Positions 1-41,457 of a DNA stretch of 41,457 nucleotides are shown one piece after another. The notes below the pieces were generated by a model. It saw nothing but the letters and a program-made list of their open reading frames with translations. It was not told the DNA's origin and did not search any database. Where the stretch lies: positions 1 to 41,457 of IMG/VR virus record IMGVR_UViG_3300004770_000042. The stretch is one strand, 5' to 3'. How positions within the stretch are numbered: the stretch's first letter is position 1; each line of letters opens with the position of its first letter. The DNA comes from a virus. The position numbers were made by a program, and so were the translations under genes.

Positions 1-1
1 T

Positions 2-151
2 ACTGCATACATTCCGCGCAGAACAGATGCGTATGCTTCAGGACCTAGAACTGGCGTAGAAGCCGCACTTTCTGGTAAGGGCAAGGCTGGAAACATGGGC
101 AAACTTTTGGGAGAAGTAAAAGAAGCGTTTAAGCCTAATGAGGATAATTAA
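2..151 (+). CDS. C-terminal end of an unknown protein (partial)
   Basis: The reading frame is open from the left edge to TAA at 149-151 and gives about 49 residues rich in Lys, Gly and Ala, ending in KEAFKPNEDN. The start lies outside the window. It is followed after one base by the ATG of the next gene, which fits an operon. No family is recognised; it resembles the small basic proteins found at 19652-25627. Confidence 0.6.
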   Translation, partial: TAYIPRRTDAYASGPRTGVEAALSGKGKAGNMGKLLGEVKEAFKPNEDN

Positions 152-152
152 C

Positions 153-407
153 ATGGCTAAAGACCGCGCAAGAGATCCACGCAGAGTACCTTCACTAGGC
201 ATTTCAGAACCACTTAGCCACGTCAAAGCTGTACAACCAACAGAGCCTTGGTCACCTAAAGGAGAATCTACTTGGGCTGGAGACGGCAAAGTTTCTAATG
301 ATTTCCACGAGGAAGATTACGGCATGAAGAAGTTTTCTGGCGAGCTTTCAACCCCAGAATCTAGAGCTGCTGACATCGCTAAACATGAAGCGGAGCGTCC
401 TAAATAA
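153..407 (+). CDS. small hydrophilic phage protein, unknown function
   Basis: 84 residues, charged, no membrane segment and no Cys. I start it at ATG 153, one base after the stop of the upstream gene, rather than at the in-frame ATG 138 that lies inside that gene. Its stop TAA shares its last base with the ATG of the next gene (TAATG). Function unknown. Confidence 0.6.
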   Translation: MAKDRARDPRRVPSLGISEPLSHVKAVQPTEPWSPKGESTWAGDGKVSNDFHEEDYGMKKFSGELSTPESRAADIAKHEAERPK

Positions 408-607
408 TGGCTGACGGTAAGATCAAGTTTAATAAAGAGAACCCAGAGCACGTCAAAGCTATCAAAGGCGGGGACGTAAAGATCCATGCTGGCGGATACT
501 TTTCTAAGTCCCCTAAGGGTGGACTAAAGACCCCAGTAAGCCCAAAGGCTAAGCTTTCTGCACCTAAATCCGCAAAGATGAAGGCACCGTCGACTAAAAA
601 CAAATAG
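407..607 (+). CDS. small Lys/Pro-rich basic protein
   Basis: 66 residues, very basic, with a C-terminal half of repeated short K/S/P/A words (SPKAKLSAPKSAKMKAP), as in nucleic-acid-binding tails. It overlaps the previous stop by one base, implying translational coupling. No enzyme motif is visible. Binding to DNA or a structural role is inference only. Confidence 0.6.
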   Translation: MADGKIKFNKENPEHVKAIKGGDVKIHAGGYFSKSPKGGLKTPVSPKAKLSAPKSAKMKAPSTKNK

Positions 608-642
608 TATGTTAGACTCGTTGCACTACTTAGGAGCATAAA

Positions 643-1197
643 TTGTCAGATACAGATCTAGAAAATGAGTACATCCTTTTATTGGTGTGCAAAACCTGCA
701 AGTCCATCCAAGAGATCCCGTATGTAAAGACGGGTAAATACCTTGGAGAAGGTAAGTACGACCAGACTGACAATCCTTTTCTAGCCGAAGTCAATGCTCC
801 GCATGAGCGTAAGGGCTGTTACGGTGTTCTTACTGACGTTAACTGGGTTTACTGGATGACTCCGAAGGTTAAAGAGTCGATCGTAGCTCAAATCAAGGAT
901 CAACTAACTTCCGATAGCCCTCTAACCTCTGGGCTAGACGTGTTTGGAACTAACTTTTACGACCTCAAGGACACCTTCAGCGCGGACGCTATGTCCTGTT
1001 GGAAGGTGCATAACAGCCCCAAAGGTCAATGCTCGGACTACAAGACTGACCGTAAGAAGCTCGATGCTGGCACTAAGCAAGATCGTTCAGACGCGGGTTT
1101 AGCTCAATCCACCATTAAAGTTTACCTTTGCGACTTCTGTCCCGTAAAAATGTACAACCAGCAGAAGGCGTACAAGGAAAAAGGACTTTACGACTAA
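643..1197 (+). CDS. conserved-looking phage protein with two CxxC pairs
   Basis: 184 residues. It has a TTG start at 643 with Shine-Dalgarno TAGGAG (631-636) six bases upstream. An N-terminal CKTC pair (about residues 16-19) and a C-terminal CDFC pair (about 164-167) suggest a zinc ribbon closed by the two ends of the chain. The middle is acidic and aromatic. Function unknown. The rare TTG start is chosen because no ATG follows within 100 codons and the Shine-Dalgarno is good. Confidence 0.7.
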   Translation: MSDTDLENEYILLLVCKTCKSIQEIPYVKTGKYLGEGKYDQTDNPFLAEVNAPHERKGCYGVLTDVNWVYWMTPKVKESIVAQIKDQLTSDSPLTSGLDVFGTNFYDLKDTFSADAMSCWKVHNSPKGQCSDYKTDRKKLDAGTKQDRSDAGLAQSTIKVYLCDFCPVKMYNQQKAYKEKGLYD

Positions 1198-1259
1198 ATA
1201 CTTTAAAAGTCTGTATCTCAGGTGTACACTGTAAATACACTCAAGCTAAGGGGCAGACT

Positions 1260-1496
1260 ATGGCAACTCCTCGTAAGAAACCAGTCAAAAAAGTAGTGAC
1301 GGTTAAAGACGAAGATTTAACTCCACTTGAGATTCACGCCATTCAAATCCACGAACTTTACAAAGCATTTCGCAAAGCGGGATTCGATACATCAATGGCA
1401 ATGGGTTTAGTTGTAGACCCGGGTACATATCCTGATTGGTTTTTTGTAGATGAAACAGGCTTTGAAGTTGTAGACGATGAGGATTTAGAAGACTAG
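1260..1496 (+). CDS. small acidic-tailed phage protein, unknown function
   Basis: 78 residues from ATG 1260, preceded by the Shine-Dalgarno-like AAGGGG. The longer frame back to 1128 overlaps the upstream gene and lacks such a site. The N-terminus is basic (PRKKPVKK), followed by a helical stretch (EIHAIQIHELYKAFRKAGF) and a strongly acidic C-terminus. No family recognised. Confidence 0.65.
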   Translation: MATPRKKPVKKVVTVKDEDLTPLEIHAIQIHELYKAFRKAGFDTSMAMGLVVDPGTYPDWFFVDETGFEVVDDEDLED

Positions 1497-1509
1497 CACT
1501 ATACTAGTC
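1491..1509 (+). promoter_or_regulatory. inverted repeat overlapping a probable leaderless promoter
   Basis: GACTAG-(7)-CTAGTC is a perfect 6-bp inverted repeat. Its loop and right arm contain TATACT (1500-1505), a good -10 box, exactly six bases before the ATG at 1512. A transcript from this box would begin at or next to the ATG, as in leaderless actinobacterial mRNAs. No clear -35 is visible. The repeat could be an operator. Confidence 0.45.
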
Positions 1510-1511
1510 AC

Positions 1512-2444
1512 ATGGACTTCTATTCTGCTTTATTTGCGCAAGCAACCCCAGTAGAAGTCGACCCGTCTGAAACATCTTACTTTAGTGCCCCACTTGGTGG
1601 GCTAGATCCACGACTATTTGCTAATGGAAAACTAATTCCATCCATTCGTGCATCAATACTTCGTATCTTGATCGATCACCTTAAAACAATTTACAGCAGT
1701 CCAGAGAGCTACATTCATGTCTGGCTTGCCGGTTCTGGCGTATCCTATCAATGGTCAGCTGCTAGAAACCCTGCTGACTTAGACTGTTTGATCGGCGTGA
1801 ACTATTTATTGTTCCGTCAAGCTAACCAGCAATATAAAGCTTTAAGCGATCAACAGATTGCTGACATGATTAATGAAGATATGCGCGAACACCTTTACCC
1901 ATTAACGGAGAATTTCCTTGGGTTGTTTGAACTTACTTTCTACGTTAACGTGCGTTCAGATATACGATCGATTAAGCCGTACGCCGCATACTCGTTAACC
2001 AATGATGACTGGGCTGTACAGCCTGAACTGAAAGCCCCACCAGTCAATAAAGCGTGGGACTCCAAGGTAGCTAAAGATACTTCAATAACAAAAGAGATAG
2101 TGCAACGCTACAACAAGTCATTAAATGACATTAACGCGTCTCCCAACGTCACTGCTAGACGTAACGCAGAGGCTGCACTTAAGTTTGCTATTGAGCAAGG
2201 CGCCGCTTTATTTGAAGATATTCATAGCGGTCGCAGATCAGCATTTAGCCCAAGCGGTCAAGGATATTCAGATATTGCGAATTATCGCTGGCAGGCTGGT
2301 AAACAAGCTGGTACTGTTCAAGCTCTGAAGAAGTTAAAAGACATTAATACTAAAGGGCGTAAGACGTTTGAGGAAGCTACCTACGGGATGGAGTTACCAG
2401 ACGTTAGCGTATTAGTACGCCGAGCGTTAACCGGTAATAAATAA
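1512..2444 (+). CDS. nucleotidyltransferase-like protein
   Basis: 310 residues. Residues about 72-95 read AGSGVSYQWSAARNPADLDC, the GS...DLD signature of polymerase-beta-type nucleotidyltransferases (Gly-Ser loop followed by D-x-D metal ligands). The rest of the N-terminal domain is predicted alpha/beta; the C-terminal third is helical and charged. The substrate cannot be read from the sequence. There is no Shine-Dalgarno, but a TATACT box six bases upstream suggests a leaderless start. The family is clear from the motif; a role in nucleic-acid or protein modification is inference. Confidence 0.65.
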   Translation: MDFYSALFAQATPVEVDPSETSYFSAPLGGLDPRLFANGKLIPSIRASILRILIDHLKTIYSSPESYIHVWLAGSGVSYQWSAARNPADLDCLIGVNYLLFRQANQQYKALSDQQIADMINEDMREHLYPLTENFLGLFELTFYVNVRSDIRSIKPYAAYSLTNDDWAVQPELKAPPVNKAWDSKVAKDTSITKEIVQRYNKSLNDINASPNVTARRNAEAALKFAIEQGAALFEDIHSGRRSAFSPSGQGYSDIANYRWQAGKQAGTVQALKKLKDINTKGRKTFEEATYGMELPDVSVLVRRALTGNK

Positions 2445-2554
2445 TGTGTATAGAGTGCGGTTCGTGCGATCACGAGCCCATACTTACGGTAGATTCAGCG
2501 GCTGACTGGATATATAACGACATTATATTTGGCAAGAAGTTAATAAAAAAGTAA
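2444..2554 (+). CDS. 36-residue Cys-rich microprotein
   Basis: The ATG overlaps the stop of the nucleotidyltransferase gene (TAATG). The product starts MCIECGSCDHEP, with closely spaced Cys residues and a His that could bind zinc, and ends in a Lys-rich tail. It is small, and its support is mainly the coupling and the Cys spacing. Confidence 0.45.
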   Translation: MCIECGSCDHEPILTVDSAADWIYNDIIFGKKLIKK

Positions 2555-2582
2555 AAGCTTTAAACACATTGGAGTAACAGTT

Positions 2583-3044
2583 GTGACAATAGTTATGTTT
2601 ATCGACGGCGTTTTGCGCAGTCACACGGGAACCCCGATATACCAAGGTCTTGCCCTTTATCGCCTATTTAATGAAGGCAATAAGGTAATGCTACTTGGTG
2701 AACACAAGGGCAAAGACGACATCTGGCTTCGTCAACACAAAATTAATAAGATTGATGACCTAATTGACCACACTATTCCAGGTATGACCGATTTCCCAGA
2801 ATGGCGTCAGGTAGAGTATCTTCGCGGTAATGGTGCTGTGGACTTAGTAGTTACAAGTGACCCTAAGGTTGCAAAAAAGTTATTGGAGGTTGGAATTACC
2901 ACTATGGTATTTATGCAACCTGCCTATGTTAAAGAAGAGTTTCGTCCTGATAGCAGGATTGGAACTAAGACATGGAAAGACATCGAGGATGAGATCACCC
3001 GTCAACTTGAAGCCATTATTGAGGATCCAAGACTAAGCCGATGA
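2583..3044 (+). CDS. HAD-like fold protein, probably catalytically degenerate
   Basis: 153 residues from GTG 2583, with GGAG eight bases upstream. The N-terminus MFIDGVLRS resembles HAD motif I (DxDGV), followed by a helix, a middle VVTSDPKVAKKLLEVG (motif II-like T/S) and a late RPD stretch. The first Asp of DxDGV, the usual nucleophile, is Phe, so phosphatase activity is doubtful. It overlaps the next gene by four bases (ATGA). Assignment to the fold is tentative. Confidence 0.5.
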   Translation: MTIVMFIDGVLRSHTGTPIYQGLALYRLFNEGNKVMLLGEHKGKDDIWLRQHKINKIDDLIDHTIPGMTDFPEWRQVEYLRGNGAVDLVVTSDPKVAKKLLEVGITTMVFMQPAYVKEEFRPDSRIGTKTWKDIEDEITRQLEAIIEDPRLSR

Positions 3045-4522
3045 CTCGCCTAATTTACTTGGGCGCAGAGGTACCTTCTAACCGCACCCTACTCGAAACC
3101 ACATCTGCTAACTACGTTGGCGTGAGCTATTGGCGTTTAACCAAGCGGGGACTGCCTAAGAAGAGCAGTTACCTCCTAGAGAACTACTTTAACCCTGATT
3201 TCCTAATCCATGTCCATCCCGGGATCCCCAAGGACACCACACTAGATCGTGTAGAACTGGAGACCTTTGCGGCCGAGTACGAGGGTTTTATAGCCGACAA
3301 TATCGATCGACTTGAGACCTTTAATGACATCAACGCCGAATGGATAGACCCAGCTTTCGTTAAGGAGCAGCGTAATACTGTTTGGTCAGAGGTACCACCT
3401 GCCAAGTTTCAGCCTGTCTGGAGCCCTACAGAGGGTCTAAAAGCTTTGACTGACATGGCGGGTACCTTCTTAGATATCGCCATTCCTGGGGGTGCTTTAG
3501 AGGAGAATCCACAGCTTTCTGTCGTCATGCGTACACACATTAGGACTGGAACTAGGTTCCATATCCTAGGTAGCGCGAGACCGGATAGCCTACGACAACT
3601 AGCCGTTGAGACCATCAGCACACAGGCTTGGCTATCCCCTATGTTGCATGGTGAGACTATTGTATGGGATGGCACTAAACTAAACCGTTATCCCAAGAGG
3701 ATGAAAGATCAAGCTCGATCACGATACCGTCACATCTATCAGAAGGCCGGTATCGATGCTGATAAGATTTTTGAAGATGACCCACAAGAAGTATGTCGTC
3801 TAGCCGTATGGTCATATACACAGTTTGAAACGAGGATGAACGCCATGAACCCCAACTCAGATGACGAACTGTTATATGATAACAGCGGTGAAACAGATGT
3901 AGATATAAGTGCGGAAAACACCCCTTCCGTATCTGATAATAAGGGTATTCAACCACGGAAACTTGAAGCCCGAAATCCTGCCGAAATGGGGCATTTACCG
4001 GTCTTTGGAGTGCAGTATAAAGAGGTTGTAGAGCAGGATTCAGAGGGTCGGGACATCATTAAAGAAGTCCCTGTTTTACAGTCCCAGTCGGTCAGTCTAA
4101 GAGTTTGCGATACGTGCTTTGTTGCTGACAAGTGCCCTGCTTTTAAGCCTCAGACAGCTTGCGCATTTAACCTCCCAGTAGAGGTAAAGACCACCGATCA
4201 ACTCAAGGCACTGCTTAATGCAATCATCGAAATGCAGGGTCAACGCATTGCTTTTATGCGTTTTGCTGAAGAAATGAGCGGTGGATACGCAGATCCTAAC
4301 CTTTCCCAAGAGATCGATCGCCTCTATAAAATCGTTTCTGAGGTCAATAAATTGGGAGAATCTAAAGACTATATTAGGATTACTGCTGAGCGTTCTAGCT
4401 CTGCTGGAGTGCTGTCTTCCATCTTCGGAGACCGTGCTCAAGCCCTCAGAGAAATGCCTAACGGGGGCATAAATGAGGAGCAGACAACCAAGATTATTAG
4501 GCAATCTTTAGAAGATAAATAA
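3041..4522 (+). CDS. TGT/DpdA-like TIM-barrel domain fused to a Cys4 helical domain
   Basis: 493 residues. Residues about 70-215 follow the pattern of phage tRNA-guanine-transglycosylase-like (DpdA) proteins: a YEGFI helix with a DIN stretch, FQPVWSPTEGLK (about 123-134), a Gly-rich strand FLDIAIPGG, then FHILGSARPDSL (173-184), comparable to the H-x-LG-x-(S/T)-P of that family, and a Trp-containing TISTQAWL. The Asp of the usual V-D-S-T-x-W motif appears to be Ser. After an acidic linker (about 270-305) comes C356-x2-C359-x5-C365-x8-C374, a likely zinc site, and a helical end. DpdA enzymes insert 7-deazaguanines into DNA; activity here is uncertain. No preQ0 pathway genes are seen in the window. 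Confidence 0.45.
   Translation: MTRLIYLGAEVPSNRTLLETTSANYVGVSYWRLTKRGLPKKSSYLLENYFNPDFLIHVHPGIPKDTTLDRVELETFAAEYEGFIADNIDRLETFNDINAEWIDPAFVKEQRNTVWSEVPPAKFQPVWSPTEGLKALTDMAGTFLDIAIPGGALEENPQLSVVMRTHIRTGTRFHILGSARPDSLRQLAVETISTQAWLSPMLHGETIVWDGTKLNRYPKRMKDQARSRYRHIYQKAGIDADKIFEDDPQEVCRLAVWSYTQFETRMNAMNPNSDDELLYDNSGETDVDISAENTPSVSDNKGIQPRKLEARNPAEMGHLPVFGVQYKEVVEQDSEGRDIIKEVPVLQSQSVSLRVCDTCFVADKCPAFKPQTACAFNLPVEVKTTDQLKALLNAIIEMQGQRIAFMRFAEEMSGGYADPNLSQEIDRLYKIVSEVNKLGESKDYIRITAERSSSAGVLSSIFGDRAQALREMPNGGINEEQTTKIIRQSLEDK
3869..3885. repeat. 17-bp palindrome, copy 1 (inside a gene)
   Basis: CTGTTATATGATAACAG is an inverted repeat (7-bp arms around three bases). It lies in the codons of the inter-domain linker of the TGT-like protein. 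The identical sequence recurs 659 bp downstream in the gap before the ribonucleotide reductase gene. Two identical palindromes this close suggest a paired operator. Confidence 0.6.
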
Positions 4523-4526
4523 CTTT

Positions 4527-4545
4527 CCTGTTATATGATAACAGG
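4527..4545. promoter_or_regulatory. 19-bp palindrome, copy 2, upstream of the ribonucleotide reductase gene
   Basis: This 19-bp inverted repeat (8-bp arms CCTGTTAT and ATAACAGG around three bases) contains the 17-mer seen at 3869. It sits five bases after the stop of the upstream gene and 56 bases before the reductase ATG. It could be an operator. Without a following T-run it is not a typical terminator. The remaining gap to 4600 holds GAGAGA (4589-4594) as a Shine-Dalgarno. Confidence 0.55.
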
Positions 4546-4600
4546 GCTTTGTAAGGCATGAAACAACACACCCCCCACCACGTAGAAAAGAGAGATATTA

Positions 4601-6634
4601 ATGGCATTGTCGTTTAAGCTAACCGAGGATTTCGTGGCGGGATACAGAGGTAAAAAGGTGCCTTGGGGATACCAAGATGCCGCAGGTAATTCTGTCGGTG
4701 AGATCACCTTCCTCCGTACTTACTCCCGTATCAAGGAGGATGGAACCAAGGAGACATGGACAGATGTCTGTGAGCGAGTAATCAACGGTATGTATTCCCT
4801 TCAGAAGGATCACGCTAAGCTGAACCGCTTGCCTTGGTCGGACTCCAAGGCCGCAGCTTCCGCTAAAGAGGCGTTCGATCGTCTATGGAACTTGAAGTGG
4901 ACTCCACCAGGACGAGGACTTTGGGTCATGGGAACACCTATTGTTAATGACCAGCGCAACTCTGCAGCTTTGCAGAACTGTGCCTTTGTATCTACGGATT
5001 CTATGACCAAGCTTAACCCAGCTAAGCCGTTTGCCTTCCTAATGGAAGCTTCTATGCTGGGAGTCGGAGTCGGGTTTGACGACAAGGGCGCAGATAAAGA
5101 CTTTACTATTTATGCCCCCGAACAAGGAGATACATATGTCATCCCAGATACCCGCGAAGGTTGGGTCGAGTCATTTGCCGCCCTCCTCAATAGCTACCTT
5201 AAGCCAGATACGAAGAGCCCAGTCTTTGATTACACCCAGATCCGCCCAGCGGGAACTACTATCAAAACCTTCGGAGGAACTGCAGCTGGACACGAGCCAC
5301 TAGAAAAGCTCCATAACCACATTCGTCGTATATTTGACGGTCGTGGGGGGGAGAAGCTTACCCGTGTAGACCTAGCCGACATTGGCAATCTGATCGGAGT
5401 TTGTGTTGTAAGCGGAAACGTCCGCCGTTCAGCTGAGTTACTCATGGGTCGTATCGATGACGATACTTTCTTGAACTTGAAGAACCCTGAGAAGTTTCCT
5501 GAGCGTAACTCCTATGACCCTGCCAACCCAGGCTGGGCATGGATGTCTAACAACTCTGTCGAGGTATCTGTTGGTCAAGATCTCTCACGCATTGTAGATG
5601 GTATCTCACGTAACGGAGAACCCGGCGTAATTTGGATGGATGTTACACGCAAGTACGGTCGTCTTAAGGATGGAATAAACAATAAAGACTGGAGAGCTAT
5701 GGGCTACAACCCATGCGCAGAGCAGTCACTAGAGTCCTTCGAGTGCTGTACTTTGGTGGAGACTTACCTTAATCGTCATGAGGATCTAGAGGACTTCAAG
5801 CGCACACTAAAGTTTGCTTATCTCTATGCCAAGACTGTAACTCTTCTTCCTACCCATTGGGAGGAGACCAACGCGATCATGCAACGCAATCGCCGTATTG
5901 GAACTTCTGTCTCTGGTGTAGCTAACTTCTCAGATAACAAGGGCTTGCCTACTCTACGTAAGTGGCTCGATGCTGGGTACACCGTTGTTAAGGACTACGA
6001 CAAGGGCTACTCAGAATGGCTAGGTATCCGTGAATCTATCAAGATGACAACTGTTAAGCCTTCCGGCACAGTCTCTATTCTTGCTGGTGAGTCTCCCGGG
6101 GTTCACTGGTCAGTAGGCGGTAAGTACTTCCTACGCGCGATCCGTTTCCGTAATGAAGACCCTATGCTCCCTCTCTTTAAGATGGCACAATACACAGTTG
6201 AACCAGCTAGCGAGGATCCAAGCGGAACTTCTGTTGTGTTCTTCCCTGTGAAGTCTGATGCTAAGCGTTCAGAGAAGGAAGTCTCTATCTATGAGAAGAT
6301 CCACCTTGCCGCTACAGCTCAGTACGAATGGTCAGATAACTCTGTATCAGTAACAGTCTCTTTCGATCCTGAGACTGAGAAGGATGTTATCAAGAGCGTA
6401 CTTCATATGCACGAAGGTCAACTCAAGACTGTCTCTTTCCTTCCATCAGGTAATACTATCTATCCACAGATGCCTTACACACAGATCACAGAGGAAGATT
6501 ACGAGAGTTATCGCATGAAGCTCTTCCCTATCGATCTCGTAGGTGTCTACGCGGGTATGGCAGCTGATGCTATCGGAGAGGCTTACTGCAGCACAGATGC
6601 CTGTGAAGTGAAGTTGATTAAAGACAACCAGTAA
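4601..6634 (+). CDS. nrdJ: class II (adenosylcobalamin-dependent) ribonucleotide reductase, monomeric type
   Basis: 677 residues, near the length of monomeric ribonucleoside-triphosphate reductases. It makes dNTPs for phage DNA synthesis. Visible signatures: C127 in NCAFVST, the N-P-C372-x-E374 active-site motif with the second redox Cys at C383 (11 residues later, as in the Lactobacillus enzyme), GNVRRSAELL, TVKPSGTVSILAGESPGVHW, and a C-terminal swinging pair C663-x4-C668. ATG 4601 follows GAGAGATATTA. A strong terminator follows. A B12-dependent enzyme implies that the host makes or imports cobalamin. Confidence 0.93.
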   Translation: MALSFKLTEDFVAGYRGKKVPWGYQDAAGNSVGEITFLRTYSRIKEDGTKETWTDVCERVINGMYSLQKDHAKLNRLPWSDSKAAASAKEAFDRLWNLKWTPPGRGLWVMGTPIVNDQRNSAALQNCAFVSTDSMTKLNPAKPFAFLMEASMLGVGVGFDDKGADKDFTIYAPEQGDTYVIPDTREGWVESFAALLNSYLKPDTKSPVFDYTQIRPAGTTIKTFGGTAAGHEPLEKLHNHIRRIFDGRGGEKLTRVDLADIGNLIGVCVVSGNVRRSAELLMGRIDDDTFLNLKNPEKFPERNSYDPANPGWAWMSNNSVEVSVGQDLSRIVDGISRNGEPGVIWMDVTRKYGRLKDGINNKDWRAMGYNPCAEQSLESFECCTLVETYLNRHEDLEDFKRTLKFAYLYAKTVTLLPTHWEETNAIMQRNRRIGTSVSGVANFSDNKGLPTLRKWLDAGYTVVKDYDKGYSEWLGIRESIKMTTVKPSGTVSILAGESPGVHWSVGGKYFLRAIRFRNEDPMLPLFKMAQYTVEPASEDPSGTSVVFFPVKSDAKRSEKEVSIYEKIHLAATAQYEWSDNSVSVTVSFDPETEKDVIKSVLHMHEGQLKTVSFLPSGNTIYPQMPYTQITEEDYESYRMKLFPIDLVGVYAGMAADAIGEAYCSTDACEVKLIKDNQ

Positions 6635-6645
6635 GCAGACAAGAA

Positions 6646-6680
6646 GAAACCCCCTAGGAATGATACTAGGGGGTTCTTTT
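6646..6680. terminator. intrinsic terminator after the reductase gene
   Basis: AACCCCCTAG (6648-6657) pairs perfectly with CTAGGGGGTT (6666-6675) across an eight-base loop and is followed by CTTTT. It lies between convergent genes and has an A-rich 5' side, so it could also stop leftward transcription. From 6681 to 6793 I see no gene; this gap holds AT-rich sequence and small imperfect repeats only. Confidence 0.85.
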
Positions 6681-6793
6681 CATGTTAAGGCGCAGATATA
6701 GCTAGGGACAGCAGGGCAGAAAGTGGACCCACCCATCATGACTACTCTTCTCGACTGACGAACGAGTATTATCGAGTTAACGCCTATTCATGC

Positions 6794-7090
6794 TCACAGA
6801 AAATTAAGGGATGTTGCGAAGAAAGCTTCAGCGAAGTTACCAGCCATAGCCGATAGATCTCCTATGGAAGCCTCTTTATCTTTAAAAGAGGATTGTAGAT
6901 AGAGTTTAAGTGAATCAGCGTACAGAGCTACGAACTCATCGATAGGCATAGAGTCACCTTTATCATTAAAAGGTACGTCTGATTGAAGCCATCCATCTTC
7001 AAACTTTTTAGCGAGTCTCTCTCCAGCACCGTCAAGGCTTTTCATTGCCTTTTCATACGCCTCTTCACGCGTAAGTCGTTTAGCTTTCAC
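6794..7090 (-). CDS. small helical protein, last gene of the leftward operon
   Basis: 98 residues from GTG 7090, with AAGGAG seven bases upstream. Predicted mostly helical, amphipathic, no Cys or membrane segment. It overlaps the preceding small gene by 11 bases. Function unknown. Confidence 0.6.
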   Translation of the reverse strand: MKAKRLTREEAYEKAMKSLDGAGERLAKKFEDGWLQSDVPFNDKGDSMPIDEFVALYADSLKLYLQSSFKDKEASIGDLSAMAGNFAEAFFATSLNFL

Positions 7091-7205
7091 TTACTAACTC
7101 CTTATCCCATATCTTTTGTAGATCAGCCACGGTCAACTCTTTGTTCATTGTCTTGATGACAATAGTGGTAGTTACCTTAGTCGTTATCGTCGTTGTTATC
7201 TTCAT
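7080..7205 (-). CDS. 41-residue Thr-rich peptide
   Basis: Starts ATG 7205 inside the end of the 33-residue gene upstream and ends overlapping the next gene. The N-terminus is nearly all Thr, Ile, Val and Lys (MKITTTITTKVTTTIVIK); the C-terminal half is a charged helix. The Shine-Dalgarno (GAG AGTGAAG) is weak, so support rests on tight packing. Confidence 0.4.
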   Translation of the reverse strand: MKITTTITTKVTTTIVIKTMNKELTVADLQKIWDKELVSES

Positions 7206-7278
7206 CTTCACTCTCTTCCCATGGGGTGAATGTAGGGTTAGTAATATGCCAGTCAGGTAGAGGATTATTAAAACTCAT
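7177..7278 (-). CDS. 33-residue acidic peptide
   Basis: ATG 7278 overlaps the upstream stop as ATGA. The product ends in a run of Asp, Glu and Asn (EESEDEDNNDDND). The acidic tail could act in protein binding, for example as a nucleic-acid mimic, but this is inference. Supported by coupling and operon position. Confidence 0.45.
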   Translation of the reverse strand: MSFNNPLPDWHITNPTFTPWEESEDEDNNDDND

Positions 7279-7556
7279 TCTGCCACCTTATACATGACAT
7301 CACCCATGAACTCTACTGGCTTGTCATTCTCTCCAAGCTTAGTGGCAACCATCTTGATCGATTTGCGACCGGTGATCTCCAGCAAAATCTTTTTAACGTG
7401 TCGCTTAGCTGCCGATGGGTTTGACCAGGCTGTATAGTCCTGCACACCATTGCCAAGATTAGGCTCATCAATACGAGTCAAGGTTAACCATGACCCACCT
7501 TGCGCGGTGTTCTTTGTGATCCGCGCATGAAATCTCTTTTCGATCTTTTTAGCCAT
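7275..7556 (-). CDS. small basic protein, unknown function
   Basis: 93 residues from ATG 7556, with AAGGAG eight bases upstream; the longer in-frame start would run deep into the upstream gene. The N-terminus is basic and beta-like (KRFHARITKN), followed by a helix SAAKRHVKKILLEITG. A small alpha/beta protein; nucleic-acid binding is possible from the charge. Confidence 0.6.
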   Translation of the reverse strand: MAKKIEKRFHARITKNTAQGGSWLTLTRIDEPNLGNGVQDYTAWSNPSAAKRHVKKILLEITGRKSIKMVATKLGENDKPVEFMGDVMYKVAE

Positions 7557-8040
7557 TTCTATCTCCTTTATAAGTAAGCGAACGTTCCCACTTAGTGCCA
7601 TCGCCACGGTCTTTCCATGACAACTCCATAATCTCAGGGAAGTCTAGCAGACTCTCTATCTTTTGCTTAATAGCCGTCACGCTCGCTTCATCTTCTAGTC
7701 TTACCTTTAAATACACACAGTTTTGCCACTTAGGATCTTTGCGTTTAGGTCTCTCTCTCCTTATCTCTATTTCAGGTGGCTTGACTTGACCAGTTTCTTC
7801 ATAGTACCTAAGCATCTCTATTCCAAGCTTGAGCATCTTTTTAGTACGCTCCGCGCTTATGCCGTGCACCTTTTGTATTTCTTGAATACTTTTAGGCATC
7901 CCATCTCTAAGCCCATAGCGCATGGAAATTAAACCTTGAAGTCTCACTCCTAACCCAGCCTTTTCCATAGTTAAGAACGGATCATCTTCATAGTCGAACG
8001 TGTAGCTCCAGTCGCGCAGGTTTGTTTGTGTTGAGATCAC
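7549..8040 (-). CDS. orphan sigma-region-4-like DNA-binding protein
   Basis: 163 residues from GTG 8040 (GTGA overlap with the upstream stop). Residues about 34-80 (RLQGLISMRYGLRDGMPKS, then IQEIQKVHGISAERTKKML) match the pattern of sigma-70 region 4: a LxxRYGL helix, an acidic turn, the I-x-E-I-x-x-x-x-G-I-S helix-turn-helix and a recognition helix. No regions 1-3 are present. The C-terminal half is an unknown alpha/beta domain with many charged residues. It could recognise -35 elements or bind RNA polymerase. The HTH is visible; the regulatory role is inference. Confidence 0.55.
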   Translation of the reverse strand: MISTQTNLRDWSYTFDYEDDPFLTMEKAGLGVRLQGLISMRYGLRDGMPKSIQEIQKVHGISAERTKKMLKLGIEMLRYYEETGQVKPPEIEIRRERPKRKDPKWQNCVYLKVRLEDEASVTAIKQKIESLLDFPEIMELSWKDRGDGTKWERSLTYKGDRNG

Positions 8041-8261
8041 GCGCCCTCACCCCACTCCCGGGCTACGTCATAACTAGACTCTAACTTAACTATCTCAGTC
8101 TGATAGGTGGCGGGGATGAGCCCACCCATAGTCCCTACCTTCATAGGGCTATCGATCTCATCTCTTAGCCGTTCTTTCATAAACTCCAGCTCAGCGGTGG
8201 ATAGGACTCTATCGGTTATAAACTCTATGTCTAGCTTGTATTTGCGAGCTTTTACTTTCAT
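8037..8261 (-). CDS. small unknown protein
   Basis: 74 residues, overlapping its neighbours by four bases on each side (ATGA and GTGA junctions). A beta strand with alternating hydrophobic residues (KYKLDIEFITDRV) is followed by an amphipathic helix, suggesting a compact alpha/beta fold. No motif recognised. Confidence 0.6.
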   Translation of the reverse strand: MKVKARKYKLDIEFITDRVLSTAELEFMKERLRDEIDSPMKVGTMGGLIPATYQTEIVKLESSYDVAREWGEGA

Positions 8262-8815
8262 GCTACTGTATCCTTTCCAGCGTTCATCGCTTCCTCTACT
8301 GAGCCATAACCCCAGCAGGAGTCTATGACTTCTTTACTTGTGTGACCACAGCAGTCACACTTTGTATTCTTATAGGCGGTATAGCCATAGAAGTCTCCTT
8401 GCAGATACTTGTCATAAATCTCTACCTCTTTACGGAGGATCTCCTCAGCGGTGGCAATATCGACACCTTCAGCCTTGATAGCTTCTTTAGTGGCATAGAT
8501 ATAACCAACCATTCCGCTATCCCACTCAGCGTGGGGAGCGCGTCCAACGAATGAACCAACACTCATAGATATACCACTATGGTCATAAAGGTATAGTGGC
8601 AGGACTACTAAACTATCCTTCTTAATAGCATCAAACAATTCCTCGGCGGAGTTGTAATCATTCAGCGAGTAACCAGTATTGCTATCACCTAAGTTATAAC
8701 GCTTGTGCCAGCACACCATCTTTCCCAAGTTGTCCCAGTCGCGCGGGTTCATAGGGTCAAGATCAGGCGTAACTTCAATAGTAATGTCGTCAATTTCTAA
8801 AGTATCTAGGCTCAT
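8258..8815 (-). CDS. unknown protein with a CxxC zinc motif
   Basis: 185 residues. I start at ATG 8815, 11 bases after AAGGAG, rather than at GTG 8827, which would touch that site. Features: KMVCWHKRYNLGD (about 32-44), LVVLPLYLYDHSG (about 69-81) with a catalytic-looking D-H, WDSGMVGYIYAT (about 98-109), and a C-terminal CDCCGH cluster. Similar proteins with these blocks are common hypothetical proteins in large phages as far as I recall. Function unknown. Confidence 0.65.
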   Translation of the reverse strand: MSLDTLEIDDITIEVTPDLDPMNPRDWDNLGKMVCWHKRYNLGDSNTGYSLNDYNSAEELFDAIKKDSLVVLPLYLYDHSGISMSVGSFVGRAPHAEWDSGMVGYIYATKEAIKAEGVDIATAEEILRKEVEIYDKYLQGDFYGYTAYKNTKCDCCGHTSKEVIDSCWGYGSVEEAMNAGKDTVA

Positions 8816-8817
8816 TG

Positions 8818-9042
8818 TTAAATCCACTCCTTAATATATTCACGGTAATTTTCATCATTCCACCATAGCCACTCCTCGATAGTAAACTCTGTCTCGCGGA
8901 GTAACCTCTTTGTCCCATAAATAGAGAACGCATCTCTACCTTTGAGCTCAGGAAATACACTCTCTACACCTTCCCAGAACGCGTTGAGTCCAGCTTCGAT
9001 GGCATCATTCACGCGCCGATCGTATTCAGTCATCTCTTTCAT
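8818..9042 (-). CDS. small acidic helical protein
   Basis: 74 residues rich in Glu and Trp, predicted all-helical. The ATG overlaps the upstream stop (ATGA) and AAGGAG lies just upstream. The last residues (WLWWNDENYREYIKEWI) are unusually aromatic. Function unknown. Confidence 0.6.
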   Translation of the reverse strand: MKEMTEYDRRVNDAIEAGLNAFWEGVESVFPELKGRDAFSIYGTKRLLRETEFTIEEWLWWNDENYREYIKEWI

Positions 9043-9176
9043 TCTTTGTTCTCCTTGTTCTCTAGATAGAATAAGTAATCTAGTGCCTTAGCTACTTTAC
9101 CCTGCAATTCAGGCTGGTAGGTAAGATCAACGAATAACTGTGCCAGCGTGTCTTTCAATAGATCTTTATAGTCCAT
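9039..9176 (-). CDS. 45-residue helical peptide
   Basis: ATG 9176 is preceded by AAGGAG at good spacing and the stop overlaps the next ATG (ATGA). One or two amphipathic helices and a Lys/Glu-rich end. It overlaps the upstream gene by 11 bases in another frame. Function unknown. Confidence 0.55.
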   Translation of the reverse strand: MDYKDLLKDTLAQLFVDLTYQPELQGKVAKALDYLFYLENKENKE

Positions 9177-9285
9177 TTATTTCTCCTTCTAGTATTTCGA
9201 CTCCATGCCATATGAAGCCCTCTTGATAACGTGTTACTTGCCCTAATATATCGAACCATTGTTCATCCACCTCAGCGGTGATCAT
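9166..9285 (-). CDS. 39-residue peptide
   Basis: ATG 9285 lies six bases after the upstream stop, with GAGGGTG as Shine-Dalgarno. Acidic, with several aromatic residues. No motif. Supported by the gap it fills in the operon and by its ribosome site. Confidence 0.5.
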   Translation of the reverse strand: MITAEVDEQWFDILGQVTRYQEGFIWHGVEILEGEINGL

Positions 9286-9290
9286 AAACT

Positions 9291-9473
9291 TCACCCTCTA
9301 ATCTCCTCCAACTCTTCTTCATCAAGCGGATAGACTTGATCTCCCATGCCATACCCGATACCAGTCTGAATAACGATCTCACCCTCAGTAACTACCACTA
9401 GGCAATTAGGGAGTATCGACTCGAAGAACGCGCGAAACTCTGTGTAATCCTCTACTTGATTAAACTCTTTCAT
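9291..9473 (-). CDS. small acidic protein
   Basis: 60 residues. The start ATG 9473 forms an ATGA overlap with the upstream zinc peptide; the earlier in-frame ATG at 9491 lies inside that gene. The strand-rich middle (NCLVVVTEGEIVIQTG) and Glu-rich tail suggest a small beta fold. Function unknown. Confidence 0.55.
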   Translation of the reverse strand: MKEFNQVEDYTEFRAFFESILPNCLVVVTEGEIVIQTGIGYGMGDQVYPLDEEELEEIRG

Positions 9474-9574
9474 GCCATTACCTCCACACATTGATTACAG
9501 TACATTTCTACTTCGGTATCCCATTGAATAGGATGGCGGGCATCTCTGCACCCACACTCAGCACACTTAGCCAT
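9470..9574 (-). CDS. 34-residue zinc-ribbon microprotein
   Basis: Contains C-x2-C-x-C (CAECGC) near the N-terminus and C-x2-C (CNQC) near the C-terminus, a minimal zinc ribbon. The ATG lies within the last codons of the upstream gene (8-base overlap) and the stop overlaps the next ATG. Missed by normal length cut-offs but well supported by Cys spacing and packing. Confidence 0.6.
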   Translation of the reverse strand: MAKCAECGCRDARHPIQWDTEVEMYCNQCVEVMA

Positions 9575-9761
9575 TAGTTAACCTCTTATTCAGATCGGCG
9601 CAGAAGTAATCCTCTATATCCTCATACTTAGATAGCCATTCTTGCGCATTCTCATCCCATATATGACCATTGTCATAGTTGATAGATACACCATCCCAGT
9701 CGATACTCCATGAGTTGGTCTCTGTGTCCCATATAACTACATAGTGATACTGCTTACTCAT
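9567..9761 (-). CDS. small Trp-rich acidic protein
   Basis: 64 residues with repeated aromatic turns (IWDTETNSWSIDWDGV, HIWDENAQEW), acidic overall. ATGA overlap with the upstream gene. No known family; probably a small beta-rich binding protein. Confidence 0.6.
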   Translation of the reverse strand: MSKQYHYVVIWDTETNSWSIDWDGVSINYDNGHIWDENAQEWLSKYEDIEDYFCADLNKRLTNG

Positions 9762-9910
9762 GCTTCCACCTTCTCCACAGTATTTTGGATAACGCGGGTA
9801 ATTACCTTGTGATTAGTGTCTAGATTATGAACCATGACCTCGAACCGTGATCGGCTGGTCTTGGTCAGGATGGCATAATCACAGTCTAAGCAGACAACTG
9901 CACTTGTCAT
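9758..9910 (-). CDS. 50-residue unknown protein with a CxxC pair
   Basis: ATGA overlaps at both ends. Begins MTSAVVCLDCDYAI; the single CLDC pair could bind metal with a partner. The remainder is beta-like and polar. Function unknown. Confidence 0.5.
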   Translation of the reverse strand: MTSAVVCLDCDYAILTKTSRSRFEVMVHNLDTNHKVITRVIQNTVEKVEA

Positions 9911-10104
9911 TCTTTGTCACTCCATATCTCAATATGATTAATAGTTGCGCCCCACTCTGTCTCTGTCTTTACATCAATATCTACACCGTCTCTATCCCAC
10001 GGTTCTAACACCTGGAGAGTAATTGAGCTGGCAATAGAGTCGATCTCATCAGCGGTAAGCTTCCTATCAGTCCTAAAGTTCATAACTACTTGATACGCTT
10101 GCAT
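9907..10104 (-). CDS. first gene of the 10104-6794 leftward operon, unknown
   Basis: 65 residues from ATG 10104, with AAGGTG nine bases upstream (GTG 10110 is the alternative but overlaps that site). An alternating beta pattern with an acidic helix (LTADEIDSIASSI) suggests a ferredoxin-like small domain. It is read from the cassette-1 promoters. Confidence 0.6.
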   Translation of the reverse strand: MQAYQVVMNFRTDRKLTADEIDSIASSITLQVLEPWDRDGVDIDVKTETEWGATINHIEIWSDKE

Positions 10105-10190
10105 AATCACCTTCTAGATAATCAATTCGGCGGAGACTGTCTCCACTAAGAGGAACCTATACCCTAGAGAGGAGAAATAGAGGGATTTTT

Positions 10191-10212
10191 GATAACGATT
10201 AGATAACGATTT
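10191..10212. repeat. tandem 11-bp repeat GATAACGATT(A/T)
   Basis: Two copies, GATAACGATTA and GATAACGATTT, head to tail. The same pair, with small changes, occurs near 11939, 13318, 14074, 14715, 15997 and 16694, in the six main cassettes 77-87 bases upstream of the first start codon of the leftward operon. Probable activator or repressor site. Confidence 0.7.
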
Positions 10213-10284
10213 ATACAACCCCTCAATACCCCCATAGAACCCAGTTTTGGCGGGTACTGTCTAATTAGGAATAGATATAAGGAT

Positions 10285-10316
10285 AGATACTCTCTCTCTC
10301 CTCTCTCTCTCTCTCT
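10285..10316. repeat. CT-dinucleotide tract beside parS
   Basis: About 30 bases of almost pure CT dinucleotides end three bases before the parS site; read leftward this is a GA tract. Cassettes 2-6 have a shorter AGAGAG element at a comparable place, so this is an expanded version. Such tracts slip easily and can form unusual structures. Confidence 0.5.
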
Positions 10317-10318
10317 TG

Positions 10319-10334
10319 TGTTTCACGTGAAACA
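10319..10334. promoter_or_regulatory. canonical ParB-binding site (parS)
   Basis: TGTTTCACGTGAAACA is a perfect 16-bp palindrome identical to the chromosomal parS consensus used by ParB/Spo0J-type proteins in most bacteria, including Actinobacteria. ParB nucleates here, loads as a CTP clamp and supports ParA-driven segregation. No parA or parB gene is in this window, so it would be read by a ParB from the host or from elsewhere on the phage. It lies in the largest non-coding gap of the leftward region. Confidence 0.85.
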
Positions 10335-10427
10335 TCTCTCTCAGCTAGCTCACAGATAGCTCTCAGCCTATTATCAGATACCTCCCCAGCCAACTACCCC
10401 CAACTTCTGGTCATACATCCACTTATC

Positions 10428-10443
10428 GATTTGTCGACATTTG
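10428..10443. repeat. 16-bp motif GATTTGTCGACATTTG, copy 1
   Basis: Identical to 32845-32860, just upstream of the terminase gene, and closely similar to 35406-35420, just upstream of the portal gene. The core TGTCGACA is a perfect palindrome. Probably a binding site shared between the leftward control region and the late genes. Confidence 0.6.
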
Positions 10444-10563
10444 ACAGTAGCCGAATTGCCCTAGCAGATCGGTGGCTCCGGTGTCAATAGTCCCAGGCTG
10501 TGATTCCGGTCACATCTCTCTTGCATATATATTCCCTAATGGGGAGGGTGGGTCAACACAAAC

Positions 10564-10612
10564 AAAATGCCCGGTCAATCGCCGCCACTACACGGTGATC
10601 GCCGGGCATTTT
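10564..10612 (-). terminator. intrinsic terminator of the 11863-10633 operon
   Basis: AAAATGCCCGG (10564-10574) pairs with CCGGGCATTTT (10602-10612) with further pairing inside the loop. Read leftward it ends CCGGGCATTTTGTTTGTG, so its U-tail runs straight into the -35 region of cassette 1. Confidence 0.8.
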
Positions 10613-10632
10613 GCCGGGGAAACAGCTGCTAA

Positions 10633-10869
10633 TTACTCTTCGTCCTCCTCATCCGGACCGTAAGTGAGCTTAGCCCAATGAGCTACCACGCTATTGATCA
10701 GCCATAGGCATTGCCCATCTGTGTAATCCTCTCCAGGCATACCCGGGATATCTCCTATGAGATCTACTACCTCTCCATCCATGCCGTTATAGGAGAGCTC
10801 TCTGGCTAGGAACTCCAATATCCGCCCCGTTACTTCTTCGGTGCTCTTCGTACCACCTTCAATAGTCAT
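10633..10869 (-). CDS. small acidic protein, last gene of its operon
   Basis: 78 residues from ATG 10869 (ATGA overlap with the upstream stop; the longer frame is a shadow of that gene). Helical N-terminus (TEEVTGRILEFLARELSY), a Gly-Asp-rich middle and a DEEDEE tail. Function unknown. Confidence 0.6.
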   Translation of the reverse strand: MTIEGGTKSTEEVTGRILEFLARELSYNGMDGEVVDLIGDIPGMPGEDYTDGQCLWLINSVVAHWAKLTYGPDEEDEE

Positions 10870-11048
10870 CGTGCCCACACTCCTTCTAAGGTCATATTGA
10901 CGTCTAATACCTTGAACTCTCCAAGATTTAGCCCGTTTTCCGCCAACCACTGCGTAGCGAGCCGTTCAGCCTGCTCCTCATCATCAGCACTAATCACTGT
11001 CGCTACACTGAAATAGTCCATGATGAAGGTAACTGTGTAGTCGTTCAT
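10866..11048 (-). CDS. small ferredoxin-like-fold candidate
   Basis: 60 residues with strand-helix-strand pattern (YTVTFIMDYFSVATVISAD, then DDEEQAERLATQWLAENG, then FKVLDVNM), as in small phage proteins of split beta-alpha-beta type. Overlaps neighbours by four bases on both sides. Function unknown. Confidence 0.6.
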   Translation of the reverse strand: MNDYTVTFIMDYFSVATVISADDEEQAERLATQWLAENGLNLGEFKVLDVNMTLEGVWAR

Positions 11049-11266
11049 TCCCGATCCTCTCCTTTTAGCACTAATGTGTCATGCTCAGACTCAGCTTTGA
11101 GGGATACGATGATCGTGCCGTCCTCATTCTCCCAGCGGAAGAACTGGTAGTCGCACTCTTCGCACCTCCCGTCCATGTCGTTAATCATCTCTATGGTGTT
11201 GTCGTCTATGCTTTCCCAGCCACAGACGATACAAGTCACCTTGATACAGCCGTGATAAGTAGTCAT
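11045..11266 (-). CDS. 73-residue zinc-ribbon protein
   Basis: C-x2-C at CIVCGWESID and C-x2-C at CEECDYQF form a four-Cys zinc ribbon; an additional Cys lies at residue 7. The beta-rich C-terminus follows. Its ATG overlaps the TAA of the upstream peptide. Possible nucleic-acid or protein-binding module. Confidence 0.6.
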   Translation of the reverse strand: MTTYHGCIKVTCIVCGWESIDDNTIEMINDMDGRCEECDYQFFRWENEDGTIIVSLKAESEHDTLVLKGEDRE

Positions 11267-11412
11267 TACAGCCTCCCAAACTTCGCCAAGATGTGTTGTA
11301 GGGCTTCGGTGGCACCTTCACCCCATAGGTGGTCAGCAGTATCCGCGGACTCCTCCACGAATTGCTTAATCTCCTCTAGGTGACTCTCTATGTAATCGAG
11401 TACCTCATTCAT
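11266..11412 (-). CDS. 48-residue helical peptide
   Basis: ATG 11412 forms an ATGA overlap with the upstream stop, and its TAA shares a base with the next ATG. One long acidic amphipathic helix (VLDYIESHLEEIKQFVEE) and a second at the end. It fills an otherwise unexplained gap exactly. Confidence 0.6.
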   Translation of the reverse strand: MNEVLDYIESHLEEIKQFVEESADTADHLWGEGATEALQHILAKFGRL

Positions 11413-11645
11413 GGCATTATCCCTCCGAATAGGAACCCTCCGCCATTGCCTTCCTCATCGCGGGAGACTTCTATCTCTCCGATGTGACCATCAGCAAAAC
11501 GGATAGTGAAGGATGGGAAAGGGTCATTACCCCATTCAGGGTCGTCCTCTTTCATCCCATTGAACTTCAAGATGGTGGCACCCACTAGCGAGCCGTAGTA
11601 CTTCTCGTAGAAGGCTTTTCTCTTTTCTAGGTAGTTAGTAGTCAT
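11409..11645 (-). CDS. small unknown protein
   Basis: 78 residues, coupled to the upstream gene by TAATG. Basic N-terminal helix (LEKRKAFYEKYYGSLVG) then a beta domain (PSFTIRFADGHIGEIEVSRD) and a Gly-rich end. Looks like a small SH3-type barrel, but no family is recognised. Confidence 0.6.
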   Translation of the reverse strand: MTTNYLEKRKAFYEKYYGSLVGATILKFNGMKEDDPEWGNDPFPSFTIRFADGHIGEIEVSRDEEGNGGGFLFGGIMP

Positions 11646-11863
11646 TATTCCTCACACTCACAGTCGGATAAATAGTTATTGCAGTCATTACACTCAGTTG
11701 TTGCTAGGAAGTCAGAGAACCCAACGCGGTAGGCGATAGGGTCTAACTCATAAAGGGCGCGGGATGTGTCATACTCATACCCAGCGACCATGACGGTGCC
11801 CCATGCTTCATCGAGACTCTCTTTGTAAAACTCCTCTAATTCGTATTCCTCATATTTAGCCAT
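11645..11863 (-). CDS. first gene of the 11863-10633 operon; acidic Cys-tail protein
   Basis: 72 residues. ATG 11863 is seven bases after GATAGGA, the Shine-Dalgarno of every cassette; ATG 11869 is possible but too close. Strongly acidic, with C-x2-C and C-x-C near the end (CNDCNNYLSDCECEE). Similar tails occur in other small phage proteins; function unknown. Confidence 0.6.
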   Translation of the reverse strand: MAKYEEYELEEFYKESLDEAWGTVMVAGYEYDTSRALYELDPIAYRVGFSDFLATTECNDCNNYLSDCECEE

Positions 11864-12068
11864 GTTCATTCCTATCAGTAGTAGTGGACTTGCAAGACAA
11901 AATCTACCCCATCGAACCCCTAAAACCCTCTCTTTTTTCATAACGATTTGATAACGATCCAGCTCCCAGGAAACTCCCGGCCGGTCCTCAGCTCATTCCC
12001 GGCTAACTCTCTCTTACTTACTCCCTTAGATAGTTAGAGACTAGGGAGGGTGGGTCTCAACACAAACA
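11864..12068 (-). promoter_or_regulatory. regulatory cassette 2
   Basis: Leftward order: TGTTTGTGTTGAGA with -35 TTGAGA (12055-12060), spacer CCCACCCTCCC, -10 TAACTA (12031-12036, 18-base spacer); AGAGAG; CCGGGA-type repeats; tandem CATAACGATTTGATAACGAT (11939-11958); -10 TAGATT (11901-11906) 32 bases further; Shine-Dalgarno GATAGGA. Drives the 11863-10633 operon. Same architecture as cassettes 3-6. Confidence 0.65.
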
Positions 12069-12076
12069 TTCGGGCA

Positions 12077-12155
12077 CAACAAAGGCCGGCAACCCCCTGG
12101 CTGCCAGCCTTGTTGTATAGAACCCCCGCGAGCCTGACTCATTCAGGGGTTCTAT
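12077..12155 (-). terminator. two consecutive hairpins ending the 13238-12179 operon
   Basis: Leftward, a perfect 10-bp stem ATAGAACCCC/GGGGTTCTAT (12117-12126 with 12146-12155) is followed by a longer imperfect stem CAACAAGGCTGGCAG/GCCGGCCTTTGTTG. Together they probably stop leftward transcription before cassette 2. Confidence 0.7.
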
Positions 12156-12178
12156 GTTTTACCTGATAGGAGGTAAAT

Positions 12179-12286
12179 CTAGCTCTCGCAATCGTGACCG
12201 GTGTACCACTCTTCAGCTTGAACCTCATCTAGAAGGTTGAACACACGATCGCACTCAATACAGCGAGCTACAGTTGATAGTTTCAT
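12179..12286 (-). CDS. 35-residue Cys-containing microprotein
   Basis: ATG 12286 overlaps the upstream stop (ATGA) with GAGGTG as Shine-Dalgarno. Contains CIEC near the start and HDC near the end, a possible minimal zinc knuckle (C-x2-C...H-x-C). Last gene before the terminator pair. Confidence 0.55.
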   Translation of the reverse strand: MKLSTVARCIECDRVFNLLDEVQAEEWYTGHDCES

Positions 12287-12822
12287 GCACTCACCTCCTC
12301 TTTAGGGCAATCGTCAAAGCGGTACTCTTCATCCTCACAGCCATAACAGTAATCGAGGTACTTCATGCTATCAGCGTGAGTTTCGGGGATGTCCCACGCC
12401 TCCTCCTCAATGACCTCTCCATTCTTGTAGGTGACCACGCCTCCCCAGCCTTGTTCCTCTAGGTACTCATGGACAATGCCAGCGGATGGATAGAGTTCAG
12501 CGAGCGCGGAAATCACAGTAGGTGGAGACCATGGCGTATTGAAGGTATAGAGAACATCTTCATCTGAGGAAGACTCTACATTCAGGTCACTAGCGTCCCA
12601 CTTACAACCCCAATGGTTGAGGTTCCAGCCATACCAGCCAGATGGGTCATTCATGGTTTTACCATTAGTACCCACGACATCGTTATACGCCTCTAAATCG
12701 GTAGGCGCGATAATCTGCCAGAAAAAGCCTTGTTCTAAGTCTTTCTCTAAGCGAGCGCGAATCTCTTTAATGACCTCTGACTTAGCGGTAATCGTCACGC
12801 TATTGCTAACCCAATTTGGCAT
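12283..12822 (-). CDS. DUF1281/Api92-like protein with ferredoxin-like domain
   Basis: 179 residues. Begins MPNWVSNSVTIT and has WNLNHWGCKWDASD followed by TPWSPP, the hallmark of the DUF1281 (YubB/Api92-like) family of plasmids and phages. The C-terminus carries extra Cys residues (CYGCEDEE, DDCPKEE) that are not typical and could bind zinc. The role of the family is not known. Coupled to the upstream gene by TAATG. Confidence 0.75.
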   Translation of the reverse strand: MPNWVSNSVTITAKSEVIKEIRARLEKDLEQGFFWQIIAPTDLEAYNDVVGTNGKTMNDPSGWYGWNLNHWGCKWDASDLNVESSSDEDVLYTFNTPWSPPTVISALAELYPSAGIVHEYLEEQGWGGVVTYKNGEVIEEEAWDIPETHADSMKYLDYCYGCEDEEYRFDDCPKEEVSA

Positions 12823-13238
12823 TAGAGAATCACCTCCTCTCTCACAATAGGGGTTTCGGCAACCTCACCGAATGTGCGCTCATAGAGGTCACGCCCAGCC
12901 TGCCACTCTGACCAATAGCCATCTGAACCGACACTCAATGCCTCACCAAAATAGTACTTAGCGCGGATAAGGACGGCGGTAACTACCTCATCATAAGGCT
13001 TGAAAGCAGTCTTACAGAAATTCATGTCCTGCTTATTGCTGAGGTGAAAAGTTTCATGGCTTCTCTCTCCTACGCCGTTAAAACGAATGCGCTCACCCAA
13101 TTCAGGTAAGCCAGTACCATCCCAGCCAGCGATACCAGCCTCTGAGTTCTCAATAATTGCGGTAACATCTCCTACTAAGGCATTCCAATTCTCTTCATGA
13201 ATAGCCTCCTTTACAGTAAAGTAATGTGTATAGCCCAT
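12822..13238 (-). CDS. conserved phage protein of the MGYTHYF type
   Basis: 138 residues. The N-terminus MGYTHYF is a recurrent signature of small hypothetical proteins in many phages as I recall. Later blocks: IAGWDGTGLPELGERIRFNG and ETFHLSNKQDMNFCKTAFKP. GATAGGAG precedes the ATG. First gene of its operon under cassette 3. Function unknown. Confidence 0.7.
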   Translation of the reverse strand: MGYTHYFTVKEAIHEENWNALVGDVTAIIENSEAGIAGWDGTGLPELGERIRFNGVGERSHETFHLSNKQDMNFCKTAFKPYDEVVTAVLIRAKYYFGEALSVGSDGYWSEWQAGRDLYERTFGEVAETPIVREEVIL

Positions 13239-13441
13239 TTCAGTCTCCTATCAAAGAACTAGCGATTTGCTAGTGACTAAAACCTATCACCTAATCCCCC
13301 AAAATCCCCCAAAATTAGATAACGATTTAATAACGCTTGCCTGAGAATTAGCCTGGAATTAGCCGGGGACCGGCAGCTCTCTCTCAACAACTCCCTTACG
13401 TAGTAAGTACAGAACAGGGAGGGTGGGTTCCAACACAAACA
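13239..13441 (-). promoter_or_regulatory. regulatory cassette 3
   Basis: TGTTTGTGTTGGAA with -35 TTGGAA (13428-13433), C-rich spacer, -10 TACTTA (13404-13409, 18-base spacer) overlapping a small hairpin; AGAGAG; CCGGGA-type repeats; tandem GATAACGATTTAATAACG (13318-13335); -10 TAGGTT (13281-13286) after 31 bases; 5' hairpin ACTAGC/GCTAGT; Shine-Dalgarno GATAGGAG before ATG 13238. Confidence 0.65.
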
Positions 13442-13502
13442 ATCTGAGCTACAAAATGCCGAAAGGGGCAGGGGATTTCTCCCCCACCCCCTGAAGCTTG
13501 AC
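13442..13502 (-). terminator. terminator region of the 13993-13505 unit
   Basis: Leftward, a G-rich imperfect hairpin (GGGGG...CCCC) is followed by TGCC-CCTTTC-GGCA and then TTTTG. It sits right after the stop of the DUF4192-like gene and ends where cassette 3 begins. Stem strength is moderate. Confidence 0.5.
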
Positions 13503-13504
13503 TC

Positions 13505-13993
13505 TTAGGCGTTCACCGTCCCAAAGATCTCCTCGCACACCTTCGGATGTAATGAGGTACGCATCTCTGTGAAGGCGGAAGGCTTCCAACCAGCAAGATA
13601 GACACGAGTGAGCAACTTACCTAGCGGATACTTCTCACTTGCCACTCCGAGTCGGATAAGTGCCAACTTGGTATCTCCTGACTCAAAGGCAATCAAAGAC
13701 TGGAAGCAAGCAGGAGCATAGATACCAGCAGGTACCACACTCACTAAACGGTTAATCTGCTCAACATGGGTTTTATTATCTTTATCCATGATACCGAGTA
13801 CATAATCGCGGATAGAGAGTTTATCGAAAGAAGCAACCAACTTAGGGAGATCCACATCATTATTGGTATCAGCCAGCCAATTATCAACCGCGCGGGCACT
13901 TTCAACCATCCACTCGCTACCAGCGTCCCAATCACTATCTACGCGGACGGCGCGGTTTGCCATAACTTGCGCCTTAAATTGTGTCTTGTTCAT
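13505..13993 (-). CDS. DUF4192-like protein
   Basis: 162 residues from ATG 13993, seven bases after GATAGGAG. The C-terminal half follows the DUF4192 pattern: a Pro-Ala-Gly helix (VVPAGIYAPACFQSLIAF), short acidic Gly turn (ESGDTKLALIRLGVASEK), YPLGKLL, then a final helix ending GWKPS. DUF4192 proteins are small actinobacterial proteins of unknown function, also seen in actinophages. About half the usual family length, so the N-terminal part is reduced or divergent. Confidence 0.55.
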   Translation of the reverse strand: MNKTQFKAQVMANRAVRVDSDWDAGSEWMVESARAVDNWLADTNNDVDLPKLVASFDKLSIRDYVLGIMDKDNKTHVEQINRLVSVVPAGIYAPACFQSLIAFESGDTKLALIRLGVASEKYPLGKLLTRVYLAGWKPSAFTEMRTSLHPKVCEEIFGTVNA

Positions 13994-14204
13994 CTTTACT
14001 CCTATCAGTACATCCACCGACTTGGTGAATAGTTGAACCCTACCCCATGCCCCACGATTTGCCCCTAATTTTTAATAACGATTTGATAACAATTAATTCC
14101 CAGCCGGTCCCCAGCTAACTCCCGGCTAGCTCACAACTCTCTCTTTAATAATCCCTATTACGAAGTAATAGTTGGATCAGGGTGGGTGGGAGCCAACACA
14201 AACA
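13994..14204 (-). promoter_or_regulatory. regulatory cassette 4
   Basis: TGTTTGTGTTGGCT with -35 TTGGCT (14191-14196), C-rich spacer of 17, -10 AACTAT (14168-14173) in the hairpin CTATTACTTCGTAATAG; AGAGAG; CCGGG-type repeats; tandem AATAACGATTTGATAACAATT (14074-14094, listed in halves under 20 bases elsewhere); -10 TAGGGT (14037-14042) after 31 bases; hairpin CACC/GGTG; GATAGGAG; ATG 13993. Confidence 0.65.
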
Positions 14205-14226
14205 AACCCCGCGCTTGGCGGGGTTC
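14205..14226 (-). terminator. intrinsic terminator of the 14635-14232 unit
   Basis: AACCCCGC and GCGGGGTT flank a five-base loop. Read leftward the stem is followed by TGTTTGTG, which is both the U-tail and the first part of cassette 4. A compact fusion of terminator and promoter. Confidence 0.8.
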
Positions 14227-14231
14227 GCTTA

Positions 14232-14525
14232 TTACTTATCCTCAATGACCTTTATCTCTGCGCCTTTGGCGCGGATAACTAGTACAGAGTCAGTAGGGAT
14301 AGAACGAAACGCCTTCTTATCCATGTCCCAGACTGGAATTAACTTCTTTTCGTCAGCGTCGTACTTAAGGACTCCGCCGACTAACTTTGACTTGTAATTC
14401 GTAGTCGCGCGCATGGTGCGCAACTCACCCGTAGTGCGCTTGATAAAGTCAACAGAAAAGAAACTGCCATTAAGCGAGCGCAAGAAAGTATGAATTTGAG
14501 CGCGTGTCAGTTCTACAGTTTCCAT
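14232..14525 (-). CDS. Sm-like SH3-barrel protein (WYL_2/DUF2693-type)
   Basis: 97 residues. Pattern FFSVDFIKRTTGELRTMRA followed by TTNYKS and VWDMDKKAFRSIPTDSVLVI matches the small viral SH3-barrel proteins in which a basic first strand pair binds nucleic acid. The ATG shares a base with the TAA of the upstream zinc peptide. Family assignment is from pattern; function unknown. Confidence 0.6.
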   Translation of the reverse strand: METVELTRAQIHTFLRSLNGSFFSVDFIKRTTGELRTMRATTNYKSKLVGGVLKYDADEKKLIPVWDMDKKAFRSIPTDSVLVIRAKGAEIKVIEDK

Positions 14526-14635
14526 TATTCGTCACATCCCTCACAGATAAATACCCACTCTGCTCCAACCTCAGAACGTACAAAGTGACCGCTATGCGTG
14601 GCGAACTTACCACCGCAACCGTTACAAGCTTCCAT
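14525..14635 (-). CDS. 36-residue zinc-ribbon microprotein
   Basis: C-x2-C (CNGC) near the N-terminus and C-x2-C (CEGC) near the C-terminus, 26 residues between, a complete minimal ribbon. GATAGGAG lies seven bases before ATG 14635. First gene of the unit under cassette 5. Confidence 0.65.
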   Translation of the reverse strand: MEACNGCGGKFATHSGHFVRSEVGAEWVFICEGCDE

Positions 14636-14827
14636 TATTAACTCCTATCAGAGAGTCGGCGTTTTGCCGATAGATGAATAGTAACCCCTACCCGTCGGAA
14701 TACACGTATTTTTTGATAACAGTTTTATAACGATTTATTTCCCGGCTAGTTCCCGGCTAGCTCTCTCTTATAATGCCCCTTTACGAAGTAAAGTTAGGCA
14801 CAGGGAGGGTGGGTGCCAACACAAACA
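14636..14827 (-). promoter_or_regulatory. regulatory cassette 5 (clearest copy)
   Basis: TGTTTGTGTTGGCA with -35 TTGGCA (14814-14819), 17-base spacer containing CCCACCCTCCC, -10 TAACTT (14791-14796) inside the hairpin CTTTACTTCGTAAAG; AGAGAG; CTAGCCGGGA twice; GATAACAGTTTTATAACG (14715-14732); -10 TACTAT (14678-14683) after 31 bases; hairpin CGGC/GCCG; GATAGGAG; ATG 14635. Confidence 0.7.
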
Positions 14828-14854
14828 TTTCCGGGAGTTTTCCGGGAGCAGGAC

Positions 14855-14880
14855 AAAACCCCCGCCGTGAAGCGGGGGCT
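14855..14880 (-). terminator. intrinsic terminator of the 15917-14902 unit
   Basis: CCCCCGC (14859-14865) pairs with GCGGGGG (14872-14878); leftward it is followed by TTTT. Between it and cassette 5 lies a direct repeat of CCGGGAG. Confidence 0.85.
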
Positions 14881-14901
14881 TGCTTTCCTGATAGGGGAAA
14901 C

Positions 14902-14985
14902 CTATTCGATCGGCTTATCTAAGTGGATCAAGATTCCGACTATGACCATGCCTACCCCTAGCCATAGAGCTACTAAACCGATCAT
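14902..14985 (-). CDS. 27-residue one-helix membrane peptide
   Basis: MIGLVALWLGVGMVIVGILI is a single transmembrane helix followed by a short polar tail (HLDKPIE). ATGA overlap with the ArdC-like gene upstream, with GAGGTG as Shine-Dalgarno. One of five such micro membrane proteins in the window. Confidence 0.55.
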   Translation of the reverse strand: MIGLVALWLGVGMVIVGILIHLDKPIE

Positions 14986-15917
14986 GCGCTCACCTCCTCT
15001 TTGATCTCGGCTTTGCCTAGTACTATCTCGACTGCCTTTGAAGCTTTGGTGATGGCGTCCACTAGAAACTTTGGATCATCTTGGAGAGGACGCAACCATC
15101 CTGCGAGATAGGTGGCGTGATTATCTAGATCTACATCTAGCCCAACTTGATGGAGGAGAGTGACCCCGCCGATCTCCGCTACGAGTTCCTCTTTAGAATA
15201 CCCTGAGTCTCCGTGAGATGTGAAGGGTTCTGCCGTCCAGCGATCCGCGCGTGACTTGTGCCCCGTGCTATGGATTACCTCATGAGCCATTGTCTCCGCG
15301 TATTGGGTTCCACTCTTGAATTGTGAGACGAGTGGGAGAGTGATGGAATCCATGAAGGGAGAATAGTGGGGAGACTCGTTCTCGCCCATCTCCTTATGGA
15401 AGATGGATGGCGCGTTCTGATACTTATTAAGGATAGTCTCTACGGCAACTGGAACCTCCACAGGCTCACGCTTGGTGAGGAATTGGGCGGGTATTGCTAC
15501 ATCCGCGCATTGATCTAGGTTCCAAACAGTAATGGATGAGAACCAAACATTATTGCGGGTCTTAATAGATGATGGAACTAGTTCGCCTTTGCCGACATTG
15601 ACCCAAACGCCATCGATTAGCTTCTGCTTGGTGATCGTAGGCTTAAGGATGTCAGTCGCCCTCTCGCCCTTGCGGACGAATCCGCCTAGATCCTGCGCTC
15701 CTTTATAGGTTACCCATAGTGGGCGCGTGTATCCGCGCTCCTCGCCAATAAGTGAAAGCCACATGGCGTTCACGCCCGTGTAAGCGTGTTTGGTAACTGC
15801 ATTGGTAGGCGAGAATCCCGCCCCGTTCCACGGCTTAAGCCATGAAGACTTACCCTCTTGTAATTGCTTAATGACACGCGCTGTAAGTTCTGCGTGTAAC
15901 TCATCCTTGCTCAACAT
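14982..15917 (-). CDS. ardC: ArdC-like antirestriction protein (zincin metallopeptidase)
   Basis: 311 residues from ATG 15917, with GATAGGGG upstream. N-terminal DUF1738-type single-strand DNA-binding domain (WLKPWNGAGFSPTNAVTKHA, then YTGVNAMWL, and YKGAQDLGGFVRKGE). C-terminal zincin peptidase with H212-E-V-I-H216-STGH and the third-ligand motif EELVAEIGG (about 243-251). ArdC proteins of plasmids protect incoming DNA from host restriction; here it would protect the phage genome early in infection. The final LAGWLRPLQDDPKFL also matches the family. Confidence 0.88.
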   Translation of the reverse strand: MLSKDELHAELTARVIKQLQEGKSSWLKPWNGAGFSPTNAVTKHAYTGVNAMWLSLIGEERGYTRPLWVTYKGAQDLGGFVRKGERATDILKPTITKQKLIDGVWVNVGKGELVPSSIKTRNNVWFSSITVWNLDQCADVAIPAQFLTKREPVEVPVAVETILNKYQNAPSIFHKEMGENESPHYSPFMDSITLPLVSQFKSGTQYAETMAHEVIHSTGHKSRADRWTAEPFTSHGDSGYSKEELVAEIGGVTLLHQVGLDVDLDNHATYLAGWLRPLQDDPKFLVDAITKASKAVEIVLGKAEIKEEVSA

Positions 15918-16108
15918 CTTGTCCCCTATCAAAAGACTCTAGCGATTTGCTAGTGCCCTAAACCTATACCACCAACCAGCAAACCCTGCCAAATTTGATA
16001 ACAATTTGATAACGATTATTTCCGGGACAATTCCCGGCTAGCTCACAGGCAGCTCCCGGCTCTCTCTTACTTACTCCCTTAAACGGGGCGGGTGGGCCAA
16101 CACAAACA
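15918..16108 (-). promoter_or_regulatory. regulatory cassette 6
   Basis: TGTTTGTGTTGGCC with -35 TTGGCC (16095-16100) and a C-rich spacer, but no good -10 at 17-18 bases; the small hairpin is shortened. Then AGAGAG, CCGGGA repeats, tandem GATAACAATTTGATAACG (15997-16014), -10 TAGGTT (15961-15966) after 30 bases, hairpin CTAGC/GCTAG, GATAGGGG and ATG 15917. The upstream promoter may be weak in this copy. Confidence 0.6.
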
Positions 16109-16165
16109 ATGCCGGGAAATGACTGAGGCCCGGGTTGCCCCGAGCCCCAGCTCCCGCCGATCAGT
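16109..16165 (-). terminator. terminator region of the 16571-16169 unit
   Basis: GC-rich imperfect hairpins (GGGGCTCGGGGC with GCCCGGG segments, then CCGGC) lie between the stop at 16169 and TTGTTTGTG of cassette 6. The arrangement matches the other units, but the U-tail is short. Confidence 0.4.
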
Positions 16166-16168
16166 ACC

Positions 16169-16339
16169 TCATGCGAGCACCGCAGGATCTTGTTCTACAC
16201 GCTCCGCGATCGCCTCACGCAACTCGCGCAACTCGCGGTTACTAATCCCCTGAGAGGGGTAATCCTCATCCCTCAAGATGAGATGTACTAGGGCTAGCGT
16301 GCTTACTGTGTCAAAAGCTTGGGCGGTAACTGTGTTCAT
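16169..16339 (-). CDS. 56-residue helical protein
   Basis: ATG 16339 has AAGGAG nine bases upstream and shares a base with the TAA of the membrane peptide (TAATG); the longer in-frame start is inside that gene. Helical, with RELRELREAIAERVEQ at the end. Function unknown. Confidence 0.6.
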   Translation of the reverse strand: MNTVTAQAFDTVSTLALVHLILRDEDYPSQGISNRELRELREAIAERVEQDPAVLA

Positions 16340-16416
16340 TAGTGAGACTCCTTGATGAATGAGATGATGAGGGTCGAAAGGGTAATCCATACAAGCCATG
16401 AAGCGAGGGGGCTCAT
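16339..16416 (-). CDS. 25-residue one-helix membrane peptide
   Basis: MSPLASWLVWITLSTLIISF is a single transmembrane helix with a short charged tail. The ATG forms an ATGA overlap with the upstream gene and the TAA overlaps the next ATG, so it is exactly bracketed by its neighbours. Its start codon lies in a strong hairpin. Confidence 0.55.
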   Translation of the reverse strand: MSPLASWLVWITLSTLIISFIKESH

Positions 16417-16428
16417 GATAGAGCCCCC
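16407..16428. promoter_or_regulatory. 8-bp perfect hairpin around a coupled stop/start
   Basis: GGGGGCTC (16407-16414) pairs with GAGCCCCC (16421-16428) around ATGATA. In the leftward mRNA this stem contains the last codons of the 52-residue gene and the ATG of the membrane peptide. No T-run follows, so it probably limits independent translation of the peptide rather than ending transcription. Confidence 0.5.
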
Positions 16429-16571
16429 GTGTAGATGTCCATTACCTTTTGCGCTAAGGCGTCAAGGTCAGCGCGGGTGACCTCACCGTCTACGCTAGGA
16501 GCAATTCGAGCGGGGTCAGCCTGCCATAGGGCAAGGGCAATCGTCGCGGTTTCTAGTGCGTCTAGTTTCAT
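16413..16571 (-). CDS. 52-residue unknown protein, first gene of its unit
   Basis: ATG 16571 follows GATAGGTGG. Helical, hydrophobic N-terminus (LETATIALALWQADPARIAP) and a charged helix (RADLDALAQKVMDIY). Overlaps the next gene by four bases. Unknown function; too short for common gene finders. Confidence 0.6.
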   Translation of the reverse strand: MKLDALETATIALALWQADPARIAPSVDGEVTRADLDALAQKVMDIYTGALS

Positions 16572-16713
16572 TATGTCCACCTATCAGAGTGTCGATTTAC
16601 CAGCCGTGTTGCTGATAGGAGAACAATGACAGCACCAGCCAGCAAGCACAAGAGGACAAATCGGACAAATAGTATTTATAACAAAACTGTTACATAACAG
16701 TTTGATAACGATT
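16572..16713 (-). promoter_or_regulatory. divergent control region (degenerate cassette 7)
   Basis: Contains ATAACAGTTTGATAACGATT (16694-16713), a diverged copy of the tandem repeat, but not the TTTGTGTTGG promoter. A TACTAT (16669-16674) could be the -10. CCTATCAG (16611-16618 on the other strand as CTGATAGG) pairs with CTGATAGG at the ribosome site (16579-16586), so the Shine-Dalgarno could be hidden in a stem. Confidence 0.5.
16684..16703. promoter_or_regulatory. 20-bp palindrome, probable operator
   Basis: AAACTGTTA and TAACAGTTT are perfect 9-bp inverted arms around two bases. The CTGTTA/TAACAG half-sites are the same as in the 17-bp palindromes at 3869 and 4528, and the right arm merges with the GATAACGATT repeat. 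It sits between the leftward and rightward small-gene operons. Confidence 0.6.
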
Positions 16714-16922
16714 AGCTGAGAAGTATCTGTACTCAGGCTGAGGCCCCCCCGGGGTTAAGCCGGGAGCTCACCGGGAAGGCCGCCAGTGCTTATCCACAGG
16801 TATCACTAGGTGGGGGCGGGCAGTAGCCGAAGACGGTGCGGGACGGGGCGGAAACAGGCGGGAACAGCTAAAAACTGGCGGGGGCTTGACAACCATTGAA
16901 GCGAGGATGGTAGGGTCGGGGC
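16714..16922 (+). promoter_or_regulatory. gap with promoter of the rightward small-gene operon
   Basis: About 200 GC-rich bases without a supported gene, including CCCCCCCGGGG runs. At its end TTGACA (16886-16891) and TAGGGT (16911-16916) lie 19 bases apart, and the -10 ends six bases before ATG 16923, suggesting a leaderless mRNA. Confidence 0.5.
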
Positions 16923-17027
16923 ATGAGTACAAGACTAGGAATTTGTCCAAAGTGCGGGAAAGAGATCGAGGTTAGATCAGGTTTCGCTCACATCATGGTC
17001 AACCGACATTTAAAGGAGCACAAATGA
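16923..17027 (+). CDS. 34-residue C2H2-type zinc finger peptide
   Basis: CPKCG near the N-terminus and H-x4-H-x3-H (HIMVNRHLKEH) near the end give a classic CCHH finger with short loop. No Shine-Dalgarno, but a -10 box is six bases upstream. First gene of the rightward chain; its stop overlaps the next ATG. Confidence 0.6.
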   Translation: MSTRLGICPKCGKEIEVRSGFAHIMVNRHLKEHK

Positions 17028-17095
17028 TGTTTGTCTTATTCACGGCAATGGTTCTGCTAGCAATTTATGGATTAGGAAAAGGAATGACACTATGA
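17024..17095 (+). CDS. 23-residue membrane peptide
   Basis: MMFVLFTAMVLLAIYGLG is a single transmembrane stretch. AAAGGAG precedes it; ATGA overlaps occur at both ends. Probably real because it exactly bridges its two neighbours. Confidence 0.5.
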   Translation: MMFVLFTAMVLLAIYGLGKGMTL

Positions 17096-17370
17096 CCCAA
17101 CTCACTCACGATGAAGTTATAGCGTGGATTGATAAACAGATTGAAACCCGCAAACGAATCTACGATGGAATTGTTGGCACTACTCCTGAATCGTTGCGTG
17201 AGTATCACGATGCAGGTATCGCCTCTCTCCTAGCCAACCGAGATGTGTTGGTGAGGCATGGCAGAGAGGGAATGTGCAACGAATGTTCTCTGGTCGTCTT
17301 TACCGAAAATGGGGTAGAGCGTTGTAAGACCTACCTAGACATAGCCCAACGATTAGACGAGGTGATGTAG
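17092..17370 (+). CDS. 92-residue unknown protein with Cys pair
   Basis: Helical N-terminal part (HDEVIAWIDKQIETRKRIYD) and a C-terminal C-x2-C...C segment (GMCNECSLVVF...RCKTYLD). No family recognised. In the overlapping rightward chain. Confidence 0.6.
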   Translation: MTQLTHDEVIAWIDKQIETRKRIYDGIVGTTPESLREYHDAGIASLLANRDVLVRHGREGMCNECSLVVFTENGVERCKTYLDIAQRLDEVM

Positions 17371-17499
17371 GTGAAACTCAAAGTAGGAAAATCCATTACG
17401 GGCGATAGTTATTTCTATCGCTCAACAAATTATTGGTGCGTCATGTTGTTTGGGCGATACATCGAATTAAGAACACAACAAAGCGAGGTGGAGAAGTGA
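17371..17499 (+). CDS. 42-residue basic aromatic peptide
   Basis: GTG 17371 directly follows the upstream stop, with GAGGTGAT in front. Contains many Tyr, Trp and Lys (YFYRSTNYWCVMLFGRYIE). The stop overlaps the next GTG. Function unknown. Confidence 0.5.
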   Translation: MKLKVGKSITGDSYFYRSTNYWCVMLFGRYIELRTQQSEVEK

Positions 17500-17663
17500 G
17501 CAAATCAGAATTGCGCCGAATGGAGATAGTTGCTCCTGAGGCTATTAAACAACTCCGCGAACAGATAGCGCGGGAGATTGAGGCAACAGTATCTGGCAGT
17601 TGTCCGAACTTAGACTGCAACTGTTATGTAGTAGCCGCCGCTATCGCTAGGGGTGAGAAGTGA
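17496..17663 (+). CDS. 55-residue protein, paralogue A
   Basis: GTG 17496 (GTGA coupling), rather than the longer frame from 17433. REQIAREIEAT, a C-x4-C-x-C cluster (CPNLDCNC), and YVVAAAIARGEK recur in the next gene, so the two arose by duplication. The helix plus Cys cluster suggests a small zinc-binding module. Confidence 0.6.
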   Translation: MSKSELRRMEIVAPEAIKQLREQIAREIEATVSGSCPNLDCNCYVVAAAIARGEK

Positions 17664-17998
17664 GCGAGTGGGAAGAACCTGATTTTTCAATCAGCGAAGA
17701 GTCTAAAGATGCTTGGAAGATTCTAAAGCATCATACCGAAGTCGCCTCAGACCGCATTTATGAGGAGCTGCCAGATATTATTCAGCATGCCTTTGAAGAA
17801 GGCATTGCTTATGCCCGCGAGCAGATAGCGCGAGAGATTGAGATTTGCGAACCTTGTTTTAATGATGTTTGGTGTGGCAAAGACGAAAAGAATCAAGATT
17901 GCTCGTGTATTTGTCACCAATACGCCGCTATCGCTAGAGGTGAACCAAATCAAGTAACTAAAGATGCTATTGAGGAAGCGAGGAAGCGAGGAAAATGA
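17660..17998 (+). CDS. 112-residue protein, paralogue B
   Basis: GTG 17660 overlaps the stop of paralogue A. Residues about 54-95 repeat its REQIAREIE, Cys cluster (CEPC, DCSCICHQ) and YAAIARGE, with an inserted loop; an extra acidic helical N-terminus precedes them. Function unknown. Confidence 0.6.
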   Translation: MSEWEEPDFSISEESKDAWKILKHHTEVASDRIYEELPDIIQHAFEEGIAYAREQIAREIEICEPCFNDVWCGKDEKNQDCSCICHQYAAIARGEPNQVTKDAIEEARKRGK

Positions 17999-18256
17999 AT
18001 GACCTACGATGAATTGCTAGCGCTACTTAATGAGTACCTTGAGTATCAGAAGAATGCGGAAGAGGAGTGGGTTCCCACAGAAGCTTTGATCGCAGTAGCT
18101 AAGGCTCATACGCCTGAAACCGATTACAACAACCGATTGGTTTGCGGGCATTGTAAAAGCCTCTGCCACTCTGAAACCGGTCTTCATTGCGATTGGGGTG
18201 GAGACGCGTTATACCCATGCTGGACTATAAAGATAATAGAGGAGTCAATAAAATGA
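17999..18256 (+). CDS. 85-residue protein with zinc-binding C-terminus
   Basis: ATG 17999 follows the upstream stop directly. Helical first half (YDELLALLNEYLEYQ); second half CGHCKSLCH...HCDWGGDALYPCW with five Cys and two His. Probably zinc-stabilised. Function unknown. Confidence 0.6.
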   Translation: MTYDELLALLNEYLEYQKNAEEEWVPTEALIAVAKAHTPETDYNNRLVCGHCKSLCHSETGLHCDWGGDALYPCWTIKIIEESIK

Positions 18257-18339
18257 GCCCAGAGACCAGATCCTTACTAATTACCGCCCTCCTATTCGTG
18301 GGGGTAGCTATAGCCTTAAGCTTGTGGGCATACCTATGA
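18253..18339 (+). CDS. 28-residue membrane peptide
   Basis: LLITALLFVGVAIALSLWAY is a transmembrane helix after a short polar start (MSPETRS). ATGA overlaps with both neighbours. Confidence 0.55.
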   Translation: MSPETRSLLITALLFVGVAIALSLWAYL

Positions 18340-18419
18340 GGAGCCTAGAGCGGACAGTACTTGCCCTAATCGTAATAACAACTATCATTACTATCGTGAA
18401 TGCGTGGTTATTGAAATGA
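18336..18419 (+). CDS. 27-residue membrane peptide
   Basis: A charged N-terminus (MRSLER) precedes the transmembrane helix TVLALIVITTIITIVNAWLL. It overlaps the previous membrane peptide and the next gene by ATGA. The tandem pair may act together. Confidence 0.55.
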   Translation: MRSLERTVLALIVITTIITIVNAWLLK

Positions 18420-18592
18420 ATTTTGAAGACTTCTATATCCGCTTTGCCTCCCTTGAAGAGCAGTTAGAGCTCATAGAGGAGCAGCTGGAAGCCCTGCGTA
18501 TTGAATTTATCGACTTTAATGCTAGAGTTGCCGGTGTAGCACCAGAAAAAATTGCTGAAAAACAAAGACTTAAGAGATTGGATCTTGAATGA
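18416..18592 (+). CDS. 58-residue coiled-coil protein
   Basis: ATG 18416 overlaps the upstream stop; the in-frame ATG 18404 lies inside that gene. ASLEEQLELIEEQLEALRIE has heptad hydrophobics, typical of a short coiled coil. Function unknown. Confidence 0.6.
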   Translation: MNFEDFYIRFASLEEQLELIEEQLEALRIEFIDFNARVAGVAPEKIAEKQRLKRLDLE

Positions 18593-18762
18593 TTTTAGAT
18601 ATTTATGCAACACTAATGACGATGGGCGTGATCGGATTTGCTACCTATGTCGATGTACGGCTTACACCTCTTCGTAAGCGCGTAAATGAGTTAGAGAAAG
18701 CTTTGGCGCAAAAGGAATCACCTGTTGCCCCACTAGCTGCTAAAGAGAAGAAGGAAAAGTAA
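18589..18762 (+). CDS. 57-residue membrane-anchored coiled-coil peptide
   Basis: N-terminal transmembrane segment (YATLMTMGVIGFATYV) followed by a charged helix (LRKRVNELEKALAQK) and a Lys-rich tail. ATGA overlap with the gene upstream. Similar in plan to small spanin- or holin-accessory proteins, but its place here gives no support for lysis. Confidence 0.55.
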   Translation: MILDIYATLMTMGVIGFATYVDVRLTPLRKRVNELEKALAQKESPVAPLAAKEKKEK

Positions 18763-18763
18763 T

Positions 18764-19372
18764 TTGAGCCGAATGCACTACTACCCAGATAGCAACAGCG
18801 AAGCTGGGCAGGAGTCATTCGTTCTCAACATGCTTGATGAATTGTATGATAGGTATTACTTGGAGATCGGGGCTTTTGAGTCCAAGAAAACAAGTAATAC
18901 CTACATGCTTGAGAAAGACTTTTATTGGAAAGGTATCGCTTTAGAGATCCTTCCAGAGTGTGTACTTGAGTACAACACTAACCGCAAAAACCCTTGTTTT
19001 CAGGCTGATGCCACAACTTTTGATTATAAGAAGTGTCTAGATGGTGCACAAGCTCCTAGGCGCATAGACTACTTACAGCTAGACATAGAACCCGCCTCAC
19101 AGACCCTAGCAGCTCTAAAGCAGGTTCCTCTCGATGATTACCGTTTCTCTGTTATTACTTTTGAGCACGATCTTTATTATGCCCCTGAGAATCGCCAGGT
19201 TAAGGCGGAGGCGATTGAAATACTTAAATCTCACGGCTATGTACTAGCGGTTGAGAATGTGAAGGTGGATGCCCCGGGTTGGCCTCTAAGAGAGTTTGAA
19301 GACTGGTGGGTAGACCCAGAGGTAGTTCCCGCTGAGAAGTATAAAGATCTTAAACTTCGCTACATGAGTTAA
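18764..19372 (+). CDS. FkbM-like SAM-dependent methyltransferase
   Basis: 202 residues from TTG 18764, with AAGGA eight bases upstream (ATG 18773 is too far). YLEIGAFESKKTSNTYMLEK (about 32-51) is motif I in the FkbM style (E/D-x-G-x-x-x-x-x-x-S-x-x-x-E), GIALEILPE (57-65) ends with the acidic residue that binds SAM ribose, DYLQLDIEPA (102-111) and FSVITFEHD (128-136) follow. FkbM enzymes O-methylate sugars and small molecules. A role in modifying glycans or surface polymers is inference. Confidence 0.7.
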   Translation: MSRMHYYPDSNSEAGQESFVLNMLDELYDRYYLEIGAFESKKTSNTYMLEKDFYWKGIALEILPECVLEYNTNRKNPCFQADATTFDYKKCLDGAQAPRRIDYLQLDIEPASQTLAALKQVPLDDYRFSVITFEHDLYYAPENRQVKAEAIEILKSHGYVLAVENVKVDAPGWPLREFEDWWVDPEVVPAEKYKDLKLRYMS

Positions 19373-19409
19373 GCCCGCGCTAAAGTAATTAAAGCGTCAT
19401 ACTTCCCGT

Positions 19410-19637
19410 ATGCAGTACGTTACATGGCTATGGGATCAAATGGATATCCCCGGACCTCTAGGAAGGTTCGCTAAACTCTGCTGGGACGACGTTAATAATG
19501 GCTGTGCTCTACCCACTTTTAGCGCAAAAACTTGGCTAAACCACTTTGAGACAAAACACCCTGAGTCTAGGGATATCCTAAGTACAGCTTTAATTAAGTC
19601 TTACAAAGAGTACATCAGTTCTCCTGAGCATAAATAA
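19410..19637 (+). CDS. 75-residue unknown protein
   Basis: Starts ATG 19410; a CATACT box (19398-19403) six bases upstream suggests a leaderless start. Rich in Trp and Leu, with GRFAKLCWDDVNNG and KTWLNHFETKHPESRD. Predicted helical, perhaps SAM-domain-like. Function unknown. Confidence 0.55.
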   Translation: MQYVTWLWDQMDIPGPLGRFAKLCWDDVNNGCALPTFSAKTWLNHFETKHPESRDILSTALIKSYKEYISSPEHK

Positions 19638-19651
19638 AGGATAATAGTTCT

Positions 19652-20050
19652 ATGGCTAAAGACCCTAATAAGATCGCATCTTCCGCGGATAAACCTATTG
19701 TGGAGACTGTTACAGAGCACACCGCTAGAAAACCTATGGGCGGTAGCACGGCACAATGGCGCCAATGGGCAAAAGAAAAGCCAAACCGTGCAGCTAATGC
19801 TAAAGCAACAATTAAAGAGATGAATGAGTCAGAGGAAGCGGAAGAGACTATTCCGAATACTATGACCAAGACCAACTCTAAAGCTCGTAAAGAAGTTGTT
19901 AAGAAGTGGCAGTCTAAGCGCCCAGAGTCAGGTGCACATAAAGCTAAGAGTAAAGAAGAAGCTGAGGCACGGCGCAATAACATGATTGCGTGGGCGCAAG
20001 CAAACCCTAACCGCAGATCTAACGCTAATCGCGCAGCTAAGGGTAAATAA
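19652..20050 (+). CDS. 132-residue Lys/Ala/Asn-rich basic protein
   Basis: AAAGGA precedes ATG 19652 by ten bases. Contains two related segments ending in K-P-N-R-A-A-N-A-K and N-P-N-R-R-S-N-A-N-R, each after a WxxW-like helix (QWRQWAKEKPNRA; MIAWAQANPNRRS), suggesting an internal repeat. Highly basic; DNA- or virion-associated role is inference. Coupled to the next gene by TAATG. Confidence 0.6.
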   Translation: MAKDPNKIASSADKPIVETVTEHTARKPMGGSTAQWRQWAKEKPNRAANAKATIKEMNESEEAEETIPNTMTKTNSKARKEVVKKWQSKRPESGAHKAKSKEEAEARRNNMIAWAQANPNRRSNANRAAKGK

Positions 20051-20286
20051 TGTTAGACCCAGCACTAGGAAACCCAAAAGCTTATCGAGCTTTAGGCAAA
20101 GAGACCCCGGGCACTAAGACCGGTAAGGCTCCACTTAAAGAGAAGCGCAGTCGTGTAAATGAGTTCAGACAGATTGATAACGGTCAGTTCTCAGGTCCAC
20201 GCCCAAGTTATGGTCGTTACCAAGTATCAGAACAAGCTGCGGATATACTTAACCGTTCTCTCCGCTCTATGAATAAGGAGTACTAA
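20050..20286 (+). CDS. 78-residue basic protein
   Basis: Begins MLDPALGNPKAYRALG; charged middle KEKRSRVNEFRQIDN and a Tyr-rich C-terminus. The ATG overlaps the upstream stop. Unknown; part of a run of small, probably late, genes. Confidence 0.6.
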   Translation: MLDPALGNPKAYRALGKETPGTKTGKAPLKEKRSRVNEFRQIDNGQFSGPRPSYGRYQVSEQAADILNRSLRSMNKEY

Positions 20287-20287
20287 G

Positions 20288-20530
20288 ATGGCATTTCTAG
20301 CACCATTAGCAGAAGTAGCTATGGCAGGTGGAGAAGCAGCTGGCGCAGGAGCCGCAGCGGCTGGCGGAGAAGCTGCAGCATCTGAAGGCGCAAGCATGGG
20401 TGAAACCATGGGACGTGCTGCCGAATTTCAAAATGGGCAGAAGGATCAAAGCAATAACCAACCTAGACAACAAAAAGGTGTCGATTTAACTATCGGTAGC
20501 CTCTTTGGTAATAACAAGACAGGTTGGTAA
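20288..20530 (+). CDS. 80-residue Ala/Gly-rich protein
   Basis: The N-terminal half is almost only Ala, Gly and Glu (AEVAMAGGEAAGAGAAAAGG), possibly a membrane-active or low-complexity helix; the C-terminal half is polar with many Gln and Asn. Starts one base after the upstream stop. Function unknown. Confidence 0.55.
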   Translation: MAFLAPLAEVAMAGGEAAGAGAAAAGGEAAASEGASMGETMGRAAEFQNGQKDQSNNQPRQQKGVDLTIGSLFGNNKTGW

Positions 20531-20532
20531 AA

Positions 20533-20802
20533 ATGGCTAAGTCACCAGCATGGACTCGCAAAGAAGGGCAGAACCCAGAGGGCGGATTGAACGCCAAGGG
20601 TCGCGCCTCCGCTAAGCGTGAAGGTCATAATCTTAAAGCTCCTGTATCTAAAGAGAAGGCTTCTAAGTCTCCTAAGTCTGCGGCTCGTCGTAAGTCTTTC
20701 TGCGCTCGCATGGAAGGCATGAAGAAAGAGAACACCTCTTCTAAGACAGCTAAAGATCCAAACAGCCGTATTAACAAGTCATTAAGAAAGTGGGACTGCT
20801 AA
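20533..20802 (+). CDS. DUF6321-like small basic protein
   Basis: 89 residues from ATG 20533. PEGGLNAKGRASAKREGHNLKAP, then ARRKSFCARMEGM and SLRKWDC at the end, fit a family of small basic proteins in many environmental phages (motifs GGLxxKGR, SFCARM, RKWxC). Function unknown, perhaps DNA- or capsid-associated. Coupled to the next gene. Confidence 0.65.
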   Translation: MAKSPAWTRKEGQNPEGGLNAKGRASAKREGHNLKAPVSKEKASKSPKSAARRKSFCARMEGMKKENTSSKTAKDPNSRINKSLRKWDC

Positions 20803-20897
20803 TGGCATCTCCATGCTGGGCTAACTACCGACAGTACGGTATGAAAATGAAAGACGGTAAGCAAGTCCCTAACTGTGTACCAGAAAATAAAAAGTAA
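20802..20897 (+). CDS. 31-residue phage peptide with CVP ending
   Basis: MASPCWANYRQYGMKMKDGK followed by QVPNCVP follows a pattern (CW-x2-Y-x3-GMK-x-K-x-G-K-x-VPNCVP) that I recognise from many phage proteins. TAATG coupling on both sides. Function unknown. Confidence 0.65.
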   Translation: MASPCWANYRQYGMKMKDGKQVPNCVPENKK

Positions 20898-20914
20898 TGG
20901 CTGAGACAAAGAAG
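20895..20914 (+). repeat. 20-bp direct repeat, copy 1 (copy 2 at 21131-21150)
   Basis: TAATGGCTGAGACAAAGAAG occurs at 20895-20914 and again at 21131-21150, where it starts the endonuclease VII gene. The 236 bases from one to the next contain a complete small gene, consistent with insertion of that gene with duplication of the junction. Confidence 0.65.
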
Positions 20915-20932
20915 AAAAAGAAAAATGGCTAA
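20897..20932 (+). CDS. 11-residue reading frame, relic of the endonuclease start
   Basis: ATG 20897 begins with the same 18 bases as the endonuclease VII gene at 21133, then runs into AAG codons and stops after 11 residues. It may be a coupling leader or a decayed partial copy. Low confidence as a gene. Confidence 0.2.
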   Translation: MAETKKKKKNG

Positions 20933-21140
20933 AGGGCATAAACTTTACACTGAGCGAGTTAATGGTGGAGTCATTGCCGAATGCCGTGGAGACAACTGTG
21001 ATTGGTCTGGAAAATATAAATATCAAAAGTTTGATAAATCAACTCGTACGTCTGTTACCGCAGAAGACTCAGTTTTTCCAAACCGTCAACTAGCAGTAAA
21101 TGCTCACACAGAGCACCATAAGGAGACTAATAATGGCTGA
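20925..21140 (+). CDS. 71-residue basic protein with CxxxxC and His pair
   Basis: VIAECRGDNCDWSGKY gives C-x4-C, and the C-terminal AHTEHH supplies His residues, together a possible zinc finger with long loop. It lies exactly between the two copies of the 20-bp repeat. Function unknown. Confidence 0.6.
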   Translation: MAKGHKLYTERVNGGVIAECRGDNCDWSGKYKYQKFDKSTRTSVTAEDSVFPNRQLAVNAHTEHHKETNNG

Positions 21141-21669
21141 GACAAAGAAGTGCACTAAATGCCAGGTTGTTCTTCCTGTAGAGTCTTTTTATAGTAAAAC
21201 AACAAAAGCTGGAACTGCCACTATTGTTAGCCGTTGTAAGCCGTGCACATTAGAAGAAGCTAAAGAGAAGTATGCTAACAACCCAACACCTTTGTCAGAA
21301 GACGAGCTGGCACGTAGCCGCTCCTACCACGCAGCTAATAAAGATGCTAGAAACGCTCGTGCTAGAGAAGTGCGCGCTGCTGACCCTGACCGTGAGCGTA
21401 ATCGCAAGTTAATCCAGCGCTTTGGTATCACATTAGACGAGTACAACACTATGCACGACGCCCAAAACGGATTGTGCAAAATATGCGGTAATCCAGAAGA
21501 ATTAGACCGCAGACTTGCTGTAGACCATAACCATGAGACTGGAAAAGTTCGTGGGCTTTTATGCTTTAAGTGCAATGTTATCCTTGGTCACATAGAGTCT
21601 ACAGGCATTGCTATGATTGCTAAAGTATTAGATTATTTAGATGAGGAGCTTTTAAATGGCGGAAAGTAA
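21133..21669 (+). CDS. recombination endonuclease VII-like HNH nuclease
   Basis: 178 residues from ATG 21133. N-terminal zinc ribbon C7-x2-C10 with C35-x2-C38, helical linker, then C115-x2-C118 (CKIC), D131-H-N-H134 and RGLLCFKCN (C144-x2-C147). This is the endonuclease VII (T4 gp49-like) fold that cuts branched DNA before packaging; free-standing copies also act as homing nucleases. Overlaps the upstream gene by eight bases. Confidence 0.85.
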   Translation: MAETKKCTKCQVVLPVESFYSKTTKAGTATIVSRCKPCTLEEAKEKYANNPTPLSEDELARSRSYHAANKDARNARAREVRAADPDRERNRKLIQRFGITLDEYNTMHDAQNGLCKICGNPEELDRRLAVDHNHETGKVRGLLCFKCNVILGHIESTGIAMIAKVLDYLDEELLNGGK

Positions 21670-21949
21670 ACGCTTTGGGCCATACAAAGGGTCTGATGCT
21701 AATGGCGGACGCCCTATCTACGTCTACAAGAAAAAAGTAGACGGAAAGTGGGTAACCACTTCCAAGAATAAGGCTCGGGCTGATTATGAATCCAAGACGG
21801 GTAAAAAGCTATCCAAGAATGTGGATGTTGACCACAAGGATAATAATCACAATAACGACAAATCGGGCAATCTCCGCGCTCTACCGCATGGCAAGAATAC
21901 TGCTAAAGAGAACAAGCGTCGCGCAGGTAAGAAAGAGAACGAGAAGTAA
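21656..21949 (+). CDS. small HNH endonuclease
   Basis: 97 residues. VDVDHKDNNHNNDKSGNLRA, ending with KNTAKENKRR, is the HNH signature (DH, spaced Asn, final N/K-rich helix). Very basic. Its ATG lies 14 bases inside the end of the endonuclease VII gene. Likely a homing-type or nicking nuclease. Confidence 0.75.
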   Translation: MAESKRFGPYKGSDANGGRPIYVYKKKVDGKWVTTSKNKARADYESKTGKKLSKNVDVDHKDNNHNNDKSGNLRALPHGKNTAKENKRRAGKKENEK

Positions 21950-22062
21950 TGGATGAGAAGTGGAGCTGCGATCTGTGCGGGCATGAACGGGATACACTTG
22001 TCTGCATAGAGCCTAAATGTCACTGTTTTTGCGGAATGAAAAGGGAGAAAGACCATGAATAA
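21949..22062 (+). CDS. 37-residue Cys/His-rich microprotein
   Basis: CDLCGH, then C-x4-C-x-C-x-C (CIEPKCHCFC): seven Cys and three His in 37 residues, enough for two metal sites. TAATG coupling to the HNH gene. Function unknown. Confidence 0.55.
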   Translation: MDEKWSCDLCGHERDTLVCIEPKCHCFCGMKREKDHE

Positions 22063-22177
22063 GAGCGAAGAGCAATTCCCACAGGCTGACTCCCATAAGG
22101 GTGTTCCTTCTATTAGAGAGATTTGGGGACTCAAGGGAGTTCCTGATCTCAAAGAAATGCTAGACGCCGACAAGTAA
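22055..22177 (+). CDS. 40-residue acidic peptide
   Basis: ATG 22055 overlaps the previous frame by eight bases, with AAGGGAG upstream. Contains two similar short segments, GVPSIREIWGLK and GVPDLKEML. Function unknown. Confidence 0.5.
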   Translation: MNKSEEQFPQADSHKGVPSIREIWGLKGVPDLKEMLDADK

Positions 22178-22190
22178 CGGCGCGGCGTAT

Positions 22191-22218
22191 TTGATTTACG
22201 CCCAAAGGCTGCTACTAT
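22191..22218 (+). promoter_or_regulatory. promoter for the HNH/methyltransferase segment
   Basis: TTGATT (22191-22196) and TACTAT (22213-22218) lie 16 bases apart, and the -10 ends six bases before ATG 22225. AGGCTG/CAGCCT flank the -10 as a small inverted repeat. Indicates leaderless transcription of the inserted segment. Confidence 0.5.
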
Positions 22219-22224
22219 CAGCCT

Positions 22225-22713
22225 ATGAAGAAAATGACGGGCGTTAGCCTATTTGCTGGGAGAGGTCCTGGCGGCAAAACTGCGCCATCTCTATCTTCAT
22301 TGATAGACGCAACAGGGGTTTGCTGGGAATGGAATGGAAGAGTAGAAAATAATGGTTACGGTCGTTTTCATATAGGCAATGTAAAGTTTTTGGCTCACAG
22401 AGCCGTCTATGAAATACTTGTTGGGGGTATACCCCAAAATATGGTGTTAGACCACTTATGCAAAAATAGAAGATGCGTAAACCCAGACCATTTGTCTGTA
22501 ACCACTCAAGAAGAAAATAATAGAAGAAGTGGTTCAATAACGTCTAAAAATATAGTAAAAACATCATGCCCTTCTGGACATCCCTACGACAAAACTAATA
22601 CTAAAGTTTGGGTGCGCCCAAATGGTAGAAAAATGCGGTATTGTGCCCAATGCCGTAGAGACCAATACTACAAGCACAAAACTGTGCACAAGGAGGTGGT
22701 GCCCAATGTCTAG
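22225..22713 (+). CDS. HNH homing-type endonuclease with a methyltransferase-like N-terminus
   Basis: 162 residues. CWEWNGRVENNGYGRF, HRAVYEI, VLDHLCKNRRCVNPDHLSVT and ENNRR give a full HNH_3-type domain; a C-terminal C-x4-H...C-x2-C (CPSGHP, CAQC) is the usual zinc end. Unusually, it begins MKKMTGVSLFAGRGP, i.e. the SAM-binding start of a C5 methyltransferase, which is repeated in the next gene (LTGVSLFAGI). It probably captured or replaced the front of a methyltransferase gene. Overlaps the methyltransferase ATG by eight bases. Confidence 0.8.
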   Translation: MKKMTGVSLFAGRGPGGKTAPSLSSLIDATGVCWEWNGRVENNGYGRFHIGNVKFLAHRAVYEILVGGIPQNMVLDHLCKNRRCVNPDHLSVTTQEENNRRSGSITSKNIVKTSCPSGHPYDKTNTKVWVRPNGRKMRYCAQCRRDQYYKHKTVHKEVVPNV

Positions 22714-24220
22714 TAAGCAATTAACAGGAGTTAGTTTGTTTGCTGGTATATAGGCGGGTTTGACCTTGCCATGGAGCGAAACAATATCGATGTTGTAGCT
22801 TCCGTAGAAATCGATAAAAAAGCCAGCGGTATTATCGCTCGGCATTTTCCTAATTCCACATTATTCGGAGATGTTACGGAGGTAACAGGTGAGCAACTCA
22901 TTGCAGCTGGATTCGACCCAAGAAACGGAATCATTACCGGAGGATTTCCCTGTCAAGACTTATCCGTGGCTGGAAAACGCGCTGGTCTTGCTGGCAAACG
23001 CAGTGGGCTGTTCTGGGAGATTGCCCGACTTATTCAAGAAACAGAAACGGAATGGTTCATCCTCGAAAACGTCCCTGGTTTACTCTCATCAAATAAAGGG
23101 AGAGACATGGGAGTTGTTATCGGAACGTTGGCCGAACTCGGGTATGGCATCTCATGGCGTGTGCTTGATGCTCAATACTTCGGAGTACCCCAACGACGGA
23201 GGCGTGTCTTCATCATTGGCAGACGTAATTCAGATGGAGCCACTGCCGCAAAAGTATTATTTGAGCAAGAGAGCTTGCGAGGGGATCTTACGGAGGGCAG
23301 AAAGAAGGGGAAAGACTCTTCCAGAGCCTCTGAAGAGAGCACTATTGCGCGTATGCGAGGATTCGGAGACTACGAACTAGATGACACAACATCTACTTTA
23401 AAGTCACGCGATTGGAAAGACGCTACGGATATTGTCTACAACTGAGTCCTTCTTTGTTAAAAGTCGCAGAGCGCATACTAAAGATGACTATGAAACATGG
23501 GTGGAAAGTAATGTTACTCCCACCCTCAATGGTTTTGATAACAGCGATGAGGGTAGGAGCACAGCTTTGATCATTTTCCATCCGCACCGACATGATGGTG
23601 TTCGTGTTCAAGGAGAAACGGTTAACACATTAACCGCATTTATGGGAACAGGCGGTTTAAATACTCCAATGGTATTGTTAAACGAAAATGAAATTGTTGG
23701 AACGCTTCAAGCCCGGGATTACAAGGGAGTGGGTAATCAATACGTGGACGAGAATAAAATTGTGATAACTGGTATTCAAAATACAGTAGTTGGTAGATCA
23801 GACACAGCAGGTCCACAAGGAAAAGGTCACACAGATGAAGGAGACCCCATGTTTACTGTTGATACGACTTCCCCACACGCTGTCGCTATAACACCCATTC
23901 ATGACACAGCTACCAGATCTGTTGGTAAGCGCAAGCACGCAGATGGTACTTATTCTTACGATGGTAAAGGGAACGGGCTTGGCATTGGAGAAGACGGAGA
24001 CCCTATGAATACTCTTACAGGCGGAGACCGTCATGCTTTAAGCTATGCCTCCACAGTACGTAGACTTACCCCGCTAGAGACTGAGCGTTTACAGGGATTT
24101 CCCGATAATTGGACAGACAATCAAGCGGATTCGTCTCGCTATAAGCAGACTGGAAATGCGGTGGCAGTACCAGTAGTGGATTGGATTTTAGGGCGCCTTG
24201 TCTCTGAACACATGGGATGA
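22706..24220 (+). pseudogene. C5-cytosine DNA methyltransferase broken by two frameshifts
   Basis: Three frames together make one complete enzyme. Frame A, ATG 22706: MSSKQLTGVSLFAGI then TAG 22751. Removing two bases from TATATA (22746-22752) restores FAGIGGFDLAMER. Frame B to 23445: motif IV GGFPCQDLSVAGKR with the catalytic Cys at 22951, ENVPGLLSS and QRRRRVFIIG. It ends at TGA 23443; a loss of two bases near CTACAACTGAG would explain this, because frame C continues TESFFVKSRRAHT, the target-recognition region, and motifs IX-X (RRLTPLETERLQGFPDNWT, KQTGNAVAVPVV). Either a decayed gene, a phase-variable gene or assembly errors. If intact it would methylate cytosines to evade restriction. 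Confidence 0.8.
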
Positions 24221-24227
24221 TTAACCC

Positions 24228-24491
24228 ATGTACCAAAAGAAACATAAGCAGTTTCCAAACATTAAGGTACACGACGCCCTCAATCTAGGCATTGCCCCTT
24301 CTTACATGAATATTTCAGGCTCTGGCGTTGTTGACTCTGATGACCGCACATCCACATCTCAAACTCCCGCAGAAAGCCTTGCAGCTCTCACTGGCACAGA
24401 TATGTCAGAGGAAGCTTCAGAGAACAATAGCGGAGCTGGATCAGCCGCTGGAGCGGGAATTACAGGCGCAGGAGGAAGTGGAGTAGCATGA
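24228..24491 (+). CDS. 87-residue unknown protein with Gly/Ala tail
   Basis: Starts MYQKKHKQFPNIKVHDALNL and ends in a low-complexity GAGSAAGAGITGAGGSG tail. No motif. Overlaps the next ATG by four bases. Confidence 0.6.
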   Translation: MYQKKHKQFPNIKVHDALNLGIAPSYMNISGSGVVDSDDRTSTSQTPAESLAALTGTDMSEEASENNSGAGSAAGAGITGAGGSGVA

Positions 24492-24685
24492 CAACTGTAA
24501 TAGAGCGTGAACTTACCTTACAAGACCGCTGTGATGCTTGTGGATCTGCGGCTAAAGTCGTTGCTACCTTTAATAACGGAGAGCTTTTGTTCTGCGGGCA
24601 TCATGCTCGTAAATCGGCAGATAAGTTGGCCGCCTCAGCTGTTGAGGTATATGACCCTGAAGGGGAAATCAACCTACTTAGTTAA
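24488..24685 (+). CDS. DUF7455-like zinc-ribbon protein
   Basis: 65 residues. RCDACGSAAKVVATFNNGEL followed by LFCGHHARK is the pattern of small actinobacterial and phage zinc proteins (CxxCG...LLFCGHHxR). Function unknown. ATGA overlap with the previous gene. Confidence 0.7.
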   Translation: MTTVIERELTLQDRCDACGSAAKVVATFNNGELLFCGHHARKSADKLAASAVEVYDPEGEINLLS

Positions 24686-24693
24686 GGAGCAAA

Positions 24694-24801
24694 GTGGCAT
24701 CGTTCGATCGATTCCAGTGCCAGATATGCGAAAAAATCTATGTAGTGGCTTCTTTAGCCCGTTATTGTGAGCAAAAACATCTAGACTCAGAGAATGGCTA
24801 A
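24694..24801 (+). CDS. 35-residue zinc-finger-like peptide
   Basis: GTG 24694 with AAGGAG four bases upstream. CQIC followed by YCEQKH gives C-x2-C...C-x3-H. Overlaps the start of the next gene by eight bases. Confidence 0.55.
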   Translation: MASFDRFQCQICEKIYVVASLARYCEQKHLDSENG

Positions 24802-25321
24802 TTCATTCTCTGTCGGCAACGCTGAAAACATTGCTAAGGCTGTTAACACTAAGGCTCCCGCTTTTGCAAAGTCTAAGACTAAAGCAACTAAAAAGACCAC
24901 TAAAACGTCAGAGCCAATACATGTTGAATCAGAGCGTTTAGACAAAGACCCTACTTCTTCGCAAGATAGTAAAAGCCCTAAGGCAGAACCTCTTTGGGTA
25001 GAGTCTGAAAGACTAGACGACACAACCCCTAAAGCAGTAAGTGCCCCTAATAAAGCTTTACCATCCCCTGCCGCACCTGAGAACCCCCACAAGGGTAAGC
25101 AGTTCCGCGGTAGCACTGGACGCCTAGCAGGTAATCGTCTTTCTTGGAATGACATGAAGACTGGAAAGTACTCTGGAGCTATTGCCAAGGGCGGGGACAT
25201 CAATAAGCGAGCAGGCATTAAAGTAGGTAGTCGCCCAAGTAGCCTAGCTCAGACAGACCCTAACTACAGAAACCAGCTTCTTGCCGATCTACAGAAAGAA
25301 GCCTCTAAGCATGGCGAATAA
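24794..25321 (+). CDS. 175-residue basic, low-complexity protein
   Basis: A Lys/Thr/Ala-rich N-terminus (KSKTKATKKTTKT), then a short internal repeat (HVESERLDKD and WVESERLDD, about 30 residues apart), a Pro-rich linker and a C-terminal region with GRLAGNRLSWNDMKTGKY. Disordered character; possibly a virion or DNA-associated protein. Function unknown. Confidence 0.6.
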   Translation: MANSFSVGNAENIAKAVNTKAPAFAKSKTKATKKTTKTSEPIHVESERLDKDPTSSQDSKSPKAEPLWVESERLDDTTPKAVSAPNKALPSPAAPENPHKGKQFRGSTGRLAGNRLSWNDMKTGKYSGAIAKGGDINKRAGIKVGSRPSSLAQTDPNYRNQLLADLQKEASKHGE

Positions 25322-25484
25322 GCCACGCAACATTGGCACAGGTGGTCGTAGTGAGACTGAAGTAGCTCAAAGAGCCAGCGATAAGTTGCGGTCTAGAAAA
25401 GATAGAGACGCCCTAACCCGGGCTTCTGGAGATATTAAGGTCACTGATACTCAGGCTCGTCAATGGAATCGATGGTCAGTATGA
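25311..25484 (+). CDS. 57-residue basic protein
   Basis: ATG 25311 overlaps the end of the previous gene by 11 bases. Arg/Lys-rich helix (AQRASDKLRSRKDRDAL). ATGA overlap with the next gene. Function unknown. Confidence 0.55.
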   Translation: MANKPRNIGTGGRSETEVAQRASDKLRSRKDRDALTRASGDIKVTDTQARQWNRWSV

Positions 25485-25627
25485 GCAGAGATAAAGAGTT
25501 TAAGGACGCCACTATCGTGGACTCCCGTTTTGGTAAGCGCCACATAGTGCTCAACACAAACGAAAAGCCAAGCATTGCTGTGTATGGTACTCCCGGAAAA
25601 GGACCTAACGGAGAGCACCAAAACTAA
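25481..25627 (+). CDS. 48-residue unknown protein
   Basis: ATG 25481 is coupled by ATGA. Contains TIVDSRFGKRHIVLNTNEKP then a Gly-rich tail. Too short for standard cut-offs; supported by coupling. Followed by a 45-base gap with GAAAGGGA before the next gene. Confidence 0.55.
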   Translation: MSRDKEFKDATIVDSRFGKRHIVLNTNEKPSIAVYGTPGKGPNGEHQN

Positions 25628-25672
25628 GAAGTTAAGCAGTAAAATTTAAAGGTCTCCTATGAAAGGGAAAAC

Positions 25673-26179
25673 ATGACCGCTTCATATCCAGCTTCCGTAA
25701 AGACCTTTACCGTTCACCACGATGTGACGGATACCATCTACGCTGCGGATCCAAATACTATTCAAGATGAAGTAGCAGCTATTGAAACCACTCTTGGCTC
25801 TACCGCTACAGGAAACAATCCTCTTGTATCAACCACAGTAACATCAGCCAGCACATGGAGCCCCTCAAGCTCTACCTATGCTTCTGTTGGAGATCGTCTC
25901 ACTAACATTGAAAAGGGTGTTGCGGGAGATAGTCATGGCGGTCTGTATGTACGCACATCCCCATCTACAACTTACCCTAACGCAGTAACCCCAGCAGCTA
26001 CCACAGTCACAGGTTTGACTATTACAGCTGCCTCTGGACAGTCAGCTAACCTTCAAGAATGGCACAACTCTTCTGGAACCCTAGTCTCCTTTGTAGACGC
26101 AAACGGAAACATTAACGGCGTAAGCTCTGCCGCATCAAACGCGGGTATTCAAGACGTCTTTATGTTAATGGGTTGCTAA
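25673..26179 (+). CDS. tail/fibre-type structural protein
   Basis: 168 residues, Ser/Thr/Ala-rich. MTASYPASVKTFTVHHDVTD, with ADPNTIQDEVAAIETTLGST after it, is the start commonly seen in phage fibre or appendage proteins (a DxxxAxxxNxxQ-EVxAIExTLG helix). The C-terminus includes LQEWHNSSGTLVSFVDANGN, a trimerising fibre-like strand motif. Probably a minor virion component. Confidence 0.6.
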   Translation: MTASYPASVKTFTVHHDVTDTIYAADPNTIQDEVAAIETTLGSTATGNNPLVSTTVTSASTWSPSSSTYASVGDRLTNIEKGVAGDSHGGLYVRTSPSTTYPNAVTPAATTVTGLTITAASGQSANLQEWHNSSGTLVSFVDANGNINGVSSAASNAGIQDVFMLMGC

Positions 26180-26201
26180 TAGTTCTGACTAAAGCCCGAC
26201 A

Positions 26202-26230
26202 CTTAGAGGTTTGCTAGATAAACTTATAAT
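26202..26230 (+). promoter_or_regulatory. sigma-A-type promoter before the repeat-rich structural gene
   Basis: CTTAGA (26202-26207) and a perfect TATAAT (26225-26230) are 17 bases apart. The leader then carries a hairpin GTCCCA/TGGGAC (26231-26248). Confidence 0.6.
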
Positions 26231-26277
26231 GTCCCAGGCGCATGGGACGTTAAACCCATCTATAGATTGGAAACATA

Positions 26278-27669
26278 ATGGCAGTCATTCGTGACTCGGG
26301 CTACAAGCAAGCTCCTTCTGGAAACGTTGCTGTAGACTTCGTGTGGGGTAATTTCCCATCTCAAACAAACGATGATCGTTCAGGTTCATCGATTTCTTAC
26401 AACGGTACAGGTGGAACCACAGGTTCTGCTGGTTCAGATATTCAAACCGCGGTTGTAACAGCAGCATCTGCTACTGGCGGAACAATCACTTACACCTCTG
26501 CTAACGAGTTTAACGCAGGTGAAATTGTAACGATTACAGGTCTTCAAGGTTCAGTTGCTATCACGGGCATCACCGCGTCTGCCGGTGTTGTTACCTACGC
26601 AACTGCTTCTACAACTGGTCTTTCAGCCGGTCAAACTATCGTAGTAACTGGAGCATCAACCTCAGCTTACAACGGAACATTGACAATCTTGGCAGTTAAC
26701 GCTGGTGTTAGCTTCACTGTAACTTCTGCTGCTACAGGTGCTACCTCAACAGCAACAGGTACTTACACTTCTGCATTTAACCTTTCAGGCGTAACAATCG
26801 CTACAGTTTCCAGCTCACAATTCACCGTAACAAGCGCAGTCACAGACCGTGCTGTTTCAGGTGCTGCAGCTTCAGTAGCTTCTGTTAACCTTGAAGTTAT
26901 TCCGGGAATCGGAGCTGATAAGGGATGGTCAACTACAACTGACTACACCTCAAACCTCTTAACAGAGACCCAACCTACAAAAGCTATCGGACTCAATTCC
27001 TACACCGTTCCAAACGATAACGTCGTTAACGTCTTGAACGGCTACGAGGCATTCCCTAACAACGCCGCTAACAAGACCGCTGGCTTCAACCCAGCCGCTA
27101 CCTTGACTGCCGTTGTAACAGGTGCTTCAGGAAACGGAACAACCGTTACCTATGTCGCTAACAACAACTTCACAACAGGTCAGACAGTATCGATCTCAGG
27201 TCTTTACAACTACGTCTTGGCGGGGTCCAACCAACCAATCGCTACTGCTGTGTACGCTCCAACTTACACAACTGCTTCTGCGTTCAACCTTTCAAACGTA
27301 ACCATTGCATCTGCTACAGCTACTGGCTTCACAGTCACTAACTCAGCTACGGATACAGCTTTGGTTAACACCAACGGAAGCGTCCGCGGAACAGCGATTG
27401 CTACAGTTGCAGCTTCTGCTTCAACAGCAACTGTCCCAACAGTAACAGGTCTCACAACCACTGAGGGTGATCGTCAACTCGGAGTTGCTAACTTCAACAC
27501 CGGTACAGTCACCTACACCACTTCAGGTGCTACAGTTGCTAACGCTAACACCGTTTACAGCCAGTCTGTAACAGGTACCCAAACTCTTGGAACCGCAGTT
27601 AACTTGGTTGTCTACAAGCTTGCTGATGCTGCTAACCCAGGAACACAAGCTGGAACCTACACCTACTAA
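26278..27669 (+). CDS. repeat-containing structural protein, probably tail or decoration
   Basis: 463 residues, Thr/Ala/Ser-rich and almost free of Cys. N-terminus AVIRDSGYKQAPSGNVAVDF then VWGNFPSQTNDDRSG. The middle has duplicated beta-rich units: TAVVTAASATGG...GEIVTITGLQG with AFNLSGVTIATVSSSQFTVT, and TAVVTGASGNG...GQTVSISGLYN with AFNLSNVTIASATATGFTVT. C-ending codons dominate, as in the major capsid gene, suggesting high expression. Function as a tail tube, fibre or decoration protein cannot be decided. Confidence 0.65.
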   Translation: MAVIRDSGYKQAPSGNVAVDFVWGNFPSQTNDDRSGSSISYNGTGGTTGSAGSDIQTAVVTAASATGGTITYTSANEFNAGEIVTITGLQGSVAITGITASAGVVTYATASTTGLSAGQTIVVTGASTSAYNGTLTILAVNAGVSFTVTSAATGATSTATGTYTSAFNLSGVTIATVSSSQFTVTSAVTDRAVSGAAASVASVNLEVIPGIGADKGWSTTTDYTSNLLTETQPTKAIGLNSYTVPNDNVVNVLNGYEAFPNNAANKTAGFNPAATLTAVVTGASGNGTTVTYVANNNFTTGQTVSISGLYNYVLAGSNQPIATAVYAPTYTTASAFNLSNVTIASATATGFTVTNSATDTALVNTNGSVRGTAIATVAASASTATVPTVTGLTTTEGDRQLGVANFNTGTVTYTTSGATVANANTVYSQSVTGTQTLGTAVNLVVYKLADAANPGTQAGTYTY

Positions 27670-27681
27670 TAGTTAGAAAAG

Positions 27682-27710
27682 AAGCCCCTCGCTTTCGCGG
27701 GGGGCTTTTT
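27682..27710. terminator. intrinsic terminator between convergent genes
   Basis: AAGCCCC(T)CGC pairs with GCG(G)GGGGCTT followed by TTTT. It closes the structural gene and abuts the stop of the leftward WhiB gene, so it may serve both strands. Confidence 0.85.
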
Positions 27711-27992
27711 CTATGCCACTCTTTTATTTCTAGCCGTTCTTATGTCTTCTCGTTGCCACTCATTGGTACCTGCCCACACCCCAACTAACTCGGGATGAAC
27801 GATGGCATACTCTAGGCAAGGCTCCTTAAACTCACACGACGCGCATAGTTTACGCGCCGTATTAAGGGTTAGTCTAGGGTTTTCCGAATCGTCGGGGAAA
27901 AAGATCTCTGGATCTACCTGAGCACATACTTGAGTCCCATCAAATAGAGGGGCTTTAATACCAGCTGTGCTTCTTCCAGAACGTCCAAGCAT
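27711..27992 (-). CDS. WhiB-like iron-sulfur transcription regulator
   Basis: 93 residues from ATG 27992, with GGGAG eight bases upstream. C23, then C50-x2-C53-x5-C59 (KLCASCEFKEPC) bind a 4Fe-4S cluster; GVWAGTNEWQRED is the Wbl turn that contacts sigma factor; a basic C-terminus (TARNKRVA) binds DNA. Wbl proteins are confined to Actinobacteria and their phages; phage copies can repress host whiB2 or block superinfection. Overlaps the hydrolase gene by 38 bases. Confidence 0.92.
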   Translation of the reverse strand: MLGRSGRSTAGIKAPLFDGTQVCAQVDPEIFFPDDSENPRLTLNTARKLCASCEFKEPCLEYAIVHPELVGVWAGTNEWQREDIRTARNKRVA

Positions 27993-28491
27993 TACAAACA
28001 CTCCCATATCTCTTGTCGATGTAGTGTAGTCCGTATTTAATTTGTAATAATGCTACAGGTGTTTTCGTAAGATTATAATTGCCCCACGTAGAAGGCAAAA
28101 ATTGGGCTATCCCAAAAGCGTGAGAACTCATGTTAAGCGCTTTAGGGTTGAAGTGGCTTTCTGATGTCCAAAGGTTATTTAAGCACTTCCAGTCAGCCAT
28201 TGACTTCCCTGAGGCGTACTCTGTAAGGAATGCGATGGTCTGCGGATCAAAATACTTAACATATGGGCTGGACAAGGCTTCCTTAGCCCCAGACCTTGTA
28301 ACCTTAAGGTTTACATTATTAAGGGCTACAGATACATCCTTCTCCTCGTATGCCATCTTGAACTTAGGAACTGATATAGGGGTAGCTTGTGCAGCTGGGG
28401 ACAGAACCTGACTCCAGACTATGAGAATGGCACTCGCCACTCTAGCTACTTTCTTCACGTCGATCGTAAAGTTAACTCTGATATTAAGCAT
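27955..28491 (-). CDS. secreted lytic-transglycosylase-like protein
   Basis: 178 residues from ATG 28491 (AGGAG five bases upstream). Signal peptide: basic start, hydrophobic VASAILIVWSQVL, then AQA near residue 36. Lysozyme-like domain: LNNLWTSESHFNPKALN with likely catalytic E111, AFGIAQFLPSTWGNY, QIKYGLHYIDKRYGS and CNAWTFWKKHSWY. Similar to resuscitation/SLT-type domains. It could act in lysis or DNA entry. Read away from the main lysis block. Confidence 0.8.
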   Translation of the reverse strand: MLNIRVNFTIDVKKVARVASAILIVWSQVLSPAAQATPISVPKFKMAYEEKDVSVALNNVNLKVTRSGAKEALSSPYVKYFDPQTIAFLTEYASGKSMADWKCLNNLWTSESHFNPKALNMSSHAFGIAQFLPSTWGNYNLTKTPVALLQIKYGLHYIDKRYGSVCNAWTFWKKHSWY

Positions 28492-28709
28492 CACTGCTCC
28501 TCTCAGTAAACAAAAGAGAGTCATTACTGACCCCCTCATACTCTATGAAACACTAGAGTTACAGAGTGTGTCAACTCTTAAGTACAATTTGTGCGGAAAA
28601 ATAATAAAAAGTGCTCTAAACTTATTAAAAATTGTACATTTTGTGGCATTTATCACGGACAACGACCTCTTCTCTTCATATAAGTCCTCTATTGAGAATT
28701 GGTTTGACA
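28492..28709. other. divergent intergenic region
   Basis: 218 AT-rich bases between the leftward hydrolase and the rightward lysis genes. No supported gene; presumably carries promoters for both directions, but I cannot assign boxes with confidence. Confidence 0.4.
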
Positions 28710-29033
28710 ATGGACATAGCAACTGTTACAGGCACAGCAGCATCCGTTTCCGTCGTTGGAGGTGTTTTTTTGGGCATTGCCCGCAGAATCCTTAAGAGCC
28801 ACACGCAAGATTTAGTAAAAGAGTATCTATCTGAATTAAAAGAGAACTCAAAAGAGTTGAAGCCCAACCATGGCAGTTCGCTGAATGACATCGTAAAGCT
28901 TCAAGTCCTTCCGATCCTTAAGAAGTTGGATAGAGGGCAGGATGAAATTAGAGATGAACAGACTGAGATAAAAGTCAATGTCGCCCGTTTAGAGGGTCGA
29001 TTTGATCAATATGTGGAGGAGAACAAAGAGTAA
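28710..29033 (+). CDS. membrane-anchored coiled-coil protein of the lysis block
   Basis: 107 residues from ATG 28710. N-terminal transmembrane helix (AASVSVVGGVFLGIARRIL) then a long charged helix (KKLDRGQDEIRDEQTEIKVN). The longer in-frame start at 28632 has no ribosome site. The plan resembles holin partners or DUF2746-like phage membrane proteins. TAATG coupling with the next gene. Confidence 0.6.
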   Translation: MDIATVTGTAASVSVVGGVFLGIARRILKSHTQDLVKEYLSELKENSKELKPNHGSSLNDIVKLQVLPILKKLDRGQDEIRDEQTEIKVNVARLEGRFDQYVEENKE

Positions 29034-29515
29034 TGGCCTACGAACCTCGTATAGGAGATTACGGAGTAGTAAAGACTAACGGGTTCTTTGGAAAGTTAAT
29101 CCGAGTAGGTACTCTATCTCGATGGAATCACGCCTTCATTTACATCGGTGACGGTTTAATTGTTGAGGCTACTCCTCTTGGCGTAGTCATTAGTAAAGCC
29201 TCTAAGTATGAGGTTATCGGCTGGAACCAGCATGAAGGTCTAACCGAAGCCCAAAGAAAGCTCATTGCTACTGAGGCTAAGCGCCTTGTAGGAAAAGGGT
29301 ACGGCTTCCTAGACATCGCTAACCTAGTCCTTAGGATCTTGGGATTAAAGGTTCTTGCCAGCACTAAGCTTCTAGAGAAAATGGCACAACGATACGGAGT
29401 TATTTGCTCTGAGCTCGTAGCCCTAGCGTATGACGCTGCAAAAATAGAGTTATGTAACAAGCCCGCAAACATCGTAACCCCGGGTGATCTAGCGGAAAGG
29501 TTAATCTACCAGTGA
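29033..29515 (+). CDS. permuted NlpC/P60 (YiiX-like) peptidase
   Basis: 160 residues. SRWNHAFIYIGDGLIVEATP carries the catalytic His (H33) and RYGVICSELVALAYD the catalytic Cys (C125), the order found in circularly permuted papain-like YiiX proteins. It may cut cell-wall peptides or lipid/peptide bonds. Overlaps the next GTG by four bases. Confidence 0.7.
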   Translation: MAYEPRIGDYGVVKTNGFFGKLIRVGTLSRWNHAFIYIGDGLIVEATPLGVVISKASKYEVIGWNQHEGLTEAQRKLIATEAKRLVGKGYGFLDIANLVLRILGLKVLASTKLLEKMAQRYGVICSELVALAYDAAKIELCNKPANIVTPGDLAERLIYQ

Positions 29516-30384
29516 CCGCAGGCGTAGACATCGTAAACATTGCTCGTACTCAACTTGGCTTTGTAGAAGGCCCTAACAACGAGAACCCATACGGAACTTG
29601 GTACGAAATCCCAAATGAATCGTACTGCGCCATGGGCGTAAGCTGGGTGTTTGCTCAGGCAAACGCCTCTCACCTTGTTGCGGCTCAAACTCCTAAGGGC
29701 TTTGCTTATTGTCCTGCTGGGTTAACTTGGTTTCAAAAGAACAAGAGAGTTATTGATAAGTACTCTGCCCTTCCTGGGGACATTGTGTTTTTCTCTTGGT
29801 CCGGTAACGGCGTAGCCGATCACGTAGAGATCGTTGAAGCGGCCTCTAAAGACGGGCTAACAACAATCGGTTTCAACACCGGTCCTGAGAGTTATACAGG
29901 TAACCAAGCAAATGGTGATGGTTGCTACCGTCGTCATCGACCTTACCTTTATGTTTTGGCTATCTGCCGCCCTGCTTATACAAAAAGTTCAGCACCTACA
30001 TCTTCTCTTAGTCAGAACAAGCTTGTTGCAGGAGGAGTAGCTGGTGCTACTGCGCTAACAGGCGGAGGCGTTGCTGCTATCCATAATGCGAATGGTACTT
30101 CCACCCCTGTTCCTACAAAGCCACCTACTGTAATTGTCGCTCCGCCTTTCCCAGGCACTTCTGCCTTCAAGGTTGGGGAAAAAGGAAAAGTAGAGTTAGT
30201 TGTAGCTAAGGCTCTGGCTAACGCTGGCTTAATGCCCGCCAACTTGGTGTCCAGTGTTCTAACAGAAGAAGAAATCGCGCTTATACCTGTTTATCAAAGC
30301 TTGTATCCAGGACTAAAGAAGTCCAAGGGTAAAGGCATTGATGCGGCAACCTACACCTCTATGGTAGCTAAGGCTAATGAATGA
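29512..30384 (+). CDS. CHAP-domain endolysin
   Basis: 290 residues from GTG 29512. CHAP amidase/endopeptidase domain: ESYCAMGVSWVF with C39, LPGDIVFFSW, and VADHVEIVE with H104. Then a Gly/Ala linker (LVAGGVAGATALTGGGVAAI, possibly weakly membrane-seeking), a Pro-rich linker and a C-terminal domain (GEKGKVELVVAKALANAG, YTSMVAKANE) that could bind the wall. Main lysis enzyme candidate. Confidence 0.85.
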   Translation: MTAGVDIVNIARTQLGFVEGPNNENPYGTWYEIPNESYCAMGVSWVFAQANASHLVAAQTPKGFAYCPAGLTWFQKNKRVIDKYSALPGDIVFFSWSGNGVADHVEIVEAASKDGLTTIGFNTGPESYTGNQANGDGCYRRHRPYLYVLAICRPAYTKSSAPTSSLSQNKLVAGGVAGATALTGGGVAAIHNANGTSTPVPTKPPTVIVAPPFPGTSAFKVGEKGKVELVVAKALANAGLMPANLVSSVLTEEEIALIPVYQSLYPGLKKSKGKGIDAATYTSMVAKANE

Positions 30385-30704
30385 GATTATTTCAAAAAGT
30401 GTCTGACTGGGCTGCTATATCTTTTGGCTCCCCTTTGTTCTTTGTATTCCATATAGTGTGGTGGAGCGCTTGGGTTTTGATACCTATAGAGCCATTTCCT
30501 TTTGGTTTACTAACACTTATTGTGTCTTTGGAGTCAATCCTGTTATCAGGGTTAATCTTGAATGCGACTAACCGCTCAGGCGACGAAGATAGGCGTATAA
30601 TTACTAAAGACCTAAGATTAGATCAGGAGACCCACAATCACATTGAGGAGCTCCGACATCACGTAAAAGAGATATTGGGGTACATACGTGGGGATAAAGC
30701 TTAA
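30381..30704 (+). CDS. DUF1003-like two-helix membrane protein, holin candidate
   Basis: 107 residues. GSPLFFVFHIVWWSAWVLIP and FPFGLLTLIVSLESILLSG are two transmembrane helices, followed by ATNRSGDEDRR, the pattern of DUF1003. A charged coiled tail follows. Next to the endolysin, so a holin role is likely but inferred. ATGA overlap. Confidence 0.65.
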   Translation: MRLFQKVSDWAAISFGSPLFFVFHIVWWSAWVLIPIEPFPFGLLTLIVSLESILLSGLILNATNRSGDEDRRIITKDLRLDQETHNHIEELRHHVKEILGYIRGDKA

Positions 30705-30915
30705 TTTTAGTAGTCCTGCCCATCTAGCCATCGCTGGCTCAGCGGGGTTGGCTACTTGGGCTGCCACTGGGTATTCCACAGACCCAAAGCACTTGGTAGC
30801 GGTTGCCACAGCGTCCTTAGCCGGTGTATCATCTCATACGTCGGATATGTCGTCACCTAATGTGTCGGCGGATTCCCACATAGTAACGCCATACGCCAAC
30901 AACATAGAGGAGTAA
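30688..30915 (+). CDS. 75-residue hydrophobic protein in the lysis block
   Basis: GTG 30688 overlaps the previous gene by 17 bases. AHLAIAGSAGLATWAATGYS and VAVATASLAGVSS are weakly hydrophobic helices; the C-terminus is polar. Might be a holin partner. Start uncertain. Confidence 0.5.
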   Translation: MGIKLNFSSPAHLAIAGSAGLATWAATGYSTDPKHLVAVATASLAGVSSHTSDMSSPNVSADSHIVTPYANNIEE

Positions 30916-30919
30916 GACA

Positions 30920-31231
30920 GTGGCTAAATTCACTCAATCAGAGAAGGCTCTTGTAGAGCATTACGTATATGCAACAGCAGCATCTGCTGTAGCTATCTGG
31001 CAAACCGGAAATCACTCAGTGAAGCATGTCCTTTGGGCTGCTGTTCTTGGTGTAGTCGGTCCTTTGCTGGCTAAGTTTAACCCAAAGGGTGTTGTAGGAG
31101 AGCTCTCTAAGAAGGAGCACCTAGACGCAATTACCACCGCTGCTATTACAAATGTAGCAACTGTTGCTGTAGCTGATGCTCAAAAGGCTGTAGCTAAAGC
31201 TGCTGTAGAGGCTAACGCTTCTAAAAACTAA
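30920..31231 (+). CDS. holin-like protein
   Basis: 103 residues from GTG 30920, with GAGGAG upstream. One or two hydrophobic helices (YATAASAVAIWQTG, VLWAAVLGVVGPLLAKF) and an Ala/Lys-rich helical tail. Size and place fit an actinophage holin. Followed by a terminator. Confidence 0.6.
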   Translation: MAKFTQSEKALVEHYVYATAASAVAIWQTGNHSVKHVLWAAVLGVVGPLLAKFNPKGVVGELSKKEHLDAITTAAITNVATVAVADAQKAVAKAAVEANASKN

Positions 31232-31246
31232 TTAGTACTTACAGAG

Positions 31247-31270
31247 AGCACCCCTTCGGGGGTGCTTTTT
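31247..31270 (+). terminator. intrinsic terminator after the lysis block
   Basis: AGCACCCC-TTCG-GGGGTGCT, a perfect 8-bp stem with the stable UUCG loop, followed by TTTTT. Confidence 0.92.
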
Positions 31271-31311
31271 GCTATACTTGAAGCACGAGAAAAATACTCT
31301 AGGAGAACAAT

Positions 31312-31560
31312 ATGAAGTGCGATAACTGTTCAAACGATGCCGTATACACCCATGCCGAACCTGGAGTAAGCTCGGCTCATTACTGCAACAACTGCCTACC
31401 ACATTGGCTTAGTGAGCGAGCGATCGCCGGTCATTTCCCCTTGCTTACCCCAGAAGTAGACATCCCAGAACCTGAGGTAGTAAGGCCTTCTAAGAAAAAG
31501 ACTGTTGCACCCGTAGATGCAACTCCTGCCGAAGAGTCGGCGCCAAGTGAGAATAATTAA
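31312..31560 (+). CDS. 82-residue zinc-ribbon protein with disordered tail
   Basis: CDNC at residues 3-6 and CNNC at about 25-28 form a zinc ribbon; the rest is Pro/Glu/Lys-rich and disordered. AGGAG is seven bases before ATG 31312. First gene after the terminator. Confidence 0.65.
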   Translation: MKCDNCSNDAVYTHAEPGVSSAHYCNNCLPHWLSERAIAGHFPLLTPEVDIPEPEVVRPSKKKTVAPVDATPAEESAPSENN

Positions 31561-31807
31561 GCATCAAGCTAAACAAGTACATTACGTCCCAGACAGAGTA
31601 GTGTCCCCTAGAGGACCGTTCCCGCGGGAATTATTTGATGAGCCAGAGATCATAGTTTCTCAGCCAGCGTATAGTGAAGACGGGTCTGACTACGAATTAG
31701 GCGCTACCGCTCAAAATAACTACAGAGCCCCTAAGTATCTTCACTGCGGATCTTGTTATTCAAGAGTACTAGAGACCGAGACTGAAAACCACGTTTGCGA
31801 GGAGTAA
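31547..31807 (+). CDS. 86-residue unknown protein with CxxC and terminal Cys
   Basis: GTG 31547 is chosen over ATG 31517 because the latter lies inside the upstream gene. Basic start, YVPDRVVSPRGPFPRELFDE, and a C-terminal CGSC...HVCEE that may bind zinc. TAATG coupling with the next gene. Confidence 0.55.
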   Translation: MRIIKHQAKQVHYVPDRVVSPRGPFPRELFDEPEIIVSQPAYSEDGSDYELGATAQNNYRAPKYLHCGSCYSRVLETETENHVCEE

Positions 31808-32304
31808 TGGCTAGGAGAGCAGATAATTACTATTCTCGTAGGCAAGCTTACGAAGAGCAGACGGGTAATAAAACCTACAACATTTTAGAGAGCATGAAAA
31901 TTGCTCTTGACAAGCCAACTGATTGGGATGTCTCAATACCAAGTGAGCTCTCTAATGTCGGAGTAGAGACTGAGACCGCGCCTACTCAACAACCCTCTAG
32001 ACCTAGAGCTCTTACTATTGCCTATAATCCAAACACTAAAGTTGTCTACATAGTGTTTAGAACTAATCACTGGCACCAATACAATGATGTTTCTACTGAT
32101 ATTTGGCTAGGCTTAAAGGGAAGCCCTTCTACAAATGATTACTTGCCAACTTTAGAGGGTAATTGCTCGTCACATCATGCGGCTAACGTCGGAGATCTAT
32201 CTGCTGGTACACTTGCTCGTTTGAGCGAAAGCGCAGCCAGAGCTCAGACTATGCAAAAAGGCAAGTTGAATAATTGGAAAGCAAAAGACTTTTTTAAGGA
32301 TTAA
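31807..32304 (+). CDS. 165-residue protein with a KTSC-like domain
   Basis: LTIAYNPNTKVVYIVFRTNH followed by WHQYNDVSTDIWLGLKGSPS (about 75-115) resembles the KTSC fold (strand, F/Y-x-x-G/N, Y-x-x-V/I, W-x-x-x-x-x-A/G-x-S). N-terminus basic, C-terminus helical. Function unknown; sits just before the packaging genes. Confidence 0.55.
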   Translation: MARRADNYYSRRQAYEEQTGNKTYNILESMKIALDKPTDWDVSIPSELSNVGVETETAPTQQPSRPRALTIAYNPNTKVVYIVFRTNHWHQYNDVSTDIWLGLKGSPSTNDYLPTLEGNCSSHHAANVGDLSAGTLARLSESAARAQTMQKGKLNNWKAKDFFKD

Positions 32305-32306
32305 TA

Positions 32307-32615
32307 ATGAAATCATCTATGAAGACCGCCGGACCTATTTACGGCGGAGTCCTTCGGTACTGGCATAAAAGCTTTTTACCAATACTTGAAATTGGATCCA
32401 CCCAAGAAACCGAATACCCTTTTAGAAAGGGTAAGTGCTTGGTATTCCGAGTACCCTTCACCACTCCCGGGTTCTACCTAGGAATGTGGGTCAGCCGTCC
32501 ATCCGTTAATCGAGATGACGACGACGCTATTGATAGAATCCTGCAAGATGCGCTAAGATCTAGGGTTGCTTGGAAGCCTGAAGATGGGATGTATGATGAG
32601 TTTTTTCAAGAATAA
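32307..32615 (+). CDS. 102-residue unknown protein
   Basis: Starts two bases after the upstream stop. Beta-rich centre (YPFRKGKCLVFRVPFTTPGF) and an acidic helix (RDDDDAIDRILQDALRS). No motif. Confidence 0.6.
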   Translation: MKSSMKTAGPIYGGVLRYWHKSFLPILEIGSTQETEYPFRKGKCLVFRVPFTTPGFYLGMWVSRPSVNRDDDDAIDRILQDALRSRVAWKPEDGMYDEFFQE

Positions 32616-32841
32616 GAAGGCGTGGGATAAGCCCTTTTCAGAGAAAGTGGCTAGGCGGGTATCCCGCGTCCCTACAGGAGACATAGAGCAATGGACGGAT
32701 CAATCTCTTTATGAGATCGGTAGGTGCTTGTCTCATTACGCAAAGACTAGAGACGAACGCTATGTTGAAGAGGCACTCACTGGTGCAGAAGTTCTACACG
32801 CTATGGTAAACGAATTGCATACACGCGTGACACGCCGATAA
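32596..32841 (+). CDS. 81-residue helical protein upstream of terminase
   Basis: ATG 32596 (ATG 32593 is equally possible) overlaps the previous gene by 20 bases. KVARRVSRVPTGDIEQWTDQ then SLYEIGRCLSHY and EALTGAEVLHAMVNEL: all helical. Its position before the large terminase suggests it could be a packaging accessory; evidence for that is positional only. Confidence 0.55.
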   Translation: MSFFKNKKAWDKPFSEKVARRVSRVPTGDIEQWTDQSLYEIGRCLSHYAKTRDERYVEEALTGAEVLHAMVNELHTRVTRR

Positions 32842-32844
32842 ATA

Positions 32845-32860
32845 GATTTGTCGACATTTG
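32845..32860. promoter_or_regulatory. GATTTGTCGACATTTG motif, copy 2, in the terminase leader
   Basis: Exact copy of 10428-10443. It opens the 121-base leader of the terminase gene. The leader also contains GTGATACACTAATACT (possible -10) and an inverted repeat around AGTCTGGGATCAACCTCCCAGACT (32913-32936, given here only for position). Probable late-gene control site. Confidence 0.55.
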
Positions 32861-32962
32861 TGATACACTAATACTGCCGCGTTCTTCTCTTCCCGTAGGT
32901 GGCGTCAGAGAGTCTGGGATCAACCTCCCAGACTTTCTGCTTAAAACTAAATTAGGATCACA

Positions 32963-34543
32963 GTGAGCAACGACCCAGTATTAGATGATGAAGAGTTCAT
33001 CCCTGACGAGTATGATCAGGACGACGATCTGCCTCCAGAGGAGGAAGATGAGTTAGATGAGCTCTCCAAGGAGTTTGTCAAAAAGCTAGTAGACCGCTGT
33101 ATTCAGTTCATCGAAGCCCTCTCTGGACACCCTTTTCACCCCTATCAATTACCCCTCGCTAGACGTATTGTTGAGTCAGTAATCATCAATGACGGCGAGG
33201 AGATCACCGCTCTCGCGTCTCGTCAGTCAGGTAAGTCAGAGACAGTAGCTAACACAGTAGCTGGGCTGATGGTTCTTCTTCCCCGCTTAGCCCAGATGTA
33301 CCCAGATCTGTTAAGTAAGTTTAAAGACGGAATTATGATCGGTATGTTCGCACCGGTCGAGACACAGGTTGAAACTCTCTTCGGTCGTACAGTAGACCGC
33401 CTTACCAGTGAGCGTGCCCTTGAGATCTTAGGTGACCCAGAGATTGACGATAGCTTAGGTAAAGTTGCTGGCGTTACTCGTCAGATTAGACTAAAGAAGT
33501 CCCGCTCTAGCCTAACCATGATGACTGCTAACCCCCGGGCTAAGATCGAATCTAAGACCTTCCATCTTATTATTATCGATGAGTGTCAAGAAGCTGATGA
33601 CTTTGTAGTTTCTAAATCTATCTCTCCTATGTTGGCTTCCACTGCTGGAACAATGGTTAAGACTGGAACCCCAACCACACATAAGAATAACTTCTACAGA
33701 TCCATTCAGCTCAACCGTCGTCGTCAGACCTCCCGCAGTAGACAGAACCACTTTGAGTGGGACTGGCGTGATGTAGCCAAGGTCAACACAAACTACGGCA
33801 AGTTTATTAAAAAAGAAATGTTGCGCATTGGTGAGGACTCCGACGAGTTCCAGATGTCATACAACTGCAAGTGGCTTCTTGAGCGCGGTATGTTCGTTAC
33901 CTCTACTGTGCTAGATGAGCTTGGCGATACATCCATGGAGACACAAAAGGCTTGGTATAAGACCCCTGTAGTAGTGGGCATCGACCCCGCCCGTAAGATT
34001 GACTCTACAGTAGTAACAGTTGTCTGGGTTGACTGGAACCGCCCAGACGAGTTTGGTTACTACGACCACCGTATCCTTAACTGGTTAGAGTTGCAGGGTG
34101 ATGACTGGGAGAACCAGTACTTCCAGATTAGAGAGTTCCTATCAAACTATGACGTGCTCTCTGTTGGCGTAGACGCAAATGGTGTCGGAGATGCAGTGGC
34201 CCAGCGCCTTAAGATCCTCCTCCCTAACGCAGAGGTTTACTCGATAGGTAGTAGCCAACAAGAGCAATCTAAGCGGTGGAAGCACTTAAAGGCGCTTATT
34301 GATCGTCGCATGATTAGCTGGCCTGCTCATGCAAAGACTCGTCGCCTGCGCACATGGCGCAGATTCAAACAACAGATGGAAGACCTAGAGACTAAGTTCA
34401 CTGGTCCTAACTTTTTGGCCCACGCTCCTGATGAAGCCCACGCCCACGATGACTACGCAGATAGCCTAGCTCTCGCCTGCTCTTTAACTATGGATCTAAC
34501 ACTGCCTCAAGTTGAAGTATCCAGCTCACCCTTTTTTCGTTGA
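32963..34543 (+). CDS. terL: large terminase subunit
   Basis: 526 residues from GTG 32963. Very acidic N-terminus, then the ATPase: SRQSGKSE (86-93) as Walker A, IIIDECQE with D206-E207 as Walker B, and TGTPTTH as coupling motif. RNase H-like nuclease: GIDPAR (D341), VGVDANGVGD (D404) and DDYADSLALA (D496-D500). Packages DNA into the procapsid and cuts it. No obvious small subunit is recognised next to it. Confidence 0.95.
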   Translation: MSNDPVLDDEEFIPDEYDQDDDLPPEEEDELDELSKEFVKKLVDRCIQFIEALSGHPFHPYQLPLARRIVESVIINDGEEITALASRQSGKSETVANTVAGLMVLLPRLAQMYPDLLSKFKDGIMIGMFAPVETQVETLFGRTVDRLTSERALEILGDPEIDDSLGKVAGVTRQIRLKKSRSSLTMMTANPRAKIESKTFHLIIIDECQEADDFVVSKSISPMLASTAGTMVKTGTPTTHKNNFYRSIQLNRRRQTSRSRQNHFEWDWRDVAKVNTNYGKFIKKEMLRIGEDSDEFQMSYNCKWLLERGMFVTSTVLDELGDTSMETQKAWYKTPVVVGIDPARKIDSTVVTVVWVDWNRPDEFGYYDHRILNWLELQGDDWENQYFQIREFLSNYDVLSVGVDANGVGDAVAQRLKILLPNAEVYSIGSSQQEQSKRWKHLKALIDRRMISWPAHAKTRRLRTWRRFKQQMEDLETKFTGPNFLAHAPDEAHAHDDYADSLALACSLTMDLTLPQVEVSSSPFFR

Positions 34544-34617
34544 GACTTTACGCTGACTACACAGGTTCTTTGTAGCACACTGTTCTATGAGGTACCTCAA
34601 CCTATAAGGAGTTATAA

Positions 34618-35016
34618 ATGGCACTTGCACCAGACCCAAAGTTCCCAGAGCGCCCAGGAAACGTTTACGATCGTAAAGTTTCTGCCGCTTCTGCCGGACA
34701 ACGTGGACCACTTCGCTTTGAAGAGGGTATCGCAACTGATACCGACGTCCCACAAGAGTTTTCAAAGGGCGCTATGCAGGGTTACATCCCAGCAGCTGGT
34801 CGTCCAAACCGCAATCAGAATGTATTCGAGAAGCTTCCAGAAGAGACAATGCGTGAACGCGCACACGTCGGTTCTGCATCTTGGGTAGAAGCACCTGATC
34901 ATCTAACAGAGTTTGCCTCTGGCGCTTTCGCTGATCATGGCGACAACCGCATTGAAGAAGTTACTCGTAGTGGCGCCAACCAAAAGGCTGGCAACGCTTC
35001 AGTAGTCCGCGACTAA
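34618..35016 (+). CDS. 132-residue unknown protein between terminase and portal
   Basis: AAGGAG is seven bases before ATG 34618. Polar, Gly/Arg-rich (PDPKFPERPGNVYDRK), with RERAHVGSASWVEAP near the middle. Low predicted structure; perhaps a virion or packaging accessory protein. A stem-loop ACC(CC)TGACCC/GGTTGGGGGTT follows at 35028-35060. Confidence 0.65.
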   Translation: MALAPDPKFPERPGNVYDRKVSAASAGQRGPLRFEEGIATDTDVPQEFSKGAMQGYIPAAGRPNRNQNVFEKLPEETMRERAHVGSASWVEAPDHLTEFASGAFADHGDNRIEEVTRSGANQKAGNASVVRD

Positions 35017-35079
35017 TAAATTAGACGACCGACCCCTGACCCTAAAGGTTGGGGGTTGGGACCTATCTAAGGATTAATA

Positions 35080-35391
35080 ATGGCACTCATCCGCGGTAAA
35101 GAAGTTAAAGAGGGTCCTAAGCAGCTCCCAGCTAATCCACGCCTGTACAACATGGTGGTGGTTCAAGCTAAATCCCGTTTCTCTAAATACCCATCCCCTG
35201 CTGCTGCTCACTGGGTTCACACTCATTACCTTCAGCTGGGTGGAAAATTCGTTGACTCTAAAAAAGATATAGACCCAAGAAACCGCGACAGAGTTCAAGA
35301 TGCCATTGATAAGAAAAAAGAAGACATGAAAAAGAAAGTTACTCATCCAGTAGGTAGAAACGTAATTGCTGGAGAGCACTTTAAGTACTGA
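35080..35391 (+). CDS. 103-residue basic protein before portal
   Basis: AAGGA precedes ATG 35080. NPRLYNMVVVQAKSRFSKYP, then HWVHTHYLQLGGKFVDSK and a Lys-rich helix. Seems to be conserved beside portal genes in actinophages as I recall; function unknown. Confidence 0.65.
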   Translation: MALIRGKEVKEGPKQLPANPRLYNMVVVQAKSRFSKYPSPAAAHWVHTHYLQLGGKFVDSKKDIDPRNRDRVQDAIDKKKEDMKKKVTHPVGRNVIAGEHFKY

Positions 35392-35405
35392 GTGTCGTTT
35401 TATAT

Positions 35406-35420
35406 ATTTGTCGACAATTA
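35406..35420. promoter_or_regulatory. ATTTGTCGACAATTA motif upstream of portal
   Basis: Third copy of the TTTGTCGACA element; here the core extends to a perfect 10-bp palindrome TTGTCGACAA. It sits 38 bases before the portal start, followed by TATTATTGATAGT. Likely promoter element or operator. Confidence 0.5.
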
Positions 35421-35457
35421 TGTTATTATTGATAGTCTTTACGGAAAGAGGTGATTG

Positions 35458-37173
35458 GTGAGCTCGATTGATTTCTCGCCTCCGAGTTATCGTGCAGCCT
35501 CCTCTGATCTAACAATCTCGATCTCCCCACTAGGTCTTGTAGAACTAGCGGATGAAGAGTTTGAGGTTCACGGTCCCCGCCTTAACCGTTATTCCCTTAA
35601 CTGGGCTATGTATCTTGGTCACCACTGGTCTTACCGCCGTCAGACAGGCGAAACCCAGCTGGCTCTTAACTATTATCGCGCCTTTACAGATTTCGTAATT
35701 AACTTTACTTTCGGTAAAGGGGTCTCCTTCCGTTCCCCGAAAGAAACGGAAGCCATTGTCCCAGACCTGCTCGAAAGAGTTTGGGAGACAGATAACAACA
35801 AAGCCACAGTACTGTGGGAAATCGGTCAGCAGGGATCTGTTTCTGGTGACTGCTTTATCAAGGTCGCTTATGAAGAAGGTTATAAAGACCCCGCTGGTAG
35901 AGAACACCCTGGACGAGTTCGTATTCTTCCCCTGAACTCTTCTTTTGCTTTCCCAGAGTTCCACCCCCATGACCGCGAGCGCTTAATCCGATTTAAGCTT
36001 AAGTATCGTTTTTGGGGAACATCACTAGAAGGAACACGTCAAGTATTTACCTACACGGAAATCTTGACAGACGACATTATCGAGGAATACATAAATGACG
36101 AACTCATTGACTCGCGCCCTAACCCACTTGGTGTCATCCCTGTTATTCATATTCCGAATGTTCGTATCAGTGGTAGCCCTTGGGGTCTCAGTGATTGCAA
36201 CGACATTATTAACATTAACCGCGCTTACAATGAAACCGCTACTGATATTGCTGACATTGTTAACTACCACGCGGCACCGGTTACGGTCATCATTGGCGCA
36301 AAGGCCTCACAATTAGAAAAGGGCGCCAACAAGGTATGGGGCGGACTTCCAAAAGACGCTCGCGTTGAGAATCTTGAAGGCGGAGCTCAAGGACTAAAGG
36401 GAGCTATGGACTTCTTGGCAATGCTCAAGAAGTCTATGCACGAAATGGTAGGTGTTCCAGAGACAGCTCTTGGACAAGCAATGCCAGTCTCAAATACCTC
36501 TGGTGTTGCTCTTAGCATCATGTTCCAGCCTTTGATGAACCGCTACCACCAGAAAATCGTTCAATATGCACACGGTCTAGAACGCATCAATGAGCTAGTT
36601 TTGTTAAGCCTAGCCCTTAAGGAACCAGAAGTATTTACTTGGGATCCTGTAACTAAGACCACACCTTTAAAGCCTGGGCAGTTGGCTCAACTAGATTTTA
36701 ATGACTCAATCACCTATCGATCGATTGTCCACTTCCCACAGCCACTACCACTAGACAAGCTGATTGCTATCAATGAAGTTCAATCAATGCTTTCTCTTGG
36801 TCTTGAGTCTAAGGAAGGCGCTTTGCGCATTTTGGGTGAAGAGTTCCCAGCAGAGAAGCTTACTGAAATCCGTCAAGAGCTTCTTGATGACGCTAAGGCT
36901 GATGGGGCGCTTAAGTTGCTCCAGACTCAGATCGAGAACGACATCATGAACCTTACTGGTATGCAATCCCCACAAGGCAAAGAGGCAGCCTCACCTGTAG
37001 AGGCTAACCCGGAGACTGGTCAAGGCATTCCTCAGTCCACACTCCCACCAGTAGTAGATGCGGCAAGCATTGAGGCTCAATCAGGGGAGCAACAACTACG
37101 AGTCAACCTCGTAACTGAAGCTTACGGAACATCACTCCCTAACAGGAAGGTTCCGCGAGACTACGAAAAATAA
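35458..37173 (+). CDS. portal protein
   Basis: 571 residues from GTG 35458 with AAAGAGG six bases upstream (TTG 35455 is too close). YYRAFTDFVINFTFGKGVSF, GDCFIKVAYEEG, LPLNSSFAFPEF, HIPNVRISGSPWGLSDCNDI and a long helical crown with AMPVSNTSGVALSIMFQPL fit the SPP1-like portal family. Forms the 12-mer through which DNA enters and which nucleates head assembly. Lies after terminase and before scaffold as expected. Confidence 0.9.
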   Translation: MSSIDFSPPSYRAASSDLTISISPLGLVELADEEFEVHGPRLNRYSLNWAMYLGHHWSYRRQTGETQLALNYYRAFTDFVINFTFGKGVSFRSPKETEAIVPDLLERVWETDNNKATVLWEIGQQGSVSGDCFIKVAYEEGYKDPAGREHPGRVRILPLNSSFAFPEFHPHDRERLIRFKLKYRFWGTSLEGTRQVFTYTEILTDDIIEEYINDELIDSRPNPLGVIPVIHIPNVRISGSPWGLSDCNDIININRAYNETATDIADIVNYHAAPVTVIIGAKASQLEKGANKVWGGLPKDARVENLEGGAQGLKGAMDFLAMLKKSMHEMVGVPETALGQAMPVSNTSGVALSIMFQPLMNRYHQKIVQYAHGLERINELVLLSLALKEPEVFTWDPVTKTTPLKPGQLAQLDFNDSITYRSIVHFPQPLPLDKLIAINEVQSMLSLGLESKEGALRILGEEFPAEKLTEIRQELLDDAKADGALKLLQTQIENDIMNLTGMQSPQGKEAASPVEANPETGQGIPQSTLPPVVDAASIEAQSGEQQLRVNLVTEAYGTSLPNRKVPRDYEK

Positions 37174-37291
37174 GCGTTTACGCTGACACTTTCGTAGTGT
37201 AAAGAGAAAATAAGAATACACGTTAGGTCATTTGTGCTACGGGCTTCGGCTCAATTCGGATAACGACCCCTAGGATACTAAGGATATAATC
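37174..37291 (+). promoter_or_regulatory. leader between portal and scaffold
   Basis: 118 bases without a gene. Contains repeats GTTTACGCTGACACTTTCGTAGTG and ACGGGCTTCGGCTC as possible hairpins, and AAGGA before the scaffold ATG. A structured leader may set the ratio of portal to scaffold. Confidence 0.35.
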
Positions 37292-38083
37292 ATGGCAGAA
37301 ACAGCAGAACAGATGGCAGCCGCTTTTGAAGCAGAGGCCAATGTCGCTCCAGTCGTAAATGTGTCGGGCGTTGACGCGCCTACTGTTGCAATTGGACTAG
37401 AGAACGACTCCACCAAGTCTTCAAAGTTTTATACTGAAGATGATTTGGCTCGTGTTCGTTCACAAGAAAAAGAAAAGCTTTACCCTCAGATCGATGAACT
37501 GAAGGCTAAAGTATCTGCTCTTGAAAAAGAAAAAGAAGAAAAAGCAGCTCGTAAAGCAGCTGAAGCCGCTGAAAAAGAGGCTCAGCAAAAAGCTAAGCTC
37601 GAAGAGGATCTAGACACTAGAGGACTCGTGGAGCTTAAAACTAAAGAGTTGCAAGAGCAGTTGGAGCGTGAGCGTAACGAACGCGAACGTGCCTTCGCTC
37701 TTCTGGAGCGCGAACAAAAGTTTGCTGAACTGCAAACATATCGTCAACAACTTCTTGAACAAGAACGTGACAATATTATTCCGGAACTGCTTGATTTAGT
37801 CAGCGGGAATACCCCTGAAGAAGTTCAAGCAAGTGTTGAAGGATTAAAGTCACGGTCAGCAAGAATATTTGAATCGGTGCAGGAAGCTTCGCAAGCAACC
37901 CGCCGAGAAATGGTTGGTACAAAGGCAACTTTGCCACCAGCAGGACCACTGGAAACTAATTCGGAACAACGTTCGTTAACGGCGCAAGAAATTGCGTCAA
38001 TGTCCATGGATGAATACGCGAAATACAGACCTCGAATCATGAGCGATTCCGCTCGTGGTAAGACTCGTGGACTTTTCGGCTAA
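37292..38083 (+). CDS. capsid scaffolding protein
   Basis: 263 residues, very charged. Central coiled coil (LEKEKEEKAARKAAEAAEKE and LQEQLERERNERERAFALLE) with a polar N-terminus and a short basic C-terminus (SDSARGKTRGLFG) that can bind the capsid protein. Position directly before the capsid gene is typical. Could contain an embedded protease, but no catalytic motif is visible. Confidence 0.85.
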   Translation: MAETAEQMAAAFEAEANVAPVVNVSGVDAPTVAIGLENDSTKSSKFYTEDDLARVRSQEKEKLYPQIDELKAKVSALEKEKEEKAARKAAEAAEKEAQQKAKLEEDLDTRGLVELKTKELQEQLERERNERERAFALLEREQKFAELQTYRQQLLEQERDNIIPELLDLVSGNTPEEVQASVEGLKSRSARIFESVQEASQATRREMVGTKATLPPAGPLETNSEQRSLTAQEIASMSMDEYAKYRPRIMSDSARGKTRGLFG

Positions 38084-38120
38084 ACCCACTTAATTTAACA
38101 ACTATCTAGGAGTCATATAA

Positions 38121-39191
38121 ATGGCATCAGGAATTACAGGTACCGGCAATCTTGCCGCGTCACCAACAGCGTACTCAGGTACCAACACCCAGCTGACTCA
38201 AGCGATTCAGACAATCTGGTCCAAGGAAATCTTGTTCCAAGCAATGCCTATCCTTCGCTTTGAGCAGTTCGCAGTCAAGAAGACTGAACTCGGTGTTGCT
38301 CCTGGTCTTCAGATCAACTTCATGCGTTACAACAACCTCGGTTTTGCTTCACCGCTCGTCGAAGGTGTTCGTATGCAGACAAACGCCCTCACAGCACAGC
38401 AATTCTCAATCACAGTAACAGAGCATGGTTATGCTCTTGCTGTTTCAGAGCTCTTGCTCAATGCTTCATTTGATGACGTAATGGCTTCTGCCTCACGTCT
38501 TCTCGGTCGTAACATGGCTATCTACCTTGATCAGCTTTCACGCGACACCCTGTACTCAGCTTCTTCAACCATCTACGGTGAAGATCGCTCTAACGTAACC
38601 GCTGTTAACAGCTGGTACGCATACGGTACAGAAGGAACCAGCCGCGCAAGCATGACCGGTTCATACTACCTCACACCTCGCACCATCAAGGATGCTGCCG
38701 AGACATTAGCCACAAAGAACATCCCTCGCCTCGGTGAGACCTATGTTGCTTTCGTGCACCCACACCAATCACGTCGTCTCCGCGACATGCCTGAGTTCAT
38801 CGAAGTCACGAAGTATGCCGCTCCTGGTAACTTCATGCTCGGTGAGATCGGTCGCCTCTACGACACAGTATTCATTGAGACCACTCAGGTTCTCAAGGTT
38901 GCTGGTGGTGCTGGTTCTGGTTACTCAGCTGATACAACTGTTGCTAACCCAGTTGTAGTTCCTGGTGGAGGCTACACAACCCCAGCAACACTCACCGGTA
39001 ACGGTGCATCTGACCGCTACTCAGCTATCTTCATTGGAGATAACGCGTTCGGTCACGCGATCTCACTTCCAGTCGAACTCCGCGATGGCGGTATCTTGGA
39101 CTTCGGTCGTGAGCACGCACTTGCTTGGTACTCAATCTTCGGTCTTGGTCTAATTACAGATCAGAGCGTAGTAATTGCGGAGACCAACTAA
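38121..39191 (+). CDS. major capsid protein, N4-gp56-like
   Basis: 356 residues. TQAIQTIWSKEILFQAMPIL, FAVKKTELGVAPGLQINFMR, TEHGYALAVSELLLN and the P-domain VAFVHPHQSRRLRDMPEFIE, with GEIGRLYDTVFIETTQV, are typical of the N4-gp56 family of HK97-fold capsid proteins. AGGAG precedes ATG 38121. Codons are biased to C-ending ones, as expected for the most abundant protein. Confidence 0.93.
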   Translation: MASGITGTGNLAASPTAYSGTNTQLTQAIQTIWSKEILFQAMPILRFEQFAVKKTELGVAPGLQINFMRYNNLGFASPLVEGVRMQTNALTAQQFSITVTEHGYALAVSELLLNASFDDVMASASRLLGRNMAIYLDQLSRDTLYSASSTIYGEDRSNVTAVNSWYAYGTEGTSRASMTGSYYLTPRTIKDAAETLATKNIPRLGETYVAFVHPHQSRRLRDMPEFIEVTKYAAPGNFMLGEIGRLYDTVFIETTQVLKVAGGAGSGYSADTTVANPVVVPGGGYTTPATLTGNGASDRYSAIFIGDNAFGHAISLPVELRDGGILDFGREHALAWYSIFGLGLITDQSVVIAETN

Positions 39192-39212
39192 GAAAAACTT
39201 AATAGCTTAAAG

Positions 39213-39238
39213 GGCGGGGGCGTTGAAACCCCCGCCTT
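39213..39238 (+). terminator. hairpin after the capsid gene
   Basis: GGCGGGGG pairs with CCCCCGCC around a nine-base loop, followed by TTAT. The U-tail is short, so it may attenuate rather than stop transcription. Confidence 0.6.
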
Positions 39239-39270
39239 ATCTAACAGAGACACTAAATTGGAGAAAACTA

Positions 39271-39636
39271 ATGGCAAAAGCAAAGCCCACTGATGTAACA
39301 GGTCGTATGCGCGAGCAACTTCAAGAGCAAGCATTTTCAGCTCAGCAAGATGCCGCAAACTCAATGTCGATGGCTACAGCTCAGGCGAAAGTAGACCTAG
39401 AGACCACCACTATCGATGCAACTCAACCTAACCGCGCCACAGTTATTGTGGATGATGCGATTACAGTTGGAGCCACTGAAGAAGATGAAGTAGAAATCCG
39501 TGTAGTACAAGATCTTGAAAACATGACTCTTGGACATGGAAATAACTATAACTTTAAAGCTGGTCAAAAGTACAAAGTTAAGAAACATGTAGCCCAGCAC
39601 CTTAAGGAAAAGGGTTACTTGGCAGGAGTTATCTAA
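39271..39636 (+). CDS. 121-residue unknown protein after the capsid gene
   Basis: ATG 39271 with GGAG eight bases upstream; the longer frame crosses the hairpin. Helical N-terminus, Thr-rich middle, and a C-terminal beta domain (IRVVQDLENMTLGHGNNYNF, KYKVKKHVAQHLKEKGYL) that looks like a small SH3-type or decoration domain. Possibly a head accessory protein. Confidence 0.65.
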   Translation: MAKAKPTDVTGRMREQLQEQAFSAQQDAANSMSMATAQAKVDLETTTIDATQPNRATVIVDDAITVGATEEDEVEIRVVQDLENMTLGHGNNYNFKAGQKYKVKKHVAQHLKEKGYLAGVI

Positions 39637-39655
39637 GCATAACCTGTTAGGAGTG

Positions 39656-39681
39656 GGCGCCTACGGGCGCCTTCTTCGTTT
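39656..39681 (+). terminator. intrinsic terminator
   Basis: GGCGCC-TACG-GGCGCC followed by TTCTTCGTTT, a short stable stem with a U-rich tail. Confidence 0.7.
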
Positions 39682-39690
39682 GTAGAGATT

Positions 39691-39719
39691 TTTCAAGCGC
39701 TATGCGCCATCATTATACA
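39691..39719 (+). promoter_or_regulatory. promoter for the connector gene
   Basis: TTTCAA (39691-39696) and TATACA (39714-39719) are 17 bases apart, 23 bases before the GTG start of the next gene. Directly after the terminator, so the tail-side genes form a new unit. Confidence 0.5.
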
Positions 39720-39741
39720 TACCGTAATGTAGGGAGTTTCT

Positions 39742-40830
39742 GTGGCTGCTTTATCTGACATTCTCTCTAGAGTTCGTTTAGAGCTTGGGGATCAGCAAAA
39801 AGCCTTCAACTTTACCGCCACTGGCGATGGAACAACTACCATATTCCCCACAGGCATTAAGCCTATTGAAACAACTAATCTCTATGTAACTATCAATAGT
39901 AACCCTATTGCCTATCCTTATGGATATACTATCGAGGAAGATACTGGAATTATCACCTTTGTCACAGCTCCAGCAAATAACGCCACTATCTTTGTAGAGG
40001 GTCTTCAAGATCGTTATTTTTTAGACTCTGAACTATGTAATTTTATTAATGATGCTGTAAACCAGCATACATATAACCGTGTAGATTCTTTTGGCACTCA
40101 AGTGACTATCTCATCATTAGATGCTGTTGAGGAATATCCAGTTGCTATTTTAGCTACCATTGAAGCTCTCTGGGCTTTGGCTACAGACGCTGCATTTGAT
40201 ATTGATATTCAAGCCCCAGACGGTGTTAATATTCCCCGATCTGAGCGCTATCGCCAATTAACAGGAATCATTCAACAACGTTGGGAACAATACAAGACCC
40301 TCTGTGCACAATTAAATGTAGGTCTGTGGAAGATTGAAATGGGAACTCTTATTCGGACATCCCGCACAACTAACAAGTATGTTCCTATCTATGTTGGTCA
40401 AGAGGTAGATGACTCCCGCAAGCCGGAGAGAGTTTACATTAAGAACAACCTTACAGGTAAATCCCCCCTACCAACTAATGCTCAAAATTACGACATTGTC
40501 CTCTATCAAGGTAATAGCTATGCTATTGAGTTTGATTTCCCATTTGACGCTTCACTATTCACTTGGGCCGCTCAAATCCGCACTTACCCAAATGCCCCTT
40601 CAATCTACGCCAACTTTACCGTAAATATCTTGTCTTACTCATCTGCTATCAGCAAAGTCCAACTAACCCTAAGCGTAAACGACACTCAATACCTACCTGT
40701 TCGTGGGTTCTGGGATCTACTTGCCACTGAAGTATCTAACTCACAGGTGGCGATCACGTACCTAAAAGGTCAAGTATTCGTAACTCAAGCTGTAACCGAC
40801 TCTTCTGGCGCCTTGAATGGAAGCTGGTAA
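39742..40830 (+). CDS. head-tail connector-like protein with a baseplate-like C-terminal domain
   Basis: 362 residues from GTG 39742 (AGGGAG upstream). N-terminal part: LSDILSRVRLELGD helix, a beta domain TGIKPIETTNLYVTINSNPI with GYTIEEDTGIITF, then helices YFLDSELCNFINDAVNQHTY and LTGIIQQRWEQYKTLC as in head-to-tail adaptors. C-terminal part (from about 250): YDIVLYQGNSYAIEFDFPFD and RGFWDLLATEV resemble the BppU/fibre N-terminal domain of baseplates. The fusion is unusual. Role from position and pattern. Confidence 0.6.
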   Translation: MAALSDILSRVRLELGDQQKAFNFTATGDGTTTIFPTGIKPIETTNLYVTINSNPIAYPYGYTIEEDTGIITFVTAPANNATIFVEGLQDRYFLDSELCNFINDAVNQHTYNRVDSFGTQVTISSLDAVEEYPVAILATIEALWALATDAAFDIDIQAPDGVNIPRSERYRQLTGIIQQRWEQYKTLCAQLNVGLWKIEMGTLIRTSRTTNKYVPIYVGQEVDDSRKPERVYIKNNLTGKSPLPTNAQNYDIVLYQGNSYAIEFDFPFDASLFTWAAQIRTYPNAPSIYANFTVNILSYSSAISKVQLTLSVNDTQYLPVRGFWDLLATEVSNSQVAITYLKGQVFVTQAVTDSSGALNGSW

Positions 40831-40833
40831 TAA

Positions 40834-41457
40834 TTGAGCTACTGCAACTCTTGTAATAACTGGCCTTGTCAATGCGCAATCCAGGTAGTTACCCCTGCAC
40901 CAATAGTCATCAGCGTAACTCCTGAGACTAATACCAACATTCTTCCAGGGTTTACCGCACAAGGTATTCAGGGAACTCAAGGTAAGTTGGGCGCACAAGG
41001 CGTTGCTGGACAGTACGCTGCTCAAGGTATTCAAGGAGCAACGGGAGCACAAGGTTATGGGTATGCACAGTCACAAGGTATACAGGGGGCACAAGGGGTA
41101 CAGGGGCTGGTGGGAGGGCATGGTTCCCAAGGAACCACTGGACGATCAGGTGTGCAAGGCTATACAGGAGCTCAAGGAATCCAAGGCGTTCAAGGTACGC
41201 AAGGTCTATTAGGCTTGCAAGGTACGCAAGGAACGCAAGGAACTCAAGGAATCCAAGGCGTTCAAGGTACGCAAGGTCTATTAGGCTTGCAAGGTACGCA
41301 AGGAGTTCAGGGCGTACAGGGCAACACAGGTATTCAGGGCGCGGTAGGTACACAAGGCGCAACTGGAACGCAAGGCACACAGGGCGTTCAAGGTGTTCAG
41401 GGTACACAAGGCGTTCAAGGCTTGCTTGGCTTGCAGGGCGTTACTGGCGCTCAGGGC
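40834..41457 (+). CDS. collagen-like tail fibre protein (partial)
   Basis: TTG 40834; the frame is open to the window end (208 residues so far). N-terminus [20 protein letters not shown] has a five-Cys cluster, then a short Pro-rich part, then uninterrupted Gly-x-Gln/Gly-x-y triplets (GIQGTQG, GVQGLVG), typical of phage collagen-like fibres that trimerise. The Cys cluster could bind metal or anchor the fibre. The reverse-strand long frame here is a shadow of the triplets. Confidence 0.8.
41171..41304 (+). repeat. 72-bp period tandem repeat in the collagen-like gene
   Basis: Bases 41171-41232 and 41243-41304 are identical over 62 bases, offset by 72 (24 codons, eight collagen triplets). Exact identity at the DNA level shows a recent duplication; the length of the fibre can probably change by slippage. 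Confidence 0.8.

Follow-up and report, generated by a model that had tools for sequence, protein, structure and literature searches.

The MtrAB two-component system is conserved in actinobacteria, and NlpC/P60 genes are classical targets of MtrA. In Corynebacterium glutamicum, the MtrA consensus is RTAACAATttnRTAACAAT (R = A/G); sites through which it activates lie upstream of the -35 region, and a site close to the -10 region leads to repression (PMC3353115). Host response regulators acting on phage genes have been described in other phyla: the OmpR-family regulator CtrA controls promoters of alphaproteobacterial phages, with sites concentrated in promoter regions (PMC9437464), and PhoB, of the OmpR/PhoB type, acts on pho boxes upstream of cyanophage genes, with gel shift data for some of the genes (PMC10976474).

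Here, we analysed a 41,457-nucleotide stretch of viral DNA (IMG/VR record IMGVR_UViG_3300004770_000042; hereafter, the window). A BLASTn comparison with the phages collection, and Rfam and ARAGORN analysis of the window, returned no matches. The major capsid protein is 72.8 % identical to that of Streptomyces phages LuckySocke/Alone3, indicating an actinophage, and the host is a probable actinobacterium. As the closest major capsid proteins belong to phages of 112–116 kb, the genome probably extends beyond the window. In one arm of the virus, almost all gene cassettes carry a paired repeat.

Six leftward cassettes (all features on the minus strand) carry tandem 11-bp repeats at a fixed distance from a TAnnnT box, measured from the last base of the second GTTATN (the repeat edge) to the first T of TAnnnT. 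The repeats and boxes are AAATCGTTATC TAATCGTTATC (10191..10212) with TAGGTT (10154..10159) in cassette 1, GGATCGTTATC AAATCGTTATG (11939..11960) with TAGATT (11901..11906) in cassette 2, CAAGCGTTATT AAATCGTTATC (13318..13339) with TAGGTT (13281..13286) in cassette 3, where TG occupies the extended -10 position, TAATTGTTATC AAATCGTTATT (14074..14095) with TAGGGT (14037..14042) in cassette 4, AAATCGTTATA AAACTGTTATC (14715..14736) with TACTAT (14678..14683) in cassette 5 and TAATCGTTATC AAATTGTTATC (15997..16018) with TAGGTT (15961..15966) in cassette 6. TAnnnT defines a -10 only weakly, and the boxes are putative. The units are imperfect; allowing one mismatch, the window contains AAATCGTTATC 10 times, where 0.51 would be expected.

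Recomputation on the minus strand returned spacings of 31, 32, 31, 31, 31 and 30 bp for cassettes 1 to 6, exactly those of an earlier sequence-only reading of this DNA. The fixed spacing is real: neither mononucleotide shuffling nor random minus-strand placement gave six of seven arrays with TAnnnT inside one 3-bp window (0/20,000 draws each). Two further observations of that reading held, namely the lack of a good -35 (the best hexamer 15–19 bp upstream of the boxes matches TTGACA at 1–3 of 6 positions) and strong differences among the six cassettes in the bases between repeat and -10. Its rule for every cassette stands for six arrays and fails for a seventh that it had not listed (16693..16714, minus strand), whose nearest TAnnnT is at 18 bp.

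The cassettes share further elements. A terminator tail with a C-rich element, TGTTTGTGTTG..CCCACCCTCCC in cassette 1, lies at its upstream end (10541..10564, minus strand), with counterparts on the same strand at 12044..12068, 13417..13441, 14178..14204, 14801..14827 and 16085..16108 in cassettes 2 to 6. In cassette 3, the -10 is followed directly by a leader hairpin, ACTAGC-AAATC-GCTAGT (13258..13274, minus strand), and then GATAGGAG; by eye, similar hairpins are present in cassettes 1, 4, 5, 6 and 7. The shared tail, C-rich element and GATAGGAG suggest that the cassettes are probably paralogous, and the spacing could then be a by-product of recent duplication of a single cassette rather than of selection. 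We regard this as highly improbable, given how strongly the bases between repeat and -10 differ and that the same phased spacings recur in unrelated viral promoters.

That recurrence was seen in a comparison set of 70 non-redundant viral promoters carrying the same repeat. The sequence-only reading had proposed examining the spacing across relatives, where it proved to be quantised. On the GTTATC side, and nowhere else, TAnnnT peaks at about 31 and 42/43 bp from the repeat and the -35 (TTGAC) lies at about 9, 19–20 or 30 bp, with 10 occurrences of TTGAC at 8–10 bp, two at 13–15, 15 at 18–20, one at 24–26, five at 29–31 and none at 35–37. In total, 42 TTGAC were found near the sites on the GTTATC side versus 10, without a peak, on the opposite side. 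The claimed geometry is thereby supported: with its site at about -44 to -65, a bound activator would lie on one face of the helix relative to RNA polymerase, and such phasing is expected when an activator contacts the polymerase; the six window promoters would fit the activator-dependent sigma-70/sigma-A pattern of a TAnnnT -10, a poor -35 and a site in helical phase. The proposal that the activator replaces the -35 contact is not general, as TTGAC is kept in 4/14 short-spacing and 11/29 long-spacing relatives, and the site itself lies upstream of the would-be -35 position.

Of the matches to the repeat in the phages collection, the seven in actinophages all lie between genes and the five others all inside genes. 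Carriers include Gordonia and Mycobacterium phages, and many have otherwise unrelated flanks. A strict motif scan of genome contigs returned only seven scattered matches.

Searching the window with the C. glutamicum MtrA consensus gave seven sites scoring at least 16/19, all at the cassettes (16/19 in cassettes 1, on the plus strand, and 3; 17/19 in cassettes 2 and 5 and the seventh array; 18/19 in cassettes 4 and 6); shuffled windows gave a mean of 0.09 and a maximum of one. The sites read as direct 8-bp RTAACAAT repeats with a 3-bp linker, the arrangement of an MtrA box, and all 14 half-sites start with ATAAC. Six of the seven arrays, at about -44 to -65, lie where an MtrA activator site would, upstream of the -35 region. 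We retain the activator of the sequence-only reading in modified form: because the repeat matches this published consensus, the factor is probably an OmpR-family protein of the host and not one of the phage. On balance, and with some confidence, we favour activation of these promoters by an OmpR-family response regulator of the host, with MtrA the likeliest and GlnR the next candidate; binding itself, activation rather than repression and the identity of the OmpR-family binder are what we infer. One small-genome Actinomycetes representative has an mtrA gene next to mtrB and ahcY (product above the NF040689 cut-off), with the same DNA-recognition residues, the stretch DTRLVNVHVQRLR being identical in M. 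tuberculosis MtrA.

Several results count against MtrA. In small Actinomycetes genomes, the upstream regions of NlpC/P60 genes contain no MtrA-type site, and the motif is only about twofold enriched over a reversed control (30 vs 13 in 30 genomes), the inspected matches mostly adjoining sugar-transporter substrate-binding genes. Phage promoters and host amtB promoters lie on opposite sides of their boxes. The off-rule seventh array (1/7) also weighs against the favoured reading. So does the absence of the repeat motif from the nearest named relatives, BRock-related Streptomyces phages; the C-rich element is missing there too. FasR was considered, since seven motif matches lie upstream of a type I fatty acid synthase gene, and rejected, the FasR oligonucleotide in PMC7382501 being unrelated in sequence.

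Some of these observations lead to GlnR, through which the phage would sense nitrogen status. GlnR is an OmpR-family protein with boxes of 11-bp period, GTnAC-n6-GNAAC (PMC10704036), a period that the direct repeats of the window share. Exact GTAAC-N6-GTAAC occurs upstream of amtB in 17 of the 30 small Actinomycetes genomes, RTAACRAT pairs precede sugar-transporter genes of a kind regulated by GlnR in other actinomycetes (PMC10704036), and the genomes scanned for the motif also carry GlnR. Moreover, going by the title of a study cited in PMC10704036, GlnR boxes of Streptomyces are also bound by MtrA, an overlap between the two site types. C. glutamicum, for its part, has no GlnR. The first position nevertheless separates the two, being A in all 14 phage half-sites (ATAAC) and G in each of the 17 exact boxes at amtB (GTAAC). 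The phage boxes also share with the MtrA consensus the longer half-site RTAACRAT and a TTN linker; in the amtB boxes, the spacer is not conserved. GTAAC is mostly on the coding strand in GlnR boxes (PMC10704036), while the phage boxes read it on the non-coding strand. GlnR in place of MtrA thus seems a rather unlikely, though serious, candidate.

The repeats could instead be operators of an activator or repressor encoded by the phage, for instance the 163-aa product of 7549-8040, a weak helix-turn-helix protein matching MerR (E 0.0017) and sigma-70 region 4 (E 0.0047). A regulator could also lie beyond the window, given a probably partial genome and capsid relatives of 112–116 kb; a scan of the proteins from part of the window's ORFs, in what is probably an incomplete genome, revealed no OmpR-family regulator. 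We consider a phage-encoded regulator unlikely: the repeat is shared by many phages whose flanks are otherwise unrelated and matches the consensus of a host regulator, the same slot in relatives holds boxes of other host regulators, and the 7549-8040 protein has no homologue among the fetched loci.

In related viral contigs, this intergenic frame often has the CRP/GlxR box TGTGA-N6-TCACA instead, with TAnnnT at 33–35 bp in 20 of 55 boxes (null maximum 10; P 0/5000). Homologous genes stand behind MtrA-type, CRP-type, LexA+CRP or DnaA-box modules. Homologues of the 78-aa cassette 2 gene (11409..11645, minus strand) follow CRP-type modules in contigs L047, L051, L054 and L055 and an MtrA-type module in L045; those of the cassette 4 gene (listed ORF 13505..14017, minus strand, with the ATG at 13993 as its probable start; weak DUF4192) sit behind LexA+CRP, CRP and LexA modules. 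The cassette 6 core promoter, up to its -10, aligns with CRP-type cores of contigs L048 and L046. Tentatively, and at slightly less than even chances, this group of actinophages builds on a single standard promoter frame whose activator slot is exchangeable and may take sites for MtrA (or GlnR), CRP/GlxR, DnaA or LexA, keeping the cassette genes while host signals differ. If related phages do swap the activator box and keep the gene, they offer a natural experiment on the viral choice of host signal.

The LexA boxes of some relatives could instead indicate that the repeats work by repression, or by DNA architecture (curvature, upstream A-tracts), and the seventh site may be one from which MtrA would repress, as it does near the -10 (PMC3353115). 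We judge this very unlikely, because all but one of the seven sites are upstream of the would-be -35, phasing to -35 and -10 is marked across relatives and activator-type CRP boxes occupy the same position.

Under activation by MtrA or a related host regulator, each repeat pair would be a 22-bp operator for a dimer of the OmpR-family protein, which, bound along one face of the helix at about -44 to -65, would recruit RNA polymerase to a TAnnnT lacking a usable -35. The leftward small-gene cassettes, including that of the antirestriction protein (cassette 6; phrog_7245; 14982..15932, minus strand), should therefore depend on this regulator. Given the match to the MtrA binding site, the virus probably lets the host's own signalling switch these genes on. 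The helically phased geometry predicts which base insertions would kill or restore promoter activity.

Such control, already known for CtrA and PhoB, would here extend to actinophages and to a whole row of cassettes. Compared with the CtrA phages, both regulator and phylum differ, and binding and regulation are experimental there while they are predicted from sequence here. The locus differs from the PhoB cyanophages in its cassette row with fixed geometry and in the apparent exchange of activator boxes among relatives. CRP/GlxR-dependent actinobacterial promoters resemble the related viral contigs, with TGTGA-N6-TCACA in the same slot and the -10 at 33–35 bp, but the box is absent from the window's own cassettes. 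With the MtrA-activated promoters of Corynebacterium and other actinobacteria, the window shares direct 8-bp RTAACRAT repeats, a 3-bp linker and a site upstream of the -35 position; here, the sites belong to a phage, stand at six or seven consecutive cassettes and keep a fixed 30–32 bp from a -10 without a -35.

Between 10.1 and 16.8 kb on the minus strand of the window, an IMG/VR virus record of 41,457 bases, intergenic regions of like build lie between the small-gene cassettes, and their repeat reads ATAACGAT-TTG-ATAACGAT on the plus strand. The Corynebacterium glutamicum MtrA site, (A/G)TAACAATttn(A/G)TAACAAT, is a direct repeat of 8 bp whose copies are joined by a 3-bp linker (PMC3353115). 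A scan of the window using this consensus, which is literature-derived and independent of the window, returned seven sites scoring at least 16/19, all of them cassette repeats (100 dinucleotide shuffles: mean 0.09, maximum 1). The sequence-only reading had proposed a fixed distance from repeat to -10 box, and recomputation, counting from where the tandem repeat ends, gave 31, 32, 31, 31, 31 and 30 bp to TAnnnT, itself a loose definition of a -10. Six of the seven repeats thus have TAnnnT within a 3-bp window, an arrangement seen in 0/20,000 mononucleotide shuffles and 0/20,000 random minus-strand position draws; the exception is the seventh pair (16693–16714), whose nearest TAnnnT is 18 bp off. 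These boxes also lack a good -35, as had been claimed (best match 1–3 of 6). By eye, most cassettes have a short hairpin just 3′ of the -10, followed by GATAGGAG or a variant. TGTCCGATTTGTCC-like repeats lie near several promoters (window 16640–16680; loci such as L009, L092 and L096).

Two scans of IMG/VR DNA for the repeat returned at least 100 stretches (well over that number), and the matches listed include 70 that are non-redundant as judged on the 60 bp downstream, a filter that removes kinship by descent only partly. Such scans pre-select strong sites, so that base preferences in these 70 relatives do not count as independent evidence; their spacing does. On the GTTATC side of the 70 listed, TTGAC occurs at offsets of 8–10 (10), 13–15 (2), 18–20 (15), 24–26 (1), 29–31 (5) and 35–37 (0); for TAnnnT, the peaks are at 31 and 42/43. 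The per-position maxima are 12 and 15, respectively, versus 5 and 9 in rotated sequences. The opposite side shows no TTGAC peak in these relatives and a quarter of the TTGAC count. Because the -35/-10 offsets are one-sided and peaked, the repeat site is directional and in helical phase with the promoter; the predicted spacing extends to relatives, in quantised form. The window's six promoters fall in the short-spacing class. As relatives sometimes keep a -35 (4/14 in the short class, 11/29 in the long class), its absence is a property of the window's cassettes rather than of the repeat site.

Related contigs, retrieved via the conserved terminator tail and C-rich element, often carry other boxes in the activator slot. 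Many of their cassettes have TGTGA-N6-TCACA, the GlxR consensus (PMC7999487), and 20 of the 55 unique CRP boxes, which include some tandem boxes from other contexts, have TAnnnT 33–35 bp downstream (null maximum 10, 0/5000). Window cassette 6 shares its core between activator site and -10 with the CRP-type promoters of L048 and L046; for the other five window core promoters, the match is weaker or not significant. Homologues of the cassette 2 gene (11409) have CRP boxes in L047, L051, L054 and L055 and an MtrA-type repeat in L045. Those of the cassette 4 gene (13505) have CRP in L047 and L048, LexA in L059 and LexA with CRP in L053 and L054, while those of the antirestriction gene of cassette 6 (14982–15932) have LexA with an MtrA-type repeat in L045 and a DnaA box in L040. 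LexA-type boxes (TCGAACNNNNGTTCGA, 11–12 of 12) were observed in related cassettes of L053, L054, L059, L045 and L049, adjoining the CRP box in L053 and L054. Another recurrent sequence between genes, in promoter regions of L042, L044, L045, L050, L057 and L058, is CGGCGTGTCG/CGACACGCCG, which the window lacks.

The upstream ends of cassettes 1–6 carry TGTTTGTGTTG and, after it, a hairpin (10541–10564, 12044–12068, 13417–13441, 14178–14204, 14801–14827 and 16085–16108), an element following each terminator and also present in loci L040–L060. The hairpin has a covarying stem that encloses a near-invariant CCCACCC(T/A)CCC loop, with fully paired arms in 28/35 elements (3′-arm shuffles: mean 8.6, maximum 17). 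Elsewhere, the window encodes a queuine tRNA-ribosyltransferase-like protein and ribonucleotide reductase (3041–6634) and has a 72-bp tandem repeat near its right end (41166–41304; 1.9 copies, 98 % matches).

The identity of the major capsid protein to that of Streptomyces phages (72.8 % to LuckySocke and Alone3, 72.5 % to BRock) makes it very probable that an actinobacterium is the host. These named relatives have genomes of 112–116 kb, and the repeat and C-rich element are absent from the four named Streptomyces phage relatives searched. That small Actinomycetes genomes represent the host lineage is a guess. RTAACRATTTNRTAACRAT matched nine of 394 genomes of the class, one being the centre genome, picked for its match, and the reversed control matched none; seven of the nine matches lie upstream of a FAS-I gene. 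FAS-I upstream regions of actinobacterial genomes (L074–L080) have a conserved RTAACRATTTGRTAACAAT site, unlike the published FasR oligonucleotide. A looser motif gave 30 matches in 30 genomes of 1.2–1.6 Mb versus 13 for the control, and a substrate-binding protein gene adjoins 11 of 12 inspected matches, which were hand-picked and include one same gene four times. RTAACRAT pairs occur beside sugar ABC-transporter substrate-binding genes in small Actinomycetes genomes (L181–L202), which suggests a GlnR- or MtrA-type regulon. The one genome examined in detail, the small-genome representative G047, encodes MtrA beside mtrB and ahcY, and GlnR too. Exact GTAAC-N6-GTAAC lies upstream of amtB in 17 of the 30 small genomes, and nothing like it was found at their NlpC/P60 genes. 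Since A is the first base of all 14 half-sites in the window, and since their promoters lie to the other side than at host amtB boxes, MtrA is favoured over GlnR as the probable repeat-binding regulator, though not decisively.

MtrA acts as an activator when its site is upstream of the -35 and as a repressor when its site is close to the -10 (PMC3353115). In the window, the host regulator would occupy -44 to -65 as a dimer and touch RNA polymerase, possibly at alpha-CTD or sigma region 4, and this contact would make up for the absent -35. The literature searched, which omits most subscription journals, yielded no report of MtrA controlling phage promoters; phage promoters are under CtrA control in Alphaproteobacteria (PMC9437464) and under PhoB control in cyanophages (PMC10976474).

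Follow-up and report, generated by a model that had tools for sequence, protein, structure and literature searches.

The window considered here, meaning the whole stretch of DNA that was analysed, is a linear IMG/VR record of 41,457 bp, or about 40% of the ~96-98 kb expected for the entire genome. The JGI sample numbers may indicate a freshwater origin. It encodes TerL, portal and major capsid proteins, and the nearest named phages are the Streptomyces phages BRock, LuckySocke, Alone3, pSt2308 and GiJojo (112-116 kb), with identities of about 55% for TerL and about 72% for the major capsid protein; these named kin have a tail sheath. The window is a fragment of a Borock-like actinophage genome of roughly 96 kb, and because the 98-kb record G008 matches its left arm and its TerL alike, a chimera is unlikely. 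Also present are a class II ribonucleotide reductase (RNR; 4601-6634, + strand), for which the three cellular homologs found all belong to Actinomycetota, and a WhiB-like regulator, an actinobacterial marker (27711-28007, - strand). The WhiB protein, the Streptomyces-phage kinship and the actinobacterial relatives of the RNR point to an actinobacterium as the presumptive host. Neither a DNA-level search for named relatives nor a TerL search for a host genome returned a match, and searches with ArdC and with the protein encoded at 8258-8827 recovered distant loci only. In the subset of proteins scanned from this fragment, no integrase, repressor or immunity, or replication-initiator genes were recognised. 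With this result, and with phages of 112-116 kb as the nearest named kin, persistence as a phage-plasmid, one of the options raised by the sequence-only reading, is conjectural. A DNA methyltransferase is split over two overlapping ORFs (22771-23445 and 23432-24220), with a similar split in the relative G158, and the repeat-rich right end of the contig carries tandem repeats with periods of 18, 27 and 72 bp (41072-41315).

The parS site and its leader

At positions 10319-10334 lies a 16-bp palindrome, TGTTTCACGTGAAACA, that agrees exactly with the chromosomal-type parS consensus TGTTtCACGTGAAACA and is the only match to this 16-mer in the window when up to three mismatches are allowed. It resides in a non-coding gap of 522 bp (10111-10632), directly beside a CT tract (AG on the transcribed strand) of 28 nt at 10290-10317. 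The number of exact matches expected by chance in the window is 1.2e-5 under an iid model and 3.7e-6 under an order-3 Markov model. The sequence-only reading had claimed an exact chromosomal-type parS at this position, in the largest gap of the leftward region and beside a 30-base CT tract, and had held a chance match to be very unlikely. The identical 16-mer, the size of the gap (the runner-up in the leftward region, 6794-16399, measures 456 bp) and the order-3 Markov expectation all bear this out, and the tract is indeed present, although not at the length given. The intergenic position of the palindrome was also considered as support and was set aside as unspecific, since control palindromes are mostly intergenic too.

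The parS forms part of a composite non-coding leader (10111-10562, - strand), which includes an early-promoter-like motif, GTTTGTGTTGACCCACCC (10546-10563, - strand), that is conserved in relatives. Just upstream of this motif is a strong hairpin resembling a bidirectional terminator (10563-10613; fold z = -5.4), preceded by a gene on the - strand listed as an ORF at 10633-10950, whose true start is probably nearer 10872. Between the promoter motif and parS the leader carries a GGCTACTG motif (10445-10452, - strand; CAGTAGCC on the + strand) and a TTGTCGACA motif (10431-10439), and beyond the CT tract an iteron-like tandem, GATAACGATT-A-GATAACGATT (10191-10211). The first gene downstream (9907-10110, - strand, ATG at 10104) encodes 67 amino acids without a credible family. 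From promoter motif to first gene the leader spans about 441 bp, whereas the distance is 117-190 bp for the majority of the motif's other copies. The early promoter motif is present once more in the window, as GTTTGTGTTGGCCCACCC (16090-16107, - strand), ahead of an ArdC-like gene. The TTGTCGACA motif recurs intergenically at 32848-32856 and 35408-35417, ahead of the terminase and portal genes, and its copies are likely sites for a phage regulator. No known RNA families were found in the window.

Recurrence of the leader and of parS in relatives

Five lineages, namely the window, G158 with its near-duplicate G159, G182, G192 and G008, have the same element, in a single copy per genome. Along the direction of transcription it consists of a promoter-like motif, GTTTGTGTTGRCCC[AT]CCC, followed by TGTCGACA and then the AG tract, which is found in all five lineages, as is the TTGTCGACA motif (placed later in G182); GGCTACTG and GATAACGATT-like repeats are further motifs that the elements have in common. 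Leader length ranges from about 385 to 540 bp, the G182 value being taken from the ORF at L409:14498. The early regions of these genomes hold additional copies of the promoter motif. The gene that follows the leader varies between genomes, and the gene at 9907-10110 is not the one found there in relatives. Because the element is kept while the downstream gene changes, a role in cis is favoured. The iteron-like repeats and the long leader suggest that the element may be a replication origin; a skew-based origin call on G158 was uninformative.

A small conserved early protein (11409-11645, - strand) served as the query for relatives whose sequence includes the left arm. An alignment of this protein (A1) led to 80 loci, fetched without selection for parS; two of its four seed sequences came from parS-bearing records (G082 and G069), neither of which is among the matches counted. 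When 50 whole records were searched with up to two mismatches, four parS matches were obtained, all one mismatch away from the 16-mer: AGTTTCACGTGAAACA in G158 and G159, TGTTCCACGTGAAACA in G182 and TGTTTCACGTGGAACA in G184. The expectation for these 2.16 Mb is 0.03, the probability of at least three matches is about 5e-6 when three are counted as independent, and a reversed-pattern control gave none in the 50 records.

Within the leader, parS is present in three of the five lineages, as the exact 16-mer in the window, as AGTTTCACGTGAAACA in G158/G159 and as TGTTCCACGTGAAACA in G182, and in each of these carriers it is the only parS of the genome. Its spot differs: in the window it borders the AG tract, in G158 it precedes TGTCGACA and in G182 it follows TGTCGACA. 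In G184 the site is outside the leader, where the rightward region starts. Whole-record searches with up to two mismatches found no parS in G185, G192 or G008, and the five complete Streptomyces relatives gave none even with one mismatch in the 14-bp core; the site is therefore dispensable. Had it been absent from every close relative, the proposal of the sequence-only reading would have fallen; it survives, in that related genomes carry parS in the same non-coding element, but at different spots and with several relatives lacking it. Conservation across the TerL family is not apparent, with 0 of 50 TerL relatives carrying the site, most of them fragments that miss the left arm. A tree of the RNR places the window beside G185, a genome without parS, and intersperses carriers with non-carriers, which suggests gain or turnover. 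These patterns suggest that parS has been repeatedly gained or turned over within one cis element, in lineages that number only three, and that the site is under selection within the leader.

Since parS sits within a conserved leader that follows an early promoter motif, transcriptional control has to be taken as a serious rival, and as the foremost one. Host ParB clamps might hold back the early leftward operon, or set its timing, in step with the cell cycle or CTP state of the host, deferring lysis without any role in segregation. The placement fits, as in all three carriers the site follows the promoter motif, roughly 125-300 bp downstream. There is also precedent, because Pseudomonas aeruginosa ParB represses genes beside inserted or intergenic parS sites (PMC7022226) and phages are reported to use the host regulators CtrA and Spo0A for such control or timing (PMC9437464). 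However, genes adjacent to parS in Bacillus subtilis are unaffected by the lack of Spo0J (PMC7022226), the downstream gene differs between genomes, and G184 has its parS elsewhere. On balance, promoter control appears rather unlikely to be what the site is for.

Far less probable is that the palindrome serves as an operator of a DNA-binding protein encoded by the phage and resembles the host site through convergence on CACGTG. The element does hold other repeated motifs that are specific to these phages, TGTCGACA and GGCTACTG among them. Nevertheless, an operator would be expected in several copies per genome and at a fixed place, whereas parS is present in one copy and in some genomes only; a ParB-type core is always retained, and control palindromes with a CACGTG core are rare in phages.

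Three large WhiB-bearing contigs, L020/G069 (96.7 kb), L060/G109 (100 kb) and L033/G082, each have one exact parS beside a terminator-like hairpin and share with the window the 11409-11645, DUF1281 and WhiB proteins.

Partition genes, host chromosomes and precedents

Profile searches for ParB (TIGR00180, PF02195) and ParA (PF13614) gave no hits in the window, in agreement with the earlier claim that its 41 kb hold no parA or parB. As the window is a fragment, this absence is weak alone, and the gap is filled by longer and complete relatives. An extended search for the two genes, which the sequence-only reading had called for, found neither in G158, G159, G182, G184, G185, G192 and G008, nor in the five complete Streptomyces phage relatives, and control genomes gave the expected signals. 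G158 has identical 114-bp ends and was taken as complete, and G008, G185 and G192 are 96-98 kb in length. A self-encoded parABS system, with phage-borne ParA and ParB, was thus not found in the window or in the relatives searched, and its location elsewhere in the genome was discarded as an explanation after the longer and complete relatives had been searched.

The 16-mer is present in 59 of 148 Actinomycetes genomes (a reversed control gave 0), and the claim that the site is of host type stands, because the same sequence adjoins parA and parB in Actinomycetes chromosomes. This is so at the loci L479, L480 and L485, and in L478, from a genome of 1.5 Mb whose GC content at this locus is 47%, it lies within dnaA-gidB-parA-parB. 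Among the smallest Actinomycetes genomes of this set the exact 16-mer is mostly missing (incomplete genomes or variant sites), so that the match to the real host is presumptive.

A host-type site in a phage without partition genes has a known counterpart. Phage phi29 (L486) has four TGTTTCACGTGGAACA sites, at 10445, 15903, 17243 and 18760, that differ from the 16-mer by one mismatch and that we take to be of the B. subtilis parS type; it too has no annotated parAB genes, and the combination of a host-type parS with the lack of parB recurs in the window and its relatives. The phi29 genome is trapped in spores by the host protein Spo0J, which its dormancy makes use of (PMC9437464). The two cases differ in that phi29 is the small, protein-primed phage of a spore former and its four sites are dispersed, whereas the window derives from a ~96-kb actinophage with one site inside an early leader and a host not known to sporulate. 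The window parS, which is probably functional, would extend the phi29 kind to an actinophage that is free of ParAB and in which the site recurs in one conserved element. Actinophages RedRock and Miko also carry a parS through which their DNA is partitioned, but they encode ParA and ParB and their sites are 8-bp direct repeats (PMC7157519), unlike the host-type site of a phage without ParAB. The nearest named phages of the window, BRock, LuckySocke, Alone3, pSt2308 and GiJojo, have no parS with up to one mismatch in the 14-bp core.

We therefore regard the palindrome, with high confidence, as a candidate functional site for host ParB, and phage DNA is probably handled by that protein. After infection, ParB-CTP clamps of the host would load at the phage parS and slide over neighbouring DNA, such that the phage genome would be treated as an oriC domain. 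It could then be bound to ParA or SMC, come to lie at the origin or pole of the host, and pass to daughter cells during slow or arrested infection, as in pseudolysogeny or a carrier state. The favoured reading, held at about even odds, is that the site is a centromere-type ParB loading site acquired to use the chromosomal ParABS of the host in trans; anchoring or segregation of phage DNA is its most likely main benefit, again at about even odds. A chromosomal par operon together with a single parS does stabilise plasmids (PMC7022226). The proposal leads to a testable claim, that the host centromere machinery could allow phages of slow-growing actinobacteria to persist although they have no partition genes of their own.

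The site might instead act against the host, as a decoy that titrates ParB or as a competitor of the host origin that disturbs segregation. The copy number of a phage rises during replication, which would favour such an effect. The mobile element SGI1 likewise has an orphan parS that exploits the ParABS of another replicon; its parS mimics use the system of an IncC plasmid and destabilise that helper (PMC10954446). SGI1, however, carries two copies and its donor is the helper plasmid, whereas the donor for the window phage is presumably the host chromosome, and a single site per genome should make a poor decoy early in infection. We give interference of this kind little credence.

Orphan parS sites in viral contigs

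At least 120 IMG/VR contigs contain the exact parS, compared with 5 and 11 contigs for two control palindromes of equal composition with a CACGTG core. One flank class accounts for 18 of 120 among the matches listed and for at least 119 when searched alone; if both scans ran in the same order, the total would extrapolate to about 790 contigs with an exact parS. Two or more exact copies occur in 17 of 120 loci among the matches listed. Contamination with host origin regions was rejected as a source of these matches, as homologs of nine actinobacterial ori-region genes were sought in 221 loci and turned up in just one. In none of 99 parS-bearing records, many of them fragments, did a ParB match exceed the curated cut-off, and five gave weak matches.

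The excess over control palindromes, at least 11-24-fold, also bears on whether the window site is a functionless chance match. The absence of parS from several relatives could be taken that way. With 3.7e-6 matches expected in the window and the site recurring inside the same leader element of relatives, we consider this exceedingly improbable. Orphan parS sites are thus a genuine and frequent feature of phages, and their excess in viral contigs suggests that phi29 is one of many cases. More tentatively, many unrelated phages lacking ParA and ParB may bear a parS of host type that serves as a 'borrowed centromere' onto which host ParB loads, with the present lineage regaining the site repeatedly inside one ori- or leader-like element; this would be a general, largely uncatalogued layer in the interaction of phages with their hosts, a view that we hold with somewhat less than even confidence. 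The site offers a simple sequence marker for finding such phages.

A frequent position of the exact parS in unrelated phages is immediately upstream of the gene for the terminase large subunit. The named relatives checked near TerL (CRP-902, HTVC027P, Pkon1 and MW202675) have no parS there. Among loci with an L044-type TerL homolog, 37 of 66 have parS no more than 1.5 kb upstream of this gene, often at 41-170 nt; examples include contigs L017, L044, L053, L277, L301, L315, L325, L329 and L351. The L044-like lineage (TerL 77-88%) carries clusters of two to five exact copies.
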